From the NCBI RefSeq assembly GCF_900086985.1, contig NZ_LT593974.1:558001-622000 (forward strand): a stretch of 64,000 nucleotides of DNA. The letters run 5' to 3'. Below the pieces are notes generated by a model. That model saw only the letters and a list, made by a program, of their open reading frames with translations. It was not told the origin of the DNA and searched no databases. Of this stretch, positions 1 to 64,000 are shown one piece after another. Source of the stretch: Halomonas sp. HL-93 (GTDB lineage Bacteria > Pseudomonadota > Gammaproteobacteria > Pseudomonadales > Halomonadaceae). Position 1 is the first letter of the stretch; each line of letters opens with the position of its first letter. A program made the translations under genes and the position numbers.

Positions 1-1
1 T

Positions 2-847
2 CAGCGCTTACCCGCCACGGGCTTTTTAGATGCGGACGATGGGCTGGGGCATCTGGCGGGCTACACCGCCATGGAGCACGCTATGGCGATGGCGGAAGCA
101 GTGGGCATGGGCGCCGTTGCCGTGGGTAACTCATCGCACTTTGGCGCGGCGGGCTGCTACGCGCTAGCGGCGGCGGAGCGTGGTTATGTGGGAATGGCGT
201 TCTGCAACTCGGATCCCTTTGTGCTGCTTCACGATGGCGCCAAACCTTTTCATGGCACTAACCCCATTGCCTTTGCGGCGCCGGTGGCGGGGGAGTTGCC
301 CTACCTGCTGGATATGGCAACCAGCGCGGTACCCTGGAATCGCGTGCAGCAGTTTGACGCCATTGGCCGTGAGTTGCCCGATCAAGTTGCCGCTGATGCC
401 ACCGGGGAGGTCAGCCGCAATCCCAGCGAGGTGGCGGCATTACTGCCGCTAGGGGGCCGCGACTTTGGCTTTAAGGGCGCAGGGCTCGGTGGCATGGTGG
501 AGATACTGAGTTCGATGCTGTCGGGAATGCAGCACGGTTTTAAGCTTCTTCCCATGGGGGGGCCGGATATGTCGACGCCCCGAGGAGTGGGGCACTTTTT
601 TCTGGTTATGAAACCCGACGCATTTGTGGATGAGGGCACATTTGCGCGAGGGCTGGCTGCTTATCTGGCTGACCTGCGTGCCCAACCCGCCTCTGCCAAT
701 GCCAGGGTAATGGCGCCGGGAGATCGGGAATGGCGCTGCCAGGCAAAACGCGATGCTGAGGGGATTCCCTTGGATTCTGCCAATCAGTTAGCCTACGTCG
801 AGATCGCTGAACAGTATCGAATATCGACGCTCTCTCGACTCGGTTGA
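2..847 (+). CDS. Ldh_2-family malate/L-lactate/ureidoglycolate-type dehydrogenase, 5' truncated by window edge
   Basis: NAD(P)-dependent 2-hydroxyacid (or cyclic imine) oxidoreductase of the Ldh_2 family, cytoplasmic. The frame is open from base 2, giving about 281 residues; the family is usually 330-360, so some 60 N-terminal residues lie outside the window. Seen: the family block GNSSHFGAAGCYA (its His is the usual catalytic one), a substrate-loop region HGTNPIAFAAP, and near the C-terminus GFKGAGLGGMVEIL, typical of the family. It runs toward the GntR gene 64 bp downstream, and the sugar-acid genes beyond are on the opposite strand. Which hydroxyacid it uses cannot be told from sequence. 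A lactate-like product of the neighbouring pathway is one possibility (inference). Confidence 0.85.
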   Translation, partial: QRLPATGFLDADDGLGHLAGYTAMEHAMAMAEAVGMGAVAVGNSSHFGAAGCYALAAAERGYVGMAFCNSDPFVLLHDGAKPFHGTNPIAFAAPVAGELPYLLDMATSAVPWNRVQQFDAIGRELPDQVAADATGEVSRNPSEVAALLPLGGRDFGFKGAGLGGMVEILSSMLSGMQHGFKLLPMGGPDMSTPRGVGHFFLVMKPDAFVDEGTFARGLAAYLADLRAQPASANARVMAPGDREWRCQAKRDAEGIPLDSANQLAYVEIAEQYRISTLSRLG

Positions 848-911
848 AGGATAATGATCAGAAATGCAGTAAAATGGCGGCGAATTTCAGGTTAACCAGG
901 GGTGACTGCCT

Positions 912-1637
912 ATGAGCAGATACCGGATCGAGCGTAAAACGCTGTCCGAACAGGTGGCCGAACAGCTCGAGGCGGAGATCCTCGAGGGGCGGCTAAGTGA
1001 AAATGATCAATTGCCTTCAGAAAGAGAGTTGATGGAGCAGTTTGGTGTTGGCAGACCCGCGGTGCGCGAAGCGCTGTTTCATCTTCAACAGCTTGGGCTA
1101 ATTGCCATCAACAGTGGCACTCGCGCCAGAGTGATTCGCCCCACTGCCGAGGCGGTCATGGCCAGGCTATCCGGGGTAACCCGGCAACTGCTTTCCAAAC
1201 CCGATGGTCAGCAGTATTTTCAGGAAGCGCGGGCCATGTTCGAGATTTCGTTGGCTCGCTATGCCGCTCGCAATGCCAGTGACGAAGACCTGGCGCGGCT
1301 GCGCGGTGCGCTTGCCGATAACCGCGACGCCATCGGTGACGAAGCACGCTTCAAGCGTTCCGACAATGAATTCCATGGCGTCTTGGCGAGCATCGGACGC
1401 AACCCGATTTTCGACGCTATTCATGTGGCGCTGTCGGAATGGCTGGACGACCGGCGTGCCCAGGTGTTGCAACAGAAGGACGAAGACAAGGCGGCCACCG
1501 CCGCGCATACTGATATCGTCGAGGCGATTGAGTCGCGTGACCCGGATGCGGCCGAAGCGGCGATGCGCCGTCATTTGGACCGTCACTATGGCACCTATAT
1601 GCAGCTCAAACAGCGCTTGGCCCCAGCCCCTGATTGA
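912..1637 (+). CDS. FadR/FCD-type GntR transcriptional regulator
   Basis: DNA-binding repressor, 241 residues. Residues 1-75 form the GntR winged helix (LPSERELMEQFGVGRPAVREA is the recognition region). About 95-235 is an FCD effector domain with the expected metal-ligand pattern: D-x3-H in DNEFHGVLA, then His in AAHTDIVEAI and in HLDRHYGTY. FCD domains of this kind bind carboxylates or sugar acids. An AGG-GG purine stretch precedes the ATG. Its 3' end faces the sugar-acid genes on the minus strand across a shared hairpin. It is the natural candidate to control that locus, possibly through the palindrome at 5178-5192 (inference). Confidence 0.9.
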   Translation: MSRYRIERKTLSEQVAEQLEAEILEGRLSENDQLPSERELMEQFGVGRPAVREALFHLQQLGLIAINSGTRARVIRPTAEAVMARLSGVTRQLLSKPDGQQYFQEARAMFEISLARYAARNASDEDLARLRGALADNRDAIGDEARFKRSDNEFHGVLASIGRNPIFDAIHVALSEWLDDRRAQVLQQKDEDKAATAAHTDIVEAIESRDPDAAEAAMRRHLDRHYGTYMQLKQRLAPAPD

Positions 1638-1681
1638 CACGGTCACCACCTGCCAGTATCAAGCTAGTATGCCCTGTAGCA

Positions 1682-1708
1682 ATACGGCCCGCCTAAAGCG
1701 GGCCGTAT
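1682..1708. terminator. Bidirectional hairpin terminator between convergent genes
   Basis: Perfect 11-bp stem ATACGGCCCGC / GCGGGCCGTAT around a 5-nt loop, between the convergent GntR and dehydratase genes. The T-tracts are weak (CGTTTCC on the plus side), so efficiency is uncertain. Confidence 0.7.
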
Positions 1709-1740
1709 CGTTTCCTACCCACGTTTACGCCATAGCAGGC

Positions 1741-3375
1741 CTACAGCGAGACGCCGCGCTTCCAGGGAATGAAGTCATACTGAGCAAGCGTCACCGCACG
1801 TGGCCGGTAACGCCCAGACGCCGTCTCGATGCACATTTCCAACAAGCGGTCAGCCAGTTCGCCGATTTCTACCTCACCGCGAATGATCGGGCCGGCATCA
1901 AAGTCGATGATGTCACTCATGCGTGTGGCAAGCGCGCTGTTGCTAGCGATTTTGAGCACCGGCGTGACCGGGTTTCCTGTCGGCGTGCCAAGCCCAGTGG
2001 TGAACATGATCAGGTTGGCACCGGATCCGGCAAGCGCGGTGGTCGATTCCACGTCATTGCCCGGGGAGCACAGCAGACTGAGCCCCGCACGTGTTTGTGG
2101 CTCGGTGTAGTCGAGCACGTCGACCACCGGGCTGTCGCCGCCTTTCTTGGCGGCGCCAGCAGACTTCATGGCGTCGGTGATCAGGCCATCGCGGATGTTG
2201 CCAGGCGATGGGTTCATCGAAAAATCGGCACCCACCAGCGCCGCATGACGCTGATAGGCCTCCATCAGCTCGCTGAACCGCTCGGCCACCGCATCGTCAC
2301 TGCAGCGGGCGATCAGCTCGTGTTCCACGCCACATAGTTCTGGAAACTCGCTGAGGATGCCGCTGCCGCCTAGCGCCACCAGGCGGTCGATCACCGCGCC
2401 AACCAGCGGGTTGGCGGAAAGCCCGGAAAAGCCGTCCGAGCCCCCGCATTCCACGCCGATGCTGAGCTTCGACAGTGGCGCGGGGGCGCGTTCGACCTGA
2501 TTGGCCGTGGCTAACCCATCGAAGATAGTGGTCAGGGATTCGCGTATCAGCGCCTGCTCGCTGAGACTTGCCTGCTGCTCGAGATAGTGCACCGGGCGTA
2601 GCCCCTTGGGGTCGCGCGCATCAACGGCGGCCTTGATCATGTCGATCTGCGCTTTCTGACAGCCGAGGCTGAGTACCGTAGCGCCGGCCACGTTGGGGTG
2701 GCAGATATACCCGGCGAGCAATTGGCAGAGTGCCTGGGCGTCGCCATCCGTGCCGCCGCAGCCGAGGGTGTGGGTCAAGAATCGCACACCATCAACGTTG
2801 GGAAACAGTCGCTCGCGGGGCGACGACGACTCGCCCGCATCTCCGTGCAGTAGCTCGCGGGCAAGCTGCTTGTACTCGCGGAACGGGTCTTCGCCCAGGG
2901 CATCGGCGACGCACTGGCGCAGCACCTCGATATTGCGATTCTCACAAAACACCAGTGGAACGACCAGCCATACGTTGGCGGTGCCGACTTGGCCATCCGG
3001 ACGATGGTAACCATCGAAGGTGGCGCCATGAAAATGCGAAACGTCTGGCGCCTGCCAGTTGCCGCGTTTCGCCTGAGGCACGGTGCTAGCGGTGCTGTGC
3101 TCGACATTGTCGGTAGTGATGGCCGCACCTTGGGCGATGGGCTGGGTAGCGCGCCCCACGGTAACGCCGTACATGATCACGGTATCGCCGGGCTCAAGGG
3201 GCGTGAGAGTGAACTTGTGCTTGTGGCGAACCATCTCGGTGAGCGTGATTCGCTGCCCACCGTCGATGATCTCGGCGCCGGCGGGCAGGTCCTTCAGGGC
3301 GACACGCACATTGTCGGCGGCATGGACGCGCAGGGTGGCCAGCTGGCCGCTATCATTGGCAATGGTCTGGCTCAT
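1741..3375 (-). CDS. Altronate/galactarate dehydratase (UxaA) family sugar-acid dehydratase
   Basis: Dehydrates an aldonic or aldaric acid to a 2-keto-3-deoxy acid. 544 residues, in line with fused SAF plus UxaA-catalytic members (about 500-545). Residues ~12-90 are the SAF domain (RVALKDLPAGAEI). From ~105 the catalytic part shows RPDGQVGTANVW, GCGGTDGDAQALC, GVECGGSDGFSGLSANPLVG and CSPGNDVESTTALAGSGAN; the conserved Cys residues probably serve the metal centre. Start chosen for GAGGAG five bases upstream. It lies 21 bp downstream of the FAH gene, probably in one operon with FAH and SDR. Known members act on altronate, galactarate, L-fuconate or D-arabinonate. The SDR plus FAH context favours a fuconate-like substrate, but this is inference. 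Confidence 0.85.
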   Translation of the reverse strand: MSQTIANDSGQLATLRVHAADNVRVALKDLPAGAEIIDGGQRITLTEMVRHKHKFTLTPLEPGDTVIMYGVTVGRATQPIAQGAAITTDNVEHSTASTVPQAKRGNWQAPDVSHFHGATFDGYHRPDGQVGTANVWLVVPLVFCENRNIEVLRQCVADALGEDPFREYKQLARELLHGDAGESSSPRERLFPNVDGVRFLTHTLGCGGTDGDAQALCQLLAGYICHPNVAGATVLSLGCQKAQIDMIKAAVDARDPKGLRPVHYLEQQASLSEQALIRESLTTIFDGLATANQVERAPAPLSKLSIGVECGGSDGFSGLSANPLVGAVIDRLVALGGSGILSEFPELCGVEHELIARCSDDAVAERFSELMEAYQRHAALVGADFSMNPSPGNIRDGLITDAMKSAGAAKKGGDSPVVDVLDYTEPQTRAGLSLLCSPGNDVESTTALAGSGANLIMFTTGLGTPTGNPVTPVLKIASNSALATRMSDIIDFDAGPIIRGEVEIGELADRLLEMCIETASGRYRPRAVTLAQYDFIPWKRGVSL

Positions 3376-3396
3376 GGCAAGGCTCCTCGCACAGCG

Positions 3397-4242
3397 CTAG
3401 TGATCGGCAACGACGGTCTGGTGCTGCTCGCCGAGCCCTTCGATGCCCAGGCGCATGCGTTGGCCGGGCTTGAGATAAACCGGCGGCTGTTGACCCATGC
3501 CGACCCCCGGTGGGGTGCCGGTGGAGATCACATCGCCCGGCTGCAGGCTCATGAAACGGCTTAGATAGCTGATCAAAAAGGGGACCTGGTAGACCATGGT
3601 GCGGGTGTTGCCGTCCTGGTAGCGCTTGCCATCCACCTCGAGCCACATATCGAGCTGGTGAGGGTCTGCCACCTCGTCGGGGGTAACCAGCCAAGGGCCG
3701 AGCGGTCCGAAGGTGTCGCAGCCCTTGCCCTTGTCCCAGGTGCCGCTGCGTTCGAGCTGGAACTCGCGCTCTGAGACATCGTTGACCACACAGAAGCCAG
3801 CGACGTGCTGCATAGCATCGGCTTCGTCGATATAGCGGCCGGGCTTGCCGATTACCACGCCGAGTTCGACCTCCCAATCGGTTTTCTGGGAATCGCGGGG
3901 GATGATCACCTCGTCATTCGGGCCACAGATGGCGCTGGTCCATTTGTTGAAGATCACTGGCTCCGGGGGAACCTGGGCACCGGTCTCGGCGGCATGGTCT
4001 GAATAATTCAAGCCGATGCAGATGAACTTGCCCACGCCGGCAACGCAAGGGCCGATGCGCGTATCGGCAGGCACTTCCGGCAGGCTCGTGGCGTCCAGCT
4101 CGGAGAGCCCCTTGAGGGCCTGACGGTCGAGATAATCTCCGGCGAGGTCGGTGACATGGGCCGAGAGGTCGCGGACAACGCCGTGGTCATCCAGCAGGCC
4201 GGGCTTTTCATGGCCGCGCGGGCCGAAGCGTAACAATTTCAT
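3397..4242 (-). CDS. Fumarylacetoacetate hydrolase (FAH) family enzyme, putative 2,4-diketo-3-deoxy-acid hydrolase
   Basis: About 281 residues with the FAH fold: N-terminal MKLLRFGPRGHEKPGLL, then CIGLNYSDHAAETG, metal-ligand region DWEVELGVVIGKPGRYI (Glu residues), VNDVSERE, and the C-terminal DVISTGTPPGVGMG. A longer frame reaches 4272, but the ATG at 4242 has GAGGAA at good spacing and gives the normal family N-terminus. Close relatives cleave 2,4-diketo-3-deoxy-L-fuconate or -rhamnonate to pyruvate and a hydroxyacid in non-phosphorylative deoxysugar pathways. The neighbouring SDR would supply the diketo substrate. Plain acylpyruvate hydrolase activity remains possible. Confidence 0.85.
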   Translation of the reverse strand: MKLLRFGPRGHEKPGLLDDHGVVRDLSAHVTDLAGDYLDRQALKGLSELDATSLPEVPADTRIGPCVAGVGKFICIGLNYSDHAAETGAQVPPEPVIFNKWTSAICGPNDEVIIPRDSQKTDWEVELGVVIGKPGRYIDEADAMQHVAGFCVVNDVSEREFQLERSGTWDKGKGCDTFGPLGPWLVTPDEVADPHQLDMWLEVDGKRYQDGNTRTMVYQVPFLISYLSRFMSLQPGDVISTGTPPGVGMGQQPPVYLKPGQRMRLGIEGLGEQHQTVVADH

Positions 4243-4326
4243 CGGTCGGTTCCTCGATTGTCTTGATAGCAAGTGGTTTTGCGAACCTTAGCCGCGTTGG
4301 CAAGGGGCGGTTCGGCATCCAAGAGG

Positions 4327-5076
4327 TCAGATTAGCCAGCCGCCATCGATGATCTGGGCGGTACCGGTGGTATAGGCCGACTCGTCGGCAGCCAGATAGG
4401 TGGCAAGGGCGGCAATTTCTTCCGGGCTGCCGAGCCGACCCTGGGGCTGCCTGGCAATAAATTCGGCGTAGACATCATCTTCCAGTCGACCCTGCCGCTG
4501 GGCTTGTTCGCCAATGCGCTGGCGCAGCGAAGGGGAGTCCACGGTGCCGGGGCAGATGGCGTTGCAGCGTATCCCTTGCCCGATGTAGTCGGCGGCCACT
4601 GACTTGGTCAGGCCGAGCACCGCGGCCTTGGTGGTGCCGTAAGCGCAGCGGTTGGGCACGCCCTTGAGACTTGAGGCCACCGAGGCCATGTTGATAATGC
4701 TGCCACCGCCGTTGTTGAGCATGGCCGGTAGCAGGGCGCGAGTGATGCGCATCATGGCCATCACATTCAGCGAGAGCGACAGCTCCCAGTCGTCATCGCG
4801 GCCATCCAGCAGCGAGCCGTTGGCCACGAAGCCGGCGCAGTTGAAGAGGATGTCGACCGCGCCAATGTCGGCGGCTAACGCCTTGATGGCAGCGGTGTCC
4901 AGCACATCAAGTTGGCGCGTGGTGATGCCGGAGGTGTCGGCCAATTCAGCGAGGCTCTGGGCATTGATGTCGGTGGCAATGACCTGCGCGCCCTCGGCAG
5001 CGAAACGCAGTGCCGTAGCCCGGCCGATGCCCTGGCCGGCGGCGGTGATCAGGGCCGTCTTGTTGTTGAGTCGCAT
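4327..5076 (-). CDS. SDR dehydrogenase, 2-keto-3-deoxy-L-fuconate dehydrogenase-like
   Basis: 249-residue classical short-chain dehydrogenase. Seen: cofactor loop TAAGQGIGRA (residues 11-20) followed by the acidic residue in ATDIN, which suggests NAD preference; the NCAG structural motif; catalytic Ser in NMASVASS and YGTTK for Tyr/Lys; C-terminal YTTGTAQIIDGGWLI. It resembles bacterial 2-keto-3-deoxy-L-fuconate dehydrogenases of the DHRS6-like branch. First gene of the FAH/UxaA transcription unit (84 bp to the FAH start). The intergenic stretch upstream carries the 15-bp palindrome at 5178-5192. Substrate assignment is by family and context only. Confidence 0.8.
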   Translation of the reverse strand: MRLNNKTALITAAGQGIGRATALRFAAEGAQVIATDINAQSLAELADTSGITTRQLDVLDTAAIKALAADIGAVDILFNCAGFVANGSLLDGRDDDWELSLSLNVMAMMRITRALLPAMLNNGGGSIINMASVASSLKGVPNRCAYGTTKAAVLGLTKSVAADYIGQGIRCNAICPGTVDSPSLRQRIGEQAQRQGRLEDDVYAEFIARQPQGRLGSPEEIAALATYLAADESAYTTGTAQIIDGGWLI

Positions 5077-5177
5077 GGCGGTTCCCGGTGCTGTTGTTGT
5101 TGATCCGGTGATGATCGCTCATCGGTCTGTTGCAATAGCCACTGCGAAGGTGGCGGTCATCGCGTCACTAACGATAC

Positions 5178-5192
5178 GTCATATGGTATGAC
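5178..5192. promoter_or_regulatory. Palindromic operator candidate upstream of the SDR-FAH-UxaA operon
   Basis: Perfect inverted repeat GTCATA-TGG-TATGAC, about 100 bp upstream of the SDR start. Length and the GT...AC half-sites fit FadR-subfamily GntR operators, and a FadR-type regulator is encoded at 912-1637. The pairing of regulator and site is inferred. Confidence 0.5.
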
Positions 5193-5267
5193 AGGATGCT
5201 AGGATGACGTTTATCCAAGTATGGCCTAGTTACTCGCCGTTGCCAACATCCTGGGATCTGCCATAAA

Positions 5268-5295
5268 ACGTAAAAGGGACGGCCGAAGCCGTCCC
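5268..5295 (-). terminator. Rho-independent terminator of the TRAP operon
   Basis: On the minus strand an 8-bp GC-rich stem GGGACGGC / GCCGTCCC with a stable TTCG tetraloop is followed by TTTTACGTTTT. It sits about 105 bp beyond the dctM stop. Confidence 0.8.
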
Positions 5296-5401
5296 TGATA
5301 GTTCCTCTGATGATTTTCTTGAAAGCTCTCCTAAGCGTGCCGGATGACGAAGGCTTAAAGCGCGCGGATAGGCGGCGGCGTGGCTAGTATTTCGAAAGCT
5401 A

Positions 5402-6685
5402 TCAGTTGCCGCTTACGTCAGTAAGGTTAGGCAGCCACGTCACAATACCGGGGAACGCGATCAGGATGACCATCACCACTAGCAAGGCAGCGTAGTAGGG
5501 CAGCATGGCCTTAACGAGCTGTTCCATGGAAACTCTGCCAACCCCGCAACCGACGTACAGGCAGGTGCCCACGGGTGGTGTCAAAAGACCAATGCCCAGG
5601 ATAAATGCCATCAATACGCCGAAGTAGACTGGGTCGATGCCGACCGATTCGACAATGGGCGTTAGCATCGGTGCCATGATCACCATGGCGGGGGTCAGGT
5701 CCATGACAAAGCCTACCAGCAGCAGCAGGCCCGCAACGATCAGCAATAGCAGGAAGGGGTCCTGGGTAATCGCTTGCACTTGGGTGACCAGCGTTTGCGG
5801 TACCATGTTAATGGTTAAAAACCACGCGATAACGGTGGCAAAGGCCAGCAGCAGCAATACCATGCCGGTCAGGCGGGCGGTGCGGATCAGCATGCCCCAT
5901 AGTTCAGTAATCTTAAATTCGCGGTAGACCACCAGTGAGATAAACAGCGAGTAAAGCAGCGCTGCGACGGCGGCCTCGGTGGCGGTAAAGACGCCCGCAA
6001 TAATGCCCCCGATAACGATGAACGGTAGCACCAGCGCCAGCCACGCCGCTTTGAAGGCTTGCCATAGTACATCTAAGCGGAACTTACGGGTCTGACCGGC
6101 GTGCCCTATGCTGGCCATGATGAACGTCGTGACCATTAGCCCAAAACCGATCAATATCCCCGGCACAATGCCCGCTATAAACAGGCGGCTAATTGACGTT
6201 TCGGTCACAATGCCAAATAAAATCAATGGAATAGAGGGCGGGATAATAATGCCGATTACCGACGAAACGGTGTTGATCGCGGTGGCTTGCGGTGCGGTGT
6301 AACCCTGCTTGGTCATGGAGGGAATCATCATCGCCCCAGTGGCGGCGGTGTCGGCCACGGCTGAACCGCTAATCCCACCGAAGAACATAGAGCCAGTAAT
6401 CGCCACCTGACCTAAACCGCCGCGCACGAAGCCTACCAGGGCCCCCGCTAATTCCATTAATCGGCGGGCGATACCACCGTTGCTCATTACTTCGCCGACC
6501 ATGATAAAGAACGGTATCGCCAGCAGCGGAAAGCTATTGACCCCGCGAACCGACTGCTCGATCAGGATTGACAGCGGAATATCAGAGATAAAAGCCATAA
6601 CAACGGCAGCAATGCCTAGACCAAACGCAATAGGCAGGCCCAGAGCTAGCGAAGCAAAAAGAATGCCGAGAAATATCCATAGCAT
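5402..6685 (-). CDS. dctM: TRAP transporter large permease (DctM)
   Basis: 427-residue, very hydrophobic inner-membrane protein with about 12 membrane segments, the ion-coupled translocating subunit of a TRAP uptake system. Typical DctM signatures seen: N-terminal LFASLALGLPIAFGLG, FFGGISGSAVADTAATG, and the TPPVGTCLYVGCGV block near the C-terminus. Full length for the family. It starts 3 bp after the dctQ stop, so the two are translationally linked. The set sits between a sugar-acid locus and xylonate dehydratase, so a sugar acid is a reasonable substrate guess. Confidence 0.93.
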   Translation of the reverse strand: MLWIFLGILFASLALGLPIAFGLGIAAVVMAFISDIPLSILIEQSVRGVNSFPLLAIPFFIMVGEVMSNGGIARRLMELAGALVGFVRGGLGQVAITGSMFFGGISGSAVADTAATGAMMIPSMTKQGYTAPQATAINTVSSVIGIIIPPSIPLILFGIVTETSISRLFIAGIVPGILIGFGLMVTTFIMASIGHAGQTRKFRLDVLWQAFKAAWLALVLPFIVIGGIIAGVFTATEAAVAALLYSLFISLVVYREFKITELWGMLIRTARLTGMVLLLLAFATVIAWFLTINMVPQTLVTQVQAITQDPFLLLLIVAGLLLLVGFVMDLTPAMVIMAPMLTPIVESVGIDPVYFGVLMAFILGIGLLTPPVGTCLYVGCGVGRVSMEQLVKAMLPYYAALLVVMVILIAFPGIVTWLPNLTDVSGN

Positions 6686-6688
6686 GGT

Positions 6689-7282
6689 CTAACGGCCTCC
6701 ATCGGGGGTAATCGCAACATCAGGCGAGCGTATTTGTTGAATGCTCTGCCAAGCGCGCCAAATCGCCACGGCGGCAATAAAGATCGCACAGAGTACTACC
6801 GAGACGTTGACCAGACTCCAGGGCACATTAAGGATGGCGGTCCGTCCAGAAGCGCGCACCATCACCAGCGAACCGCCCCAAATGATGACACCCATTAACA
6901 GCGTGATAATCACGTGCTGAAACAGATACAGCATATGTGCTGCACGAGGAGGAAGACGGCGTACTAAAATATCAACGGCAATATGCTCATAACGCGCGAA
7001 AGCCGCGGCGGCACCAATAAAAATCAGCCAAATAAACAGCATGCGGGCCAGTTCATCGGCCCAGGGCACGGAGTTATTCAAGACGGCGCGACCCACCACA
7101 TTGATCGACACCGAGACGATTAACGCTAACAGCAAGGTGGCGATCACATGTTCCATGGCTAGGGTCAACCAGCGAAACAGCGCAGGCCCCCGGCGCTGCT
7201 CGGTGTCGATCTCCAGCGGTCGGCGTTGTGGGTCGTCTAAAAAGACCGCCGTATCAGGGATTTGCGTTTCGGGTATATCCAT
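6689..7282 (-). CDS. dctQ: TRAP transporter small permease (DctQ)
   Basis: 197 residues, four predicted membrane segments (roughly 38-60, 73-92, 110-133, 153-176). The WADELARMLFIWLIFIGAA motif is characteristic of DctQ subunits, which pair with DctM in the inner membrane. The N-terminal 35 residues are a charged cytoplasmic extension. It follows dctP after 83 bp that contain a strong hairpin, and overlaps functionally with dctM immediately downstream. Confidence 0.93.
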   Translation of the reverse strand: MDIPETQIPDTAVFLDDPQRRPLEIDTEQRRGPALFRWLTLAMEHVIATLLLALIVSVSINVVGRAVLNNSVPWADELARMLFIWLIFIGAAAAFARYEHIAVDILVRRLPPRAAHMLYLFQHVIITLLMGVIIWGGSLVMVRASGRTAILNVPWSLVNVSVVLCAIFIAAVAIWRAWQSIQQIRSPDVAITPDGGR

Positions 7283-7309
7283 GAGTTCTCCACAGAGACA
7301 GATAACAAC

Positions 7310-7337
7310 ACGACAAGAGGCGTTAGCCTCTTGTCGT
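7310..7337 (-). terminator. Intra-operon hairpin between dctP and dctQ
   Basis: Perfect 12-bp stem ACGACAAGAGGC / GCCTCTTGTCGT with a GTTA loop lies between the dctP stop and dctQ start. No long T-tract follows, so it may be a partial terminator or an mRNA-stabilising element that raises binding-protein level over permease level. Confidence 0.6.
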
Positions 7338-7365
7338 ATCTAACAGCAGGAAGACAGTGCGACGC

Positions 7366-8463
7366 TTATTCGTCTTCGTCCGACATTGTCGATTCGACGA
7401 TATCCTGTATTTCAGCGACTAGATCTTCACCGATTTCCGGTGTCCATTCGTCGTAAACTGGCTGAACAGCTTCCTGAAAGGCTTTGATTTGCTCATCATC
7501 AAGGCGGGTGATCTCCATACCTTTCTCTTCAAGCTGATCACGCGCCCATTCGTCGTACTCAGTGGCGAGCTGGATTTCATAGGCGGCTGCCTCTTGAGCG
7601 GCCTCTTCAATCAGCTCTTGGTAAGCCGGATCAAGGTCATCCCAGGTACGCATGGACATCATGATGATGAAGGGGGTATAGACGTGGCGTGTTTCAGAGC
7701 CGTAGTCCTGAACCTCGTTGAAATTGGAGGTCAGGATGGTGCTCCAAGGGTTTTCCTGACCATCAATGACGCCTTGTTCCAGGGCGGAGAAAACCTCGCC
7801 AAATGCCATCGGCGTGGGATTGGCGCCCAGTTCTTCCCAAATGCTCAATTGCACCGGGTTTTCCATGGTACGGATGGTGAGGCCGCTGACATCAAGGCCA
7901 GCCACGTCTTCAGGCGACTTGACAGGCCGCTCACTATTGGTCAACTGCCGGTAGCCGTTCTCATGGTAGGCTAACGCTTTAATGTCGGAGTCTTCGAATT
8001 TATCCAGCAAATCAAGGGCAACATCGCTTTCCAGTACCTCTATGGCGGCTTCGCGCGTGGGGAACAGGAAGGGTAGATCGAAAACGGCCAGTTCCTCGAC
8101 ATAGCTGGTGGCGGGTGAGGTCGATGGAATCGTCATGTCCAGCGTCCCCGTTTGTAGCATCTCCATCATTTGAGCATCGTCGCCCAACTGACTGTTTGGA
8201 AATATATCAACCGTCAGCCGCCCCTCGGTACGCTCGGAAAGGATGTCACCGAAATGCTGCGTAGAGATATACAGCGGAGAGGACTCGGCTAAGCCAATAC
8301 CAACACGGATATTATGCGAACCGAGATCCTCGGTGATCACATCTCCCTCGATGTCTGGCGGGTCGGATAGGTCAGGCGTTTGCGCGTAAACGGCCGTTGA
8401 GCTGAACAGTGTGGCACCGGTCATTAACAGGGTGCGCTTCCAAAGGTTTGTCATAGTTATCAC
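7366..8463 (-). CDS. dctP: TRAP transporter periplasmic substrate-binding protein (DctP)
   Basis: 365 residues. Signal peptide at 1-27 (TLLMTGATLFSSTAVYAQ, cut after AQ). The mature part is DctP-like: RVGIGLAESSPLYIS, a FPNSQLGDDAQMMEMLQTGTLDM block, FLFPTREAA, and the helix region VIDGQENPWSTILTSNF with the family's GQENP motif. C-terminus strongly acidic (STMSDEDE), usual in halophiles. First gene of the TRAP operon; its upstream region is shared with the divergent xylonate dehydratase gene. Ligand not predictable, although the conserved Arg expected to bind a carboxylate is plausibly in LTIRTMENP. Confidence 0.93.
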   Translation of the reverse strand: MITMTNLWKRTLLMTGATLFSSTAVYAQTPDLSDPPDIEGDVITEDLGSHNIRVGIGLAESSPLYISTQHFGDILSERTEGRLTVDIFPNSQLGDDAQMMEMLQTGTLDMTIPSTSPATSYVEELAVFDLPFLFPTREAAIEVLESDVALDLLDKFEDSDIKALAYHENGYRQLTNSERPVKSPEDVAGLDVSGLTIRTMENPVQLSIWEELGANPTPMAFGEVFSALEQGVIDGQENPWSTILTSNFNEVQDYGSETRHVYTPFIIMMSMRTWDDLDPAYQELIEEAAQEAAAYEIQLATEYDEWARDQLEEKGMEITRLDDEQIKAFQEAVQPVYDEWTPEIGEDLVAEIQDIVESTMSDEDE

Positions 8464-8783
8464 TCTCCTGGCGTGCTGCAGTCCGCTTTGCTAAGGGGAT
8501 CTTTCAAGCGAGCTACAGCGTGGTGGCTATTGTTGTTGTATGTAAGCGGCACTTTCTCAGATGGGAGTAATGCCGCAACCCTTAGCTAAATGTCTAACGT
8601 TTTGGTTATATGTTCAACATATACTTTTGTATGTATCGACGTTTCTAGGAAGAAAGCGTACCGTCATAGCGACTACTTACGCGCAATTCAGTAGGCGATT
8701 AAACGACAATGTTGGCGGCGCAGCTTTAGTGGTTGATGCACGCTTTCTATCCTTTGCTTTTACTCTAGGCGTGGAGCGGCACC
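8464..8783. other. Divergent control region between dctP and xylonate dehydratase
   Basis: No credible gene in these 320 bp; open frames here lack start signals and homology. The region must hold promoters for both divergent genes and contains the paired operator-like sites at 8591-8633. Confidence 0.7.
8591..8633. promoter_or_regulatory. Operator pair upstream of xylonate dehydratase, shared with araD1 region
   Basis: A 17-bp palindrome centred on 8615 has core TGTTCAACA (8611-8619) flanked by TATA and TATA. Twenty bases upstream lies a weaker relative, TGTCTAACG (8591). From 8611 on, 22 of 23 bases match 16020-16042, including the trailing ACTTTTGTATG. The GT-x3-AC core suits a GntR-type dimer; the GntR at 11567 is the nearest candidate. 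Confidence 0.65.
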
Positions 8784-10586
8784 ATGGCCAATTTTCAGCG
8801 AATAACTCCAGAGCAGTTGCGTTCACGTTATTGGTTCGACAACCCAGATCACCCCGGCACTACGGCGTTATGCATTGAGCGTTACCTTAATTACGGCATT
8901 ACCCTGGATGAGCTAACCAGCGGTAAGCCAATTATTGGTATATGCCAGTCAGGTTCTGATTTAACGCCGTGTAATCGTCACCATATTGAGCTGGTTAAAC
9001 GGGTGAAAGACGGTATTCGCGCGGCAGGCGGCGTGCCGTTTGAATTCCCCATGCACCCGATTCACGAGAACGTCCGGCGTCCTACCGCCGCCCTGGATCG
9101 TAATCTCGCCTATCTAGGCATCGTTGAAGTGCTGCACGGCTATCCGCTGGACGGCGTGGTATTGACCACGGGCTGCGATAAGACCACGCCCGCAGCGCTG
9201 ATGGCCGCGGCAACGGTGAATATTCCTGCCATTGTGCTGTCTGGCGGGCCGATGCTGAACGGCTGGCGCGGCGCCGAGCGGGTGGGCTCGGGCACGATTA
9301 TCTGGGAGCTTCGCAAGCGCCTGGCAGCGGGTGATATTGACTACGCCGAGTTTCTTTCCCGGGCCAGCGATTCAGCACCCTCCATTGGCCACTGCAATAC
9401 CATGGGCACCGCCTCGACCATGAACTCCATGGCGGAAGTGCTGGGCATGAGCCTGCCAGGTTCAGCGGTAATTCCCGCGCCCTATAAAGAGCGCGCCATG
9501 GTGGCCTATGATACCGGCACGCGGGTTGTTGATATGGTCTGGGAAGACCTGCGCCCGCTGGATATTCTGACTCGTGAAGCGTTTGAGAATGCCATTGTGG
9601 CCTGCTCGGCCCTGGGCGGTTCCTCAAACGCACCGGTGCATATCAATGCCATCGCCCGCCATGCGGGCATTGAGTTGGATAACGATGACTGGCAGCGGCT
9701 GGGCCATGAAATTCCTTTGCTTGCCAACGTCATGCCGGCGGGCGCCTTCCTGTGTGAAGAGTTCCACCGCGCCGGGGGCGTTCCTGCGATTCTTCATGAG
9801 TTGCAGGCGGCAGGTAAGCTGCACGGCGATGCGCTGACGGTGAATGGTCGTTCATTAGGCGATAATCTACAGGGCCGCGAAACCCAAGACCCGGATGTGA
9901 TTTGCCGTTACAGCGATCCGTTGGTGGAGCACGCAGGGTTCCTCAATCTCAAGGGCAATCTGTTTGATTCGGCGCTGATGAAAACCAGCGTCATCTCGCG
10001 GGACTTCCGCGAGCGCTTCCTGAATGATCCCGACGACCCGGACGCCTTTGAAGGCAAAGTGGTGGTATTCGATGGTTCCGAGGATTACCACGCGCGTATT
10101 GATGACCCAGCGCTCGACATCGACGCGCGCACCATTCTGGTGATGCGCGGGGCCGGCCCGGTAGGCCACCCCGGCGGTGCCGAAGTGGTCAATATGCAGC
10201 CGCCGGAAGCACTGATCAAACAGGGCATCGAATCGCTGCCGTGCCTGGGCGATGGCCGTCAGTCGGGCACCTCCGGCTCACCGTCGATTCTTAACGCTTC
10301 TCCCGAAGCCGCCACCGGTGGCGGCTTGGCGCTGCTTGAGAGTGGCGACTGGCTGCGGGTCGATCTCAAGCGCAGCGAGGTACAACTGCTGATTGAGGCC
10401 AGTGAGCTGGAGGCGCGCCGCGAGCGTTTAGCTCAGCAGGGCGGTTACCGCTACCCAGGCCACCAAACCCCCTGGCAGGAGATCCAGCGTAGTATGGTCG
10501 AGCCGCTAGATCGCGGTATGACATTGGAACCTGCCACCAAGTATCGCGATGTGGCTCGCCAACATCCGCCCAGGGATAATCATTAA
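8784..10586 (+). CDS. xylD: D-xylonate dehydratase (IlvD/Edd family)
   Basis: Converts D-xylonate to 2-keto-3-deoxy-D-xylonate, the committed step of the Weimberg pathway. 600 residues. The N-terminus FRSR-like [19 protein letters not shown], the blocks [15 protein letters not shown] and [21 protein letters not shown], and the C-terminal TPWQEIQRS closely follow the Caulobacter XylD type and are clearly longer than in plain IlvD. Cys residues for the Fe-S cluster are seen in [17 protein letters not shown] and [10 protein letters not shown]; the Mg/substrate region is [23 protein letters not shown] precedes the ATG. The EamA gene follows one base after its stop, so they are co-transcribed. Activity on other aldonates is likely. 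Confidence 0.88.
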
Positions 10587-10587
10587 A

Positions 10588-11535
10588 ATGAGTCACTTTA
10601 GTACCTTGTCGCATCGCCAGCAGGGCCTGCTGTTAACCGGTGGCGGGGCGCTGATTATGGCACCAGATGCCCTGCTGATTAAAGTAGCCGACCTGCCCGA
10701 TGCGGAGATACTGATGTGGCGCGGTTTCCTTTCGGGCCTGGGCTTTTTGCTGATTGCCCTGCTGCGCTATGGGCGTGGCACGTTGGCAGCCTATCGCCGC
10801 TGTGGTTGGACGGGTATCGCCGTGGCGCTGCTGTTCAGCCTTACCACATGCGGTTTTGTGTTGGGCAACCAGTACACCAAGGCAGGCAATGTATTGCTGA
10901 TTCTGGCCAGTTCGCCGCTTATTGCTGCCGCTCTTTCCTGGGTAATACTTAAAGAGCGTTTGCCTAGGCGAACGTGGCTGGCGATTGTGCTGTGTATGGC
11001 GGGTATCGCCATGATCGCGCTGGATGACGCAGGCGCCGGCTCTTGGGTGGGCAATGGTTTTGCTTTAATGGCGGCGACGACGCTGGCGATTAATTTTACC
11101 CTTTGCCGAACCCGCCCAGGCGTGGATATGAGCCCGATGCTGGTGTTCAATGGCATTATTGTGGGTAGCGCCGCCGGGCTGTTTTGGCTGGCAGGGAGCG
11201 AGCCGTCACTCCCTACCGTCAACCAGCTAAGCGTGGTGGTCCTGCTGTGCCTGTTCATTGTGCCCTGCGGGGTGACGCTGCTGCAGCGTGGACCACTTTA
11301 CTTGCCTTCCGCTGAAGTGGGCTTGCTGTTGTTGCTGGAAGTGGTGGTGGGGACATTGTTGGCTTGGTGGGTGCTGGCCGAGCAGCCAGCGCCAATGGCA
11401 TTGGTCGGCGGCACCCTCGTCTTAGGTACGCTATTTGTCAAAGGGCTTTATGAACGGCGGCTGGAATTGAGACTGCGTACGGGTATCAGCGAACCGAAGC
11501 CCCAAGTAACAGTAGACCGGTCAAGTACGGTATGA
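10588..11535 (+). CDS. EamA/DMT-superfamily membrane transporter
   Basis: 315 residues with about ten hydrophobic segments in two similar halves, the EamA arrangement: first half from LLLTGGGALIMAPDALLIK through GNQYTKAGNVLLILASSPLIAA, second from NGFALMAATTLAINFTLCR to PAPMALVGGTLVLGTLFVKG. The ATG at 10588, one base after the dehydratase stop, is preferred over an upstream in-frame codon inside that gene. Exporter or importer of an unknown metabolite; the tight link to xylD suggests a pentose acid or related compound (inference). Confidence 0.85.
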   Translation: MSHFSTLSHRQQGLLLTGGGALIMAPDALLIKVADLPDAEILMWRGFLSGLGFLLIALLRYGRGTLAAYRRCGWTGIAVALLFSLTTCGFVLGNQYTKAGNVLLILASSPLIAAALSWVILKERLPRRTWLAIVLCMAGIAMIALDDAGAGSWVGNGFALMAATTLAINFTLCRTRPGVDMSPMLVFNGIIVGSAAGLFWLAGSEPSLPTVNQLSVVVLLCLFIVPCGVTLLQRGPLYLPSAEVGLLLLLEVVVGTLLAWWVLAEQPAPMALVGGTLVLGTLFVKGLYERRLELRLRTGISEPKPQVTVDRSSTV

Positions 11536-11566
11536 TTGGCAAGCATTTAAACAGGGGCCCATCTTA

Positions 11567-12337
11567 GTGACGTCATCTCTTAGCAAGCCACTGACTCGAC
11601 CTAGCATTGCCGAATATCTCGCCGAGGAGATCTTCGGTGGGCGTTATCATCCTGGCGATTTTGTTCCTCGTGAACTGGATTTATGCGAGCGCTTCTCGAT
11701 TAACCGCTCAGCGGTGCGCAGTGACCTGCGTCAGTTGGTCGATGCCGGTATTATCGAGCGTATCTCCGGCCATGGCTCCAAGGTGCGTGAGTACTCGGAG
11801 TGGCATATTCTCGACGCCCAGGTGACCGACTGGTTGACCCGTTACGCGGCGCCCAACCCGGATATTCAGCGCGAAATCCTCGCCTTCCGCCTGGATGTGG
11901 AGCCCTATGTCGCCATGACCGCCGCTAAGCGCGCCAAAGCGCGTGATCTGGTTGCCATCGAGGAGGCCTTTGAAGGGCTGGGGCAGAATCTGCGCAATGC
12001 CACCTGTGAAGAAGAGCGGCGACTGCACAGCGAGTGCGATTTCGCCTTCCATGAGGCGATCTTCAAGGCGACCCATAATATTGTCTGGGCGCAGTTATCG
12101 CATATTCTGCGTCCTTCCATCTACATGCTGATCTCGATGTCCAATGAAAATGCCGCGGATCCTGAAGAGAGTCTGGAGCGTCACCGCCAACTGATGGAGA
12201 GCATTCGGCTACGCCGCCCTCGGGAGGCGTTTTTAGCCTCCCAAGCGGTGTTGGCAGGCACTGCCGCAGCACTAGGGCTTGAGCACAGCGTCAGTTCATT
12301 GGGGCGCAGCGTTGAACTTCCCCACACCGCTCCCTAA
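11567..12337 (+). CDS. FadR/FCD-type GntR regulator of the pentose locus
   Basis: 256 residues, GTG start preceded by CAGGGG. Residues ~10-80 are the winged helix (LAEEIFGGRYHPGDFVPRE, then INRSAVRSDLRQLVDAG); ~105-235 the FCD domain with ligand pattern CDFAFHEAIFKATHN and HRQLMESI. FadR-type regulators of sugar-acid pathways usually bind the acid or its 2-keto-3-deoxy product. It sits between xylD-eamA and the sugar dehydrogenase on the same strand. It is my candidate for binding the TGTTCAACA-type operators at 8591-8633 and 15999-16042; that assignment is not shown by the sequence alone. Confidence 0.9.
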   Translation: MTSSLSKPLTRPSIAEYLAEEIFGGRYHPGDFVPRELDLCERFSINRSAVRSDLRQLVDAGIIERISGHGSKVREYSEWHILDAQVTDWLTRYAAPNPDIQREILAFRLDVEPYVAMTAAKRAKARDLVAIEEAFEGLGQNLRNATCEEERRLHSECDFAFHEAIFKATHNIVWAQLSHILRPSIYMLISMSNENAADPEESLERHRQLMESIRLRRPREAFLASQAVLAGTAAALGLEHSVSSLGRSVELPHTAP

Positions 12338-12373
12338 TGTCTATGTTCATTAGCAAAAAACAAAGGCAAGCGT

Positions 12374-13300
12374 ATGTCTGACTTCACCCTCGGCTTGGTA
12401 GGCGTGGGCAAAATTGTCCGCGACCAGCACCTCCCCGCGATAGCCGCCACCTCGAACTGCCACCTTGCCGCCACGGCGGATCCCCACGCTTCGCTGCCTG
12501 ATCTACCCGCCTATCAAGACCTGAAGGCGATGCTTGATGCTTGTCCAAATATTGACGCCGTAGCGGTCTGCACGCCGACGCACTTGCGCTACTCCCAAGC
12601 GCGGGCCGCGCTGATGCGTGGTAAGCACGTGCTGCTTGAAAAGCCGCCAGGGGCAACGTTAAGCGAAGTGGAAGACTTGGTTGCGTTAGCTTCCAAGCAG
12701 GGCGTTAGTCTGTTTGCTGCCTGGCACTCGCGGTTTGCCCCCGGCGTGGCGAAGGCCAAACGGTGGTTGAGTGAACGTCAGGTGCAGCGGGTTGAGATCG
12801 AGTGGAAAGAGGATGTGCGGGTATGGCATCCAGGGCAGGCGTGGATCTGGCAGCCCGGTGGTATGGGCGTTTTTGATCCCGGTATTAACGCGCTGTCGAT
12901 TGCCACCGAGATTCTGCCTCAGCCGTTTTTCTTGCAACAGGCGCGGCTGCTAGTGCCAAGTAACGCGCAAACCCCGATTGCCGCCGAGCTATCGTTTACC
13001 GACCCGGAAGGCGCGGCGATTGAGGCAGATTTTGACTTTCGTCAGAGTGGTCCACCCACCTGGGATATGCATATCGAAAGCGATGGTAGCCGCTTGAGCC
13101 TCACCCAGGGTGGCTGCCGATTGATGATCGACGACGAACTTATCATCGACGCTGAAGAGCGCGAGTATCAGGGCCTCTACGCACGCTTTGCCGAGCTGAT
13201 CGCAAACAAACGCAGCGAGGTGGATGTCGCCCCGCTGCGCCAGGTCGCCGATGCGTTTCTATACGGTCATCGTGAAACCACCGACGCCTTCGTTGAGTAA
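12374..13300 (+). CDS. Gfo/Idh/MocA-family L-arabinose / D-galactose 1-dehydrogenase
   Basis: Oxidises an aldose to its lactone with NAD(P). 308 residues: Rossmann domain 1-125 (LGLVGVGKIVRDQHLPAI; VCTPTHLRYSQA; GKHVLLEKPPGATL with the catalytic-region EKP motif), then the alpha/beta substrate domain with WQPGGMGVFDPGINALSI, whose Asp and Asn match the arabinose/galactose dehydrogenase subfamily (about 305-309 residues). Lies 36 bp after the GntR gene. With the AraFGH system and two aldonate dehydratases nearby, L-arabinose (and D-galactose) is the likely substrate. Confidence 0.85.
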   Translation: MSDFTLGLVGVGKIVRDQHLPAIAATSNCHLAATADPHASLPDLPAYQDLKAMLDACPNIDAVAVCTPTHLRYSQARAALMRGKHVLLEKPPGATLSEVEDLVALASKQGVSLFAAWHSRFAPGVAKAKRWLSERQVQRVEIEWKEDVRVWHPGQAWIWQPGGMGVFDPGINALSIATEILPQPFFLQQARLLVPSNAQTPIAAELSFTDPEGAAIEADFDFRQSGPPTWDMHIESDGSRLSLTQGGCRLMIDDELIIDAEEREYQGLYARFAELIANKRSEVDVAPLRQVADAFLYGHRETTDAFVE

Positions 13301-13319
13301 CGGTTTGAGTGACGCGCGT

Positions 13320-14894
13320 TTATTCGCGCTTGCCGTCGACCAAGCGTGACACCCCATAGGGGTTACCGTCACGAATGGCCTCGGGCAATAGTCCCTCCGG
13401 CAGCGCCTGGTAGCACACCGGGCGCAGGAAGCGGAAAATTGCCGCGCTGCCCACTGAGGTAGTGCGCGAATCCGAGGTCGCTGGGTAAGGCCCGCCGTGC
13501 ACCATGGCATGGCATACTTCCACACCGGTTGGCCAGCCGTTGGCCAGAATACGGCCCGCCTTGCGCTCGAGGGTGGGCAGCAGTTGCTTGGCGGTCGCCA
13601 GGTCGCCGTCATCCATGTGTAGCGTGACGGTCAACTGGCCTTCCACCTGAGAGGCCACGCGGTGCATCTCGTCCACATTGGCGCAAGCGATCACCAGCGA
13701 GGTCGAACCAAACACCTCTTCCTGGAGGGCGGGGTCGCTGAGGAACGCCTCGGCCTGGGTCACGAACAGCCCTGCCTGGCACGGGTTGGCCGAGTCACCC
13801 GCCTGGCCACGTGCGGCCTCGGTAACCTTGGCATGGTTGGCCAGTCGATCAACGCCCTGCTGGTAGGCATCGTGAATGCCCGGGGTGAGCATGGTCTGGG
13901 CGGCGCTGCCCTTGACGGCCTCACCGGCCGCCTCAACAAAGGCATCCAACTCAGGGCCCTGAACCGCAATCACCAGCCCTGGGTTGGTGCAGAACTGGCC
14001 GGCCCCCATGTTGAGCGAGCCGACAAACCCTTCGGCGATCGCTTTGCCGCGTGCCTTGAGGGCTTCCGGCAGCAGAAATACCGGGTTGATGGAGCTCATC
14101 TCGGCGTAAACCGGGATCGGCTGAGGGCGTGCCTGGGCGGTGGCCATGAGTGCCGTGCCGCCGCCGCGTGAACCGGTAAAGCCCACCGCTTGGATGCGCG
14201 GGTCGGCGACCAGCGCCTGGCCAATCTCTTTACCGGAACCAAACAACAGCGAAAAGACGCCCTCTGGCAGTTGGCATTTGGCAACGGCGCGCTGAATGGC
14301 GCGACCGACCAGCTCGGACGTGCCGGGGTGGGCGGAATGGCCCTTGACGACCACCGGGCAGCCAGCAGCCAGCGCCGAGGCGGTATCGCCACCGGCAACG
14401 CTAAAGGCCAGCGGGAAGTTACTGGCGCCAAACACTGCCACCGGGCCCAGGGCGATATGCCGCTGGCGCAGGTCGGCACGCGGCATGGGTTCGCGGTCGG
14501 GCAGTGCCGGGTCGATGCGCACATCCAGCCACTCGCCAGCCCGGACTACGTTGGCGAACAACCGTAGCTGACCGCAGGTGCGTCCCCGTTCCCCCTGCAG
14601 GCGGGCTGCGGGCAGACCGGTTTCGGCGACGCCGCGCTCGGTTAGCTCATCACCGATCGCGTCGATTTCGCTGGCGATGGTTTCGAGGAATACGGCCCGG
14701 TCCTCAAGCGAGGTTTCCCGGTAGGTGGCGTAAGCCGCTTCGGCCAATTCACAGGCGCGCTCGACCTCGGCCTTGCTGCCGCCAGCGTAGGTGGGTTCAA
14801 GCTTTTCGCCGGTGGCGGGATTAACGGCTTGAATGTCAGCCTGTTGGCCGCTGACGGCCTGCTGACCAATAAGCAGTTTGCCTTCCAGATTCAT
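13320..14894 (-). CDS. 2-oxoglutarate semialdehyde (2,5-dioxovalerate) dehydrogenase
   Basis: Final step of oxidative pentose catabolism, giving 2-oxoglutarate. 524 residues, the length of the KGSDH class of NADP-linked aldehyde dehydrogenases rather than the ~480-residue general ones. Seen: [29 protein letters not shown] (cofactor region, in shorter pieces), the glycine loop [10 protein letters not shown], catalytic Cys in [10 protein letters not shown], and FGSTSLVIA. It resembles the KGSDH types induced on hydroxyproline or sugar diacids. Minus strand, convergent with the dehydrogenase gene and 44 bp downstream of araD1, so probably in one operon with it. Confidence 0.88.
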
Positions 14895-14938
14895 ACCATC
14901 TCCTGCTGGGCTAGTTCGTTTGCGTTAGCGTGTTTGAA

Positions 14939-15925
14939 TTAAAGAGGTTTGACGCGAATGGCGGGTGCGTCTGCTTCCACGCGCAGCGGGTTGCGTAGAG
15001 CACGGCCGAAATCGCTGATATGGATCTCAAAGCGATCCCCTTCGCGTACCTTAATGCCGTCGGCGAAGCTCAGTGTTGCGGTACCGAAAAAGTGCACATG
15101 CACATCGCCGGGGCGGCGGAAGCCTGGGTATTTAAAGTGGTGGTACTCCAGGTTGGCGAGGCTATGGGCCATGTTGCCCTCGCCGGTGAGGAAGGGCTTC
15201 TCCCACACTGTTTCGCCGCTGCGCTGGATACGGCTGGTGCCTTCCAGATGGTCAGGCAATTCGCCGATTAATAGCTCGGGACCAAAGCTGCAGGCACGAA
15301 GCTTGGAGTGGGCCAGCCACAGGTAGTTGAAGCGCTCGGTAACATGGTCAGAGAACTCGTTGCCAAGGGCGTAGCCCACCCGCCAGGGTTGACCATCGTC
15401 GCCAATCACGTAGAGGCCCGCCAGTTCCGGCTCCTCGCCTGCATCCTCGGCGAAGGCCGGAGAGGGAATCTCTGCTTCCGGTGCCACGACACATTGGCCA
15501 TCGCCCTTGTAGAACCACTCAGGCTGCGCGCCAACTTTGCCGTCGCCGGGCTTGCCGCCCTCCACGCCCAGCTTGAACATGCGCATGGAGTCGGTCATAT
15601 CTTCTTCCGCCGCTTGAGCTTTTGCGTGCATCGCCGAGCGGGTGTCGGCACTGCCCAGGTGGGTAAGGCCGGTACCGGTCACCAGACAGTGCGCCGGGTC
15701 GGTATGCGTTAGCGGCGGGAGCAGGCGCTTAGCGTCCACTAACTGCTGATAATTCAGGCGCGTATCGGTCAATGCTGCCGTTAACGTATTGCTGAGCGGC
15801 TGACCGGCGTTAATCGCCCGGTGGGCCAGGGTGTAGGTATCGCAGTCAAGCAGCCTGACCTGCTCTTCGCTCTCCACCAGGGCGGCGCGCACTTGGCCCT
15901 GATGGTCACACTGAATTAGTCGCAT
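14939..15925 (-). CDS. AraD1/GguC-family FAH-fold dehydratase (2-keto-3-deoxy-pentonate dehydratase)
   Basis: About 328 residues. FAH-fold C-terminal domain with GTGLTHLGSADTR, GYALGNEFSDHVTE (acidic metal ligands), LIGELPDHLEGTSRI and RRPGDVHVHFFGTATL. This is the AraD1/GguC family found next to sugar-binding ChvE/gguAB genes; FAH-fold enzymes are known to dehydrate 2-keto-3-deoxy-D-arabinonate or -xylonate to 2,5-dioxovalerate. The ATG at 15925, with AGGAAT upstream, was chosen over a longer frame to 15970. Directly followed by the semialdehyde dehydrogenase that would consume its product. Its upstream region holds the operator pair at 15999-16042. Confidence 0.83.
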   Translation of the reverse strand: MRLIQCDHQGQVRAALVESEEQVRLLDCDTYTLAHRAINAGQPLSNTLTAALTDTRLNYQQLVDAKRLLPPLTHTDPAHCLVTGTGLTHLGSADTRSAMHAKAQAAEEDMTDSMRMFKLGVEGGKPGDGKVGAQPEWFYKGDGQCVVAPEAEIPSPAFAEDAGEEPELAGLYVIGDDGQPWRVGYALGNEFSDHVTERFNYLWLAHSKLRACSFGPELLIGELPDHLEGTSRIQRSGETVWEKPFLTGEGNMAHSLANLEYHHFKYPGFRRPGDVHVHFFGTATLSFADGIKVREGDRFEIHISDFGRALRNPLRVEADAPAIRVKPL

Positions 15926-15998
15926 TGAGCTATTCCTAACGTTTATTGTTATGCGAGATAGGGTGGACACAATATTTTAGAGCCACATGAATCGCATA

Positions 15999-16042
15999 AT
16001 GTTGAACATTTGCATTAATTGTTCAACATAAACTTTTGTATG
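15999..16042. promoter_or_regulatory. Operator pair upstream of araD1, shared with xylD region
   Basis: Two nine-base palindromes, TGTTGAACA (16000-16008) and TGTTCAACA (16020-16028), lie exactly 20 bp apart and together form a perfect 10-bp inverted repeat. The segment 16020-16042 matches 8611-8633 at 22 of 23 positions. It lies between the lysR stop and the araD1 start, 75-115 bp upstream of araD1. Confidence 0.7.
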
Positions 16043-16085
16043 GTAGCTCAAGGGTGTGGGTTTGTCGCCTAGCGGTCATTGCCCG

Positions 16086-17027
16086 TTAAGCATCCTGCGC
16101 AATAATCGTGCGCAGGGTGCTCATTAATGCGGCGGCCCCCGGTGAAAGTCGTTGATGGCGCAAGCTCACCAGCCCATACGGCTGCACGCTAAGCGTCTCG
16201 TTGAAAGGCAGCAGGTGAAAGCGTTGTGGGTTGCACAGTAGGTCCGCGGCTTCACGGGTGGTGACCGTGATGGTGTCCGATTTATCAACCAGCGCCAACG
16301 ACAACAGCAGGTCTGCGGTGTCGACGACCTGGCGAGGTAACGCGACCTGATGATGCAGGAACAGGCTATCCACCCGCTGACGCATCAGGGCGCCGGTGGG
16401 CTGGAGCGACCACGGATAGGTCGCCATATCCGCCAGGCTTAGCGGTGTTTTATCCGCTAAAGGGTGCCCTTTGCGGCACACGAAACACAATTCCTCCTCG
16501 CCAATCTCTTCAAACACAAACCATTCGGCATCCACGCCTGCAGGTATACGCGTAATCGCGAAATCCAGCTCACCTTCGAGCAGACGCGGTACCAGCACCT
16601 TGCTGACGTCCACATCCACGCTGATCTTTAATCCCGGTCGGTCTCGGTGAACCTGCTCAATTGCACTGGTGAGTAGCGTTACCGCTGGCGCCATGACCGT
16701 GCCTACCGCCACCATACCTGCATTGCCCTTCTGTAACGCATTCAACTCCTCGCCGGTGTGGCGGAGTGCCGACAGCATGCTGTGCGCATGGCGAATCACC
16801 ACTTCGCCGTACCAGTTAGGCGTGAGCCCGCGGGGGTGGCGTTCGAACAAACGAATTCCCAGGTTGGCTTCCAGATCCTTCAGTAGTTTTGACGCGGCGG
16901 GTTGGCTCATATTGAGCTGAGCGGCCGCTCGGTGCAGGTTGCGGTGCTCATCAAGTGCTAAAAAAAGCTGGAAGTGACGCAACTTTAGTCGTGCGCCGAG
17001 AAACCAGTTTTCGTCAAGAACGCCCAT
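16086..17027 (-). CDS. LysR-family regulator, GbpR-like
   Basis: 313 residues. N-terminal winged helix (LRHFQLFLALDEHRNLHRAAAQLNMSQPAASKLLKDLE), then a LysR effector domain from ~100 (GMVAVGTVMAPAVTLL, DFAITRIPAG). It resembles GbpR, the LysR protein that controls the periplasmic galactose/arabinose-binding protein in Azospirillum and Agrobacterium. It diverges from the mutarotase and AraFGH genes and the gap between them carries the inverted repeat at 17052-17100. Likely regulates sugar uptake in response to arabinose, galactose or fucose (family knowledge plus context). Confidence 0.88.
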   Translation of the reverse strand: MGVLDENWFLGARLKLRHFQLFLALDEHRNLHRAAAQLNMSQPAASKLLKDLEANLGIRLFERHPRGLTPNWYGEVVIRHAHSMLSALRHTGEELNALQKGNAGMVAVGTVMAPAVTLLTSAIEQVHRDRPGLKISVDVDVSKVLVPRLLEGELDFAITRIPAGVDAEWFVFEEIGEEELCFVCRKGHPLADKTPLSLADMATYPWSLQPTGALMRQRVDSLFLHHQVALPRQVVDTADLLLSLALVDKSDTITVTTREAADLLCNPQRFHLLPFNETLSVQPYGLVSLRHQRLSPGAAALMSTLRTIIAQDA

Positions 17028-17051
17028 GGGATAAGCCTTACGGTGCTTTTG

Positions 17052-17100
17052 ATAACCATAAGCATATCAAGATTGCAGGGTTTATGTATTGGATGGTTAT
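17052..17100. promoter_or_regulatory. Possible LysR binding region in the lysR-galM intergenic gap
   Basis: ATAACCAT (17052) and its inverse ATGGTTAT (17093) are separated by 33 bp between the divergent start codons. Spacing and dyad form are compatible with a LysR site, but there is no other support. Confidence 0.3.
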
Positions 17101-17195
17101 GTCAGGCGTAGCTACTGTAGGGACTGTATCGGCAATGATGCCGAGCGAATAACAACAACCGAACAACAATAACGATGCCCTCAAGGAGGAATATC

Positions 17196-18437
17196 ATGCC
17201 TCTCATAACTGCGCAGATAGATGCTCAGCGACTCCGCACTGGCTCGACGCTGCTGCTGAGTGCCGGTATCGCTCTGCTGATGGTCAGCACGGCTCAAGCA
17301 CAAAGCGAGACGAAAACGACCGCCGGAAGTGATGCCGAAAACGGCACCGAGAAATCGGTGTTTGGTCAATTGCCGGATGGCCGACAGGTCGATGTCTATC
17401 GGTTGAGCAACGCCAACGGTATTGAGCTACAGGTAACCAACTATGGCGGTATCATACTGTCATTGAAGACGCCCGATGTAGACGGCGAATTCGACGATAT
17501 CGCCCTGGGTTTCGACTCGCTTGAGGCCTACCTCTCCGACGAATACCGCCAGGCCAATCCCTATTTTGGTGCCATCATCGGGCGTTACGGCAATCGCATT
17601 GCGGGTGGTCAGTTCTCGCTCGATGGCGATACCTACTCACTGGCCACCAATGACGGTAACAATCATCTACACGGCGGCGATCAGGGCTTCGATAAAGTGT
17701 TGTGGCAGGCCGAGCCGTTCGAGAGCGATGCAGGTACGGGACTTGTGCTGCGCTATACCAGCGAGGATGGCGAAGAGGGCTATCCCGGTAAGCTGGAGAC
17801 CGAAGTCACCTACACTTTGACCGATGATGACGAGCTGATGGTCGATTATCGGGCGGTGACCGACAAAGCCACCCCGATTAACCTTACCCAGCACAGCTAC
17901 TTCAACCTCAAGGGAGAGGGTAGCGATAGCATTCTTGACCACCAGTTGATGATCAACGCCCCCGAATTTACCCCAGTGAATGATTCGCTGATTCCCACCG
18001 GCGAGCTTCGCGCCGTAGAAGGCACGCCGTTCGACTTTACTCGGGCGACCGCCATCGGCGAACGGATCGATCAGGACAACGAGCAGCTCGAATTCGGCGG
18101 CGGCTATGACCACAACTTTGTGCTTGCCCGCGATAACGCGGCGTCAGATGAGTTGGTGCTGGCCGCCAAGGTATGGGAGCCGCAAAGCGGGCGCATGGTA
18201 GAAATCGAAACCACCGAGCCGGGCATTCAGTTCTACTCGGGCAATTTCCTCAACGGCAGTCTGACCGGCAAGCAGGGCGAGGCCTATGAACACCGCTCCG
18301 GCTTTGCCCTGGAAACCCAACATTTTCCTGACTCACCCAATCAGGAGGCGTTTCCCAGCACTACTCTAGCGCCGGGCGATACCTATCGCTCCCGCACGGT
18401 GTACCGCTTTTCCGCCAAGGAAGCGTTTGACTCATAA
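17196..18437 (+). CDS. galM: Periplasmic aldose 1-epimerase (mutarotase)
   Basis: Interconverts alpha and beta anomers of aldoses. About 413 residues with a signal peptide (LLLSAGIALLMVSTAQAQ) and a ~35-residue linker, then the mutarotase domain: VTNYGGIILSL, GNRIAGGQFSL, NNHLHGG (His), NLTQHSYFNL (catalytic His), ETTEPGIQFYSGN (catalytic Glu). Start set at 17196 because AAGGAGGA lies just upstream. It is the first gene of a plus-strand run with araF (65 bp gap), so it probably prepares the anomer taken up by AraF or used by the 1-dehydrogenase. Export of the enzyme is a known variant of the family. Confidence 0.9.
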   Translation: MPLITAQIDAQRLRTGSTLLLSAGIALLMVSTAQAQSETKTTAGSDAENGTEKSVFGQLPDGRQVDVYRLSNANGIELQVTNYGGIILSLKTPDVDGEFDDIALGFDSLEAYLSDEYRQANPYFGAIIGRYGNRIAGGQFSLDGDTYSLATNDGNNHLHGGDQGFDKVLWQAEPFESDAGTGLVLRYTSEDGEEGYPGKLETEVTYTLTDDDELMVDYRAVTDKATPINLTQHSYFNLKGEGSDSILDHQLMINAPEFTPVNDSLIPTGELRAVEGTPFDFTRATAIGERIDQDNEQLEFGGGYDHNFVLARDNAASDELVLAAKVWEPQSGRMVEIETTEPGIQFYSGNFLNGSLTGKQGEAYEHRSGFALETQHFPDSPNQEAFPSTTLAPGDTYRSRTVYRFSAKEAFDS

Positions 18438-18502
18438 CAACACCTGTTAGCGAAACACACTTCGCAATAACAACAACCGCCAAAACGGCAGGAGATACGA
18501 CC

Positions 18503-19498
18503 ATGCAACTCACAGCGACATTCAATCGTTTAGCTCTCGGTAGCGTCATCATGCTGGCTTCATTAGGGACGGCCCAGGCGCAGGAAGACGACGTCAAGAT
18601 TGGCTTTATCGTCAAGAAACCCGAGCAATCCTGGTTCATCAATGAGCAAGAAGCAGCCACCGAGTTAGGCGAAGAGATGGGCTTCGACGTGGTGCGGCTG
18701 GGCGGCGAAGACGGCCAGGAAGTGCTCAGCGCGATTGATAATCTTAACTCCCAGGGGGCAGACGGGTTTGTGATTTGCCCGCCTGATGTACGCCTCGGGT
18801 CTGCGATTATGAATCGCGCCGAAGAGTACGGCATGAAAGTGATTACCGTGGACGATCAATTTGTCACCTCCAGCGGTGAGCCTATGGAAGGTGTGCCACA
18901 CCTGGGCATGTCAGGTACTAAAATTGGCCAGCAAGTGGGCGATGCCATTGCTGAGGAAATGGAAGCTCGCGGCTGGGACCCAGAAGAGGTTGGCGCACTG
19001 CGCATTACTAATGAAGAGCTACCCACCGCCGTCGAGCGAACCGACGGCGCTACTGAATCGCTGCTGGCATCAGGCTTTCCTGAAGATAATATTTTTGATG
19101 CACCCCAGAAGAGCACCGACACCAGTGGGGCTTTCTCGGCAGCGTCTCCCGTGTTTTCAAAGCAGGATGATTTCGAGCATTGGGTGATTTACGCCCTTAA
19201 CGAAGAGAGTGTGCTGGGTGGCGTCAGGGCGTCTGAACAGTATGGTTTGGATGCTGAGGATGTGATTGGCGTGGGTATCAACGGCTCGGGTGCTGCCTTT
19301 GCGGAATTCTCCCGCGACAACCCCACTGGCTTCCATGGCACCGTGGCGGTGAGTTCCACCATGCACGGTCGTCAAACGGCGGAAGATCTCTATCGCTGGA
19401 TTACGGAGGACAAAGAACCGCAGGCCAACACTGAGACCTCCGGTACGTTGATGACGCGCGATAACTGGGAAGAAGTGCGTGAAGAACTCGGCCTATAA
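18503..19498 (+). CDS. araF: L-arabinose-type ABC transporter periplasmic binding protein
   Basis: 331 residues, signal peptide 1-26 ending at AQAQ. The mature protein follows the E. coli AraF pattern closely: KIGFIVKKPEQSWFINEQ, GFVICPPDVRLGSAIMNRAEEYGMKVITVDDQFV (in parts), NEESVLGGVRASEQYG, DVIGVGINGSGAAFAE and the TRDNWEE end. Family ligands are L-arabinose, D-galactose and D-fucose. AGGAGA precedes the ATG. Upstream of araG by 44 bp in the same operon. Confidence 0.9.
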   Translation: MQLTATFNRLALGSVIMLASLGTAQAQEDDVKIGFIVKKPEQSWFINEQEAATELGEEMGFDVVRLGGEDGQEVLSAIDNLNSQGADGFVICPPDVRLGSAIMNRAEEYGMKVITVDDQFVTSSGEPMEGVPHLGMSGTKIGQQVGDAIAEEMEARGWDPEEVGALRITNEELPTAVERTDGATESLLASGFPEDNIFDAPQKSTDTSGAFSAASPVFSKQDDFEHWVIYALNEESVLGGVRASEQYGLDAEDVIGVGINGSGAAFAEFSRDNPTGFHGTVAVSSTMHGRQTAEDLYRWITEDKEPQANTETSGTLMTRDNWEEVREELGL

Positions 19499-19542
19499 AG
19501 CACGGTGTCTGTAACGGCAAGCGTCTGCGGGAGAATTGAAGC

Positions 19543-21036
19543 ATGTCAGATCCATATCTACGTTTCGACGGTATTAGCGTCGTTTTTCCCGGCGTACGCG
19601 CACTGGATGGCGTGAGCTTTGCCGCTCACGCCGGTCAGGTGCATGCCCTGATGGGCGAGAACGGTGCGGGTAAATCCACACTGCTTAAAGTGCTAAGTGG
19701 CGTAAACCGGGTGGCTGAAGGCGCGCTGTGGATCGATGGCCAACGCCACGTGTTCAGCAACGCCCGGGAAGCGCTGGGCGAAGGGGTCGCCATCATCTAT
19801 CAGGAGCTTACGCTCTCGCCCAATATGTCGGTGGCCGAAAACCTGCTGCTGGGGCAACTGCCCACGCAGCGGGGATTTGTTAACCGTCGCCAGCTGCGCG
19901 AAAAGGCGCTGGCGATTCTTGACGACCTTGGCGAGGGGGATATCCACCCCTCCACCAAGGTGCGTGAGCTTTCCATCGGCCAGCAGCAGATGATTGAGAT
20001 TGGCCGTGCCTTGCTGCGAGACGCCAAGGTCATCGCCTTCGATGAGCCCACCAGTAGCCTGTCCATCCAGGAAATTCGCCAGCTTAAGCGCATCATTAAA
20101 CGGCTGCGCGACGAAGGGCGGGTGGTGCTCTACGTGACCCATCGCATGGAGGAAGTGTTCGAGATGTGCGATGCGGTCACCATCTTCCGCGACGGCAAGC
20201 ACATCCGCACCCACGAGGGTATGTCGACGCTGACCCACGATCTTCTGGTGAGTGAGATGGTCGGCCGCGATATCGAGGATGTATATGGCTTTCGCGAGCG
20301 CCCGTTGGGTGACGTGGTATTTGCGGTAGACGGCATTGAAGGGCGTGGCCTGAAAGCTCCTGTGAGCTTTTCCGTCAAGCGCGGTGAAGTCTTTGGACTG
20401 TTTGGTCTGGTAGGGGCGGGGCGCAGCGAATTACTGCGCTTGGTCTGCGGTGTTGAAGAACCCAAGGCAGGCAGTGTGACCTTCCACGGCGAATCGCGAC
20501 GCTTCAAAAACCCTGGCGAAGCGATTCGCGCCGGTATTGCCATGTGCCCCGAGGACCGCAAGTCCCAGGGCATCTTCCCGGTCGCAAGCGTAGCTGACAA
20601 CCTCAATATCAGCTGCCGACGTCTATTCAAGCGCTGGGGGCTTTTTCGCCACCCCGGGCGGGAGCGGCGCAATGCCGAGTCTTACATCCAGCAACTGAGC
20701 ATTAAAACGCCAGGCCCCCGCACGCCTATCGGCACCCTGTCGGGAGGCAATCAGCAAAAGGTCATTCTGGCGCGCTGGCTGGCCGAAAAGATCGACCTGT
20801 TCGTGATGGATGAGCCGACCCGCGGGATCGATGTCGGTGCGCGGCGGGATATCTACACCCTGCTTTACGACCTGGCCGAGCAGGGCAAAAGCGTGGTGGT
20901 GATCTCCAGCGACCTGGCGGAAGTCAGCTCCATCTGCGACCGCATTGCGGTGATGCGCGACGGCGAGCTGGTGGACGTCGTACCACGCGAGTCGGCAACG
21001 GCTGAACGCCTGCTGGGGCTGGCGCTGCCGGCCTGA
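19543..21036 (+). CDS. araG: L-arabinose-type ABC transporter ATP-binding protein
   Basis: 497 residues, two fused ATPase domains of the CUT2 class. First domain: Walker [10 protein letters not shown], Walker B IAFDEPTSS, signature LSIGQQQM. Second: a degenerate Walker A GLVGAGRSE, signature LSGGNQQKV, and Walker B FVMDEPTRGID, the usual asymmetric CUT2 arrangement. Cytoplasmic energiser of the AraFGH system. GGGAGAATT precedes the ATG. Confidence 0.93.
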   Translation: MSDPYLRFDGISVVFPGVRALDGVSFAAHAGQVHALMGENGAGKSTLLKVLSGVNRVAEGALWIDGQRHVFSNAREALGEGVAIIYQELTLSPNMSVAENLLLGQLPTQRGFVNRRQLREKALAILDDLGEGDIHPSTKVRELSIGQQQMIEIGRALLRDAKVIAFDEPTSSLSIQEIRQLKRIIKRLRDEGRVVLYVTHRMEEVFEMCDAVTIFRDGKHIRTHEGMSTLTHDLLVSEMVGRDIEDVYGFRERPLGDVVFAVDGIEGRGLKAPVSFSVKRGEVFGLFGLVGAGRSELLRLVCGVEEPKAGSVTFHGESRRFKNPGEAIRAGIAMCPEDRKSQGIFPVASVADNLNISCRRLFKRWGLFRHPGRERRNAESYIQQLSIKTPGPRTPIGTLSGGNQQKVILARWLAEKIDLFVMDEPTRGIDVGARRDIYTLLYDLAEQGKSVVVISSDLAEVSSICDRIAVMRDGELVDVVPRESATAERLLGLALPA

Positions 21037-21098
21037 GCGCGGCGCTTCATAGATTTTTCAACATACCGCTCTTCGAAACAGTTTTCAGGACAAACACC

Positions 21099-22115
21099 AT
21101 GACAACTAACAATGTAACCCAGGGTGAGGAAAATGCCGCACCTGCGCGTCCAGCGGGGCGCCAGGGACTTATCAAACCGCTACGTACGCTGCTGGATACG
21201 TCGGGGCTGATTGCTATTTTCTTGCTGCTGTTTGTGGCACTCGCGGTGCTCATCCCCGACTTCCTAACCGGCCGCAACATGGTTGGGCTGCTGCTTTCGA
21301 TTACCCTGATCGGCAGCTTGGCCACCACCATGATGCTGGTGTTGGCGCTTGGGGAGGTGGATCTCTCGGTGGCCTCCACGGTGGCCTTCGCGGGGGTGGT
21401 CGCCGCGGTGGTGACCTCGACCACCGGCAGCGTCTTTATTGGCGTGATCGGCGGCATTGTCGCTGGCGGCGCGGTGGGGGCCTTTAACGGTTTAGTCATT
21501 GCCAAGTTCGGCATTAATTCCTTGATTGCCACCTTGGCGGCGATGGAGTTCGTACGTGGCCTCGCCTACATCACGGCGGGTGGTGACGCCGTAATGATTA
21601 CCGTGCCGGCCTTTTTCGACCTGGGCAGTACGGCCTTTCTCGGCCTGACCCTGCCGGTTTGGACCATGCTGGCCTGCTTTTTGATCTTTGGCGTGGTGCT
21701 CAACATGACCAGCTTTGGGCGTAATGTGCTGGCCACCGGCGGTAACTCGGAAGCCGCTGCGCTTGCCGGGGTTAACGTGCGCCGTCTCAAGATTATTGTC
21801 TTCGGCCTGCAGGGCGTAGTGGCAGGCGTTATCGGCGTGCTGCTGGCCTCTCGCATGGGGCTTGGCGATCCCAATACCTCCATGGGGCTCGAGCTGGCGG
21901 TGATCTCTGCCTGTGTGCTGGGCGGCGTGGCGCTGTCGGGCGGCGTGGCGACGATCACTGGCGTCCTCGTCGGCGTGCTGATCATGGGTTGCGTGCAGAA
22001 CGCCATGGGTCTGCTCAACGTGCCCACCTTTTATCAGTATCTGGTGCGTGGCGCGATCCTGTTGATGGCGGTGATGTTTGACCGTTGGAAACAGACCCGC
22101 CGTCAGGGCACCTGA
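21099..22115 (+). CDS. araH: L-arabinose-type ABC transporter permease
   Basis: 338 residues, about ten hydrophobic segments. The CUT2 permease landmarks are present: LALGEVDLSVASTVAFAG (GxxDLSVG-like), GLVIAKFGINSLIATLAAM, TGGNSEAAALAGVNV (the EAA-like cytoplasmic loop contacting the ATPase) and GLGDPNTSMGLELAVISACVLGG. 62 bp after araG. The protein has a ~30-residue charged N-terminal extension before the first membrane segment. Confidence 0.92.
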   Translation: MTTNNVTQGEENAAPARPAGRQGLIKPLRTLLDTSGLIAIFLLLFVALAVLIPDFLTGRNMVGLLLSITLIGSLATTMMLVLALGEVDLSVASTVAFAGVVAAVVTSTTGSVFIGVIGGIVAGGAVGAFNGLVIAKFGINSLIATLAAMEFVRGLAYITAGGDAVMITVPAFFDLGSTAFLGLTLPVWTMLACFLIFGVVLNMTSFGRNVLATGGNSEAAALAGVNVRRLKIIVFGLQGVVAGVIGVLLASRMGLGDPNTSMGLELAVISACVLGGVALSGGVATITGVLVGVLIMGCVQNAMGLLNVPTFYQYLVRGAILLMAVMFDRWKQTRRQGT

Positions 22116-22167
22116 CGCTTCAGCCTTCTTTTATTCCCATTTTCCCGGTTTTTTACGGAGACTCATC

Positions 22168-23913
22168 ATGTCCGAGCGCCAGCGCCCCTTACGCTCCGCC
22201 GAGTGGTTCGGCACCGCCGACAAGAACGGCTTTATGTACCGCAGTTGGATGAAAAATCAGGGCATTCCCGACCATGAGTTTCAGGGCAAGCCAATCATCG
22301 GGATCTGCAACACTTGGTCGGAGCTGACGCCGTGCAACGCTCACTTTCGCAAACTCGCAGAGCACGTGAAGCAGGGCATTCTGGAGGCGGGCGGCTATCC
22401 GGTCGAGTTTCCGGTGTTCTCCAACGGCGAATCCAACCTGCGCCCCACGGCCATGTTTACCCGCAACCTGGCCAGCATGGATGTGGAAGAGGCGATTCGC
22501 GGCAACCCCATTGACGGGGTGGTGCTGCTGGTGGGCTGCGACAAAACCACCCCGGCGCTGCTGATGGGCGCGGCGAGCTGCGATATTCCCACCATCGTGG
22601 TTACCGGCGGGCCAATGCTCAACGGCAAGCACAAAGGCAAGGATATCGGTTCCGGCACCGTGGTCTGGCAGCTTTCCGAGCAGGTCAAAGCGGGAGAGAT
22701 TTCACTCCACGACTTCATGGCTGCCGAAGCGGGCATGTCGCGCTCGGCGGGCACCTGCAACACCATGGGCACCGCCTCCACGATGGCCTGCATGGCCGAG
22801 TCGCTGGGCACCTCGCTGCCCCACAATGCGGCAATTCCGGCGGTGGACTCCCGCCGCTACGTGCTGGCGCACCTCTCCGGTAATCGCATCGTCGAGATGG
22901 TGAATGAAGACCTCAAGCTCTCCAAAATCCTCACCAGGGAAGCCTTCGACAACGCCATTCGTACCAACGCCGCGATTGGCGGTTCTACCAACGCAGTGAT
23001 CCACCTCAAGGCGATTGCCGGGCGTATCGGGGTAGACCTGACGCTGGATGACTGGAGCCGGGTCGGGCGCGGCACCCCCACGGTGGTGGATCTGCAACCC
23101 TCAGGGCGCTTTCTGATGGAAGAATTCTACTATGCCGGTGGCCTGCCAGCGGTACTCAAGCGCCTGGGCGAGGCCGACCGCTTGCCCTTCAAGGACGCGC
23201 TCACCGTCAACGGCAAAACGCTGTGGGAAAACGTCCAGGACGCGCCGCTGTATAACGACGAGGTCATCCGGCCGCTAGATAACCCGCTCACCGCGGATGG
23301 CGGTATCTGCGTGGTGCGCGGCAACCTGGCGCCTAACGGCGCGGTGCTCAAGCCCTCGGCCGCGAAAGCCGAACTCATGCAGCACCGCGGCCGCGCGGTG
23401 GTCTTCGAAGACTTCGACGACTACAAGGCGCGTATCAACGACCCGGACCTGGATGTGGAAGCCAACGACATTCTGGTGATGAAACACTGCGGCCCACGGG
23501 GTTATCACGGCATGGCGGAAGTCGGCAATATGGGCCTGCCGCCCAAGATCCTCGCCCAGGGGATTACCGATATGGTGCGCATCTCTGACGCCCGTATGAG
23601 CGGCACCGCCTACGGCACCGTGGTGCTGCACGTGGCACCCGAAGCCGCCGCCGGTGGCCCGCTGGCCGCCGTCCGCAACGGTGACTGGATCGAACTCGAC
23701 TGCGCAAGCGGCCGGCTGCACCTGGAACTCAGCGATGAAGAGCTGGCCTCGCGCCTGGCCGAAAGCGACCCCACCGCTGCTTCAACGCTGATTGCCAGCC
23801 AGGGCGGCTACCGCCAACTCTACATTGAGCGCGTCCTTCAGGCCGATGAAGGCTGCGACTTCGACTTCCTGGTCGGCTGTCGAGGGGCTGAGGTACCGCG
23901 GCACTCGCATTGA
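22168..23913 (+). CDS. L-arabinonate dehydratase (IlvD/Edd family)
   Basis: Converts L-arabinonate to L-2-keto-3-deoxyarabonate. 581 residues, matching the ~583-residue Azospirillum-type enzyme. N-terminus LRSAEWFGTADKNGFMYRSWMKNQG is characteristic of this branch. Fe-S Cys residues appear in [18 protein letters not shown] and [10 protein letters not shown]; the Mg/substrate region is ISDARMSGTAYGTVVLH. The ATG at 22168 with ACGGAG upstream is chosen over an in-frame codon inside araH. It belongs to the araFGH operon, so uptake and breakdown are co-expressed. Clearly distinct from the xylonate-type enzyme at 8784. D-galactonate is a possible second substrate. Confidence 0.87.
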   Translation: MSERQRPLRSAEWFGTADKNGFMYRSWMKNQGIPDHEFQGKPIIGICNTWSELTPCNAHFRKLAEHVKQGILEAGGYPVEFPVFSNGESNLRPTAMFTRNLASMDVEEAIRGNPIDGVVLLVGCDKTTPALLMGAASCDIPTIVVTGGPMLNGKHKGKDIGSGTVVWQLSEQVKAGEISLHDFMAAEAGMSRSAGTCNTMGTASTMACMAESLGTSLPHNAAIPAVDSRRYVLAHLSGNRIVEMVNEDLKLSKILTREAFDNAIRTNAAIGGSTNAVIHLKAIAGRIGVDLTLDDWSRVGRGTPTVVDLQPSGRFLMEEFYYAGGLPAVLKRLGEADRLPFKDALTVNGKTLWENVQDAPLYNDEVIRPLDNPLTADGGICVVRGNLAPNGAVLKPSAAKAELMQHRGRAVVFEDFDDYKARINDPDLDVEANDILVMKHCGPRGYHGMAEVGNMGLPPKILAQGITDMVRISDARMSGTAYGTVVLHVAPEAAAGGPLAAVRNGDWIELDCASGRLHLELSDEELASRLAESDPTAASTLIASQGGYRQLYIERVLQADEGCDFDFLVGCRGAEVPRHSH

Positions 23914-23951
23914 TGGCTGGCGGGCCAGCTTAAAATAAAAAAGGTAGCGCG

Positions 23952-24728
23952 ATGACCACCAGATTAAACGCTAAACACATCCTGGTGACCGGGGCTGCAA
24001 ACGGGATAGGCCGCGCCATTGCCGAGGCTTGCGTCCAGGAAGGTGCCACAGTGGCGTTGTTGGATCGGGATGGTGAAGGCATCGAACGCCTGGTGGCTCA
24101 GCTACGTGGCGAAGGCCACAAGGTCCAGGCGTTGGTCGCTGATATTGCTGACCGCGATGCAGTGGAGGCCGCCGTGACTCAGGCATGCAAGTTCGCTGGG
24201 CCCTTGACCACGCTCGTCAATAACGCAGGGATGAATGTCTTTCACGAGCCGTTAGCCATGCCGGACGAGGCTTGGCAGCGTTGCCTCTCGGTCGATCTGG
24301 AAGGCGCCTGGCACTGCAGTAGGGCGGTATTGCCGGGTATGCTCGAGCAAGGCGGTGGTGCGATTATCAACGTTGCCTCCACCCATAGCTTCTCGATCAT
24401 TCCGGGCTGCTTTCCCTACCCAATAGCCAAGCACGGTTTGATTGGTTTGACGCGGGCGCTCGGCATTGAGTATGCCTCGCGTGGCGTGCGGGTTAATGCC
24501 ATCGCGCCGGGCTACATTGCCACTCCGGCAGTAGAGGCGCATTGGCAGTCATTCGATGATCCTGCAGCGGCGAAGGCTCGCATCGAAGCACTACTGCCGC
24601 CTGGTCGGCTAGGGCGCCCCGAGGAGGTGGCTATGACGGTCGTTTTTCTGGCGTCGGATGAAGCGCCCTTTATCAATGCAAGCTGCTTGACCATCGACGG
24701 TGGGCGCAGTGTGGTCTACCACGATTGA
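23952..24728 (+). CDS. SDR family oxidoreductase of the arabinose operon
   Basis: 258-residue classical short-chain dehydrogenase: TGAANGIGRA cofactor loop, LLDRD acidic residue after beta-2 (NAD preference), VNNAGMN, catalytic Ser in VASTHS and YPIAKHG for Tyr/Lys, C-terminal TIDGGRSVVYHD. It is 38 bp after the arabinonate dehydratase with AAAGGTAGCG before the ATG, so it is the last gene of the ara operon. Possible roles are a second aldose 1-dehydrogenase or a reductase of a keto intermediate; sequence does not decide. Confidence 0.8.
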   Translation: MTTRLNAKHILVTGAANGIGRAIAEACVQEGATVALLDRDGEGIERLVAQLRGEGHKVQALVADIADRDAVEAAVTQACKFAGPLTTLVNNAGMNVFHEPLAMPDEAWQRCLSVDLEGAWHCSRAVLPGMLEQGGGAIINVASTHSFSIIPGCFPYPIAKHGLIGLTRALGIEYASRGVRVNAIAPGYIATPAVEAHWQSFDDPAAAKARIEALLPPGRLGRPEEVAMTVVFLASDEAPFINASCLTIDGGRSVVYHD

Positions 24729-24775
24729 CGCAGCACTACTCACCCCACCTTGCTGGCTGCTGCGCGCTACGCTGA

Positions 24776-26014
24776 TTAACTTACCGACTTGGTCTGGCTA
24801 TCGAAAAGGGTCTCTGCATCGGTGGCGGTTAGCGTCATGGCGATGCCGCCCATGCAGGTCATATCGCGATCCCAGGCGCAGCTCTCGATACGGGTAGTGC
24901 CCTTCAACTCGGCTACCAGAGCGTCATCAATGGCGCCGTGCATGGCGGTTTGCATAGCCTCAAAGCCGCGCACGCCGGAGCCGGTAATCAGCACTAAATC
25001 AGGGTTGAACAGTGCCATTACATTGGCAACACCGATACCCAGCGCACGGCCCGCCTCTTCATAGATGCGCTGAGCCACGGGATCACCCTGCAGTGCCAGT
25101 TGGGTTAGCGCCTGCATTTGTTGCTCAGAAGGGTGGGCGCTGTCGCCAGCAGGCAGTGCTAAATGATCGGCGGCGGCGCGATAGAGCGCGTAGTCGCTTG
25201 CGTAGGCTTCAATGCAGCCCCGGCGCCCACAGGCGCATAGCGCGCCACCCGGCTGGTATTTGCTATGCCCAAATTCGGCCGCTGAGCCATTGGCACCCAG
25301 AAACGGCACGCCGTTAATCAGCACCGACATGCCGATGCCGTAACCCAGCATAATGACCACCAAGTTGGGGCAGTTCATATAGGCGGGCTGGCCTGCCAGC
25401 AAGCTGGCGATGCAGTTGGCATCATTCTCCAGCAGTACACTGCAGTGAAAACGTTTCGCTAATTGTGCCGATATCGGTGCGTTACGAAAGCTTAAAGCGG
25501 GCGACCAGATAATCGTACCGCTCTGCGACGACACCACCCCCTGTACCGCCAAACAGATCCCCGCCAAGTGCTGAAAACCGTTTAGCTGTTGAGCGCAAAC
25601 AGCGCTGATTTTCTCTTCCAGCAGTGTTTCCAGATCGTTGGCGTCGAGCGTCAAGGTGGCCACCGCGTGGTGCTCGCTATGGCGTACCTGACCCGAAAAG
25701 TCGCCCACCACCAGTTGGATCTCATTAATAGATAGTTTGATGCACACCACGCAGGCGGCATGCGGGTTGAGCTGTATCAGGGTTTTAGGCCGACCACGCC
25801 CGCTGGGGCGGGGTGTTTCAGGAGGACGCTCCTGAATCAACCCCTGTTGAAGCAACTCGGCGCTGATGGAGGTGACGGTGGCGGAACTGATGCCGTTTAG
25901 TGTGCCCAGGTCGACGCGTGCCACTGGCCCTTGGTCGCGCAGGGTGCGAATCACCGCCAACGTATTATCGTGGCGGCTGGTGTCAGTGGACGGAAGGGGC
26001 ATAGATATCGCCAT
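24776..26014 (-). CDS. ROK-family transcriptional regulator
   Basis: 412 residues. N-terminal winged helix (VARVDLGTLNGISSATVTSISAELLQQGLI), then a sugar-kinase-like ROK domain with glycine-rich GYGIGMSVLINGV, a zinc motif CACGRRGCIEAYAS of the C-x-C-G-x2-G-C-x-E form, and GVANVMALFNPDLVLITGSG. This is a XylR/NagC/Mlc-type repressor that senses a sugar. Divergent from the second sugar ABC operon; the 190-bp gap contains an AT-rich dyad at 26105-26131. It most likely represses that operon in the absence of the sugar. Confidence 0.9.
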   Translation of the reverse strand: MAISMPLPSTDTSRHDNTLAVIRTLRDQGPVARVDLGTLNGISSATVTSISAELLQQGLIQERPPETPRPSGRGRPKTLIQLNPHAACVVCIKLSINEIQLVVGDFSGQVRHSEHHAVATLTLDANDLETLLEEKISAVCAQQLNGFQHLAGICLAVQGVVSSQSGTIIWSPALSFRNAPISAQLAKRFHCSVLLENDANCIASLLAGQPAYMNCPNLVVIMLGYGIGMSVLINGVPFLGANGSAAEFGHSKYQPGGALCACGRRGCIEAYASDYALYRAAADHLALPAGDSAHPSEQQMQALTQLALQGDPVAQRIYEEAGRALGIGVANVMALFNPDLVLITGSGVRGFEAMQTAMHGAIDDALVAELKGTTRIESCAWDRDMTCMGGIAMTLTATDAETLFDSQTKSVS

Positions 26015-26104
26015 TGTTGAGTAACGCAGAACAGTCGATTTGCGTTCACATCCTGGCCTGTTCGCTCAAATGTCAAAACACGACCTAAGTTGCATATGCA
26101 GGTA

Positions 26105-26131
26105 TTTATTTTAGCGCCTAAAGTAAATAAA
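26105..26131. promoter_or_regulatory. ROK-type operator candidate
   Basis: AT-rich imperfect dyad: TTTATTTTAG, centre CGC, then CTAAAGTAAATAAA. Known ROK repressors (NagC, Mlc, XylR) bind AT-rich dyads with a GC centre, and this lies between the divergent ROK and ABC genes. Confidence 0.5.
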
Positions 26132-26204
26132 ACATCATTCAATAAGAATGAAAAGTGGGTAAGCCCCATACGCATAATAACAACAGCAATAAAATAGGTG
26201 GCCC

Positions 26205-27716
26205 ATGCTCTTATCGGCGCGGCGAATCTGCCGCTCGTTTGGTGAAAACCAGGTGTTATTCGACGTTGACCTTGACCTGCAGGCGGGCGAGGTGCATGCC
26301 CTGCTGGGCGAGAACGGCGCCGGTAAATCGACCCTGGTAAAAATCCTTGCTGGCTATCTTCGCCCCACCTCGGGCGAGGTGTTTCTCGACGGAAAACAAC
26401 AATACTACCGTTCAAGCGGCGAGGCAGAGGCCGACGGGGTGGTGATGATCCACCAGGAGCTGGCGTTAGCGGAACAGCTTAGCGTGGAAGAGAACATCTT
26501 CCTGGGCCGCGAACTACGCTGTGGATTGCTGCTGGATCGTCGCACCATGCGTGAGCGTAGCCGGACGGTATTGGCGGAGCTTGAAACCCATGTAGATCCC
26601 CGCGCCCGAGTGAAAGATCTCAGTACTTCAGATCAGCAGATGGTCGAGATCGCCAAGGCGATCACTCGCGATGTGCGCGTGCTGATCATGGATGAGCCGA
26701 CGGCCACCCTGACGGAAAGCGAAGTGAAGGTGCTTTTCGAATTGGTTGCCCGCCTGCGAAAGCGGGGCGTAGCGATTCTGTATATCTCTCACAAGCTGCG
26801 CGAAATTGAGCAGATTGCCGACCATGTAACGGTGCTGCGCGACGGCCATTTGGTGGATAGCGGGCCTATGGCCGGGCGCAGCAAAGAAGAGCTGGCGCGG
26901 CTGATGGTGGGCCGCGAAATTAACGAGATGTATCCACCGCGTACCCACCTTCCGGCCGATGCGCCAGTGGTGCTGGAAGCGCGGGAGTTTGTGGTGCCGG
27001 GCGCCGTTAAGCAGGCCAGCTTTACCCTGCGGCGAGGTGAAGTGCTGGGGTTCGGCGGGGTCGTGGGTGCAGGTCGAACGGCGCTGATCGAAGCAGTGCT
27101 TGGACTGCGCGGCAAAAGTGCCGGCCAAGTGCTGCGTAACGGGCAGCCGATAGTGTTGCGCCACCTGCGCGATGCAGTACATCAGCGTATTGCCTACCTC
27201 ACCGAGGATCGCAAAGGCAAAGGTTTGGTGCTCAATATGGACTTGCGCTCCAACGTTACCCTGCTCAATTTACGCGCTCATTGCCACCCGCTGATTGACC
27301 GCCGCCATGAAGAGCAAGCCTTTCAACAGGCCATTCAGCGCTTCGATATCCGGCTGCGCACGGCGACACGCACCGCCTCCGAACTCTCCGGCGGCAACCA
27401 GCAGAAGCTACTGCTCGCCAAGGTAATGTCCATCGAGCCCGAAATCGTGATTATCAACGAGCCAACCCGGGGTATCGATGTGGGAACCAAGCACCAGATT
27501 TATCACTTTATCCACGAGCTTACCGAGGCGGGCTGCTCGGTCATTTTAATCTCTTCAGAGATGAGCGAGCTGATCGGGCTTTCCCACCGCGTGGCGGTAA
27601 TGTGCGCTGGCGTGCTCACCGGGGTGCTTGAAGGCGAGCAAATTAACGAACAAGAAATCATCCAGTACGCATCCGGCATTAAGGGAGTAGGGGTAGATGA
27701 GCAGCGTCATGCCTAA
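26205..27716 (+). CDS. CUT2 sugar ABC transporter ATP-binding protein
   Basis: 503 residues, two fused ATPase domains. First: [39 protein letters not shown]. Second: [10 protein letters not shown] (degenerate Walker A), [21 protein letters not shown]. It energises the uptake system formed with the next two genes. The ligand is not identifiable; the downstream YcjR-like and Gfo/Idh enzymes and the xylose-dehydrogenase-like SDR suggest a pentose or glycoside. Confidence 0.92.
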
Positions 27717-28725
27717 TAACAAAACGGCCAACAACAAAAACATCAATTCGAAGGGGTTCTCCGTTGACCTGAAAACCTGGGGGCCGTTTGTGGCGCTGGT
27801 GGTTCTAGCGCTGCTGGGCGTGCTGATCAATCCGGCATTTCTAGGGCTGGATAACCTCTCGAACATGCTCACCCGCAGTGCTTTTATCGGCATTATTGCC
27901 ATTGGCGCTACCTTCGTGATTACCGCCGGCGGGCTGGACCTTTCGGTGGGGTCGATGGCGGCGTTTATCGCCGGGGTGATGATCATTCTGATGAACAGCC
28001 TGGTTGACCAGTTTGGGCCAGGGTTGACCACCGTGCTGTGTGGCGTGGGTGCCTCGCTGTTGTTGGGGCTATGCGCTGGTTTGATTAATGGCATGGTAAC
28101 CACCAAAGGCAAAATCGAAGCCTTTATCGTTACTCTCGGCACCATGGGGATTTACCGCTCGCTGGTTACTTACCTGGCCGATGGCGGCACCCTGACGCTT
28201 GATTGGGCGGTGCGCGATATCTACCGCCCGGTCTATTACGGCAATTTTTTAGGCATCACCTTTCCAGTCTGGGTGTTTCTGTTTGTCGCCATTGTTGGCT
28301 ACATCCTGCTTAACTACACCCGTTTCGGGCGCTACTGTTTTGCCATCGGCTCCAATGAAAAAGTCGCCGAATACAGCGCCATTCACGTTGACCGCATCAA
28401 AACCATGACCTACATGCTGCAAGGCGTTTGTGTGGCCTTGGCGACGATTATCTATGTGCCGCGGCTGGGTTCTGCATCTGGGGCTACCGGGGTGCTATGG
28501 GAACTTGAGGCGATTGCTGCGGTGATCATTGGCGGCACCATGTTGAAAGGTGGCCACGGTCGCATCTGGGGCACGGTGGTGGGCGCCATCATGCTCACCA
28601 TGATCGGCAATATTCTTAATTTGACCGACGCCATTTCCAACTATCTCAACGGTACGGTGCAGGGGATCATCATCATTGTGGCCGTCTACCTGCAGCGTGC
28701 CTCGTGGAGGAAAACTGGGCCGTAG
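27697..28725 (+). CDS. CUT2 sugar ABC transporter permease
   Basis: 342 residues with about ten membrane segments; contains [59 protein letters not shown] (ATPase-contacting loop) and [20 protein letters not shown], all standard CUT2 permease blocks. The first ~25 residues are Asn/Lys-rich and soluble. Its start overlaps the ATPase gene end by 20 bp; an ATG at 27712 is an alternative start. Confidence 0.92.
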
Positions 28726-28807
28726 GGCCACTTAAAAACCGCAACAGCGAGTGCAACATCGAAGGCTTCAACCGCATAACAAGTACAAACACAAAAGGAG
28801 CATCATT

Positions 28808-29761
28808 ATGCCAACTATCAAAACAGCAGTGGCAACCTTTGTCACCGCAGCCGCACTGGGGCTTTCCGGGGCCGTGGTGGCCCAGGAAGTTACCATCGGG
28901 GTCTCGATTCCGGCCGCTACCCATGGCTGGACCGGCGGGGTCAACTACCACGCCGAGGAGGCCAAAGAGCGCCTTGAGGAATTGTACCCCGATATTGAAA
29001 TCACCATTTCCACGGCGAGCACGCCAGGCGAACAGGCCAACGATCTGGAGGACCTGGTGTCGTTGCGTGATATCGATGCCCTGGTCGTATTGCCGTTCGA
29101 GTCGGGCCCGCTGACCGACCCGGTGCGCCGCGTTAAAGACTCTGGCGTGTTCGTTACCGTGGTAGACCGGGGACTCAATGAAGAAGGCATCGAAGATCTC
29201 TACGTGGCGGGTAATAACCACGAGTTAGGCCGCGTTTCGGGCGAGTACATCCGCGAACAGCTGGATGGTGAAGGCGACATTGTCGTGTTGCGCGGCATTC
29301 CTACCGTGATTGACGACGAGCGCGTGGAAGGCTTCGAGGAGGCAATTGAAGGTTCTGACGTCAATATCCTCGATATGCAGCACGCCAACTGGAATCGTGA
29401 CGATGGCTTTGAAGTGATGCAGGACTACCTGTCGCGTTTCGATAATATCGACGCCGTTTGGGCTCAGGATGACGACATCGCGCTTGGTGTGATTGAAGCG
29501 GTACGTCAGGCGGAGCGCGAAGACGAGCTGTTTATCGTCGGCGGCGCGGGCATGAAGGACATTATCAAGCGCGTGATGGACGGCGATGAACTGGTGCCGG
29601 TAGACGTGCTGTATCCGCCCGCCATGATCGCCACGGCCATGGATCTGACCGTGCAGCACTTCGTCTCTAATGGCCCGGTATTGGGCGAGTACATTCTAGG
29701 CTCGCCGCTGATCACCGAGGAGAACGCCGAGCAATACTATTTCCCCGACTCGCCGTTCTGA
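28808..29761 (+). CDS. CUT2 sugar ABC transporter substrate-binding protein
   Basis: 317 residues, signal peptide 1-24 ending VVAQ. Type I periplasmic fold: VTIGVSIPAATHGWTGGVNYHAEEA, LVSLRDIDALVVLPFESG, VVDRGLNEEG, AQDDDIALGVIEA. The ATG at 28808 follows AAAGGAG; an upstream in-frame codon at 28751 is rejected for lack of a ribosome site and because it would bury the signal peptide. Gene order ATPase-permease-binding protein is reversed relative to araFGH. Confidence 0.92.
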   Translation: MPTIKTAVATFVTAAALGLSGAVVAQEVTIGVSIPAATHGWTGGVNYHAEEAKERLEELYPDIEITISTASTPGEQANDLEDLVSLRDIDALVVLPFESGPLTDPVRRVKDSGVFVTVVDRGLNEEGIEDLYVAGNNHELGRVSGEYIREQLDGEGDIVVLRGIPTVIDDERVEGFEEAIEGSDVNILDMQHANWNRDDGFEVMQDYLSRFDNIDAVWAQDDDIALGVIEAVRQAEREDELFIVGGAGMKDIIKRVMDGDELVPVDVLYPPAMIATAMDLTVQHFVSNGPVLGEYILGSPLITEENAEQYYFPDSPF

Positions 29762-29774
29762 GCTGACAAAAAAG

Positions 29775-29796
29775 GCGCGGGTGACGCCGCCCGCGC
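29775..29796 (+). terminator. Hairpin after the binding-protein gene
   Basis: Stem GCGCGGG / CCCGCGC with an 8-nt loop, 14 bases past the stop and without a good T-tract. Probably a processing or stability hairpin inside the operon rather than a full terminator. Confidence 0.5.
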
Positions 29797-29836
29797 TCCT
29801 CTATTCATATCAATTAGATTTCACAGAGAGAGTCCT

Positions 29837-30889
29837 ATGAAAACCATCAAAGGGCCCGCGCTCTTTCTCGCCCAGTTCGCCGGTGACGACGCCCCCTTTA
29901 ATAGCCTCGACAGCATTGCCGCCTGGGCGGCGGGGCTGGGGTATCAGGGTGTGCAGATTCCCAGTTGGGATGCGCGCATGATCGATCTCAAGCGTGCCGC
30001 CGAGAGCCGCACCTACTGCGACGAGATCAAAGGCACCTTGGCCAAACACGGCCTGGCGCTCACCGAACTCTCCACCCATCTTCAGGGCCAGTTGGTCGCC
30101 GTGCATCCGGTTTACGACGAGATGTTCGACGGCTTCGCGGTACCCGAAGTGCGCGGCAACCCCAAAGCGCGCCAAGCGTGGGCGGTGGATCAGCTCAAGC
30201 TGGCTGCCAAGGCATCGCAAAACCTTGGCCTTACCGACCACGGCACCTTTTCCGGGTCACTGGCGTGGCCGTTTATTTATCCTTGGCCTCAGCGCCCCGC
30301 AGGTTTGGTCGACACCGCGTTTGACGAGCTGGCTAAACGCTGGCGGCCGATTCTGGATGCCTTTGACGAGGCGGGCGTGAACCTCTGCTACGAGATTCAT
30401 CCCGGCGAAGATCTCCACGACGGCATCACCTTTGAGATGTTCCTCGAGCGGGTCGGCCACCACCCGCGCTGCCACATTCTTTATGACCCCAGCCACCTGA
30501 TTCTGCAGCAGCTCGACTACCGTGGCTTTCTGGACGTGTATCGCGAACATATTCAGATGTTTCACGTTAAGGACGCCGAGTTTAACCCCAGCCCCAAACA
30601 GGGCGTGTACTCCGGCTATCAGTCGTGGACGGAGCGCGCGGGACGATTCCGCTCGCTGGGCGATGGCCAGATCGACTTCAAGTCGATCTTCTCCTGGATG
30701 GCGGCTAACGACTATCACGGCTGGGCGGTGCTGGAGTGGGAGTGCTGCCTGAAACACCCGGAAGTCGGCGCCCGTGAAGGCGCGACCTTTATTCGCGACC
30801 ACATTATTGAGGTCACCGAGCGGGCGTTTGACGACTTCGCCGACGGCGGCTCCGACCAAGCCGCCAATCGCCGCATTCTGGGTCTTTAA
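29837..30889 (+). CDS. Sugar phosphate isomerase/epimerase-like TIM-barrel protein (YcjR-like)
   Basis: 350 residues, xylose-isomerase-like TIM barrel. Metal-ligand signatures seen: LCYEIHPGEDLHDG (Glu, His), ILYDPSHLILQ (Asp, His), MFHVKDAEFNP (His, Asp) and WAVLEWECCLK (Glu). Such proteins epimerise or lyse 3-keto sugars and are often partnered with a Gfo/Idh oxidoreductase, as here (15 bp upstream of it). E. coli YcjR/YcjS is the characterised precedent. AGAGAGAGT precedes the ATG. Confidence 0.85.
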   Translation: MKTIKGPALFLAQFAGDDAPFNSLDSIAAWAAGLGYQGVQIPSWDARMIDLKRAAESRTYCDEIKGTLAKHGLALTELSTHLQGQLVAVHPVYDEMFDGFAVPEVRGNPKARQAWAVDQLKLAAKASQNLGLTDHGTFSGSLAWPFIYPWPQRPAGLVDTAFDELAKRWRPILDAFDEAGVNLCYEIHPGEDLHDGITFEMFLERVGHHPRCHILYDPSHLILQQLDYRGFLDVYREHIQMFHVKDAEFNPSPKQGVYSGYQSWTERAGRFRSLGDGQIDFKSIFSWMAANDYHGWAVLEWECCLKHPEVGAREGATFIRDHIIEVTERAFDDFADGGSDQAANRRILGL

Positions 30890-30904
30890 GGAGGGCAATA
30901 CGAC

Positions 30905-32068
30905 ATGAGCACTCAACACGACACGCCGCGTCGGCTGCGCTTGGGCATGGTCGGCGGCGGCCAAGGGGCGTTTATTGGTGGGGTGCACCGCATCGCCGCC
31001 AGATTAGACGACCACTACGAGCTGGTCGCCGGGGCTTTCGCCTCTGACCCCGAGCGTAGCCGGGCCGCCGGCGCGGAACTGCACGTGGCGGATGACCGCG
31101 CTTACCCTGACTACCAAACCATGGCTGAGGCGGAGCGCAAGCGCCCGGATGCCATCGATGTGGTCGCCATTGTGACCCCCAATCACATGCACTTCGACGT
31201 GGCACGCACTTTTCTGGAAGCGGGCTTTCACGTCATCTGCGACAAGCCGATGACGATCACCCTGGAAGAGGCCGAAACCCTCGCCGAGCTGGTGGAACGG
31301 ACGGGACTGTTCTTCGGTTTGACCCATAACTACTCCGGCTACTCGCTGGTTCGCCAGGCTCGGGAGATGGTGGCCAACGGTGAGCTGGGCGAGCTGCGCG
31401 TGGTGCAGGTGGAGTATCCGCAGGATTGGCTTTCCACCCGCCTGGAAGACAGCGGCGTTAAGCAGGCCGAGTGGCGCACCGATCCCAAGCGCAGCGGCCC
31501 CGCGGGCTGCTTGGGCGATATCGGCACCCACGCCTATCACCTGGCGCGCTATGTGACCGGCCTGGAGCTCGGATCCCTCGCCGCCGATATGCACACCTTT
31601 GTGGAAGGCCGCGCACTGGATGACAACGTGCATATGCTGCTGCGTTTCAAGGGCGGCGCACGGGGCATGCTGTGGTCGAGCCAAGTGGCACCCGGTAATG
31701 AAAATGGCCTGCGGATCCGCGTTTATGGCAGCCAAGGTGGTCTTGAGTGGCGCCAGGAAACCCCCAATCAGCTCGTGCATTCGCCGCTGGGCGAGCCACC
31801 ACGCATCCTGACGCGCAATGGCCCTGGCCTGTGCGATGCAGCGCTGGCGGCGGCGCGCATTCCACCGGGGCATCCGGAAGGCTATCTCGAAGCTTTTGCG
31901 CAGCTTTATCGTGATTTCGCGGTGCAAATCCATGCTCGCCAGAACGGCGCAAGCGCCAATGCGCTTGCCGCACTAACGCCGGGGGTGTCCGATGGTGTTG
32001 ATGGTCTGACGTTTATCACCCGAGCATTGGCCTCGTCCGCCGCCGGGGGGCAATGGGTAGACGTTTAG
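30905..32068 (+). CDS. Gfo/Idh/MocA-family sugar oxidoreductase
   Basis: 387 residues. Rossmann part: [52 protein letters not shown] (CDKP replaces the usual EKP; Lys kept). Then the substrate domain with [28 protein letters not shown] (catalytic Asp and His in DIGTHAYH). NAD(P)-dependent oxidation at C3 of a sugar or glycoside is the expected role, coupled to the isomerase gene just upstream. AAGGAGG precedes the ATG. Confidence 0.87.
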
Positions 32069-32118
32069 GCAAGGCGAATGGGGTTCTGTAATAACAATAA
32101 AGCGGCGTAGGAATCGAC

Positions 32119-32889
32119 ATGAATCAACATTCAGCGCGTTATGCGAGCCTAGAACAGCGAGTGGTCTTGATTACCGGGGGTGGCAGTGGCATTGGGGCTG
32201 CTCTTACCCGTGCCTTTCATCGTCAGGGCGCGCGGGTGGTGTTTGTGGATATCAACGACGAGGCCAGCCAAGCGCTGGTCGCAGAACTCAGCGACGAAAC
32301 CGGCCAGGCGCCGCTTTACCACCACTGCGATATTCGCGACGTGGCAAGCCTACAGCAGGTGATCGCGGATACCGGCCAAAATGTCGGGCCGATTCATACC
32401 CTGGTGAACAATGCCGCCAACGATGATCGTCATGCCTGGCAGAAGGTGGATGTTGCCTACTGGGATGAGCGTATGTCACTTAACCTGCGTCCGATGTTCT
32501 TTGCTGCCCAGGCGGCGGCTGAACAGATGATAAAAGCAGGCGGTGGCTCGATCATTAATTTTGGCTCGGTCAGCGTGCAAATGGCGCTGGGCGGTTTGCC
32601 CCTTTACGTTACTGCCAAAGCGGCAGTGCACGGTTTAACGCGCAGCCTGGCGCGGGACCTGGGGGAGCACAATATTCGCGTTAATACGCTAGTGCCTGGC
32701 GCGGTGATGACCGAGCGGCAGTTGGAAAAATGGATCGGCCCCGACGACGAAGCCGCCATTCAAGCGCGCCAGTGCTTGAAGCTGCGTCTTCAATCCCAAC
32801 ACATTGCCCCCGCCGTGCTGTTTTTGGCCAGCGCCGAAAGCCAGGCCATCACCGGCCAGGAGCTGGCGGTGGATGCCGGCTGGGCTTAG
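32119..32889 (+). CDS. SDR, D-xylose 1-dehydrogenase (Caulobacter XylB-like)
   Basis: 256 residues. The sequence follows the Caulobacter D-xylose 1-dehydrogenase type: VLITGGGSGIGAALTRAF, FVDINDEASQALVAEL, NNAANDDRHAWQKV, AYWDERMSLNLRPMFF, INFGSVSVQMALGGLPLY-x-TAK (Ser, Tyr, Lys), VPGAVMTERQLEKW and the C-terminal ELAVDAGWA. Product would be D-xylono-lactone, feeding xylD at 8784. Last gene of the second sugar operon. Its 3' end has a decayed duplicate at ~34350-34572. Confidence 0.82.
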   Translation: MNQHSARYASLEQRVVLITGGGSGIGAALTRAFHRQGARVVFVDINDEASQALVAELSDETGQAPLYHHCDIRDVASLQQVIADTGQNVGPIHTLVNNAANDDRHAWQKVDVAYWDERMSLNLRPMFFAAQAAAEQMIKAGGGSIINFGSVSVQMALGGLPLYVTAKAAVHGLTRSLARDLGEHNIRVNTLVPGAVMTERQLEKWIGPDDEAAIQARQCLKLRLQSQHIAPAVLFLASAESQAITGQELAVDAGWA

Positions 32890-33155
32890 ATAAGCAGCCG
32901 TTAATAACGAAAGCGGGCTTGGCGTTTGCGGAATCGAGGCCAATATAGATTTGGATAGTTCCTTGATGGACGACTACATTGTTATTTGCCGTACGCGTTT
33001 ATGGTGACCTTTCACCTTTTGCAGTTGAGGGGAAACTTAAATACGGCTTGGTATGACTTGACTGATACATAATCATTTACTAGTGTAAGAGTTGTACAGG
33101 TAAGGGCGGCTAGATGTTCTCACCTGGGAAGTAAAGCCAAATAGGAGATGGTATT

Positions 33156-33515
33156 ATGATGAAGAAGGATTTTTCCAAAAAACTAGGCATTCTAGGCGTA
33201 TCGTTTGCTTTGATGGCCAGCCCACTCGCCTTTGCCGACATGCATGAAGATGACGAGCCAAAGACTGGCACTAAGCAAGAGGCTGATCTGGATGAAGGTC
33301 AAGATACGGCGGGCTCTTCGGGTTCAGATAGCGGTGAGCCTGTAGCGGGTGAAGAGGAGAATGATTCAACGACGGGTACTCAAGAAGAATCTGATTTAGA
33401 CGCAAGTCAAGAGTCCACGGGTTCCTCTGACTCTGACGACCCCGTTGTAGGTGAAGAAGAAAATGACGCATCGACCGGCACCCAGCAAGAGTCCGAAGTT
33501 GACGAAGATGAATAA
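33156..33515 (+). CDS. Small acidic secreted repeat protein, copy 1
   Basis: 119 residues, function unknown. Signal peptide at 1-27 (KKLGILGVSFALMASPLAFA), then an extremely acidic Ser/Thr/Gly-rich chain with two full ~34-residue repeats and a partial third, each beginning TGT-(K/Q)-(Q/E)-E and ending VVGEEEND or VAGEEEND. Only two Lys in the mature part. GGAGATGG precedes the ATG. The signal peptide is nearly the same as in copies 2 and 3, but the mature sequence has diverged. Its own terminator follows. Possible roles are surface coat, cation binding or osmotic protection; none is shown. Confidence 0.85.
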   Translation: MMKKDFSKKLGILGVSFALMASPLAFADMHEDDEPKTGTKQEADLDEGQDTAGSSGSDSGEPVAGEEENDSTTGTQEESDLDASQESTGSSDSDDPVVGEEENDASTGTQQESEVDEDE

Positions 33516-33591
33516 GTCATTACGGTTTTGAGGTAACAGGTACTGTTATGTCTCAGCTGTCTTAACTCTCTCATTTCGTATATGAGCTCTA

Positions 33592-33617
33592 AATGCCCCG
33601 CTAATGCGGGGCATTTT
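33592..33617 (+). terminator. Terminator of acidic-protein copy 1
   Basis: AATGCCCCGC / GCGGGGCATT stem, 4-nt loop, then TT. The same stem sequence ends copies 2 and 3. Confidence 0.85.
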
Positions 33618-33852
33618 CATTTAGCGATGAGCCTCAATTAAGCAACATAAGCCGCTAGATACTATTCATTTACTCAATCACTTGCCCCTCACGGCAGAGT
33701 CCCTCGGGCGCATGTGCCACGGTTAAACAGCCAAAAGCCGCTAAGTTGATCCGGGCTTGGCATGAACTGGCACGCCTTTTTTTCAGTATGATGTTGAAAT
33801 TGAATAATTTTTTATTTTTATAAAAAAAATGGCATGGTGACTGCAATCATTA

Positions 33853-33893
33853 GGGCAAGAACGGACAGGTAGGACGACCTAACGTTCTTGTCC
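33853..33893 (+). promoter_or_regulatory. Leader hairpin upstream of acidic-protein copy 2
   Basis: GGGCAAGAACG pairs with CGTTCTTGTCC (one G-U), enclosing an inner AGGT/ACCT pair. It ends 31 bases before the ATG, ahead of GGAGGC. Compared with copy 3, a T-A pair is replaced by C-G, a compensatory change that supports an RNA stem. Confidence 0.65.
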
Positions 33894-33924
33894 AGAAAGT
33901 GAAGCCAAGATAGGAGGCAGTATC

Positions 33925-34227
33925 ATGTTGAAGAAGGATTCTCTCAAGAAGCTAGGCATCCTCGGCGTATCTTTCGGTCTGATGGCCAGCCCGTTAGCTT
34001 TTGGCATGGATGAAGAAGAGGAGCAAGAGCCTGCACCGCAAGAAGAGACGACGCAGGATGAAGATCAAGGTTCCATGAATTCATTCGACTCAGAGGAAGA
34101 GGAAGACACTTCTACTGAGTACGAGGAAGAGGAAGAAGAGAAAGACTTCTCTTACGAAGATGAGGAAGAAGAGGAAGAAGATTGGGAAACTGAGGAAGAC
34201 GATTCTGAAGAAGATTCAGATTGGTAA
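33925..34227 (+). CDS. Small acidic secreted protein, copy 2
   Basis: 100 residues, function unknown. Signal peptide KKLGILGVSFGLMASPLAFG, then a chain dominated by Glu and Asp (blocks EEEEEQ-like, SEEEEDTSTEYEEEEEE, DEEEEEEDWETEEDD) ending in EDSDW. A single Lys occurs in the mature part. AGGAGG precedes the ATG. Almost identical to copy 3 apart from about 13 extra residues (KDFSYEDEE region), a length change typical of slippage in a GAA/GAG-rich tract. Confidence 0.85.
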   Translation: MLKKDSLKKLGILGVSFGLMASPLAFGMDEEEEQEPAPQEETTQDEDQGSMNSFDSEEEEDTSTEYEEEEEEKDFSYEDEEEEEEDWETEEDDSEEDSDW

Positions 34228-34235
34228 TCCCCATC

Positions 34236-34281
34236 TTGATGGAAGATTAACTCTTCAGTTGATGGAAGATTAACTCTTCAG
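34236..34281 (+). repeat. 23-bp tandem duplication after copy 2
   Basis: Two back-to-back perfect copies of a 23-bp unit beginning TTGATGGAAG and ending AACTCTTCAG (34236-34258 and 34259-34281) in the 3' untranslated region. Copy 3 has one related, diverged unit. Confidence 0.9.
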
Positions 34282-34299
34282 ATTCAAGGATGAATCTTA

Positions 34300-34326
34300 A
34301 ATGCCCCGCTACTGGCGGGGCATTTT
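34300..34326 (+). terminator. Terminator of acidic-protein copy 2
   Basis: AATGCCCCGC / GCGGGGCATT stem with a 5-nt loop followed by TT, same stem as copy 1. Confidence 0.85.
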
Positions 34327-34349
34327 GCGTGTGCTTGCCTAGCGCACAG

Positions 34350-34572
34350 TGAATAACGGGCGTTGAATGTCACGGCGTGCCCGGCGCAGTGATGATCGAA
34401 CGGCAAGTGTAAAAGTGGATCTGCCCCGACGACCAAGCGGCAATTCTCAAGCCAGGCAGCACCACAAGCTGCGTCTCAAATCTCAACATAGTGCCGCCAC
34501 CTTGCTGTTAGTAGTCAGCGCCGAAAGCAGGCAATTACCGTTTAAGAATTGGCCGTGTAATGCGGGCTCATG
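34350..34572 (+). pseudogene. Decayed duplicate of the 3' end of the xylose-dehydrogenase-like SDR
   Basis: DNA aligns by eye with 32660-32885: GTGCCCGGCGCAGTGATG matches GTGCCTGGCGCGGTGATG, and later CCCCGACGACCAAGCGGCAATTC-type, AAGCTGCGTCT, and CAGCGCCGAAAGC blocks recur in the same order. The frame is broken by a stop (GTGTAA where the gene has TTGGAA) and indels. It is a remnant carried along when the acidic-protein gene was duplicated, not a functional gene. Confidence 0.85.
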
Positions 34573-34709
34573 TGCCGGAGTTAAACAGCAAAAACGTCCT
34601 TCAAGCGGTAGGTTGGCAAGCATTGGCATGACGATTAATTTTTTATCATCATGATTTTATGAGACTTTTTATTTTATTGTGAAAACTGGCATGCCAGCTG
34701 CAATTATCT

Positions 34710-34750
34710 GGGTAAGAACGGACAGGTAAGACGACCTAACGTTCTTACCC
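34710..34750 (+). promoter_or_regulatory. Leader hairpin upstream of acidic-protein copy 3
   Basis: Perfect 11-bp stem GGGTAAGAACG / CGTTCTTACCC, with an inner AGGT/ACCT pair, ending 30 bases before the ATG. Homologous to 33853-33893, with a compensated base pair. Confidence 0.7.
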
Positions 34751-34780
34751 AGAAAGTGAAGCCATATAGGAGGCAGTATT

Positions 34781-35044
34781 ATGTTGAAGAAGGATTCTCT
34801 CAAGAAGCTAGGCATCCTCGGCGTATCTTTCGGTCTGATGGCCAGCCCGTTAGCTTTTGGCATGGATGAAGAAGAGGAGCAAGAGCCTGCACCGCAAGAA
34901 GAGACGACGCAGGATGAAGATCAAGGTTCCATGAATTCATTTGACTCAGAAGAAGAGGAAGACACCTCTACTGAGTATGAGGAAGAAGAGGAAGAAGATT
35001 GGGAAACCGAGGAAGATGATTCAGAAGAAGATTCTGACTGGTAA
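34781..35044 (+). CDS. Small acidic secreted protein, copy 3
   Basis: 87 residues, function unknown. Same signal peptide and same first ~70 residues as copy 2. The mature protein appears to contain no Lys or Arg and ends DSEEDSDW. AGGAGG precedes the ATG. Synonymous differences from copy 2 in the second half show the duplication is recent but not brand new. Own leader hairpin and terminator, so it is an independent transcription unit. Confidence 0.85.
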   Translation: MLKKDSLKKLGILGVSFGLMASPLAFGMDEEEEQEPAPQEETTQDEDQGSMNSFDSEEEEDTSTEYEEEEEEDWETEEDDSEEDSDW

Positions 35045-35091
35045 GCCCGTCTTCAATGAAAGGTTAACTCTTCAAATTCAATGATGAGTCC

Positions 35092-35121
35092 AAAATGCCC
35101 CGCCGTTTGCGGGGCATTTTT
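35092..35121 (+). terminator. Terminator of acidic-protein copy 3
   Basis: AAAATGCCCCGC / GCGGGGCATTTTT hairpin with a 5-nt loop and a T5 tail, the strongest of the three matching terminators. Confidence 0.88.
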
Positions 35122-35237
35122 GCGTGGGTAGATATCAAACTGTTACTAGTCTCTAGGTGTACAGCGTTGAAGCAGAAACATAAGGGTGGGTTCATATTCG
35201 AGGCCAAATAAGGTAATACCGTAAGGGTCAATGTGGG

Positions 35238-36374
35238 ATGATCACTGGAAATAAGGATATGCCGATGGCGATTGCCTGGAACGAGACGCCCCACCTGCCC
35301 AAAACGGAAGGCCGCATTGAGGCGATCGATTTAGCTCGCGGCATCGCAATCGGGTTAATGATCGTGAGCCATTCCGTCAGTGGGCTAGTGGGCATTCCTA
35401 ACGTGCCCGAGTGGGGTATGGTGCCCATTCACTTTCTCACCAAGTTTTCTTCGTCGCTGTTTATCCTGGTATTTGGTATCGCGCTGGCGGTGGCGTTTTT
35501 GCCCCACGTGCATCGCGATGGCTGGCCCAAACGCCGCCTTAAATTGTGGTTGCGCGCGGTAGAGGTCTGGTTTTGGTACAAGGCCCTGCTGATTTTTGAA
35601 ATGTTGCCGTTTAACACGCCGAGCGAAATCGTCGATGCGCTGCTCTACGGTCGCTTTGGCATCTGGGTGGAAATTCTCGGGTTTTACGCCATCGCGCTGT
35701 TGTGGGTGCCGTTAATACTGCCACTTTGGGCACGAGCGCCCCTTTGGAGCCGATTGGCCGTTATCGCCGGGCTGACCTCGCTCGCAGCGTGGTTGCAAGG
35801 GCTTTCATTTGGCGGTAACGATATTCTCAAGGCGCTGCTGGTAGACCACGAGGATCACTATGCCTGGGGCCAGCTCAGTCGTGCGCCACTTATTTTGCTG
35901 GGGCTTTTGTTGGGTGAAGCGTTACTGCGCTGCGTGGGCGACCCGGCGCTAAAACGCCGTCTGATCTTTTCGCTGCTTGGCGTAGGAGCGCTACTGGTCG
36001 CTGGGTTTTATGTGCTGGCGTTGGCCGGTGGCGATGTCCATGCCGCCATGCTGGCGGTGGCCAATAACCAGGGTAAACATCCGCCGGGGCTTGCGTTTAT
36101 GCTGTTTAGCCTGGGTGGCGCGCTGGTGCTATTAGCCCTTGCGATAGCCGGTGGCACCAAAGCAGCCAAAGCACTGATGCCCCTCACGCTGGTGGGCTCG
36201 GATGCGCTCAAAGCGTTTATCTTTCATATCGTGGTGATTTTTCTGATGCTGCGTTTTTTGTGGGAAGGCGAGGGTATGTATAGCTATCCACAGGCGCTTG
36301 GCGTTGGTGGCCTGTTAATCCTTGGGGCAGCCGCGTGGATTTGGCTGACTCGCTGGATGAATGCTCATCGCTAA
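35238..36374 (+). CDS. Acyltransferase-like multipass membrane protein
   Basis: 378 residues with about ten membrane segments. The N-terminal cytoplasmic-to-membrane signature RIEAIDLARGIAIGLMIVSHSV, with the His after the first Arg-rich segment, matches the acyltransferase-3/heparan-glucosaminide acetyltransferase-like superfamily that transfers acyl groups across the membrane. Start uncertain among ATGs at 35238, 35259 and 35265. The next gene begins at or just beyond its stop, so they are co-transcribed. Target molecule unknown; a cell-envelope sugar is likely. Confidence 0.75.
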   Translation: MITGNKDMPMAIAWNETPHLPKTEGRIEAIDLARGIAIGLMIVSHSVSGLVGIPNVPEWGMVPIHFLTKFSSSLFILVFGIALAVAFLPHVHRDGWPKRRLKLWLRAVEVWFWYKALLIFEMLPFNTPSEIVDALLYGRFGIWVEILGFYAIALLWVPLILPLWARAPLWSRLAVIAGLTSLAAWLQGLSFGGNDILKALLVDHEDHYAWGQLSRAPLILLGLLLGEALLRCVGDPALKRRLIFSLLGVGALLVAGFYVLALAGGDVHAAMLAVANNQGKHPPGLAFMLFSLGGALVLLALAIAGGTKAAKALMPLTLVGSDALKAFIFHIVVIFLMLRFLWEGEGMYSYPQALGVGGLLILGAAAWIWLTRWMNAHR

Positions 36375-36396
36375 TTCAATCTTAGGAGTTGGTACG

Positions 36397-37494
36397 TTGC
36401 GACACTGGTTTTATGGCAGCTTGGTCGTGGTAGCGCTGCTTTTTGTGCTGCCTGCCCACGCGGGTGGATATGACGCGCATTGGTACCATGAGGTGGACAA
36501 ACAAAGTGCTTGGCAAAGCAACCTGGATGCCCGAATGACCGCAATAGCAGAGCGCTTTGCGGGCAATATTGGCGTTTATGTGCAAAACCTTACCAGCGGC
36601 GAAGCCTACAGCTGGCGCGCCGATGATCCTTGGTATCTTGCTTCGCTCATCAAAGTGCCGGTCGCGGCGGAGGTGTTGGGCAAACGTGTGCCGACCAGCG
36701 AGCGGTTGACGCTGACCCAAAGCGATTATGTAGATGGTGCGGGGCCCACCAACTGGCACGACCCTGGCACGCCGATATCGGTGGGGTACTTGTTGGAGCA
36801 TATGATCACCGTGAGCGATAACACCGCTACGGACATGCTGATTGAGCGCGTCGGCCTGGATAACGTCAACCAACGCGCCCGCGCCATGGTGGCGGCCAAT
36901 GGCGGGGACCCTGATACGCTAGGGCCGATATCCAAATTGGTGGGTGTGCGCCAAGGCGTTTACGGCGAACTGCATTCAGAGGCGCGCTCATTGGACGGTA
37001 TGGATTTTATAGCGCTGCGTGAATCCCCGGTAAGTCAACGCACTCAGGCGCTAGCCAAGCGGCTAAATGTTTCCCCTGAGACGTTCAATCAGCCCGATTA
37101 CCATCGCGCCTTTGATGCCTACCAAGAGAGGGGCGAAAACGCAGGCACTTTGCGCGCGTTCGGCGATGTACTGGCGACGCTTTACCGAGGTGCCATGCCA
37201 GACCTTCAAGGTTCGCCAAGCGATGAGGTGCTCGCCTTAATGGCCAACACCCGCTCCGGCGAACAGCGGCTAAAGAAAGGCTTTGGCGAGTCAGTCAGCT
37301 ACGCACACAAAACCGGCACCCAGGACCGCCGCAGCTGTGATGCCGGGTTGGTAGAGCGCAAGGAACAGCCCAACGCCGCCTGGGCGGTAGTGGTCTGCAC
37401 TCAGGGCCCGGACGAGGTCAGCGACCATGAGCGCGCCCTGGTAGGCGTGGGGCTGGCGCTGCGCCGCAGCGGTGCGCTGGGGGCGCCCTGGTAG
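36397..37494 (+). CDS. Class A beta-lactamase-fold serine hydrolase, exported
   Basis: About 366 residues from a TTG at 36397 with AGGAG eight bases upstream; an ATG at 36361 overlaps the previous gene. Signal peptide WFYGSLVVVALLFVLPAHA. Active-site motifs in order: S-x-x-K in LASLIKVP, S-D-N in TVSDNTATD, K-T-G in AHKTGTQDRR. The EPELN-type loop with the deacylating Glu of true class A enzymes is not evident, and the chain is some 80 residues longer than usual, so a peptidase or transpeptidase-like role is more likely than drug hydrolysis. Followed by a terminator. Confidence 0.8.
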   Translation: MRHWFYGSLVVVALLFVLPAHAGGYDAHWYHEVDKQSAWQSNLDARMTAIAERFAGNIGVYVQNLTSGEAYSWRADDPWYLASLIKVPVAAEVLGKRVPTSERLTLTQSDYVDGAGPTNWHDPGTPISVGYLLEHMITVSDNTATDMLIERVGLDNVNQRARAMVAANGGDPDTLGPISKLVGVRQGVYGELHSEARSLDGMDFIALRESPVSQRTQALAKRLNVSPETFNQPDYHRAFDAYQERGENAGTLRAFGDVLATLYRGAMPDLQGSPSDEVLALMANTRSGEQRLKKGFGESVSYAHKTGTQDRRSCDAGLVERKEQPNAAWAVVVCTQGPDEVSDHERALVGVGLALRRSGALGAPW

Positions 37495-37547
37495 TCAGCC
37501 GTTTTTGTGTCCTCCGTGCTAAACTAGCCATCGCGCCACTCGCTATC

Positions 37548-37572
37548 AGCGGCCGCCCGATGGCCGCTTTTT
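37548..37572 (+). terminator. Rho-independent terminator before the ABC-2 exporter
   Basis: AGCGGCC / GGCCGCT stem, 7-nt loop, then T5. It ends only two bases before the AGGAG of the next gene, so it could also hide or attenuate that ribosome site. Confidence 0.7.
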
Positions 37573-37584
37573 CAGGAGCCTGCC

Positions 37585-38526
37585 TTGAACGACCCCATTA
37601 TCGAAATCCGTGGTCTGAATAAAACCTACCAAGGAGGATTTCAAGCGCTTAACCGTGTGGATTTGCAGATTCAACGCGGCGAAATTTTTGCCTTGCTAGG
37701 CCCCAATGGGGCGGGCAAGACCACGCTGATTAGCGTGGTATGTGGCTTGGTTACGCCCAGCGAAGGTCAGGTATTGGTCGATGGCTTCGACAATGTAACC
37801 GAGTACCGCCAAGCCCGCGAGCGCATTGGCCTGGTGCCCCAGGAGCTAACCAATGAAGCTTTTGAGACGGTATGGAACACGGTTAGCTTTAGCCGTGGCT
37901 TGTTTGGCAAGCCGCCTAACCCTGATCATATCGAAAGCGTGTTGAAATCGCTGGCGCTGTGGGAAAAACGCGATAACCGCTTGATAACGCTATCGGGCGG
38001 CATGAAACGCCGCGTGTTGATCGCCAAGGCGCTCTCCCACGAGCCGCGCATCTTGTTCTTGGATGAGCCCACCGCTGGCGTTGACGTCGAGCTACGTCGA
38101 GAAATGTGGCAGGTGGTGCGCGAACTGCGCGATAACGGCGTAACCATCATTTTGACCACACACTATATCGAAGAAGCCGAGGAAATGGCCGACCGCATCG
38201 GGGTAATTAACCGGGGTGAAATCGTGTTGGTCGAAAATAAGCACGCGCTGATGAGCAAGCTGGGCAGCAAGCAACTGACGCTTTACCTCAACGAGCCGTT
38301 AGCGATGCTGCCACCTGCGCTCGACCGGCCTGAACTCAGCTTAATGGCTGAAGGTTATGAACTGGTCTACACCTACGATGGCCACCAGGAAGAGGATGGC
38401 CATGGTATTCCGGCCCTACTCACAGCGCTTGAACGTGAGGGCATCACCTTCAAGGACCTACACACTCGGCAAAGTTCGCTCGAGGATATTTTTGTTGACT
38501 TGGTGAATCCTAAGGAACACGCATGA
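37585..38526 (+). CDS. ABC-2 type exporter ATP-binding protein (YadG-like)
   Basis: 313 residues, TTG start with CAGGAG upstream. One ATPase domain: Walker [11 protein letters not shown]-loop LVPQEL, signature LSGGMKRRV, Walker [13 protein letters not shown], switch His in [10 protein letters not shown]-terminal ~80 residues resemble the accessory region of YadG/NodI-type exporters. Partner of the permease gene, with which it shares an ATGA overlap. Substrate unknown. Confidence 0.9.
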
Positions 38527-39284
38527 ACCTCTATCCCGTTCGCGCTATTTACATGGCCGAAATGGCGCGCACCCGGCGCACGTTGCTGCAAAGCATTGTG
38601 TCGCCGGTAATTTCCACTTCGCTCTACTTTGTGGTGTTTGGTGCGGCGATTGGTTCGCGGATTAGCGAAGTGGACGGCGTTAGCTATGGTGCGTTTATCG
38701 TGCCGGGGTTGATCATGTTAATGCTGCTGACCCAGAGCGTCTCGAATGCCTCGTTTGGGATTTTCTTTCCCAAGTTCTCTGGCAGCATTTATGAACTGCT
38801 CTCCGCGCCTATCTCGCACCTGGAAATTGTCGTCGGCTATGTGGGGGCGGCGGCGTCCAAGTCGATTTTGCTAGGGCTGATTATCCTCGCTACCTCCGGG
38901 TTTTTTGTGCCGCTGGAAGTCGCCCATCCGATATGGATGCTAACCTTTCTGGTGCTCACCGCGATCACTTTCAGTCTGCTAGGTTTTATTATCGGTATCT
39001 GGGCGGAAGGGTTTGATCGCTTGCAGTTAGTGCCGTTACTGGTGATTACCCCGCTGACGTTTTTAGGCGGTAGTTTCTACTCCATCGATATGCTGCCACC
39101 GTTTTGGCAGGGCGTCACGCTGCTTAATCCGGTGGTGTATCTGGTCAGCGGTTTTCGTTGGAGCTTTTACGGCATCAGCGATGTCAGCCTTGCGGCCAGC
39201 GTTATTATGATATGTCTGTTCCTGGCGGCTTGCCTGGCGACTATTGGCTGGATTTTTCGCACCGGCTACCGTCTCAAACCCTGA
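38523..39284 (+). CDS. ABC-2 type exporter permease (YadH-like)
   Basis: 253 residues, six membrane segments. The N-terminal [22 protein letters not shown] and the C-terminal block [30 protein letters not shown] are the ABC-2 permease signature also found in YadH and NodJ. Translationally coupled to the ATPase by a 4-bp overlap. Confidence 0.9.
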
Positions 39285-39337
39285 TCGTGAATTAACCCGC
39301 GTCTTAAAACGTCAACTCAGGAAGCTAGTAAACCTTT

Positions 39338-40342
39338 ATGCCGCTACTGCACAGTATCGTCCACCGCCTGGACCCGACGCTTGATGGCGAGCGCCTAACG
39401 CTGACCGCGGCTCCTGCCGAGGCCGATAACGTCGAGCCCGTGATGGAAAGCCTGGTCAGCGCGCTCAACGACACCTACAACACCAAGCCCAAAGGTTGGG
39501 GATGCTTCGCCGAAGAGGGCGAGCAAGCCGGGCCGCTGTCGGTATGGTTGCGCGACTATTTAGCTGGCGAGAAGCGCTTTGACGAGTTGGCCACCGCGCT
39601 TGCCGAAAGGCTTGCAAGCCAGCTTCAAGAGCAGCTGTCAGTGAGTGGTTACTTGGTGATCAGTCATCAGCGCCAGGGCGATACCGAAACCCTGTTTATG
39701 GGGCTTGTTCACCAGCGCGAGGGCATTGGCATTAACGATGCGCACCAGGCAGTACCCGCCGCCCAGCTCAATACCCGCCAACTGACGCTGGCGGCGCGGA
39801 TTAACCTCAGCCAATGGCAAAGCGATTCGCCGGATGCTCAGTACGTGTCGTTTTTGAAAGACCGCGGCGGTAAGAAGCTAGGCGAGGGGATGATGGCGCT
39901 GCTGGGTATGGAAGAAGGCATTGACGCGCCCACCGAAACCCGCACGCTGCTTAAAGCCTTCAGTGACTACGTCGAAAAAGAAGACTTCGACGACGAGGCC
40001 AGCCGTGAAAAAACCGACACCCTGGTAGGTTACGCCAACGACCAGCTAAGCCGAGGGGAACCCATGACGCTCGACGAACTCTCAGCGCTGGTCGATGAAA
40101 AGCAGCCCAAGGCCTTTTACGAGCACATTCGTAATGCTGATTACGGCCTGTCGCCGGAGATTCCACCGGATAAGCGCACCTTGAATCAATTTAGGCGCTT
40201 CACCGGGCGTGCGGGCGGCGTGTCGATCAGTTTTGATTCACACCTGCTTGGCTCAAGCATTGAATATGATGCTGCCCAGGATCGACTGATTATCAAGCAG
40301 GTACCCAAACAGCTCAAAGAGCAGCTTACCAAGCAGGAATAA
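39338..40342 (+). CDS. yejK: Nucleoid-associated protein YejK
   Basis: 334 residues, the normal size of the 37-kDa nucleoid-associated family. Seen: N-terminal LLHSIVHRLDP, VSGYLVISHQRQGDTETLFMGLV, VSFLKDRGGKKLGEGMMALLG and the C-terminal RAGGVSISFDSHLLGSSIEYDAAQDRLII. Cytoplasmic, associates with spermidine nucleoids in E. coli; precise role unknown. The following TerB gene is 36 bp away. Confidence 0.92.
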   Translation: MPLLHSIVHRLDPTLDGERLTLTAAPAEADNVEPVMESLVSALNDTYNTKPKGWGCFAEEGEQAGPLSVWLRDYLAGEKRFDELATALAERLASQLQEQLSVSGYLVISHQRQGDTETLFMGLVHQREGIGINDAHQAVPAAQLNTRQLTLAARINLSQWQSDSPDAQYVSFLKDRGGKKLGEGMMALLGMEEGIDAPTETRTLLKAFSDYVEKEDFDDEASREKTDTLVGYANDQLSRGEPMTLDELSALVDEKQPKAFYEHIRNADYGLSPEIPPDKRTLNQFRRFTGRAGGVSISFDSHLLGSSIEYDAAQDRLIIKQVPKQLKEQLTKQE

Positions 40343-40378
40343 GGCCGCAACAACGGCTTGCCGCCCGAGGAGACCCCC

Positions 40379-40843
40379 ATGCTGGATACTATCCAACAGT
40401 TTTTTCAGCGCACGCTTTCGCAACCTGAGCAGCGCGACAATCAAACTCTCACGCTGGAGTTGGCTTCGGCGGCGTTGCTGTTTGAAATCGCCCGCGCTGA
40501 CCACGATACCAGCACCGCCGAGCTTGACGTCCTGCGGAGTATGCTGCTTGAGCGCTACCAACTGAGCGAAACCGATGTTGACGAGCTGATGGCGTTGGCG
40601 CGGGACGAAGTGGAAGACGCGGTCGATCACTACCAGTTCGTCAGCCTGATTAAAGAGCACTACGGCTACGATCAGCGCTGCGAACTGGTAGCGCTGATGT
40701 GGCAACTGGCATGGGCCGACGGCAGCGTGGATGCGTTGGAAGAACACCGTATTCGTCGCTTGGCTGATTTACTGCACGTCAGCCACAGCGATTTTATTCG
40801 CACCAAATTATTAACCGAGGAGCGTGTAAACCAAGATGGATGA
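40379..40843 (+). CDS. TerB-family protein
   Basis: 154 residues. The helical TerB/DjlA-like domain occupies most of the chain: LELASAALLFEIARADHDTSTAEL and LVALMWQLAWADGSVDALEEHRIRRLADLL form its two repeated acidic helices with Asp/Glu pairs. ATG at 40379 with GAGGAG upstream. Overlaps the next gene by 8 bp. Despite the family name it is not evidence of tellurite resistance by itself. Confidence 0.85.
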   Translation: MLDTIQQFFQRTLSQPEQRDNQTLTLELASAALLFEIARADHDTSTAELDVLRSMLLERYQLSETDVDELMALARDEVEDAVDHYQFVSLIKEHYGYDQRCELVALMWQLAWADGSVDALEEHRIRRLADLLHVSHSDFIRTKLLTEERVNQDG

Positions 40844-41429
40844 TCGCAACGAAGGCTCAACATTAATGGATCTGATTGCGTCAATGGAGCGTATGGAGCA
40901 GGAAGCTCAGCGAGTCAGCGTTGACGATGTGGTTCAGGCAATAGGGCGGCGTTCGTTTGGGCCGCTATTGCTGGTCGCTGGATTAATTACGCTTACCCCG
41001 ATCATCGGCGATATACCCGGTATGCCAACGCTTATGGCTGCGCTGGTGCTGCTAGTATCGGTGCAGCTATTAGCCGGACGGGAGTCTTTCTGGTTGCCCG
41101 GTTGGATGCTCAAACGCTCTCTCTCACGCCAGAAGTTCGATAAAGGCATCAAGCTGATGACAAAGCCCGCACGTTGGATTGACGGGCTATTGAGGGTACG
41201 CCTGCCGTGGCTAACCGGCTATATTGGCATCCGGGTGACGGCGGTTGTGTGCTTGTTGATTGCTCTGGCCATGCCGCCGATGGAGTTTATTCCCTTCTCA
41301 GCCAATGGCGCGGGCTTGGCGCTGGCGCTGTTAGGCCTGGGGTTGGTAGCGCGGGACGGCTTAGTACTGCTATTAGGATTTGCCCTCATAGGCGCAACCG
41401 CCGCGCTCGTTTTGGTTAACGTACTTTAA
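40836..41429 (+). CDS. ExoD-family membrane protein
   Basis: 197 residues. ExoD landmarks: QAIGRRSFGPLLLVAGLITLTPIIGDIPGMPTLMAAL (shown only in part here), the FWLPGWMLKRSLSR loop and a Pro-rich FxPFSANG segment, with four or five membrane segments. ExoD is linked to exopolysaccharide synthesis and stress in rhizobia; mechanism unknown. ATG at 40836 or 40866 could be the start. Confidence 0.87.
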   Translation: MDDRNEGSTLMDLIASMERMEQEAQRVSVDDVVQAIGRRSFGPLLLVAGLITLTPIIGDIPGMPTLMAALVLLVSVQLLAGRESFWLPGWMLKRSLSRQKFDKGIKLMTKPARWIDGLLRVRLPWLTGYIGIRVTAVVCLLIALAMPPMEFIPFSANGAGLALALLGLGLVARDGLVLLLGFALIGATAALVLVNVL

Positions 41430-41456
41430 TCCGGCATTATTCATAGGAGCCTCATT

Positions 41457-42014
41457 ATGACCGATACGCCGCCGACACCCCCAAAGCTGCCGGAAGAACA
41501 GAGCTCTTGGGAGCGCCGAGTGGAAACCGCCCTATGGAACTCGCGGTTTTTGGTCATGCTGGCTGTGGTGCCGAGCCTGTTGGGCGCGGTGATGCTGTTT
41601 GTGGTGGGCACCGCTGATATCTTTAAGGTCGTGATACGCACGCTGCATTACTATTTTGTCGACAGTAGCGTGGATATCCACGAAAGCCTGGTGCCCGATA
41701 TCATCATTGCTGTGGATATCTATTTGATTGCCATCGTACTGATGATATTTGGGCTAGGCATCTACCGACTGTTTGTGTCGCGCATTGACCAGGCGGAAGC
41801 CCGAAATCCCAATCACCCCTTTAACGTTGCCTCGCTTGACCAGCTAAAGGATAAAATCGCCCGGGTGGTTATTCTGGCGGTGATTATCGAATTCTTCCGC
41901 GCGGTGGTGGATATCCGTTTTGCTACCCCGTTAGAGGCAATTTACCTGGCGCTTTCAATACTGGCGTTGGCCGCCGCGCTCTATCTGATGAGTCTGGGGC
42001 ACAAAAAAGAATAG
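41457..42014 (+). CDS. UPF0114 (YqhA) family inner-membrane protein
   Basis: 185 residues with four membrane segments. The first two flank the ETALWNSRFLVMLAVVPSLLGA region; the family block SLDQLKDKIARVVILAVIIEFF sits before segment three. A ~20-residue Pro-rich N-terminal tail. Function unknown in the family. AGGAGCC precedes the ATG. Confidence 0.87.
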   Translation: MTDTPPTPPKLPEEQSSWERRVETALWNSRFLVMLAVVPSLLGAVMLFVVGTADIFKVVIRTLHYYFVDSSVDIHESLVPDIIIAVDIYLIAIVLMIFGLGIYRLFVSRIDQAEARNPNHPFNVASLDQLKDKIARVVILAVIIEFFRAVVDIRFATPLEAIYLALSILALAAALYLMSLGHKKE

Positions 42015-42017
42015 CGG

Positions 42018-43052
42018 CTAGCCATCAGTCAACAGGTCCTCTACTAGGTCATGCAAACGTTCCTGAAACTGCCCGCCGGGCGAGGGCGGGCTTGGGTCCG
42101 CCGTAATCACGATGGTTAACTCCCGCTCTGGGATTACGTACAACGCCTGGCCGCCGAACCCGCGCCCGTAGTAGGCCTCTTCGCCGCCCAACTGGGTAAT
42201 AAACCAGCCGTAGCCATAGCCGTCGCCGGTCCAGCGCGAGGTGCCCCGTGGCGTCCACGATTGCGCTACCCAGCCTTCCGGCAGCACGCGCTGGCCGTCT
42301 CCGTTGTTATCAAAAACCATGCCATCGTTGCGATACAGCTCGCCGATTTCCACCAGCGCCCGCGGCGAAAGCTGCATGTCGTTGCCACCGAAATAAACTC
42401 CCTGCGGGTCGCGCAACCAACCAGGAATGGCAATGTTAAGTGGCTCGGCCAACAGGCGCTGGGCCAGGGCGTGGGTAGACTCGCCGCTGGTATACGTCAG
42501 CGCGGCGGAAAGCAGATGGCTAGAGCCAGTGGAATACAACATGCGCCCGCCGGGGCGGTCGACAAACGGCCGCGTCAGGGCATCCTCCACCCAATTGGGG
42601 CTGGCCACCCAGGAAGCGTAATTCTCACCAGAGGTGCGCTCAAGCCCCGCCTGCAGCGACAGCAGATGGCTCACAGTAATATCGGCGACTTCCGGGTCCG
42701 CCGACTCGGGCACGCGATCGCCAAGCAACGACACCAGCGACTGATCGGTCGACTCGATAATATTCGCCTCAATCGCAGCACCGACCAACGCCGCCAACAC
42801 GGTTTTGGATAACGATTTGATGTTTGCCAGGGCATCAACGCCTGGCCCGCCCTGGTGGTGCTCGTGAATCACCTCACCCTGATGAGCGACCACAATGTTG
42901 TGCAAACGCGAATAGCCGCGGGCATCCTCGCTCAGGGTTTGTAGCGCGGCGGCGCTGGGGGCAGTGGATGAGGCTTCTTGGGCAAGTACGGGGGAGAAAA
43001 ATGGCGTAGCAGCTAAAAAACTGATGCAGGCAGCGGATAACAGCGAGCGCAT
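42018..43052 (-). CDS. Exported class C beta-lactamase-like serine hydrolase
   Basis: 344 residues, signal peptide 1-24 ending at VLAQ. Active-site S-x-x-K in NIKSLSKTVLAAL, the Tyr motif in MLYSTGSSHLL (YST in place of Y-x-N), and a C-terminal GRGFGGQALYVIPERE containing the G-G pair that stands for the K-T-G element. This is the esterase/DD-peptidase-like PF00144 group; beta-lactamase activity is unlikely to be its main role. Convergent with the UPF0114 gene, stops 3 bp apart. Confidence 0.85.
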   Translation of the reverse strand: MRSLLSAACISFLAATPFFSPVLAQEASSTAPSAAALQTLSEDARGYSRLHNIVVAHQGEVIHEHHQGGPGVDALANIKSLSKTVLAALVGAAIEANIIESTDQSLVSLLGDRVPESADPEVADITVSHLLSLQAGLERTSGENYASWVASPNWVEDALTRPFVDRPGGRMLYSTGSSHLLSAALTYTSGESTHALAQRLLAEPLNIAIPGWLRDPQGVYFGGNDMQLSPRALVEIGELYRNDGMVFDNNGDGQRVLPEGWVAQSWTPRGTSRWTGDGYGYGWFITQLGGEEAYYGRGFGGQALYVIPERELTIVITADPSPPSPGGQFQERLHDLVEDLLTDG

Positions 43053-43242
43053 GACAAACCCTCAGCGAATGGGAATCCCTTTGAGCCTACCATCATCCCA
43101 GGGTTCCAGCCCCGTCATGGTAAATCGTGTAAATCAAGTAACGTCTTGAATACGCAAAGTTTGAAAAGGCCTGCTAGGCTTTAGGGGGTAAGCGATAATC
43201 GCAATACGTATTCCAACCGCGCAACACGCAAGGAGCGACGCA

Positions 43243-43317
43243 ATGAATAGTATTATTTACATCGTAGGACTGGTAGTGGTCGTGCTGTTTATTCTTTCAA
43301 TTCTCGGCCTACGCTAA
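43243..43317 (+). CDS. 24-residue single-span membrane peptide
   Basis: ATG followed by 24 codons and TAA, with AAGGAGCG at ideal spacing. The product is MNSIIYIVGL, eleven strongly hydrophobic residues, then SILGLR: one membrane helix with a positively charged end. The ribosome site and composition argue it is real. Similar tiny membrane proteins are common in gammaproteobacteria; function unknown. Confidence 0.65.
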   Translation: MNSIIYIVGLVVVVLFILSILGLR

Positions 43318-43402
43318 AAAACACTGACTAACTTCGCGCTCATCCCGTTAATCAGGATTTTTCAAACCGTATGGGTCATCGCAAGCAGTTTTGGTACAAC
43401 GA

Positions 43403-43708
43403 CTAGGCGCAGTCCGCTGCGCCTTCCCCAAACATATCAAACATCAGCTCGCGCCCCATGGGCGTTAATACGAAGCGGCCTTGCTCATTGCGAGTGGCCG
43501 CTTGGCTGGTTTCCAATACCTGCTGGCAGGTGGCCCATCCGGGAGCGTTTTGGCTTAGCGACTGCAGTTCCTTCCGATTGAGGCCGCGCTGGGCCAGCGT
43601 AATTGTCTCCAACACATGGCCATTGTCATAAAGTAATTCGGCCACCACGGCCAAACACTGGCGTAAGCTGCGCTGAACGTGACTGGCGGTGGATATGTCG
43701 CTGGGCAT
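43403..43708 (-). CDS. Hypothetical protein, 101 residues
   Basis: Not recognised. Soluble, predicted mostly helical (RSLRQCLAVVAELLYDNGHVLETITLAQRGLNRKEL), with a winged-helix-like C-terminal half (GRFVLTPMGRELMFDMFG). AGGAGAAGG upstream of the ATG supports translation. Lies alone between the 24-residue peptide and ugd, facing the peptide gene. Confidence 0.65.
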   Translation of the reverse strand: MPSDISTASHVQRSLRQCLAVVAELLYDNGHVLETITLAQRGLNRKELQSLSQNAPGWATCQQVLETSQAATRNEQGRFVLTPMGRELMFDMFGEGAADCA

Positions 43709-43921
43709 TCCCTTCTCCTAATACGTTAGCTCGGCAGGGCACTGGCATCTAAAGCCTGATTGCCAATGACGATGTGTTGCAGTGCATTATAAACCAAAGT
43801 CGATATTAGACCAACGTCTAGCCTACGTTTTTCACTGGCCGCCCCGTCATCAAAACGTGGATGACGTGATAAGCTCGTCTTTATCTTCGTCACCCCGTAT
43901 AGATGAGTGAGTTAACACGGC

Positions 43922-45244
43922 ATGCATATCAGTGTTTTTGGAAGCGGTTACGTAGGATTGGTGGCAGGCGCCTGCCTGGCCGATGTAGGGCATCAAGTGA
44001 CCTGTATGGACGTCAATGCCGAGCGAATCGCCCAGCTTAATGCCGGTGAGGTGCCCATCTTTGAGCCAGGGCTGAGCACCCTCGTCGCGCATAACATTGA
44101 GGCGGGGCGGCTACGCTTTACCACCAACGCAGAACAAGCCGTTCTGGAAGGCGAACTGTTGTTTATCGCCGTTGGCACTCCGCCGGATGAAGACGGAAGT
44201 GCCGACCTACGTTATGTGTTGGATGTCGCGCGTACCATTGGCCAGCACATGAACGATTACAAGCTGGTGATTGATAAATCCACCGTGCCGGTGGGCACCG
44301 CTGAGAAGGTGCAAGCGGCGATCAGCGACACCCTCGTCGCCCGCGGTGCCGATGTGCCCTTTGATGTGTGCTCTAACCCCGAGTTTATGAAAGAAGGCGC
44401 GGCGATCGAGGACTTTACCCGCGGCGCGCGGATCATCGTCGGTACCGAGAGTGAACGTGTGAAAGCCCGCATGCACGAGTGCTATGCGCCCTATAACCGC
44501 AACCACGACAAGCTGATGTTCATGAGCGTGCGCGCCGCCGAGCTCACCAAATACGCTGCCAACGCCATGCTGGCCACCAAGATCAGCTTTATGAACGAGA
44601 TGGCCAATCTGGCCGAACGCCTCGATGTAGATATTGAAGACGTACGCCGGGGCATTGGCAGCGACCCGCGTATTGGCTACCACTTCATTTACCCAGGCTG
44701 CGGCTATGGCGGCTCGTGCTTTCCCAAGGATGTACAGGCACTAGAGCGCACTGCCCGCCAGCTAGGCTACACCCCGGCGTTACTTAGCGCCGTAGAAACG
44801 GTCAATTTGCAGCAAAAGCAAACGCTGTTCACCAAACTGCAAACTGTATTGGGTAACCTAAGCGGCAAAACCATCGCGGTATGGGGGCTTGCCTTTAAAC
44901 CCAACACTGATGACATGCGCGAAGCGCCCAGCCGCACGCTGATGGAGGCGCTATGGCAGGCGGGCGCCAAGGTGCAAGCCTTCGACCCCGAAGCCATGGC
45001 TGAATGCCGCCGGATTTATGGCGAGCGTGACGACTTACTGCTCGCCGGCGACCGCATTCAGGCAGTGAAAGGCGCTGACGCTCTGGTGATCTGTACCGAA
45101 TGGAAAGCGTTTCGCAGCGTCGACCTTGAATGGCTGGCCAACCAGTTGAATGACAGACTGGTGGTGGATGGGCGCAACCTGTTTACCCCCAGCGCTGCGG
45201 AGGCGGCGGGGCTGATGTATGTTGGGGTAGGGCGGCGCAGTTAA
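43922..45244 (+). CDS. ugd: UDP-glucose 6-dehydrogenase
   Basis: Oxidises UDP-glucose to UDP-glucuronate with two NAD. 440 residues. N-terminal [20 protein letters not shown] (shown to its limit), [14 protein letters not shown], the central [17 protein letters not shown] helix, catalytic Cys in [12 protein letters not shown], and C-terminal [17 protein letters not shown]. Supplies glucuronate for exopolysaccharide or cell-surface glycans; it lies just before the flagellar and glycosyltransferase genes. Confidence 0.95.
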
Positions 45245-45310
45245 CTTCTGCTAATAGCAAACATTCACGGTGAGGAAACACATCGTTACGAAAAAAAAGG
45301 CTATGGTAGT

Positions 45311-45337
45311 TAAAGTTACTTATAAATAAGCCGACGG
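45311..45337 (+). promoter_or_regulatory. Sigma-28 (FliA) promoter of first fliD
   Basis: TAAAGTTA, 11 bases, GCCGACGG: matches the flagellar sigma-28 consensus at both elements with the exact spacing, about 105 bp before the fliD start. Confidence 0.75.
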
Positions 45338-45441
45338 GTTTAGGTAATACGAGAAGTAAGTGCTGCGCGAGGCTTCAAGGCGTAATAGAAGCATTGGCAT
45401 GATTAGCGCAGCAAAATGCATCAGACAAGGCGCATGTTGTT

Positions 45442-46773
45442 ATGTCTTCTATTTCTTCACTCGGTGTTGGTTCAGGCCTAGACCTGAACGGACTACTCGG
45501 CCAGCTACAAGAATCAGAGCAGGCAAAGCTTGAACCGATCCAGCAGCAAGCTGAGACGGAAGAAGCGCAAATTTCTGCCTATGGGCAATTGAAGAGCGAC
45601 CTTTCGCAATTTCAAAGTGCAGCTGAAAAGCTCAATGACCCAGCTACGTTTGAAAGCCTCTCGACGGATGTTGAAGGCAGTGGTGTTAGCGCGGTTAGTA
45701 GCGATGATGCCCAGCCGGGTCAATATAACGTTCAGGTCGATCAACTTGCCTCTGCAGGCAGCTTGGTTACTGAGCGTTTAGATACTTCCGACGAAGCGGT
45801 TATTGATGGTGATCAATCGCTTTCGTTTAACTTGGCCGAAGGTGATATCGACCCTATCAGTATTGCAGACGGTAGCTCACTGGAAGACATGCGCGACGCT
45901 GTAAACACCCAAAGTGATGGCCGTCTGAATGCCTCCATCGTTAACGACGGTGATGGTTACCGTTTGGCTGTGAATTCAACCGAAACCGGTGCAGCTTCCA
46001 GTATTGAAAGCACCAACTTTTCCGATATCCTCTCAGCCGATGCGCAAACAAGCGATGCACAGGTTGTGCAGGCAGGCGAAGATGCTGCCTTTAACGTTAA
46101 CGGTATTGATATCACGAGCCCTACTAACCAAGTAGAAGATGCGATCCAGGGAGTTACCCTGAACCTAACCGAAGCAGGTTCTTCAAGCACCGTAACGGTT
46201 GAGCAGGATAGCGATTCGATTCGTGAACAAGTTACTGCTTTTGTTGACGATTATAATGCTCTCAAAGGCACTATTGGCGAGCTAACCGCCTTTGATTCTG
46301 AATCTGGTGAAGCGGCTGATTTAAGTGGTGATAATGCTACCCGTGCCGTTGAGTCCTCTCTGCGTACAGCACTCAGCAGCGTGGTGGACGGTGATGGTTT
46401 CAATGTGCTGTCTGATGCGGGTATTTCGCTAGAGCTCGATGGGACGCTTGCTATCAATGAGGACGAACTAGACAGCGCGATTGCCAATCAGCCCAATGAG
46501 CTTGCCAGCTTTTTTGCCGGTGATAGCGAAAACAGCGGCTTGGCAGGCCAGGTAAGCACCGCGATTGAACAGCAAATTGGCACTAATGGTCGGCTGGAAG
46601 GCGCTATCACGTCTTCTGAAAGCCAGCTAGAGCGGCTGGGTGAGCGTTTTTCAACCACCGAGGAGCGTATCAATACAACGGTTGAGCGTTACCGTGAGGA
46701 ATTCTCTGCCCTGGATAGCATGGTAGGCGACATGAACCAGACAAGCGCTTACCTGACTGAACAGCTTGGGTGA
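45442..46773 (+). CDS. fliD: Flagellar hook-associated protein 2 (filament cap), first copy
   Basis: 443 residues. FliD_N at ~5-105 with the hallmark SSLGVGSGLDLNGLLGQL; FliD_C from ~205, including the cap repeat region DVNG-like FNVNGIDITSPTNQVEDAIQG. Ends in a long coiled coil (QLERLGERFSTTEERINTTVERYREEF) and NQTSAYLTEQLG. Forms the pentameric cap that folds flagellin at the filament tip. Very acidic and Ser-rich. A shorter, diverged paralogue follows directly. ATG has no strong Shine-Dalgarno motif. Confidence 0.93.
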   Translation: MSSISSLGVGSGLDLNGLLGQLQESEQAKLEPIQQQAETEEAQISAYGQLKSDLSQFQSAAEKLNDPATFESLSTDVEGSGVSAVSSDDAQPGQYNVQVDQLASAGSLVTERLDTSDEAVIDGDQSLSFNLAEGDIDPISIADGSSLEDMRDAVNTQSDGRLNASIVNDGDGYRLAVNSTETGAASSIESTNFSDILSADAQTSDAQVVQAGEDAAFNVNGIDITSPTNQVEDAIQGVTLNLTEAGSSSTVTVEQDSDSIREQVTAFVDDYNALKGTIGELTAFDSESGEAADLSGDNATRAVESSLRTALSSVVDGDGFNVLSDAGISLELDGTLAINEDELDSAIANQPNELASFFAGDSENSGLAGQVSTAIEQQIGTNGRLEGAITSSESQLERLGERFSTTEERINTTVERYREEFSALDSMVGDMNQTSAYLTEQLG

Positions 46774-46824
46774 TAATGGGTGCAGCTATCAGGCTGATAA
46801 ATAGTTAAATATCCGCAGTAAAAA

Positions 46825-46854
46825 AGTCCGGCATGTAATGTCGGGCTTTTTTTT
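46825..46854 (+). terminator. Terminator between the two fliD genes
   Basis: AGTCCGGCAT / ATGTCGGGCT stem (two G-U pairs), 3-nt loop, then T8. Confidence 0.88.
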
Positions 46855-46875
46855 GTTCGTTCAGGAGGATTTTCC

Positions 46876-46902
46876 TAAAGTTATCGCGGTTGGTGCCGAT
46901 TA
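46876..46902 (+). promoter_or_regulatory. Sigma-28 (FliA) promoter of second fliD
   Basis: TAAAGTTA, 11 bases, GCCGATTA, 46 bp before the start codon; near-perfect consensus. Confidence 0.85.
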
Positions 46903-46947
46903 ATTAAGCCATCTACCTCAACATAAATTCACTAGGAGCTGTCCAAC

Positions 46948-48318
46948 ATGGCAACCATTACCTCACTCGGCGTTGGTTCTGGCCTTGATCTCAACGGCTT
47001 GTTGGATCAGCTCCAGTCGGCGGAGCGACAAAAGCTTACACCGATAATCGAGCGCCAAAACAATGAGCAAAGCAAGATTTCTGCCTATGGACGCCTTCAG
47101 TCCGCAATGGGCAGAGTGCAAGACGCTGTCGCCACGCTGAACGATGTTGCTTCTTTTAAGCAGCAAAAAGCCACCGTCAATGGCGACGGTGTGATAGCGA
47201 CCGCAAGCGAAACCGCTAATGCGGGCCGCTATAATATTAACGTAACCCAGCTTGCCAGTGCAGGCAGCGTTGCTTCAGGTAGCGTGGCGCAAGGTACCGT
47301 GGTGGCAACTGCCGATACCACCTTGACCCTTAACTTCGGGGCAACGTATACCGGCGGCGAGTTTGACGTAAATGCTGAGCCACTAAGCACTCATACGCTC
47401 GAGGTTGCCGCAGGCAGCACGCTCGAAGATGTGCGAGACCAAATTAACGAAGATGCAGAAGCTGGTGTCACCGCCTCCATCGTTAACGATGGGTCGGGCT
47501 ATCGCTTGGCGCTCAGCACAAAAGATACTGGGGAAGAGGCCTCTATCATTGGCTTTGAGGGGTTGGATCAACTCAATATGGATGATGCCACGCTTCGTGC
47601 GGGGCAAGATGCTGAGTTGGATGTAAATGGTATTACGATCACCAGTAAAACCAATCAGGTTGAAGAAGCTATTCAAGGGATAACGCTTAACCTCACAGCT
47701 GTCTCTGAAAACCCTGTTTCGCTGGTGATTGAGCGTGATGAAGAAGCGCTGAGAGGAGCCATTGATGAGTTTGTCAGTAACTACAACGAAATGAAGTCCA
47801 CGGTTGGTCGAATGACCGCCTACAACGGCGAAGGCGAAACCTCGGGCGAGCTAGTGGGCGACCGCACCGTTCGTACCATTGAAGACCGCCTACGCCGGGA
47901 TATCACTGAAAACTTCGGAACCAGTGATATTTCACGTCTTTCGCAACTAGGTATCGCTATTGATGAGCGTGGGCGGTTAGCCGTTGATGAAACCAAGCTA
48001 GATGATGCTGTAGCCAACAACCCTGAAGGGCTCGCCGCCTTTTTTGCGGGCGATACGGATGAAGGCGGCTTTGCAGGGCGATTAAATTCAACGCTTGAAA
48101 CCATTACGGCGGATGAGGGCATCATTCAAAGCTCGTTGAGTAGTGCTGAGCTCCGAATTGAAAGCCTGGATGAACGCAAGCTGCGTATGGAAAACAGTAT
48201 CGAGCGAAGCGTGGAGCGCTACCGCAAGCAGTTTGGCCAGTTGGATGGCCTCGTGGCTCAGATGAATCAAATGAGTTCCTACTTGGCCCAGCAGCTTATG
48301 GGCTTAAATACGCAATAA
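46948..48318 (+). CDS. fliD: Flagellar hook-associated protein 2 (filament cap), second copy
   Basis: 456 residues. Same architecture as the first copy: TSLGVGSGLDLNGLLDQL at the N-terminus, ELDVNGITITSKTNQVEEAIQGI in the middle, C-terminal coiled coil (LRIESLDERKLRMENSIERSVERYRKQF) and MNQMSSYLAQQLMG. The central domain differs clearly from copy 1 while the ends are conserved, as expected if the two caps handle different flagellins or were diversified. CTAGGAGCTG precedes the ATG. Confidence 0.93.
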   Translation: MATITSLGVGSGLDLNGLLDQLQSAERQKLTPIIERQNNEQSKISAYGRLQSAMGRVQDAVATLNDVASFKQQKATVNGDGVIATASETANAGRYNINVTQLASAGSVASGSVAQGTVVATADTTLTLNFGATYTGGEFDVNAEPLSTHTLEVAAGSTLEDVRDQINEDAEAGVTASIVNDGSGYRLALSTKDTGEEASIIGFEGLDQLNMDDATLRAGQDAELDVNGITITSKTNQVEEAIQGITLNLTAVSENPVSLVIERDEEALRGAIDEFVSNYNEMKSTVGRMTAYNGEGETSGELVGDRTVRTIEDRLRRDITENFGTSDISRLSQLGIAIDERGRLAVDETKLDDAVANNPEGLAAFFAGDTDEGGFAGRLNSTLETITADEGIIQSSLSSAELRIESLDERKLRMENSIERSVERYRKQFGQLDGLVAQMNQMSSYLAQQLMGLNTQ

Positions 48319-48360
48319 ACGGCTGGTTACTTTATTTTACAAAAATAGCGGGCTGATACC

Positions 48361-48387
48361 TAAAGTATTTCCCTGACAAGCCGTTAG
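48361..48387 (+). promoter_or_regulatory. Sigma-28 (FliA) promoter of flagellin gene
   Basis: TAAAGTAT, 11 bases, GCCGTTAG, 69 bp before the flagellin start; spacing exact. Confidence 0.85.
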
Positions 48388-48456
48388 TTAATATAACGGC
48401 GACAACGGCGCCGCAAACAGGCCTGATTGGCCAAGTAATCCCCAAGGAGTTATCTC

Positions 48457-49338
48457 ATGTCTGTAATCAACACGAACATTACGGCCCTGATCGGCCAGAA
48501 CAACCTGTCCAACTCTCAGTCCATGTTGGCCAAATCTCAAGAGCGCCTGTCTTCTGGCCTACGCATCAACAGCGCATCAGACGACGCTGCTGGTCAGGCT
48601 ATCGCCAACAAAATGAGCGCCCAGATCAAAGGTATGGACCAGGCTAGTCGTAACGCTAGCGATGGCATCTCTCTGGTTCAGACCATGGAAGGCGGTCTTG
48701 ACCAAATTAACGACAACCTAGGCCGTATTCGTGAGCTAGCGGTTCAGGGTGCCAGCGACACGAACACCGATGAGGATCGTGCAGCCATTGAAACCGAAAT
48801 CAATGAGCGCCTTGAAGAGATTGATCGTGTTGCTAACAGCAATAACTTCAATGGTACCGACTTGTTGAACGGAGGCGGTAGCGGTGGGTTAAGTATTCAG
48901 GTTGGTTCTAACACTGAAGATGAAGATGTTATTGAAGTGGCAACGGTTGATGCTACTGTCTCGGGCCTTGGTTTGAGTGGTGGCGGTATCTCTGGTAGTG
49001 AATTTACAGCTGGAGATTCTGATGATGCAACTGCTACCAGTGGTAGTACTGCACAACAAAACTTCCAAAGTTTAATTGATTCAGTTGATAGCGCCACTAC
49101 GGAACTTGATACCAATCGTGCGACCTTGGGTGCTACGCTTAACCGCTTCGACTCGGTAATCGACAATCTATCGACAACTTCTACCAATCTTTCTGAAGCC
49201 CGCTCGCGTATTGAAGATGCTGACTACGCCGAAGAAGTATCTAACATGACGCGTTCTAACATTCTTCAGCAGGCCGGTACCTCTATGCTGGCGCAGGCTA
49301 ATCAGACGCCACAGTCTGTACTGTCTCTGCTGGGCTAA
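48457..49338 (+). CDS. fliC: Flagellin
   Basis: 293 residues, a short flagellin. D0/D1 ends are conserved: N-terminal VINTNITALIGQNNLSNSQ and LSSGLRINSASDDAAGQAI; C-terminal NILQQAGTSMLAQANQTPQ and SVLSLLG. The middle (~145-205) is a compact Gly/Ser/Thr-rich acidic loop (GGGSGGLSIQVG, ATATSGSTAQQ) in place of large D2/D3 domains, a candidate site for O-glycosylation. CAAGGAG precedes the ATG. Glycosyltransferase genes follow. Confidence 0.95.
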   Translation: MSVINTNITALIGQNNLSNSQSMLAKSQERLSSGLRINSASDDAAGQAIANKMSAQIKGMDQASRNASDGISLVQTMEGGLDQINDNLGRIRELAVQGASDTNTDEDRAAIETEINERLEEIDRVANSNNFNGTDLLNGGGSGGLSIQVGSNTEDEDVIEVATVDATVSGLGLSGGGISGSEFTAGDSDDATATSGSTAQQNFQSLIDSVDSATTELDTNRATLGATLNRFDSVIDNLSTTSTNLSEARSRIEDADYAEEVSNMTRSNILQQAGTSMLAQANQTPQSVLSLLG

Positions 49339-49372
49339 TGGCTTAGTCGCTAAGGTTTATAAGAAAGTAACG

Positions 49373-49397
49373 ACGGGGCCAGTTGGCCCCGTTTTTT
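49373..49397 (+). terminator. Terminator of flagellin gene
   Basis: ACGGGGCC / GGCCCCGT stem, AGTT loop, then T6. Confidence 0.9.
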
Positions 49398-49570
49398 GTT
49401 GTTAAACCTGTCGTTAAATGAGCTTTATAACAGGCTATTAAGCTTGTTTCAGCCTCTTATCGAGCCTAATCGTTAGAATAGCTACTCAAATATGGGTGCA
49501 TTCGCGCCTTTGCTGGCAGCGCAAGCAAAGTAAGCTAGGCACACTGCAAATTTTCCGTGCGAGCTGCTTC

Positions 49571-52500
49571 ATGGTCAACAATACTTCCTCGTCTACTACT
49601 CAAAAACGCAAGCCCCGCATACTTTGGGCTAACCCTTTCTGCTTATTAGATACGTCCAGCGGTGCTAGCATGACTGTGCGCCAAATGTTGTTGCAATTGG
49701 TAGCTCGTGGCTATGAAGTTCAGGTGCTAGGTGCGACTGTTTTCGATAACCCCAAAGGAATGGGGCGGCTGAAAGAACAATTCCCTGATCTCAACGCTCA
49801 TCTGCACCAGCTAGTCGAAGTTGAAGATGGCCCGTTGACGCATCAATTGGTGGTTGGCTGCAGCCACAACCGTAATCATTTTACGACACATGAGGAGGGA
49901 CTTTGGCACAGCCAATACCTCTATTTGCTGGATTCCTTCAAGCCGGATGTTGTGTGGTTCTATGGTGGCCAAACTCTGGATATGTTGATTGCCGATGAAG
50001 CTCGTGACCGCAGTATTCCAGTCGCTTTCTACCTGGCCAACGGCAACTATAAAGCGCCACGCTGGTGTCGTGATGTGGATTTGATCCTTACCGACAGCCA
50101 GGCTACGGCTGATATGTACCGCAATACGACCGGTTTTATCTCCAAGCCGGTGGGCAAGTTCATCGCCCCGGAAAACTTTATTGCCGAGCACCATGAGCGT
50201 AAGCGCCTTGTGTTTGTTAACCCGAGCTGGCAAAAAGGTGCCAGCGTGTTTGTGCAATTGGCAGTAAAGCTGGAGCGGGAGAGGCCCGATATTGAGCTTG
50301 AAGTGGTAGAGGCGCGAGCCGACTGGACAGCCGTGCTGCAGGAGGCTACACGCCGAATGGGGGGGCAGCGTAGCTCATTGAACAATGTGACCGTCACTGC
50401 TAATACCAGCGATATGCGCGGGCCTTACGGTCGGGCCCGAGTAGTGGTTGCTCCTAGCCTATGGTGGGAAAGCTCCGGGCGCGTGCTGGCAGAGGCCATG
50501 CTCAATGGCATTCCAGCGCTAATTACAAATCGTGGTGGTATGCCTGAAATGGTTGGCGATGCCGGGATTACCTTTGACTTCCCAGATGCTTGCTATGAAG
50601 AACCTTATCAACACCTGCTAAGCGACGAGGAGCTTCAACCGCTCGTTGATTCAGTTATCAGTTTTTTCGATGATGAAGTACTTTACAAGGATTATGTGGC
50701 TCGTGCTTGGCAGGTAGGCGAAGACAAGCATCACCTTGATCGTGCTACTGATAGGCTGATCACCGCACTAACACCTTTGGTACGGCAACGCGCCGGTAAC
50801 AAAGATTTTTCAGTCAGCCAGAAAAAACGCCACTGTCAGCGCTTAGCCAGCCGTGCGACCAAACCAGAGTTTAAAGTCGATAAATCTTTACAGCAGTTAG
50901 TTAGCGCCAATGCTGGGATCAAACAGGGCACTGAACCGCAAGCTAACCGTTTGTCGCTTACCAATGATTTTACCTGGCAAGTTAAGGGCAAGGTCATGGT
51001 GCTCGACAACCGAGCCAGTCTGATCAAAAGTGGCCTTGCCGACCAGATGGCAGCAACACAGGCATTCGGCATTGTTGCTTTCGACCCCGCCAGCGAAATA
51101 AAGGATGCCAAACAGTACGAGGGCAGCGAAAACATACAACTGTTTCAGCACGCCTTGTTAGGCGATGGGCAAGCGACAATGCTTCATGCATGTGTCGACC
51201 CAGAAATGACCAGTGTTCTCGCACCGTTACCGGCTGAAAAACTTTCCAAACGCCATCAATTGGCCGCCAAGCCGCTGGCAGAACTGCCTATTAATACTGT
51301 GGCCTTGGATAGCATTGAAGGATTGGGGAACCTCGACTGGTTGATCCTCGATGAACTGAGCGACGCCATGGCGGTGCTGGAGCATGGAAAAAAATCACTC
51401 ACAGAGACGTTGCTAATTCAGTCGCGAGTTGCCTTCCAGCCAACCCATGAATGCCAACCCAGCTTTGCTGAACTACAGCACTGGGCCAGCCGCAATGGAT
51501 TTCGATTCTATCGTTTCCATAATATTCAGCATCACAGCCATTTGCCGGACGAGCTGAACGCACGTGTTCCTTGCGCTACTGAGCAGGAAAGCGCCGATGT
51601 GCTATTCCTTCCTAGCCAAGGCCGGATGGCTGCCCTAAGCGACGAAAGCAAGACCAAGCTTGCTTTTATACTTAGTGCAGGTTTTGCAGCGCATGACATG
51701 GCTTTTGAGTTGATAGCCGACGTTAGCCAGGAGAAAGCGCTAGAGTTTCTAGAAGGACAGTCGTTTTTGCCTAAACTTCCAGAAAAGGCTTCTTCGCCTG
51801 TATCAACCGTTGAAAATTTAAAAGAAGAGGTATCTAAAGCGCCACTTTCAAGAATTAAAGCAAACCATCCTCTACCAGGCCACTTAATTGTATCTCTGGC
51901 CTCTTATACACCACGTTTTGAAAACCTTCACCTAACTTTGCGTAGCTTGTTATTACAGGGCATGAAGCCAGATGTTTTTATTTTGTGGCTTGCCGAGGAA
52001 GAAAAGTCAGAGATTCCTCAGGCTGTATGGCAGTTGGAAGAATATGGCTTGAGTATTCGCTTCTGTGAAGATATTCGCTCTTATAAAAAAATAATCCCCA
52101 CGCTACGCGAATTCCCTAACAGTTTTATTGTTACTGCTGATGATGACCTTTACTATGAGCCCAACTGGCTTAAAGGGTTGTTGGATAGCTGGGGTGGTGA
52201 TTATAAAACAGTCGTTGCACACCGTGCCCATAAAATTCGCCTTGATAATAAAGGTAATCCAAAACCCTATCGCCAATGGAAATGGGAAGTTGGGCCTGAT
52301 GAGCTTTCAGATGGTTTGATTTTTCCAACTAGTGGGGCAGGTGTGTTATATCCCCCGCGAATTTTTCATCAAGATATTACTAATCAAAAGCGGTTTATGG
52401 AGATTTGCTCGACAGCAGATGATATTTGGCTATTCTGGATGGCTTCGCTGAACCGCGCTAAAGTCAAAAAAACAAAATATAATTTTAAGATAATTGAGTG

Positions 52501-53101
52501 GCCTTCCCTAGCTAGCGGCGAAACCGGACTTTGGAAGGAGAATATATACAAGGGAGGCAACGATCTCGCAGTCAAAAAGTTGATGGCTGAATATGGCTTT
52601 CCTGCAAGCAATTTTTTTAAAAAATCAGTTAATAAAAAAGTAAATAATGCTGCTATATTTTATGGCAATGAAGATTTTTTCTATGAGTGCTTCACACCAC
52701 CGATTACTAAGAAGAAAATGAATCGCATGAGTCTTAGCGATATATGCAAAAAGTTTTCAAGGCTAAGTCCTTCGTGTGTCCAAGATGAGCGGCTCAAGCT
52801 TGAAATTATTATTAATGAGGCCGATATAATTTTTCTGGATAAAAAATGTAGCGTTTTGAACGTTTTTAATACTTTAGCTAAAGAAGGTGTAACCTGCACA
52901 TTGATAATTAAGCACTTGCTTAATCAGGTTGGTGGGGATACGTTGCGTGAAATCATTGCCCATGCGAGTGAATTTGGTTTTGGTGTTTCCCATATCCACA
53001 ATATTAAGAGAAAAGAAAAATTGGATTCATATCGTATGCGGTTGAGGTTTTCCGAGCACGCCGAAGAGATTTTAATAGCTTTTACAAATAAAATTAACTG
53101 A
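49571..53101 (+). CDS. Very large multi-domain glycosyltransferase
   Basis: About 1176 residues from ATG 49571; an in-frame GTG at 49496 would add 25 residues, and neither has a good ribosome site. Residues ~15-420: GT4-like domain with KPRILWANPFCLLDTSSGAS, LVFVNPSWQKGASVFVQLA and the donor-site stretch PSLWWESSGRVLAEAMLNG, PALITNRGGMPEM. ~420-760: unrecognised linker. ~775-1000: a second transferase-like domain, LIVSLASYTPRFENLHLTLRS and a TADDDLYYEPNW metal motif. The last ~170 residues are unrecognised. Base composition turns AT-rich near 51780. Position after fliC suggests flagellin glycosylation (inference). Confidence 0.8.
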   Translation: MVNNTSSSTTQKRKPRILWANPFCLLDTSSGASMTVRQMLLQLVARGYEVQVLGATVFDNPKGMGRLKEQFPDLNAHLHQLVEVEDGPLTHQLVVGCSHNRNHFTTHEEGLWHSQYLYLLDSFKPDVVWFYGGQTLDMLIADEARDRSIPVAFYLANGNYKAPRWCRDVDLILTDSQATADMYRNTTGFISKPVGKFIAPENFIAEHHERKRLVFVNPSWQKGASVFVQLAVKLERERPDIELEVVEARADWTAVLQEATRRMGGQRSSLNNVTVTANTSDMRGPYGRARVVVAPSLWWESSGRVLAEAMLNGIPALITNRGGMPEMVGDAGITFDFPDACYEEPYQHLLSDEELQPLVDSVISFFDDEVLYKDYVARAWQVGEDKHHLDRATDRLITALTPLVRQRAGNKDFSVSQKKRHCQRLASRATKPEFKVDKSLQQLVSANAGIKQGTEPQANRLSLTNDFTWQVKGKVMVLDNRASLIKSGLADQMAATQAFGIVAFDPASEIKDAKQYEGSENIQLFQHALLGDGQATMLHACVDPEMTSVLAPLPAEKLSKRHQLAAKPLAELPINTVALDSIEGLGNLDWLILDELSDAMAVLEHGKKSLTETLLIQSRVAFQPTHECQPSFAELQHWASRNGFRFYRFHNIQHHSHLPDELNARVPCATEQESADVLFLPSQGRMAALSDESKTKLAFILSAGFAAHDMAFELIADVSQEKALEFLEGQSFLPKLPEKASSPVSTVENLKEEVSKAPLSRIKANHPLPGHLIVSLASYTPRFENLHLTLRSLLLQGMKPDVFILWLAEEEKSEIPQAVWQLEEYGLSIRFCEDIRSYKKIIPTLREFPNSFIVTADDDLYYEPNWLKGLLDSWGGDYKTVVAHRAHKIRLDNKGNPKPYRQWKWEVGPDELSDGLIFPTSGAGVLYPPRIFHQDITNQKRFMEICSTADDIWLFWMASLNRAKVKKTKYNFKIIEWPSLASGETGLWKENIYKGGNDLAVKKLMAEYGFPASNFFKKSVNKKVNNAAIFYGNEDFFYECFTPPITKKKMNRMSLSDICKKFSRLSPSCVQDERLKLEIIINEADIIFLDKKCSVLNVFNTLAKEGVTCTLIIKHLLNQVGGDTLREIIAHASEFGFGVSHIHNIKRKEKLDSYRMRLRFSEHAEEILIAFTNKIN

Positions 53102-53112
53102 GATATATCCAC

Positions 53113-54063
53113 ATGATATCTAGTTTACCTACTCAAGATAGTGTGAAGAGTGCTTGGGAAAGTGGTCAAGTGAAAGTGACTTGCTTGGTTAGTTGTTATA
53201 ATCATCAAAACTATATTTTTGACTGCCTAAAAGGGGTGATTACACAAAAAACCGATTTTGCTTTTAAAGTTGTTATATATGATGATTTTTCAACGGACGA
53301 TACCCGAAATATTTTAAGTCTCTTTGAAGAGAGATATCCGGATATTATAGATATATACTATGCTGAATTTAATCATTACGGCGTTGCGATAAAAGAAGAG
53401 CATTTAAATCGGCTTGAAGGCGATTATATCGCTTTGTGTGAAGGTGATGATTACTGGATTGATAGACTTAAATTAAAAAAACAGTATGAAGAACTAAAAA
53501 AAAGTAGTGCCTTTTTTTGCGTTCATCCTGCTGTTATTTTTCTTGAAGAATCGAGTCTAGAAGACGTTTTTTGTTATTATGGAAACGAAAAAGTTGTTCT
53601 GCCTCAAAGTCTTGTTTTCGGGTTGAAAAATCAGTTTGCTCCAACTGCATCGTATTTTATGAAGCTAGAAAAATATTTTGATTATATTGATCTACGAAAA
53701 AAGCTTAATGGGGGGCCTGGTGATTTTTTCATGGAAGTTTCGGCTTCTGATAAAGGAATCTCCTATTTGCCTGATATTATGTCATCTTATCGGAGAGGTG
53801 GCGCTGGATCTTATAGTAAAAAACAAGCTGGTTTAACAGTAGATGATGTTCATAGTGAATTAAAGCGGTGGTATGGCAATCTAGATGTTTTGTTAGCATA
53901 TAGGCCTCACTTAGAAAAATTTATTATAGTAAAGAAGAGCTTGGTAGAAATTGACTGTTTACTAAGAATGCATCAAAAGACTAGTCATCAAGGTAAAAGA
54001 AATGAATATGTGGATAAAGTAAATAATTTGTTAAAAGCTCTTGGGCCACTTACATATTATTAG
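53113..54063 (+). CDS. GT2-family glycosyltransferase
   Basis: 316 residues. GT-A fold signatures: VTCLVSCYNHQNYIFDCLKGV, VVIYDDFSTDDTRNIL, and the D-x-D-like metal motif in ALCEGDDYWIDRLKL; then a variable acceptor region. Cytoplasmic or membrane-associated sugar transferase. Starts 11 bp after the large transferase, hence the same operon, and shares its AT-rich composition, a sign of horizontal acquisition. Sugar donor and acceptor unknown. Confidence 0.88.
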   Translation: MISSLPTQDSVKSAWESGQVKVTCLVSCYNHQNYIFDCLKGVITQKTDFAFKVVIYDDFSTDDTRNILSLFEERYPDIIDIYYAEFNHYGVAIKEEHLNRLEGDYIALCEGDDYWIDRLKLKKQYEELKKSSAFFCVHPAVIFLEESSLEDVFCYYGNEKVVLPQSLVFGLKNQFAPTASYFMKLEKYFDYIDLRKKLNGGPGDFFMEVSASDKGISYLPDIMSSYRRGGAGSYSKKQAGLTVDDVHSELKRWYGNLDVLLAYRPHLEKFIIVKKSLVEIDCLLRMHQKTSHQGKRNEYVDKVNNLLKALGPLTYY

Positions 54064-54224
54064 CCTTTTAGTTAGGGCGTTTTTAGAAGATGTGCGTGTT
54101 CTGCATCATAGTGAAATTTTTAATGCTTAATTTATGTGAGGAGGGATCCGATATACTGCCCCAAAAAGAAGGTGATCATTTCCTGATTACCTTTGACTGT
54201 AATGACCCCCTGATTTTGCACACC

Positions 54225-54423
54225 CTACGCAGCTATTGCAGGGTGTGCTCGGGGCGCCACATAGCCTAGTGACTGATGTGGCCGCTCTTCGTTGTAGTAC
54301 CACATCCAGCGCCCTAGAACCGCTCTAGCTTGGCCCAACGACTCAAATCGATGCTGCCAGATGCACTCCTCCTTCAATGATCGGAAGAAGCGCTCGACAA
54401 GCCCGTTCTGCTCCGGTGTATAG
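54225..54423 (-). pseudogene. IS3 orfB, C-terminal fragment
   Basis: Encodes YTPEQNGLVERFFRSLKEE, then RWMWYYNEERPHQSLGY: the C-terminal rve integrase block with the third catalytic acid (Glu in LKEE region). Cut at its N-terminal side exactly at the IS66 end at 54424. The matching N-terminal fragment is at 56645-57069; roughly 50 residues between them, including the second catalytic Asp region, are missing. Confidence 0.85.
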
Positions 54424-54503
54424 GTAAGCGCGCCATAAACCCCATCTACCCACATTAACGTTGTCTGATCACACTGATGGTCTCTTTTGCTTTGGAGATC
54501 ATC

Positions 54504-54715
54504 ATGAGCCGCGAACTCAATCCCACTCAAGCGTTTTGGTTAGGGCATCTGTCTTATGCTGCCGCGTTGCAGATGCCGTTAATGCGTATGCTGAAGCGCA
54601 AGCCGTGACACTGGCCGACCTGATGGCGTGGGAAAATCGGTTAATCGTGCAGGGCTTTCCCGTGCCACCGCGTTGTCGTCCCGCCCGGTTTGTCGCGGTG
54701 GAGGTGGTCGCATGA
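54504..54715 (+). pseudogene. IS66 tnpA, frameshifted
   Basis: Starts MSRELNPTQAFWLGHL in one frame, but the rest (VADAVNAYAEAQAVTLADL, then MAWENRLIVQGFPVPP) is in another frame, switching near 54555. The intact protein is the small accessory protein of IS66 elements, role unclear. One-base indel and shortening make this copy broken. End overlaps tnpB by ATGA. Confidence 0.7.
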
Positions 54716-55068
54716 TTCGTCCAGGCACTGACCTAAAGGTTTACCTGTGCCGAGAGCCCGTGGATATGCGTAAGCAAATCGATGGCTTGGCACTGCTGGT
54801 TCAGGAAGCCATGGCCTTGAACCCGTTCGATCAAGCGCTGTTCGTGTTCGGTAATCGCCAGCGGGATAAAGTGAAACTGCTGTTCTGGGAACGTAGCGGT
54901 TTTGTGGTGTGGTACAAGCGCCTGGAGCGTGAGCGGTTTAAATGGCCAACGCACCTTAATGGCGAGACCGTGACGTTAACCGGCCAAGAGCTTAACTGGC
55001 TGCTGGATGGCTATGATTTAAAGGCCATGAAGCCTCACAAAGCACTGAATTTTCAGCGAGTTGGCTAA
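54712..55068 (+). CDS. tnpB: IS66 accessory protein TnpB
   Basis: 118 residues from ATG 54712, intact. Typical TnpB (IS66 Orf2) text: LCREPVDMRKQIDGLALLVQ, DQALFVFGNRQRDKVKLLFWER (in part), GFVVWYKRLERERFKWP, LLDGYDLKAMKPHKAL. Required with TnpC for transposition in IS66 elements, not an RNA-guided nuclease. Confidence 0.93.
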   Translation: MIRPGTDLKVYLCREPVDMRKQIDGLALLVQEAMALNPFDQALFVFGNRQRDKVKLLFWERSGFVVWYKRLERERFKWPTHLNGETVTLTGQELNWLLDGYDLKAMKPHKALNFQRVG

Positions 55069-55113
55069 CAAAATCGCCTCCTATTTTGGCGGCGCTTTTG
55101 TATACTACGCGGT

Positions 55114-56607
55114 ATGAAAAACACGGCCTCTTCCTCGACGACGGTTACCCAGCTTGAGCACAAGCTGGCCGCTGCTGACGCTGAAAATGCGCGGCTGTTG
55201 GCGTTGATGGAAAAAAGGAAGCGCAGTGGGAAGCCACCAAACAGTCGCTATTTGAACAGTTCCGGCTTGCCCTGGAGCGTCAGTTCGGCCCTTCCACCGA
55301 GAAGTACCGTGTCGACCAGCGGGATCTGCTTATCAATGAAGCGGAAGTGTCGGTTGACGAGGAAGATGCATCGGAGAGCACCACGGCTGATGACGCGACG
55401 AGCGAGACCGCCACGCCTACTAAACGTCGCACGCGCGGCGGGCGTGTTGCGCTACCGCCGGAGCTGCCGCGTATCGAGGTCGCCCATGAACTGCCCGTCG
55501 ATGCTCGCCACTGCCACGATGACGACACCGCACTGAAGGTCATCGATGAAGAGGTCAGCGAGGAGCTGCATGTGGTACCCGCCCGGATCGAGGTGATCCG
55601 TAATGTGCGACGCAAATATGCCTGCCCGCTATGCGAAGAGGGCGTCAACACCGCCCCGGCACCCGCCAAACTGTTACCCAAGAGTAATGCCAGCGCCACG
55701 CTGCTCGCCTATATCGCGACCGCTAAATACCAGGACGCGCTACCGCTTTATCGGCAAAGCCAGGTTTTTGCCCGCCATGGCGCCGAGATCTCTCGTAACA
55801 CCTTGGCGCGCTGGATGGTGCAGGCGGGAGAACGCATCACCCCGTTGATCGACACGTTGCGCCAACACCTCTTAAACGCCCCGCTGATCCACATGGATGA
55901 GACGACGCTCCAGGTGAATCAAGAAGTGGATCGTGCCGCCAGTGCCACCTCGTATATGTGGGTGCAGCGCGGTGGTCCGCCGGGACAACAAGTCGTTCTG
56001 TTCGACTACGCCGCCAGCCGCGCCGGGCGTGTGCCCGTTGACCTGCTGGGCGCATGCCCGGCGTAAGTTCGTCGAGGCCCAGAAGGTGCAGCCCAAAGGA
56101 AAAACCGGTAAAGCGGACTGGGCGCTGAACCAGATCCGTAAGCTGTACGGCGTGGAAAAACAGGCCAAAGCGTTTGAACCCGAGGCGCGTCACGCGCTGC
56201 GTGACCAGAAGAGCCGCCCGTTAATCGATCAACTCCACACCTGGCTCGACAAGTCACTGGCCCAGGTGTTGCCCAAAAGTGCGCTGGGTAAAGCCTTGCA
56301 CTACCTGGATAACCAGTGGCCCCGGCTGACCCGGTTCCTGAAGGATGGCTTGATCCCGCTGGACAACAATCCGGCAGAGAACGCTATCCGCCCGTTCGTG
56401 GTGGGGCGTAAAAACTGGCTGTTCAGCCACACCCCGAGCGGTGCTCACGCCAGCGCGGCGATCTACAGCCTGATCGAAACCGCCAAAGCCAATGGCCTCT
56501 CGCCTTACGACTACTTGCAGTACGTCTTTGCGAAACTGCCCGCCCTCGGCGATGATGAGCTCCACAAGCTGCTGCCCTGGCAGTGGAAAGAGACATTACC
56601 GGTCTAA
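55114..56607 (+). pseudogene. IS66 transposase tnpC, inactivated
   Basis: Three frame segments. MKNTASSSTTVTQLEHKL to the A7 run near 55210, where the frame shifts; continuing frame gives EAQWEATKQSLFEQFRLALE, the zinc-ribbon-like YACPLCEEG, and LIHMDETTLQV with the first catalytic Asp. Near 56040 the reading jumps from AGRVPVDLL straight to CWAHARRKF in another frame: the family's QTDGYAGY stretch with the second catalytic Asp is deleted. The last part has NNPAENAIRPFVVGRKNW with the catalytic Glu. Not functional. Confidence 0.88.
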
Positions 56608-56644
56608 GCGACGCCTGCATAGATGGGGTTAGTGGAGCGCTTAC

Positions 56645-57069
56645 TTGCTGCTGCCATTGTCCGACAATCGCCAACCGAGAATTTCTCGCGTGCAGCAATC
56701 GATGATCACCGCCAGGCTGCCCCGTCGGTCCTTACCGCACCAAACGTGCGTCAGATCGGTGGCCCAACGCTCATCCGGTCGTGTGGTCACTGAAGGCAGA
56801 CTTCGGGCACGCGGCCGGAAGCCCTGCGGTCGCTTGCGTACCTGCCAGTTCTTCAGCTGCAGGATGCGCTGGATCGGTTTGCGGTTCTCACCCAGCACAC
56901 ACGCCAGACGACGATAGCCATAGGTGGGGAATCGCTCCAGAGCCAGCTTTACCCGAGCGGCCAGATCGGTATTGATCACCCGGCGACGCGGTTTGGGACG
57001 ATAGTACAGCGTCCGCCGGGGGAGCCCCAGCCACTGGCATAGCTTGACGAGTGATACCACGTGGCCCAT
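56645..57069 (-). pseudogene. IS3 orfB, N-terminal fragment
   Basis: MGHVVSLVKLCQWLGLPRRTL, YGYRRLACVLGENRK and DERWATDLTHVWC (first catalytic Asp), ending at DCCTREILGWRLSDNGSS, where the IS66 end begins. C-terminal remainder is at 54225-54423. In-frame stop upstream separates it from orfA in the reading I checked. Confidence 0.85.
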
Positions 57070-57095
57070 CTGGGCCAGTTCCGCCTACGACGACC

Positions 57096-57407
57096 TTACG
57101 AGTTCTCGTCCTCGTCGAGCAGGCGTTTGAACTTTTTTAATGCATAGATCTGCAGGTGAGCCTCGCCCAGCGCCTCCTTGGTTTCCCGCAGATCGGACTC
57201 GTACTGCTCGCGGATATCCTTGAGCCGGGCTCGGAACCCGTTCTCCATGTCGCGTTGGGCCTCTTCGATCCAGCCCTCGACTTCCGAGACGGTGAGGTCA
57301 TGCTGTCGAGCCACCTCTGCGACGGTGGTCTTGCCCTTGAAGATATCCATGACCACAGCGGCTTTGCGCTTGGCGGTCCAGCGTTTGACTGAGGGTTCGT
57401 TGCTCAT
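57096..57407 (-). CDS. IS3-family transposase orfA
   Basis: 103 residues: helix-turn-helix part VKRWTAKRKAAVVMDIFKG and VAEVARQHDLTVSEVEGW, then a Leu-zipper-like C-terminus (ALGEAHLQIYALKKFKRLL). DNA-binding subunit normally joined to OrfB. AGGAGGATGAG precedes the ATG. Intact, but the element's orfB is not. Confidence 0.9.
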   Translation of the reverse strand: MSNEPSVKRWTAKRKAAVVMDIFKGKTTVAEVARQHDLTVSEVEGWIEEAQRDMENGFRARLKDIREQYESDLRETKEALGEAHLQIYALKKFKRLLDEDENS

Positions 57408-57507
57408 CTCATCCTCCTGAAAGCTGCACTATAGCCTATGCAGCTCTGGAGGGGGTCACTTCATGACTACCTTAAGAATTAATAAGATGGCAACCAGGAT
57501 TGAGCCT

Positions 57508-58518
57508 TCATACAGTAGCTATTGGTGTGACGGGGGAGCCCACAGCCCCCGTCAGCCTTAATGGAGGAGCGGTCAACATAAAACGTGAACGTCCGTTTGC
57601 TTTAAGCCAGGCAGCTAGCTCTGCAAGGTGCCAAAGTTCACCTAAGTGAATACCTAGTTTAAAAAGGCAGTGCTCATGCAATGGCAGGGCAGTTGTACAA
57701 CAATCCGGTACTGCCTTGCCAACATTCTCGACTGCTAGGTTGTCTGAGACAATTGCGGCAACCCCGCTGTCTATGACCCACTGAAGTAACTTCTCATCCC
57801 TGCCATCCAGAACGGCGCAAGCTTCCTTGAGCGAGGCATCCGGTTTTTTGTTCATGCTAAGGATTAACTGATCCAGGCCTGTCCAGAGGCAGAGGATGTC
57901 ACCCGGCTCGACCGTCACCTTGTCCTTTTCCATTATGACCATAAGATCGTTGTAGCCAATTTCCTTTCTTGGGAATTCTCCAGCGTAAGAGTGTAAATCA
58001 ATCATTACTCCTCGTCCTTGTACGCCCTGTTTGGCCATGTTCTCAATTCCAAGAGCATTGGCACCAACACCCGAATCATCCATTTTGATGTCTTCGCCAG
58101 CACGGAAGCCGTTGTAATAGACAGGGATGGCGTGGCCATCGCCGTTTACATCAAACACTGAGCCGCGATGAGCAAGGCTGTCCCACTGGGTTGAATACTG
58201 GGTATGCAACAGAACAGCATCATCTGCCGCAACATCCGTTAACTTTGGATCTTTTTTTCGCCATTCGTAGTTGTAATAGGGCTCATCATTTCGGATGACG
58301 GGACGCAATTTCGGTGGGTGTCTCACCGGGCTCAGCAAATTACCCCCCGGGTAATCCAGGGGCAGGCTCAGGCAAAAGGTTTTTCCAACCTTAACTTCCG
58401 CGACACCCTGAAGCACCTTATTGTGATCAAGAAGGTTCAGGCGGCCCAACTGATCGTTCTCTCCCCAGTCACCCCAGTTTGCCCCTTCTGGCCTGGCTTT
58501 CCAGCGTGGATTAGTCAT
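57508..58518 (-). CDS. Cyclase-family (PF04199) metal-dependent hydrolase
   Basis: 336 residues, the long form of the cyclase/kynurenine-formamidase fold. N-terminal WGDWGENDQLGRLNLLD, central YSTQWDSLAHRGSVFD (the STQWD-x-LAH variant of the HxGTHxDxPxH metal site), GVMIDLHSYAG and a C-terminal PLHEHCLFKLGIHLGELW. Hydrolyses cyclic imides, lactones or amides in known relatives. Last gene of the minus-strand operon; its start overlaps the upstream lyase gene by 8 bp. The IS3 element lies just beyond its stop, so the original downstream sequence may have been lost. Confidence 0.85.
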   Translation of the reverse strand: MTNPRWKARPEGANWGDWGENDQLGRLNLLDHNKVLQGVAEVKVGKTFCLSLPLDYPGGNLLSPVRHPPKLRPVIRNDEPYYNYEWRKKDPKLTDVAADDAVLLHTQYSTQWDSLAHRGSVFDVNGDGHAIPVYYNGFRAGEDIKMDDSGVGANALGIENMAKQGVQGRGVMIDLHSYAGEFPRKEIGYNDLMVIMEKDKVTVEPGDILCLWTGLDQLILSMNKKPDASLKEACAVLDGRDEKLLQWVIDSGVAAIVSDNLAVENVGKAVPDCCTTALPLHEHCLFKLGIHLGELWHLAELAAWLKANGRSRFMLTAPPLRLTGAVGSPVTPIATV

Positions 58519-59863
58519 GATTTACCCTTCCCAAAACCTTTGTAATCATTTTTTCCGTGGACCCTGTGTAGTTTGCAGGGTTTATAAGCCGATCTACATC
58601 GTCAACAGAAAGGTGCTGACGAATCCGGTCATCCGTCAGCAAGGCATCACGCAAGGTAATGCCTTGGTCCCATGCTTTACCAGCTGAGCTGTATACCAGA
58701 TCATGTGCCTGGTTACGGCCAATAATGGGAGCAAGGCCCATCATAACGGCCTCAGCCATGAGCAACCCGCCACCCAAGTGAAGATTTTCCAGCATCTTCG
58801 CCCGATCTACCGTGAGCCCACTGAGCATGGTGATTGAATGCTGTAAGCTTCCGGAGAGCAATACAAAAGCTTCTGGTATCACCATCCATTCGAGGGGCAT
58901 TGCGGCCACTGCCCTTTCATGCTCCTGAATCATGGCAGTCAATTGCGAGCCAACGTGCTCCCGGAGCCGGTTACCGATAGCCATGATTATCGGGCACGCC
59001 ACCGGGTTCCTTTTCTGAGGCATGGTACTGCTTCCGCCCTTGCCCGGCGTGTATGGCTCGCGAACCTCATCCACTTCAGAACGCATCAGCGTGGCAACCT
59101 CGGTCGCAATTTTGGCGAGCGTTCCACCCACCATCGCCAACCAGAATACCGCCTCTGCCCAGCCATCCCGTGCGGTATGCCAGGAAATAGGCGGCTCTTC
59201 AAGCTCCAGTTCCCGGGACAGCACTTCCAGGACATCGGTACCACGGTCCCCCAGAGTAGCCAGGGTGCCGACAGCACCACCGAACTGACAAACCAGTGCG
59301 CGTCGCTTTACGTCGGGAAGCCGTTCGCGGTGCCTGAGCAGCTCATCGAGCCAGACAGCAGCCTTGAAGCCGAAGGTAACTGGCGCAGCCTGCTGCTGAA
59401 ATGTCCGGCCGGCCATGACGGTTGCCCTGTGATCTTCCGCAAGTTTCGCGACAGCATCAATCACTTCGTCCAGCTGCCGGGCCAGTATGTCGAAAGCTTC
59501 TTTCATCTGCAGAACCATGCCCGTATCGACAATATCCTGAGTCGTCGCTCCCCAGTGGACCCAGCGGGCGCTGTCTTTATCACAGGCGTTCGCCAGTTGA
59601 TGCACAAGAGGGAGTATTGGAAACCCAACCTTCTGGTATTCCTCAGACATGGCCGCAATATCGAGGTTTTCGACTTTGGCCGCCATCGTTATTGCTTCTG
59701 CTGCTTCTTCCGGAATCAGTCCCAGCCGCGCCTGTGCGCGAGCCAAGCCGGACTCTACGTCCAGCCATGCCGCGAAGCGGCTTTTATCCGAGAAGATGTC
59801 GTGCACTACAGAGTCGCGAAAAGTGCTGCCGAAGTAGGCGGAATCAACGATAGATGAAGTCAT
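58511..59863 (-). CDS. PcaB / adenylosuccinate-lyase-like fumarase-superfamily enzyme
   Basis: 450 residues. Superfamily regions: VHWGATTQDIVDTG (region 2, catalytic His/Thr area), TFQQQAAPVTFGFKAA, and the signature GKGGSSTMPQKRNP with the catalytic Ser loop. Resembles 3-carboxymuconate cycloisomerase, but no protocatechuate genes are near; a lyase releasing fumarate from a succinyl adduct, or a cycloisomerase, are both possible. Next gene upstream encodes an ATP-grasp ligase, a pairing reminiscent of ligase-lyase amination (as in purine synthesis), which is speculative. Confidence 0.85.
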   Translation of the reverse strand: MTSSIVDSAYFGSTFRDSVVHDIFSDKSRFAAWLDVESGLARAQARLGLIPEEAAEAITMAAKVENLDIAAMSEEYQKVGFPILPLVHQLANACDKDSARWVHWGATTQDIVDTGMVLQMKEAFDILARQLDEVIDAVAKLAEDHRATVMAGRTFQQQAAPVTFGFKAAVWLDELLRHRERLPDVKRRALVCQFGGAVGTLATLGDRGTDVLEVLSRELELEEPPISWHTARDGWAEAVFWLAMVGGTLAKIATEVATLMRSEVDEVREPYTPGKGGSSTMPQKRNPVACPIIMAIGNRLREHVGSQLTAMIQEHERAVAAMPLEWMVIPEAFVLLSGSLQHSITMLSGLTVDRAKMLENLHLGGGLLMAEAVMMGLAPIIGRNQAHDLVYSSAGKAWDQGITLRDALLTDDRIRQHLSVDDVDRLINPANYTGSTEKMITKVLGRVNHD

Positions 59864-59918
59864 AATCAGAAGTTTCTTTTAGAAAGGTCGGAATTTGCCA
59901 GGTATGCAGCTAAAACGA

Positions 59919-61163
59919 TCAGTAGATTTCTCGTCGGAAAATGGATTGCCCATGGATATCAATGACATCTATATTTTCCAGTGCATCGCGAGTAATTGTT
60001 TCAATTTCTTCAGGTTTCCCTGATCGCACGATAATGGCACCAACGCGGTTGTTACTGGAAAGTTCGCTGCCAATAGCCATTCCCGCTGTTTTATAGGTAT
60101 TCACACATACAACGTTACTATTCTGATGAACAATTTCTGGGTTGTATACAATTTTTCCAAACGCACCCTGGCTTGCATAGAGGAAGGTTTCAGCATAGGT
60201 TTCCTGGCATTGGTCAACTAATACTGTGGGAGGCACCTCACCAAGAAACGAATTCACCGAAATCTCAATAATGTCAACGCCTGTCATTGCTTCGATAATG
60301 GTGCAGCTTTCCCCACCACCAAAACGTGCAGCAAATTCAATTACACTTATCTTGTCGTCGTGAACGATTGCCTGAATCATCAACGGGCAACTTGTGATCC
60401 CCAGTGACGTTGCAATACTGGATGCCACACGCTGTATTTCCTGCTTAACACTATCAGAGACTTTGGCAGGCCATGTGCACCCATATATCTGCTGAGCCGA
60501 ATCCTTCTCTGCGGGAATTTTTCGACGCTGTTTCGTCATCAAAACAGACGCCCTTTGCGCTTGTACAAAGCAATCAATGCCGATCTCTACACCTTCTATA
60601 AATTCTTCAACTATGGCTACCCCCGATCGGCTCAGAGCCAGGGCATCCGCTACCGCAGACTTGAGTTCGTCTAAGCGATCAATACGCCTGACACCCTTGG
60701 AGCTATTGCTATCGGAAGGCTTTACGATCAATGGAAAGCAAAGATTTTCCGGCACATTCTCAACCGGGACCTGAACAGAGATGAAACGAGAAGTTGGAAT
60801 TCCATTCGCCAACATGAACTTTTTCATCAACGATTTATTAGTGACGACGTTGGCTGTTTCAGTACTGTAGGGGTGAGGAAGTCCAAGCTGCTCGGAAACG
60901 CTACATGCTATTACATTGGCTTGGTCTACACAGGAGCTAATGACCAGAGACGCTTCCCTTGTTCGGGCTATTTGCAGAACTTTTTCAACATCCAGTGTAC
61001 TCGCGCGGATGTGCTCATCCGCGAGGTCAGCGGCGTAGGGGCGCTCATGGTAGTCGATAAGGAGAGTTCGATATCCACGTGCTTTAAGATTCTCTATTAG
61101 TCTTCTGTGGGGAAACGTACCCCCCAGAACAACGGCTACATCTTGGTCCATTCGTCTACTCAC
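59919..61163 (-). CDS. ATP-grasp carboxylate ligase
   Basis: 414 residues (GTG at 61163; ATG at 61151 is an alternative, no clear ribosome site for either). N-terminal pre-ATP-grasp Rossmann part VAVVLGGTFPHRRLIENLK; ATP-grasp domain at ~115-300 with FPLIVKPSDSNSSKGV (Lys and Gly-rich loop), VEEFIEGVEIGIDCF, and ISVIEFAARFGGGE (metal-binding Glu, Arg). A C-terminal ~90-residue domain. Joins a carboxylate to an amine or thiol via acyl phosphate. Similar ligases occur in natural-product and surface-sugar clusters. Substrates unknown. Confidence 0.87.
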   Translation of the reverse strand: MSRRMDQDVAVVLGGTFPHRRLIENLKARGYRTLLIDYHERPYAADLADEHIRASTLDVEKVLQIARTREASLVISSCVDQANVIACSVSEQLGLPHPYSTETANVVTNKSLMKKFMLANGIPTSRFISVQVPVENVPENLCFPLIVKPSDSNSSKGVRRIDRLDELKSAVADALALSRSGVAIVEEFIEGVEIGIDCFVQAQRASVLMTKQRRKIPAEKDSAQQIYGCTWPAKVSDSVKQEIQRVASSIATSLGITSCPLMIQAIVHDDKISVIEFAARFGGGESCTIIEAMTGVDIIEISVNSFLGEVPPTVLVDQCQETYAETFLYASQGAFGKIVYNPEIVHQNSNVVCVNTYKTAGMAIGSELSSNNRVGAIIVRSGKPEEIETITRDALENIDVIDIHGQSIFRREIY

Positions 61164-61182
61164 AAAGCTATGAATATTCGGA

Positions 61183-62319
61183 TCAACAAGTCATATCTTT
61201 GATGAAACGATTTTTTTCGTCATTGGTATCAACGCGAAGAACAGGCATATCACTACGCATCCCTTTGCGAACGCGAACCTCAAGGAACGCCGGCCCTAAG
61301 CTGGAAGTAAGTTGCAAGAAAGTGTTTTTAAGTTCTTCACGGCCTGCCACGAAACTGCTAGCTGTCTGGTAGCCGGCGCCTTTACCTATTGCTGTTAGGT
61401 CTGCTGCATAGCCTACACTGTTCTGGCCCCCAACAGACTCATGAGCTCCGTTGTTGAGTATTACTTGTAACAAATTGGGTAGCTCAAGGTGGGCGGTAAC
61501 AGGCATGCTTCCCATATGCATAAGTACAGCTGCATCACCATCAAGACAGATCACTAGCCGTTCAGGTTTAGCTGCCGCAATTCCAGAGGCGATGGAAAGC
61601 GTGTGCCCCATTGCACCAACATTGAGAAAATCGCAATTATGTGGCTGGTCGAGCGACTCGCGAATAGCATGAAGTTCCCGAGTAATTCTGCCGGTAGAAG
61701 CAATAAAAATGGCGTTGTCGGGCGCATTTTTAAGCAGCTCACGTATTGCATCTTCGCGGCTCATTGCATATTGCTGCTCGTCAGCGTCAAAACCGGCCTT
61801 TTCTTTTCGGGCCAGCACGTTCTTGCGAACAAGAAGTGCAGTAGGCTGGTTCAATTCCCGGGCACGAGAAACCGCCCACTCGATTGCATCTGATACAGTT
61901 TCCTCATCTTCATCCAGGACTTTGAAGGGGATATTCAGTGCATCAAGCAGAACCGGTGATAATTCCCCCTGTCGCTGGTGCTGAGGCCAATCACCGCTGC
62001 CCGGCTCACCGCGCCAACCAATCATCATCACAAGCGGGATGGAGTAAACGCATTTGTCAGTAAGAGAAATCAAGGGGTTCATGGCGTTGCCCATACCGGA
62101 GTTTTGCATATAAACCAACGGTACGGTGTTGGTGGCAAGGTGATAGCCTGCGGCTAGAGCAATTGCATTTCCCTCGTTCGCTGCAAGAACATGTCTGTTC
62201 TTATCCCATGAGGTATCGAGTCCAAGGCAGAAATCATTCAACAGGGTGTCAGGCACACCACTAATAAATTCGACACCATTTTGTTTAAGAACTTGATAGA
62301 CATTTTTAAGATCGATCAT
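61183..62319 (-). CDS. TPP-dependent decarboxylase, phosphonopyruvate/sulfopyruvate decarboxylase-like
   Basis: 378 residues, both halves of the fold in one chain. N-terminal PYR part: GVEFISGVPDTLLNDFC and the catalytic Glu in ANEGNAIALAAGYHLAT; C-terminal PP part with the TPP/Mg motif CLDGDAAVLMHMGSMPV ... VILNNGAHES (GD-x~25-NN), and VGAMGHTLSIASGIA. Size and text match phosphonopyruvate decarboxylase (Ppd/AepY). No PEP mutase is in the window, so sulfopyruvate or another 3-substituted pyruvate is equally open. Between the ATP-grasp and MmgE/PrpD genes, 19 bp from each. Confidence 0.85.
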   Translation of the reverse strand: MIDLKNVYQVLKQNGVEFISGVPDTLLNDFCLGLDTSWDKNRHVLAANEGNAIALAAGYHLATNTVPLVYMQNSGMGNAMNPLISLTDKCVYSIPLVMMIGWRGEPGSGDWPQHQRQGELSPVLLDALNIPFKVLDEDEETVSDAIEWAVSRARELNQPTALLVRKNVLARKEKAGFDADEQQYAMSREDAIRELLKNAPDNAIFIASTGRITRELHAIRESLDQPHNCDFLNVGAMGHTLSIASGIAAAKPERLVICLDGDAAVLMHMGSMPVTAHLELPNLLQVILNNGAHESVGGQNSVGYAADLTAIGKGAGYQTASSFVAGREELKNTFLQLTSSLGPAFLEVRVRKGMRSDMPVLRVDTNDEKNRFIKDMTC

Positions 62320-62338
62320 GAAAAGCCTTTAGAAGTAC

Positions 62339-63694
62339 TTAATTTTGTAGTAAGCGGTGGAACGCTTTGAGGTCTTGAGGCAATTGCCATACTTCATTTT
62401 TCAGCAAATCACTTTTCTCTACAGCTACACCTCCATAACCGGCGAGATTCGTAAATTTTTCCTCTAGTTCCGCATCTGTAAGCGGATTTTCGGGCTCTCC
62501 TTTCGGGAAGGTCACTAACTCCCTATATACGGTGCCATCATTTGTTTCAAGCCGCAGCTCAGCTGCCCGTTGATCAGGGACACGATCCGTATACTTTTGA
62601 TCTGCTGAGATCGTCACCTTTCGTGCCAAGGCACGAATTTCGGCGTCGTCAACGGTCTCCTGAGTAAATTCATTGATACCTGCAGAGCCCGTTTTTATTG
62701 CCAGGGCCACACTAAAGGGAACACTCATTCGCGCAGCCGAAATATCTGAAACTTCCTTGTGATCATGGCGTCCTGCCAGGCCGTGGTAGGTGGTGATATG
62801 TATGTTCTTTATATCCACAGGAAGCACATGGGCCTTCTCCAGTATACGAATCGTACCTTCAATTGACGGATGAGCATGTCGGCATGCTGCGTAAGGCTTT
62901 ACGTATACGCTGTGAATCCAGTAGCCGCTCGGGCCGTTTGCAAGAATTAACTCCTCCCTGTATTCATCTGTCGTCATTCTCAGAAATCCGGTGTCTCCGT
63001 TTAATGCGTCCTCCGGAGCACTAAAGCCAGCACGCGCCATGATCGCAGAGTGGACAGCTAAAACAGCCGCTCGCCCTACACTGTAGGGTTTTAACTCAGA
63101 TCCTTTGTCGACAACTTTAAGGCTACCAGTTGCAGACACTGACGCTGCCGCCAAAGCATTCTCCATTTCCTGAGCATTGAACCCCAGCATCGCAGCAATG
63201 CCCATGGTTGCGCCAATGGCTCCACAAGTGGCCGTCGGGTGATAGCCTCGCCTGTAGTGTGTTGGCTGCATGGCGCTGGCTAACCGAAGGGCCGCATCGT
63301 AGCCCACCAACACCCCACGAATAAAGTCGTTCCCGGTCACGTTTAACTTTTCAGTCATTGGAATTAGGGCTGAAAATATAGGAGCGCCTGGGTGAATCAT
63401 GCCGAAGCGAACACCATCATCCATTTCGGCAACATGGGAACTCAATCCGTTTATCAGTGCGGCGGTTTCTATACCGATTTTAACCGAGCTGCCAATAACG
63501 CCGACACCATCCTTATTTTCGCCCGCCATGCCAATGATTTTGCCAACCCGCGGCTCAAGAACCCTGGCACCGGCCAGTGCAGCACCCAGGTAATCAAGTA
63601 GGCACCGTTTAACCTGATGCCGGGCGGCTTCATCCGGCTCTTGAATCATGATCCGCTGCAAGTCTGCGACTAACCGTTGAGTCAAATTACTCAT
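62339..63694 (-). CDS. MmgE/PrpD-family protein
   Basis: 451 residues, the family norm. Seen: N-terminal RCLLDYLGAALAGARV, MDDGVRFGMIHPGAPIFSALI, HPTATCGAIGATMGIAAMLG, LKPYSVGRAAVLAVHSA and KPYAACRHAHPSIEGT, the standard MmgE/PrpD blocks. Relatives dehydrate 2-methylcitrate, decarboxylate cis-aconitate or isomerise itaconate-type acids. Here it could act on a tricarboxylate or phosphono analogue made by the operon. 19 bp before the decarboxylase gene. Confidence 0.88.
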   Translation of the reverse strand: MSNLTQRLVADLQRIMIQEPDEAARHQVKRCLLDYLGAALAGARVLEPRVGKIIGMAGENKDGVGVIGSSVKIGIETAALINGLSSHVAEMDDGVRFGMIHPGAPIFSALIPMTEKLNVTGNDFIRGVLVGYDAALRLASAMQPTHYRRGYHPTATCGAIGATMGIAAMLGFNAQEMENALAAASVSATGSLKVVDKGSELKPYSVGRAAVLAVHSAIMARAGFSAPEDALNGDTGFLRMTTDEYREELILANGPSGYWIHSVYVKPYAACRHAHPSIEGTIRILEKAHVLPVDIKNIHITTYHGLAGRHDHKEVSDISAARMSVPFSVALAIKTGSAGINEFTQETVDDAEIRALARKVTISADQKYTDRVPDQRAAELRLETNDGTVYRELVTFPKGEPENPLTDAELEEKFTNLAGYGGVAVEKSDLLKNEVWQLPQDLKAFHRLLQN

Positions 63695-63730
63695 TATTTA
63701 TGCTTGAACTGTCGTGGAGTGAAGTAGGTT

Positions 63731-64000
63731 TCAGCCTGTCGTTCTGAAGTACGGAGGAGCCTCCGACCTTGCATGGTGCCAAGCCGACTCAAAAGCGTCG
63801 AGTACCGCTGGAGGAAGAGCGCCACGCTTGAGAATATCAAGGTTTTCCTGCAACTGACTGAGGCTTGAAGCACCAATGAGAAGGCCATCGCCCTTTTGAG
63901 AGTCCAGGGCTGAGTGTTCAGATAACCATCTTAATGCGCCTTCCACCATTGTAATGCCCGTATCATGGCACGCATCCTGGAGCACCTGCAGCGCATTGAA
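63731..64000 (-). CDS. Aldo/keto reductase, C-terminal part (cut by window edge)
   Basis: About 89 residues visible; frame is open to base 64000. GITMVEGALRWLSEHS, then GDGLLIGASSLSQLQENLDIL with the NADPH-pocket GASS-x-Q-x-x-N motif, as in the aflatoxin-aldehyde-reductase (AKR7) group. The catalytic Tyr/Lys lie outside. Upstream gene of the operon, 36 bp before the MmgE/PrpD start. Confidence 0.8.
   Translation of the reverse strand, partial: FNALQVLQDACHDTGITMVEGALRWLSEHSALDSQKGDGLLIGASSLSQLQENLDILKRGALPPAVLDAFESAWHHARSEAPPYFRTTG

Follow-up and report, generated by a model that had tools for sequence, protein, structure and literature searches.

A modular gene cassette of Halomonas sp. HL-93 that probably makes an amino sugar with an unusual acid

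What might an aldo-keto reductase, an MmgE/PrpD protein, a phosphonopyruvate decarboxylase-like enzyme, an ATP-grasp protein, a PcaB-like lyase and a cyclase be doing together in one operon? This question is raised by the last six genes of the stretch of Halomonas sp. HL-93 DNA analysed here (64,000 nucleotides, hereafter the window). According to the original prediction, they constitute a six-gene operon for a phosphonate, sulfonate or amino-acid-like product, belonging to no described pathway. We found this interpretation to be partly supported: the operon probably makes an amino sugar with an unusual acid. The gene set as such is not described in the titles or abstract openings of the open-licence PMC papers searched, and in this respect the original prediction stands.

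The operon and its surroundings

Recomputation matched exactly the six minus-strand open reading frames and their spacings (36, 19, 19 and 55 bp and one 8-bp overlap), and the domain assignments made earlier hold (PF04199, Lyase_1 with ADSL_C, ATP-grasp_4, the TPP enzyme of TIGR03297, MmgE/PrpD, and aldo-keto reductase). The features of the window are as follows.

48457..49338, plus strand: flagellin (Flagellin_N 150.6 bits, Flagellin_C 105.6 bits)
49496..53101, plus strand: glycosyltransferase protein of 1201 aa (GT1201), adjoining flagellin (Glyco_trans_1_4, 48.4 bits)
53113..54063, plus strand: family-2 glycosyltransferase (GT2; PF00535, 52.8 bits)
54228..57404, no single strand: nested insertion elements bordering the operon (PF05717, PF03050, rve, rve_3, HTH_Tnp_1)
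57508..58518, minus strand: Cyc, cyclase-family protein, last gene of the operon (PF04199, 45.1 bits)
58511..59863, minus strand: PcaB, lyase of the fumarase/aspartase superfamily (Lyase_1, 158 bits; best solved chains 3c8t and Tad1)
59919..61163, minus strand: ATPg, candidate ATP-grasp carboxylate-amine ligase (PF13535, 63.9 bits)
61183..62319, minus strand: Ppd, TPP-dependent 2-oxoacid decarboxylase of a cassette-specific group (TIGR03297, 393.6 bits)
62339..63694, minus strand: PrpD, (de)hydratase or epimerase of the MmgE/PrpD family (PF03972 and PF19305)
63731..64000, minus strand: AKR, aldo-keto reductase, 3' part of the gene (PF00248, 171.9 bits for the complete gene)

The genes do look like one operon, but its length was underestimated: the window edge cuts it, the AKR gene extends to position 7681 of L003 (window coordinate 64681), and five more genes lie beyond, their spacings ranging between an overlap of 4 bp and a gap of 52 bp. 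The six genes of the window are thus the downstream part of an operon of 11 co-directed, tightly spaced genes in the order rmlB, rmlA, DegT aminotransferase, a C-C lyase (CCL, a strong member of PF15617 with 367 bits), an orphan TIM barrel (ORP), AKR, PrpD, Ppd, ATPg, PcaB and Cyc. The best model for DegT is dTDP-4-dehydro-6-deoxyglucose aminotransferase (261 bits, under the cut-off of 650). As to composition, the AT-richness noticed earlier is real in comparison with positions 1-54000 of the window (GC 0.496 in the operon against 0.559) and with L004 beyond the operon (0.570); however, GC falls even further, to 0.453, between 48000 and 54000, and the operon is therefore not the AT-richest part. 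The insertion-element border is also real, the IS66 genes (54628-56604) lying inside a split element (54228-57404) with rve and HTH_Tnp domains.

The five upstream genes, together with the nearby flagellin, point to a glycan. Besides flagellin, two FliD genes, GT1201 and GT2 are located near the operon, and with flagellin, FliD and a glycosyltransferase of 1201 aa so close by, the locus has the look of an island for flagellin glycosylation. In Vreelandella nigrificans (L027) flagellin (83% identity) and ORP are 10 kb apart on one contig, and a relative of GT1201 (81% identity over 765 aa) lies between them. However, flagellin is not the general target of the cassette, since it is situated about 122 kb from ORP in Billgrantia and on other contigs in a Vibrio with the cassette, and since the window flagellin, used as a query, found a flagellin-like stretch only in L013 among the best 80 of 369 loci.

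The closest known parallel (PMC3927599) is provided by the viosamine islands of Pseudomonas syringae, where VioA and the 1,173-aa VioT put N-acyl viosamine on flagellin, and by the P. aeruginosa PAK island: a sugar aminotransferase, acyl genes and a glycosyltransferase of about 1,200 aa serve flagellin there. Here, DegT is present in the operon and flagellin and the 1201-aa glycosyltransferase are nearby, a parallel in gene content only. The viosamine acyl group, in the same account (PMC3927599), comes from the fatty-acid-like set ACP, VioS, VioR and VioB, while in our locus their place is taken by CCL, ORP, PrpD, Ppd/AKR, PcaB/Cyc and ATP-grasp. An ATP-grasp_4 protein is part of the sfm flagellin-modification cluster of Shewanella (PMC3765264).

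A conserved core with mutually exclusive tails and hydratases

The recurrence of the gene set in other genomes was confirmed: the same set of enzymes occurs in remotely related bacteria of many phyla, from the gut as well as from the sea, with interchangeable end pieces. The locus counts of this section were obtained by tblastn with bit-score thresholds of our own choice (at several loci, shadow ORFs hid genes from ORF calling) and refer to the best 80 of 369 ORP relatives, so that they describe the close relatives of ORP. Among these 80 loci, CCL is present in 79 and PrpD in 73, and in all 80 the core, tail and hydratase genes lie on one strand. Three kinds of tail occur, namely Ppd (mostly with AKR), a D-2-hydroxyacid dehydrogenase (DHGDH) and Ldh_2; exactly one of them was found in 74/80 loci of this best set, two in one locus, and none in five. 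The hydratase module is in turn either the Fe-S fumarase FumA/B (61 of the best 80) or PcaB with Cyc (12, the same 12 loci for each of the two genes); no locus has both modules, and in seven neither was found. All six combinations of three tails and two hydratase modules are present. The exchange can be seen in the slot 3' of ATPg, which holds PcaB and Cyc in the window and in L053, and FumB and FumA in L024 and L043. Of the sugar genes, DegT is present in 40 of the best 80 loci, rmlB in 15 and rmlA in 13. An ATP-grasp protein at least 33% identical to that of the window is encoded in only 34 of the 80, including 6 of the 40 Ppd loci, a point against the reading proposed below.

Six of the loci in which no hydratase was found (L005, L023, L044, L074, L076 and L077) and three of those in which no tail was found (L042, L044 and L047) are on contigs shorter than 8 kb. 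The absence of the hydratase in L039 and of the tail in L019 and L040 counts against the rule, as these contigs are longer. In L040, alone among the 80 loci, an NADP-isocitrate dehydrogenase gene scoring over its equivalog cut-off is located between PrpD and ORP; it would fit a TCA-like logic, but as a single case that adjoins an ATPase-like gene it is given little weight. In L019, the gene directly before PrpD encodes a sugar transferase.

The Fe-S cluster cysteines C65, C191 and C274 are retained in 57/57 FumA sequences; the two FumA proteins tested were both over the cut-off of TIGR00722, and one FumB was under that of TIGR00723. The cassette has a three-by-two modular design, with swapped tails and hydratases, to which is added in ORP a protein family that matches no Pfam or NCBIfam model.

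A possible route to an acyl-modified amino sugar

The chances are about even, in our view, that the operon supplies the flagellin glycan of its host with a nucleotide-activated amino sugar bearing an acyl modification. The products of rmlA, rmlB and DegT would provide a dTDP-amino-6-deoxysugar of the Qui4N type. The core (CCL, ORP, PrpD and the hydratase module) could build an unusual 2-oxoacid according to a methylcitrate-cycle-like logic, in which C-C bond formation would be followed by dehydration by PrpD, rehydration and, finally, a lyase or rearrangement reaction of the TIM barrel ORP. In other loci the rehydration might be accomplished by FumAB; here PcaB may form a lactone and Cyc open it, as the chemistry of the two families would suggest. 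Ppd would then decarboxylate the 2-oxoacid and AKR reduce the resulting aldehyde, while in other lineages the 2-oxoacid would instead be reduced to a D- or L-2-hydroxyacid. ATP-grasp is proposed to couple the acid with the amino sugar; it is a difficulty for this reading that Ppd and AKR together would remove the carboxylate of the 2-oxoacid, so that the ligase needs a second carboxylate in their product. The adjoining glycosyltransferases could place the modified sugar on flagellin. The gene content, the conserved core, the mutual exclusion of tails and of hydratases and the closeness to flagellin are observations, while every reaction, substrate and product of this pathway is inferred. Amide-linked malic and 2-hydroxyglutaric acids do occur in bacterial polysaccharides (PMC3210612).

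Like the methylcitrate cycle (PrpC, PrpD, aconitase, PrpB), the proposed route would involve the same kinds of steps, and PrpD is homologous in both; unlike in that cycle, PrpC, aconitase and PrpB would be replaced by other enzymes, and our PrpD is far under the cut-offs of the 2-methylcitrate dehydratase equivalogs (43.4 vs 950, 42.9 vs 575 and 36.7 vs 458 bits); the likeness is an analogy only. That a new methylcitrate-like 2-oxoacid route serves glycans is put forward tentatively, with the odds somewhat against it. If the reading of the operon given above is right, marine and gut bacteria should carry a family of related acids on their flagella and polysaccharides, and a group of enzymes now called phosphonopyruvate decarboxylase would act on a different substrate. 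The cassette would also be a natural experiment on how lineages that tolerate oxygen substitute two enzymes for an oxygen-labile Fe-S hydratase.

As for the possibility that the cassette remodels the sugar itself to a branched or acidic one, with no acyl group involved and with ATP-grasp doing something else, it agrees with the repeated occurrence of the cassette among sugar-nucleotide and glycosyltransferase genes. We nevertheless regard it as unlikely: small carboxylic acids are the substrates of the families concerned (PrpD, fumarase, citrate lyase, 2-hydroxyacid dehydrogenase), and the operon combines an aminotransferase with a candidate carboxylate-amine ligase (its match to LAL_C2 is under the cut-off, and its solved matches include L-amino acid ligases).

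The decarboxylase, the lyase and the orphan barrel

The phosphonate or sulfonate product of the original prediction would imply that Ppd acts on phosphonopyruvate or sulfopyruvate and that AKR yields hydroxyethylphosphonate or isethionate, the C-P or C-S bond being formed by an unrecognised enzyme. Ppd does pass the cut-off of TIGR03297 (312.5 bits), and the best model for the two Ldh_2 tails tested is L-sulfolactate dehydrogenase (303 and 277 bits), although under the cut-off of 500. However, the sequence past 64000 yielded the five operon genes and no PEP mutase (TIGR02320) over the cut-off, nor did the rest of the genome (best 123 vs 319.55 bits). Among the 29 of 80 cassette genomes searched for this enzyme, four had it over the cut-off, six had weak matches and 19 had none. 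In three of the four positive genomes it is encoded on contigs that differ in length from that of the cassette; in the fourth (L013), PEP mutase and its own linked Ppd are on the cassette contig, about 17 kb from ORP, which would suit a phosphonate, but the cassette there has a Ppd of its own in addition. ComA phosphosulfolactate synthase (PF02679) had no match in the Halomonas genome, while the controls B. subtilis and M. jannaschii matched.

The phylogeny of Ppd points in the same direction. In a midpoint-rooted tree of 50 rows, 40 cassette Ppds (the window and 39 of the 40 Ppd loci) are separated by one branch with a support of 100/99 from nine PEP-mutase-linked Ppds, five of which carry a long-branch warning; L102, with no aepX in view, is counted separately, and three further loci did not pass our filters, namely L106, L108 and L018, whose Ppd is truncated at the end of its contig. 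Arg211 is present in 40/40 cassette copies, and Lys occupies this place in 7/9 linked Ppds. The group nearest to the cassette Ppds in the tree is that of the PEP-mutase-linked Ppds of gut bacteria, a point in favor of the phosphonate. The branch in which PepM is followed by Ppd and a reductase, as in aepX-aepY-reductase of Segatella copri (L101), resembles our operon in the homologous Ppd with a subsequent reductase and in the polysaccharide setting, and differs in that our genome has no PEP mutase over the cut-off and that the cassette Ppds form their own group. As to sulfopyruvate, all three tail families have members acting on it (ComC, ComDE and SlcC), but they also serve many other 2-oxoacids; ComA has no match here, and the sulfopyruvate and sulfolactate models were matched only below their cut-offs. 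PrpD and the hydratase module, moreover, would have no role in the known phosphonate route, and pepM is described as a reliable indicator that phosphonates are produced (PMC8931226). With no PEP mutase over the cut-off in the genome of the host or in 25 of the 29 cassette genomes and with the cassette Ppds separate, the canonical phosphonate or sulfonate route is disfavoured, and the version with an unrecognised bond-forming enzyme appears improbable. More improbable still is that ORP, alone or with CCL, makes a 3-substituted anionic pyruvate (phosphono- or sulfopyruvate) in the absence of PEP mutase and ComA, to be turned into glycan substituents by the three tails, whose families include members that use sulfopyruvate or phosphonopyruvate; the new methylcitrate-like route is more likely than this. 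Should ORP do so, the C-P or C-S bonds in surface glycans of bacteria from the gut and the sea would have originated twice.

The other product suggested earlier, an amine installed via aspartate, is opposed by PcaB. In 13/13 cassette copies its GRT(F/H) motif contains Phe in the place of the His of GRTHxQ, which we take to be the catalytic His expected of succinyl C-N lyases. The other three superfamily members of the same genome have His (L111 and L112) or Leu (L110) there, and of the solved relatives Tad1 has Asn, yet 3c8t has His. PcaB comes close to the 3-carboxymuconate cycloisomerase model TIGR02426 but is under its equivalog cut-off (341 vs 355.75 bits). Against the lactone idea, two presumed metal-binding His of the cyclase family are replaced by Gln in Cyc. 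The nearest solved relatives of PrpD are IDS-epimerase and Bacillus IRG1. With IDS-epimerase nearest to PrpD and with 3c8t and Tad1 nearest to PcaB, one could think of an operon that breaks down a tricarboxylic or iminodisuccinate-like acid and is present in a sugar region by chance; this is hardly probable, given the Phe of PcaB, the continuity with rmlB, rmlA and DegT, the sugar-gene linkage repeated across loci, and the domain annotation of the 11 genes, among which there is neither a transporter nor a regulator. Least probable of all is a biosynthetic relative of the Ter operons, to which PF15617 C-C lyases and ATP-grasp proteins are linked, making a nucleoside-like metabolite: it is favoured by the PF15617 score of CCL and an ATPgrasp_Ter match at the cut-off (29.2 vs 29.1 bits), but six other Pfam models fit the ATP-grasp protein better, and there is no Ter-type gene among the annotated operon genes or (by eye) the recurrent neighbour clusters.

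Coming back to the acyl-modified amino sugar, its core includes ORP, of which 17 aligned relatives share 73-86% identity with the copy of the window; E37, R63, D148, D200 and K249 are retained in 13/13 aligned rows. The predicted fold is a generic TIM barrel of middling confidence (mean pLDDT 79.7, low in loops). Fold searches returned many TIM barrels with tied Z scores (CutC, pyruvate kinase, class II aldolases, RuBisCO-like), and hence no reaction can be read from them; a lyase or rearrangement reaction would be our guess. By eye, the motifs DGG..R.E and HTEN resemble those of DRE-TIM metallolyases (HMGL/IPMS); hhalign of ORP against the four PF00682 domains of the same genome gave a probability of 0.2%, with shallow profiles. 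The name U32 peptidase, given to two distant relatives, was rejected for ORP, as PF01136 had no matches in the Halomonas genome and matched 8/14 controls. Near home the cassette-type ORP is rare: the window's copy is the only one among the 151 family genomes, where a single relative at 36% identity was seen besides, and among 369 genomes of the class, where relatives at 48% and 37% and two partial matches were seen besides.

The neighbour genes of the distant ORP relatives (34-48% identity) are unrelated and share no common thread. In Thermomicrobium, mandelate-racemase-like and MBL hydrolase genes adjoin the relative, and on an Enterobacter plasmid it is next to genes of iron-containing redox enzymes, with a similar-looking one, by eye, in L113. 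The plasmid records L089 and L090 carry no annotation. Inspection by eye also revealed, beside the relative, asparagine-synthetase- and ATP-grasp-like genes (L092) and, in L093, a gene resembling DapA.

A longer operon near a flagellin gene

The original prediction described an uncharacterised six-gene operon at the end of the window. The six genes are indeed present, and recomputation returned the spacing that had been given for them, but the number is too low: the window edge falls inside the operon, leaving five of the six genes whole and the aldo/keto reductase gene (AKR) cut, and past position 64000 of the same genome the operon runs on upstream with the remainder of AKR and the following genes:

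upstream of AKR, minus strand: ORP, an orphan protein of 297 aa without Pfam or NCBIfam match
beyond 64000, minus strand: CCL, a PF15617 C-C bond lyase
beyond 64000, minus strand: DegT-type sugar aminotransferase
beyond 64000, minus strand: rmlA and rmlB

The reading frames of all 11 operon genes are open and lie on the minus strand; where neighbours overlap they do so by no more than 8 bp, and gaps do not exceed 55 bp. The operon has a GC content of 0.496 versus 0.559 for window positions 1-54000. On the other side of nested insertion elements, the window encodes flagellin, FliD (two genes) and two glycosyltransferases, one a 1201-aa protein and the other of family 2. The fliD genes stand side by side directly ahead of the flagellin gene (45442-48318), and between the flagellin region and the operon IS66-type genes (54628-56604) sit within another transposase gene set (54228-57404). 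Two beta-lactamase-fold proteins (42018-43052 and 36361-37494) match PF00144 and PF13354.

A modular cassette in other genomes

A search for ORP relatives in a collection with one genome per species gave 369 places; the best 80 of these were kept, compared by tblastn with the operon proteins and recurrent neighbours, and tallied. The gene set recurs in other genomes, and all counts below refer to these best 80 of 369 loci. CCL is found in 79 and the MmgE/PrpD protein (PrpD) in 73 of the 80, and the core, tail and hydratase genes share one strand in every locus (80/80). Three tails substitute for one another: the Ppd-like decarboxylase (40 loci, 37 with AKR alongside), a D-2-hydroxyacid dehydrogenase (21) and an Ldh_2 dehydrogenase (13). 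Two tails occur in one locus, and none was found by tblastn in five of the 80, including L044, which is cut short and has AKR alone. As to the hydratase module, Fe-S fumarase subunits (FumAB) are encoded in 61 loci and the PcaB-like lyase with the PF04199 cyclase (PcaB and Cyc) in 12, never both (0/80), while seven of the 80 gave no tblastn match to either. Where core, tail and module are complete, all six tail-hydratase combinations are seen (26, 15, 8, 6, 4 and 2 loci). The slot directly after the ATP-grasp gene holds FumB-FumA in loci L024 and L043 and PcaB-Cyc in the window operon and locus L053. Among the papers listed by our literature searches, none describes this cassette, which is recurrent and modular and widens a known kind of system, that in which flagellin and surface glycans carry acylated amino sugars.

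Two loci have unusual contents. L084 (6624-13422) carries two ORP copies and a D-2-hydroxyacid dehydrogenase plus Ldh_2, with no CCL found within the stretch examined; in L040, whose cassette lacks a recognised tail, PrpD and ORP are separated by an NADP-isocitrate dehydrogenase gene (8747-9958) that scores above its equivalog cut-off.

Decarboxylase and hydratase modules

The window Ppd scores above the TIGR03297 cut-off, and a phosphonate or sulfonate route had been proposed, with a search for PEP mutase past 64000 and a Ppd phylogeny as checks. Both speak against that route, which we now regard as unlikely. Profile searches of the window genome found no PEP mutase above cut-off and no ComA; pepM is regarded, in an excerpt of PMC8931226, as a robust marker for phosphonate production. 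Among 29 cassette genomes searched, four have a PEP mutase above cut-off, in three of them on a contig that, judged by its length, is not the cassette's; in the fourth (locus L013) PEP mutase and its own Ppd lie on the cassette contig, about 17 kb from ORP. As linked Ppds the tree included those of the four genomes encoded no more than 3 kb from PEP mutase, and another five taken from plasmid records in which aepX is visible. In this midpoint-rooted tree, to be read with a long-branch warning, the 40 cassette Ppds and the linked ones fall on opposite sides of a branch with support 100/99. Near the TGR motif, Arg211 is present in 40/40 cassette Ppds versus Lys in 7/9 linked ones. The cassette Ppd is thus related to the linked ones, but its substrate probably differs. 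L013 and L100/L125 are parts of one contig, on which the cassette is accompanied by a flagellin-like stretch and by PEP mutase and its linked Ppd, so that two Ppd kinds lie close together.

As for the hydratase modules, records not titled MAG comprise eight PcaB-Cyc loci (Mongoliibacter, Pararhodonellum, Vreelandella, Billgrantia, Pleomorphovibrio, Pelagicoccus, Verrucomicrobiaceae E54 and Vibrio), whose hosts we take to be aerobic or facultative, and six FumAB loci (two Mediterraneibacter, two named Clostridium, Desulfobacter and Ruminococcus), presumably all of strict anaerobes. The invariant cysteines C65, C191 and C274 are kept in 57/57 FumA proteins, in keeping with an oxygen-sensitive Fe-S hydratase. 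However, the remaining four PcaB-Cyc loci are MAGs, some perhaps digester-derived, and the separation of hosts by oxygen tolerance is thus a tendency at best.

The closest solved relatives of PcaB are 3c8t and the trans-aconitate decarboxylase Tad1. At the GRT motif position, all 13 cassette PcaB proteins have Phe, versus His in 3c8t and in L111 and L112 (superfamily members of the window genome that we read as ArgH- and PurB-like), Leu in another member from this genome, L110, and Asn in Tad1; with Phe in place of His, PcaB is unlikely to be an adenylosuccinate-type C-N lyase. If PcaB carried out a cycloisomerase-type step and Cyc then opened the lactone, the net result would be addition of water, the reaction type of FumAB, which would explain the exchange of modules. 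Cyc has Gln at two positions that we assume to be metal-binding His in its family.

Proposed working and surface glycans

Our guess at the sequence of steps is as follows. RmlA, RmlB and DegT, by what is known of their families, would make a dTDP-amino-6-deoxysugar from dTDP-glucose. Following the model of the methylcitrate cycle, CCL would join two small acids, PrpD would dehydrate the product, PcaB-Cyc (elsewhere FumAB) would rehydrate it, and ORP might cleave or rearrange it to a 2-oxoacid. The latter would become an alcohol via Ppd and AKR or, elsewhere, a 2-hydroxyacid via a dehydrogenase; the acid would be coupled to the amino sugar by the ATP-grasp protein and attached by the glycosyltransferases near flagellin. 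The scheme has two weak points: since Ppd takes off one carboxylate, a second must stay for the ATP-grasp protein, and an ATP-grasp at least 33% identical to that of the window occurs by tblastn in 34 of the best 80 of 369 loci but only 6/40 Ppd loci.

The operon's rmlA is 82% identical in the V. nigrificans locus and 81% in that of B. campisalis; the flagellin, sought in three genomes, is 83% and 73% identical, respectively. The source of the window is probably a member of the Halomonadaceae. In V. nigrificans, flagellin gene, ORP and an 81% relative of the 1201-aa glycosyltransferase all lie within about 12 kb; in Billgrantia ORP and flagellin share a contig about 122 kb apart, and in the Vibrio genome they are on separate contigs. 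ORP of L013 is about 9 kb away from a stretch that resembles flagellin (45% over 130 aa). In other loci the neighbours, named by eye, are sugar-transferase-, flippase- and glycosyltransferase-like (that of L019 was confirmed as Bac_transf), so the cassette probably serves varied surface glycans.

A similar arrangement is found in P. syringae, where flagellin receives N-acyl viosamine through VioA, VioT (1,173 aa) and acyl genes, according to a portion of PMC3927599. The Shewanella sfm flagellin-modification cluster includes an ATP-grasp_4 protein (PMC3765264, in part), and amide-linked malic and 2-hydroxyglutaric acids, known from marine bacterial polysaccharides (passages of PMC3210612), would suit 2-hydroxyacid-making tails with an ATP-grasp ligase.

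The AlphaFold model of ORP is a TIM barrel (mean pLDDT 79.7), and fold searches with it gave generic matches. Seventeen aligned relatives are 73-86% identical to the operon's ORP, and E37, R63, D148, K171, D200, E235 and K249, among others, are common to it and its 34-48% relatives. Two distant relatives are labelled 'U32 family peptidase', a name we rejected for ORP, to which PF01136 has no match. Distant relatives (35-48%) in L087, L088, L092, L093 and L113 lie amid unrelated genes.
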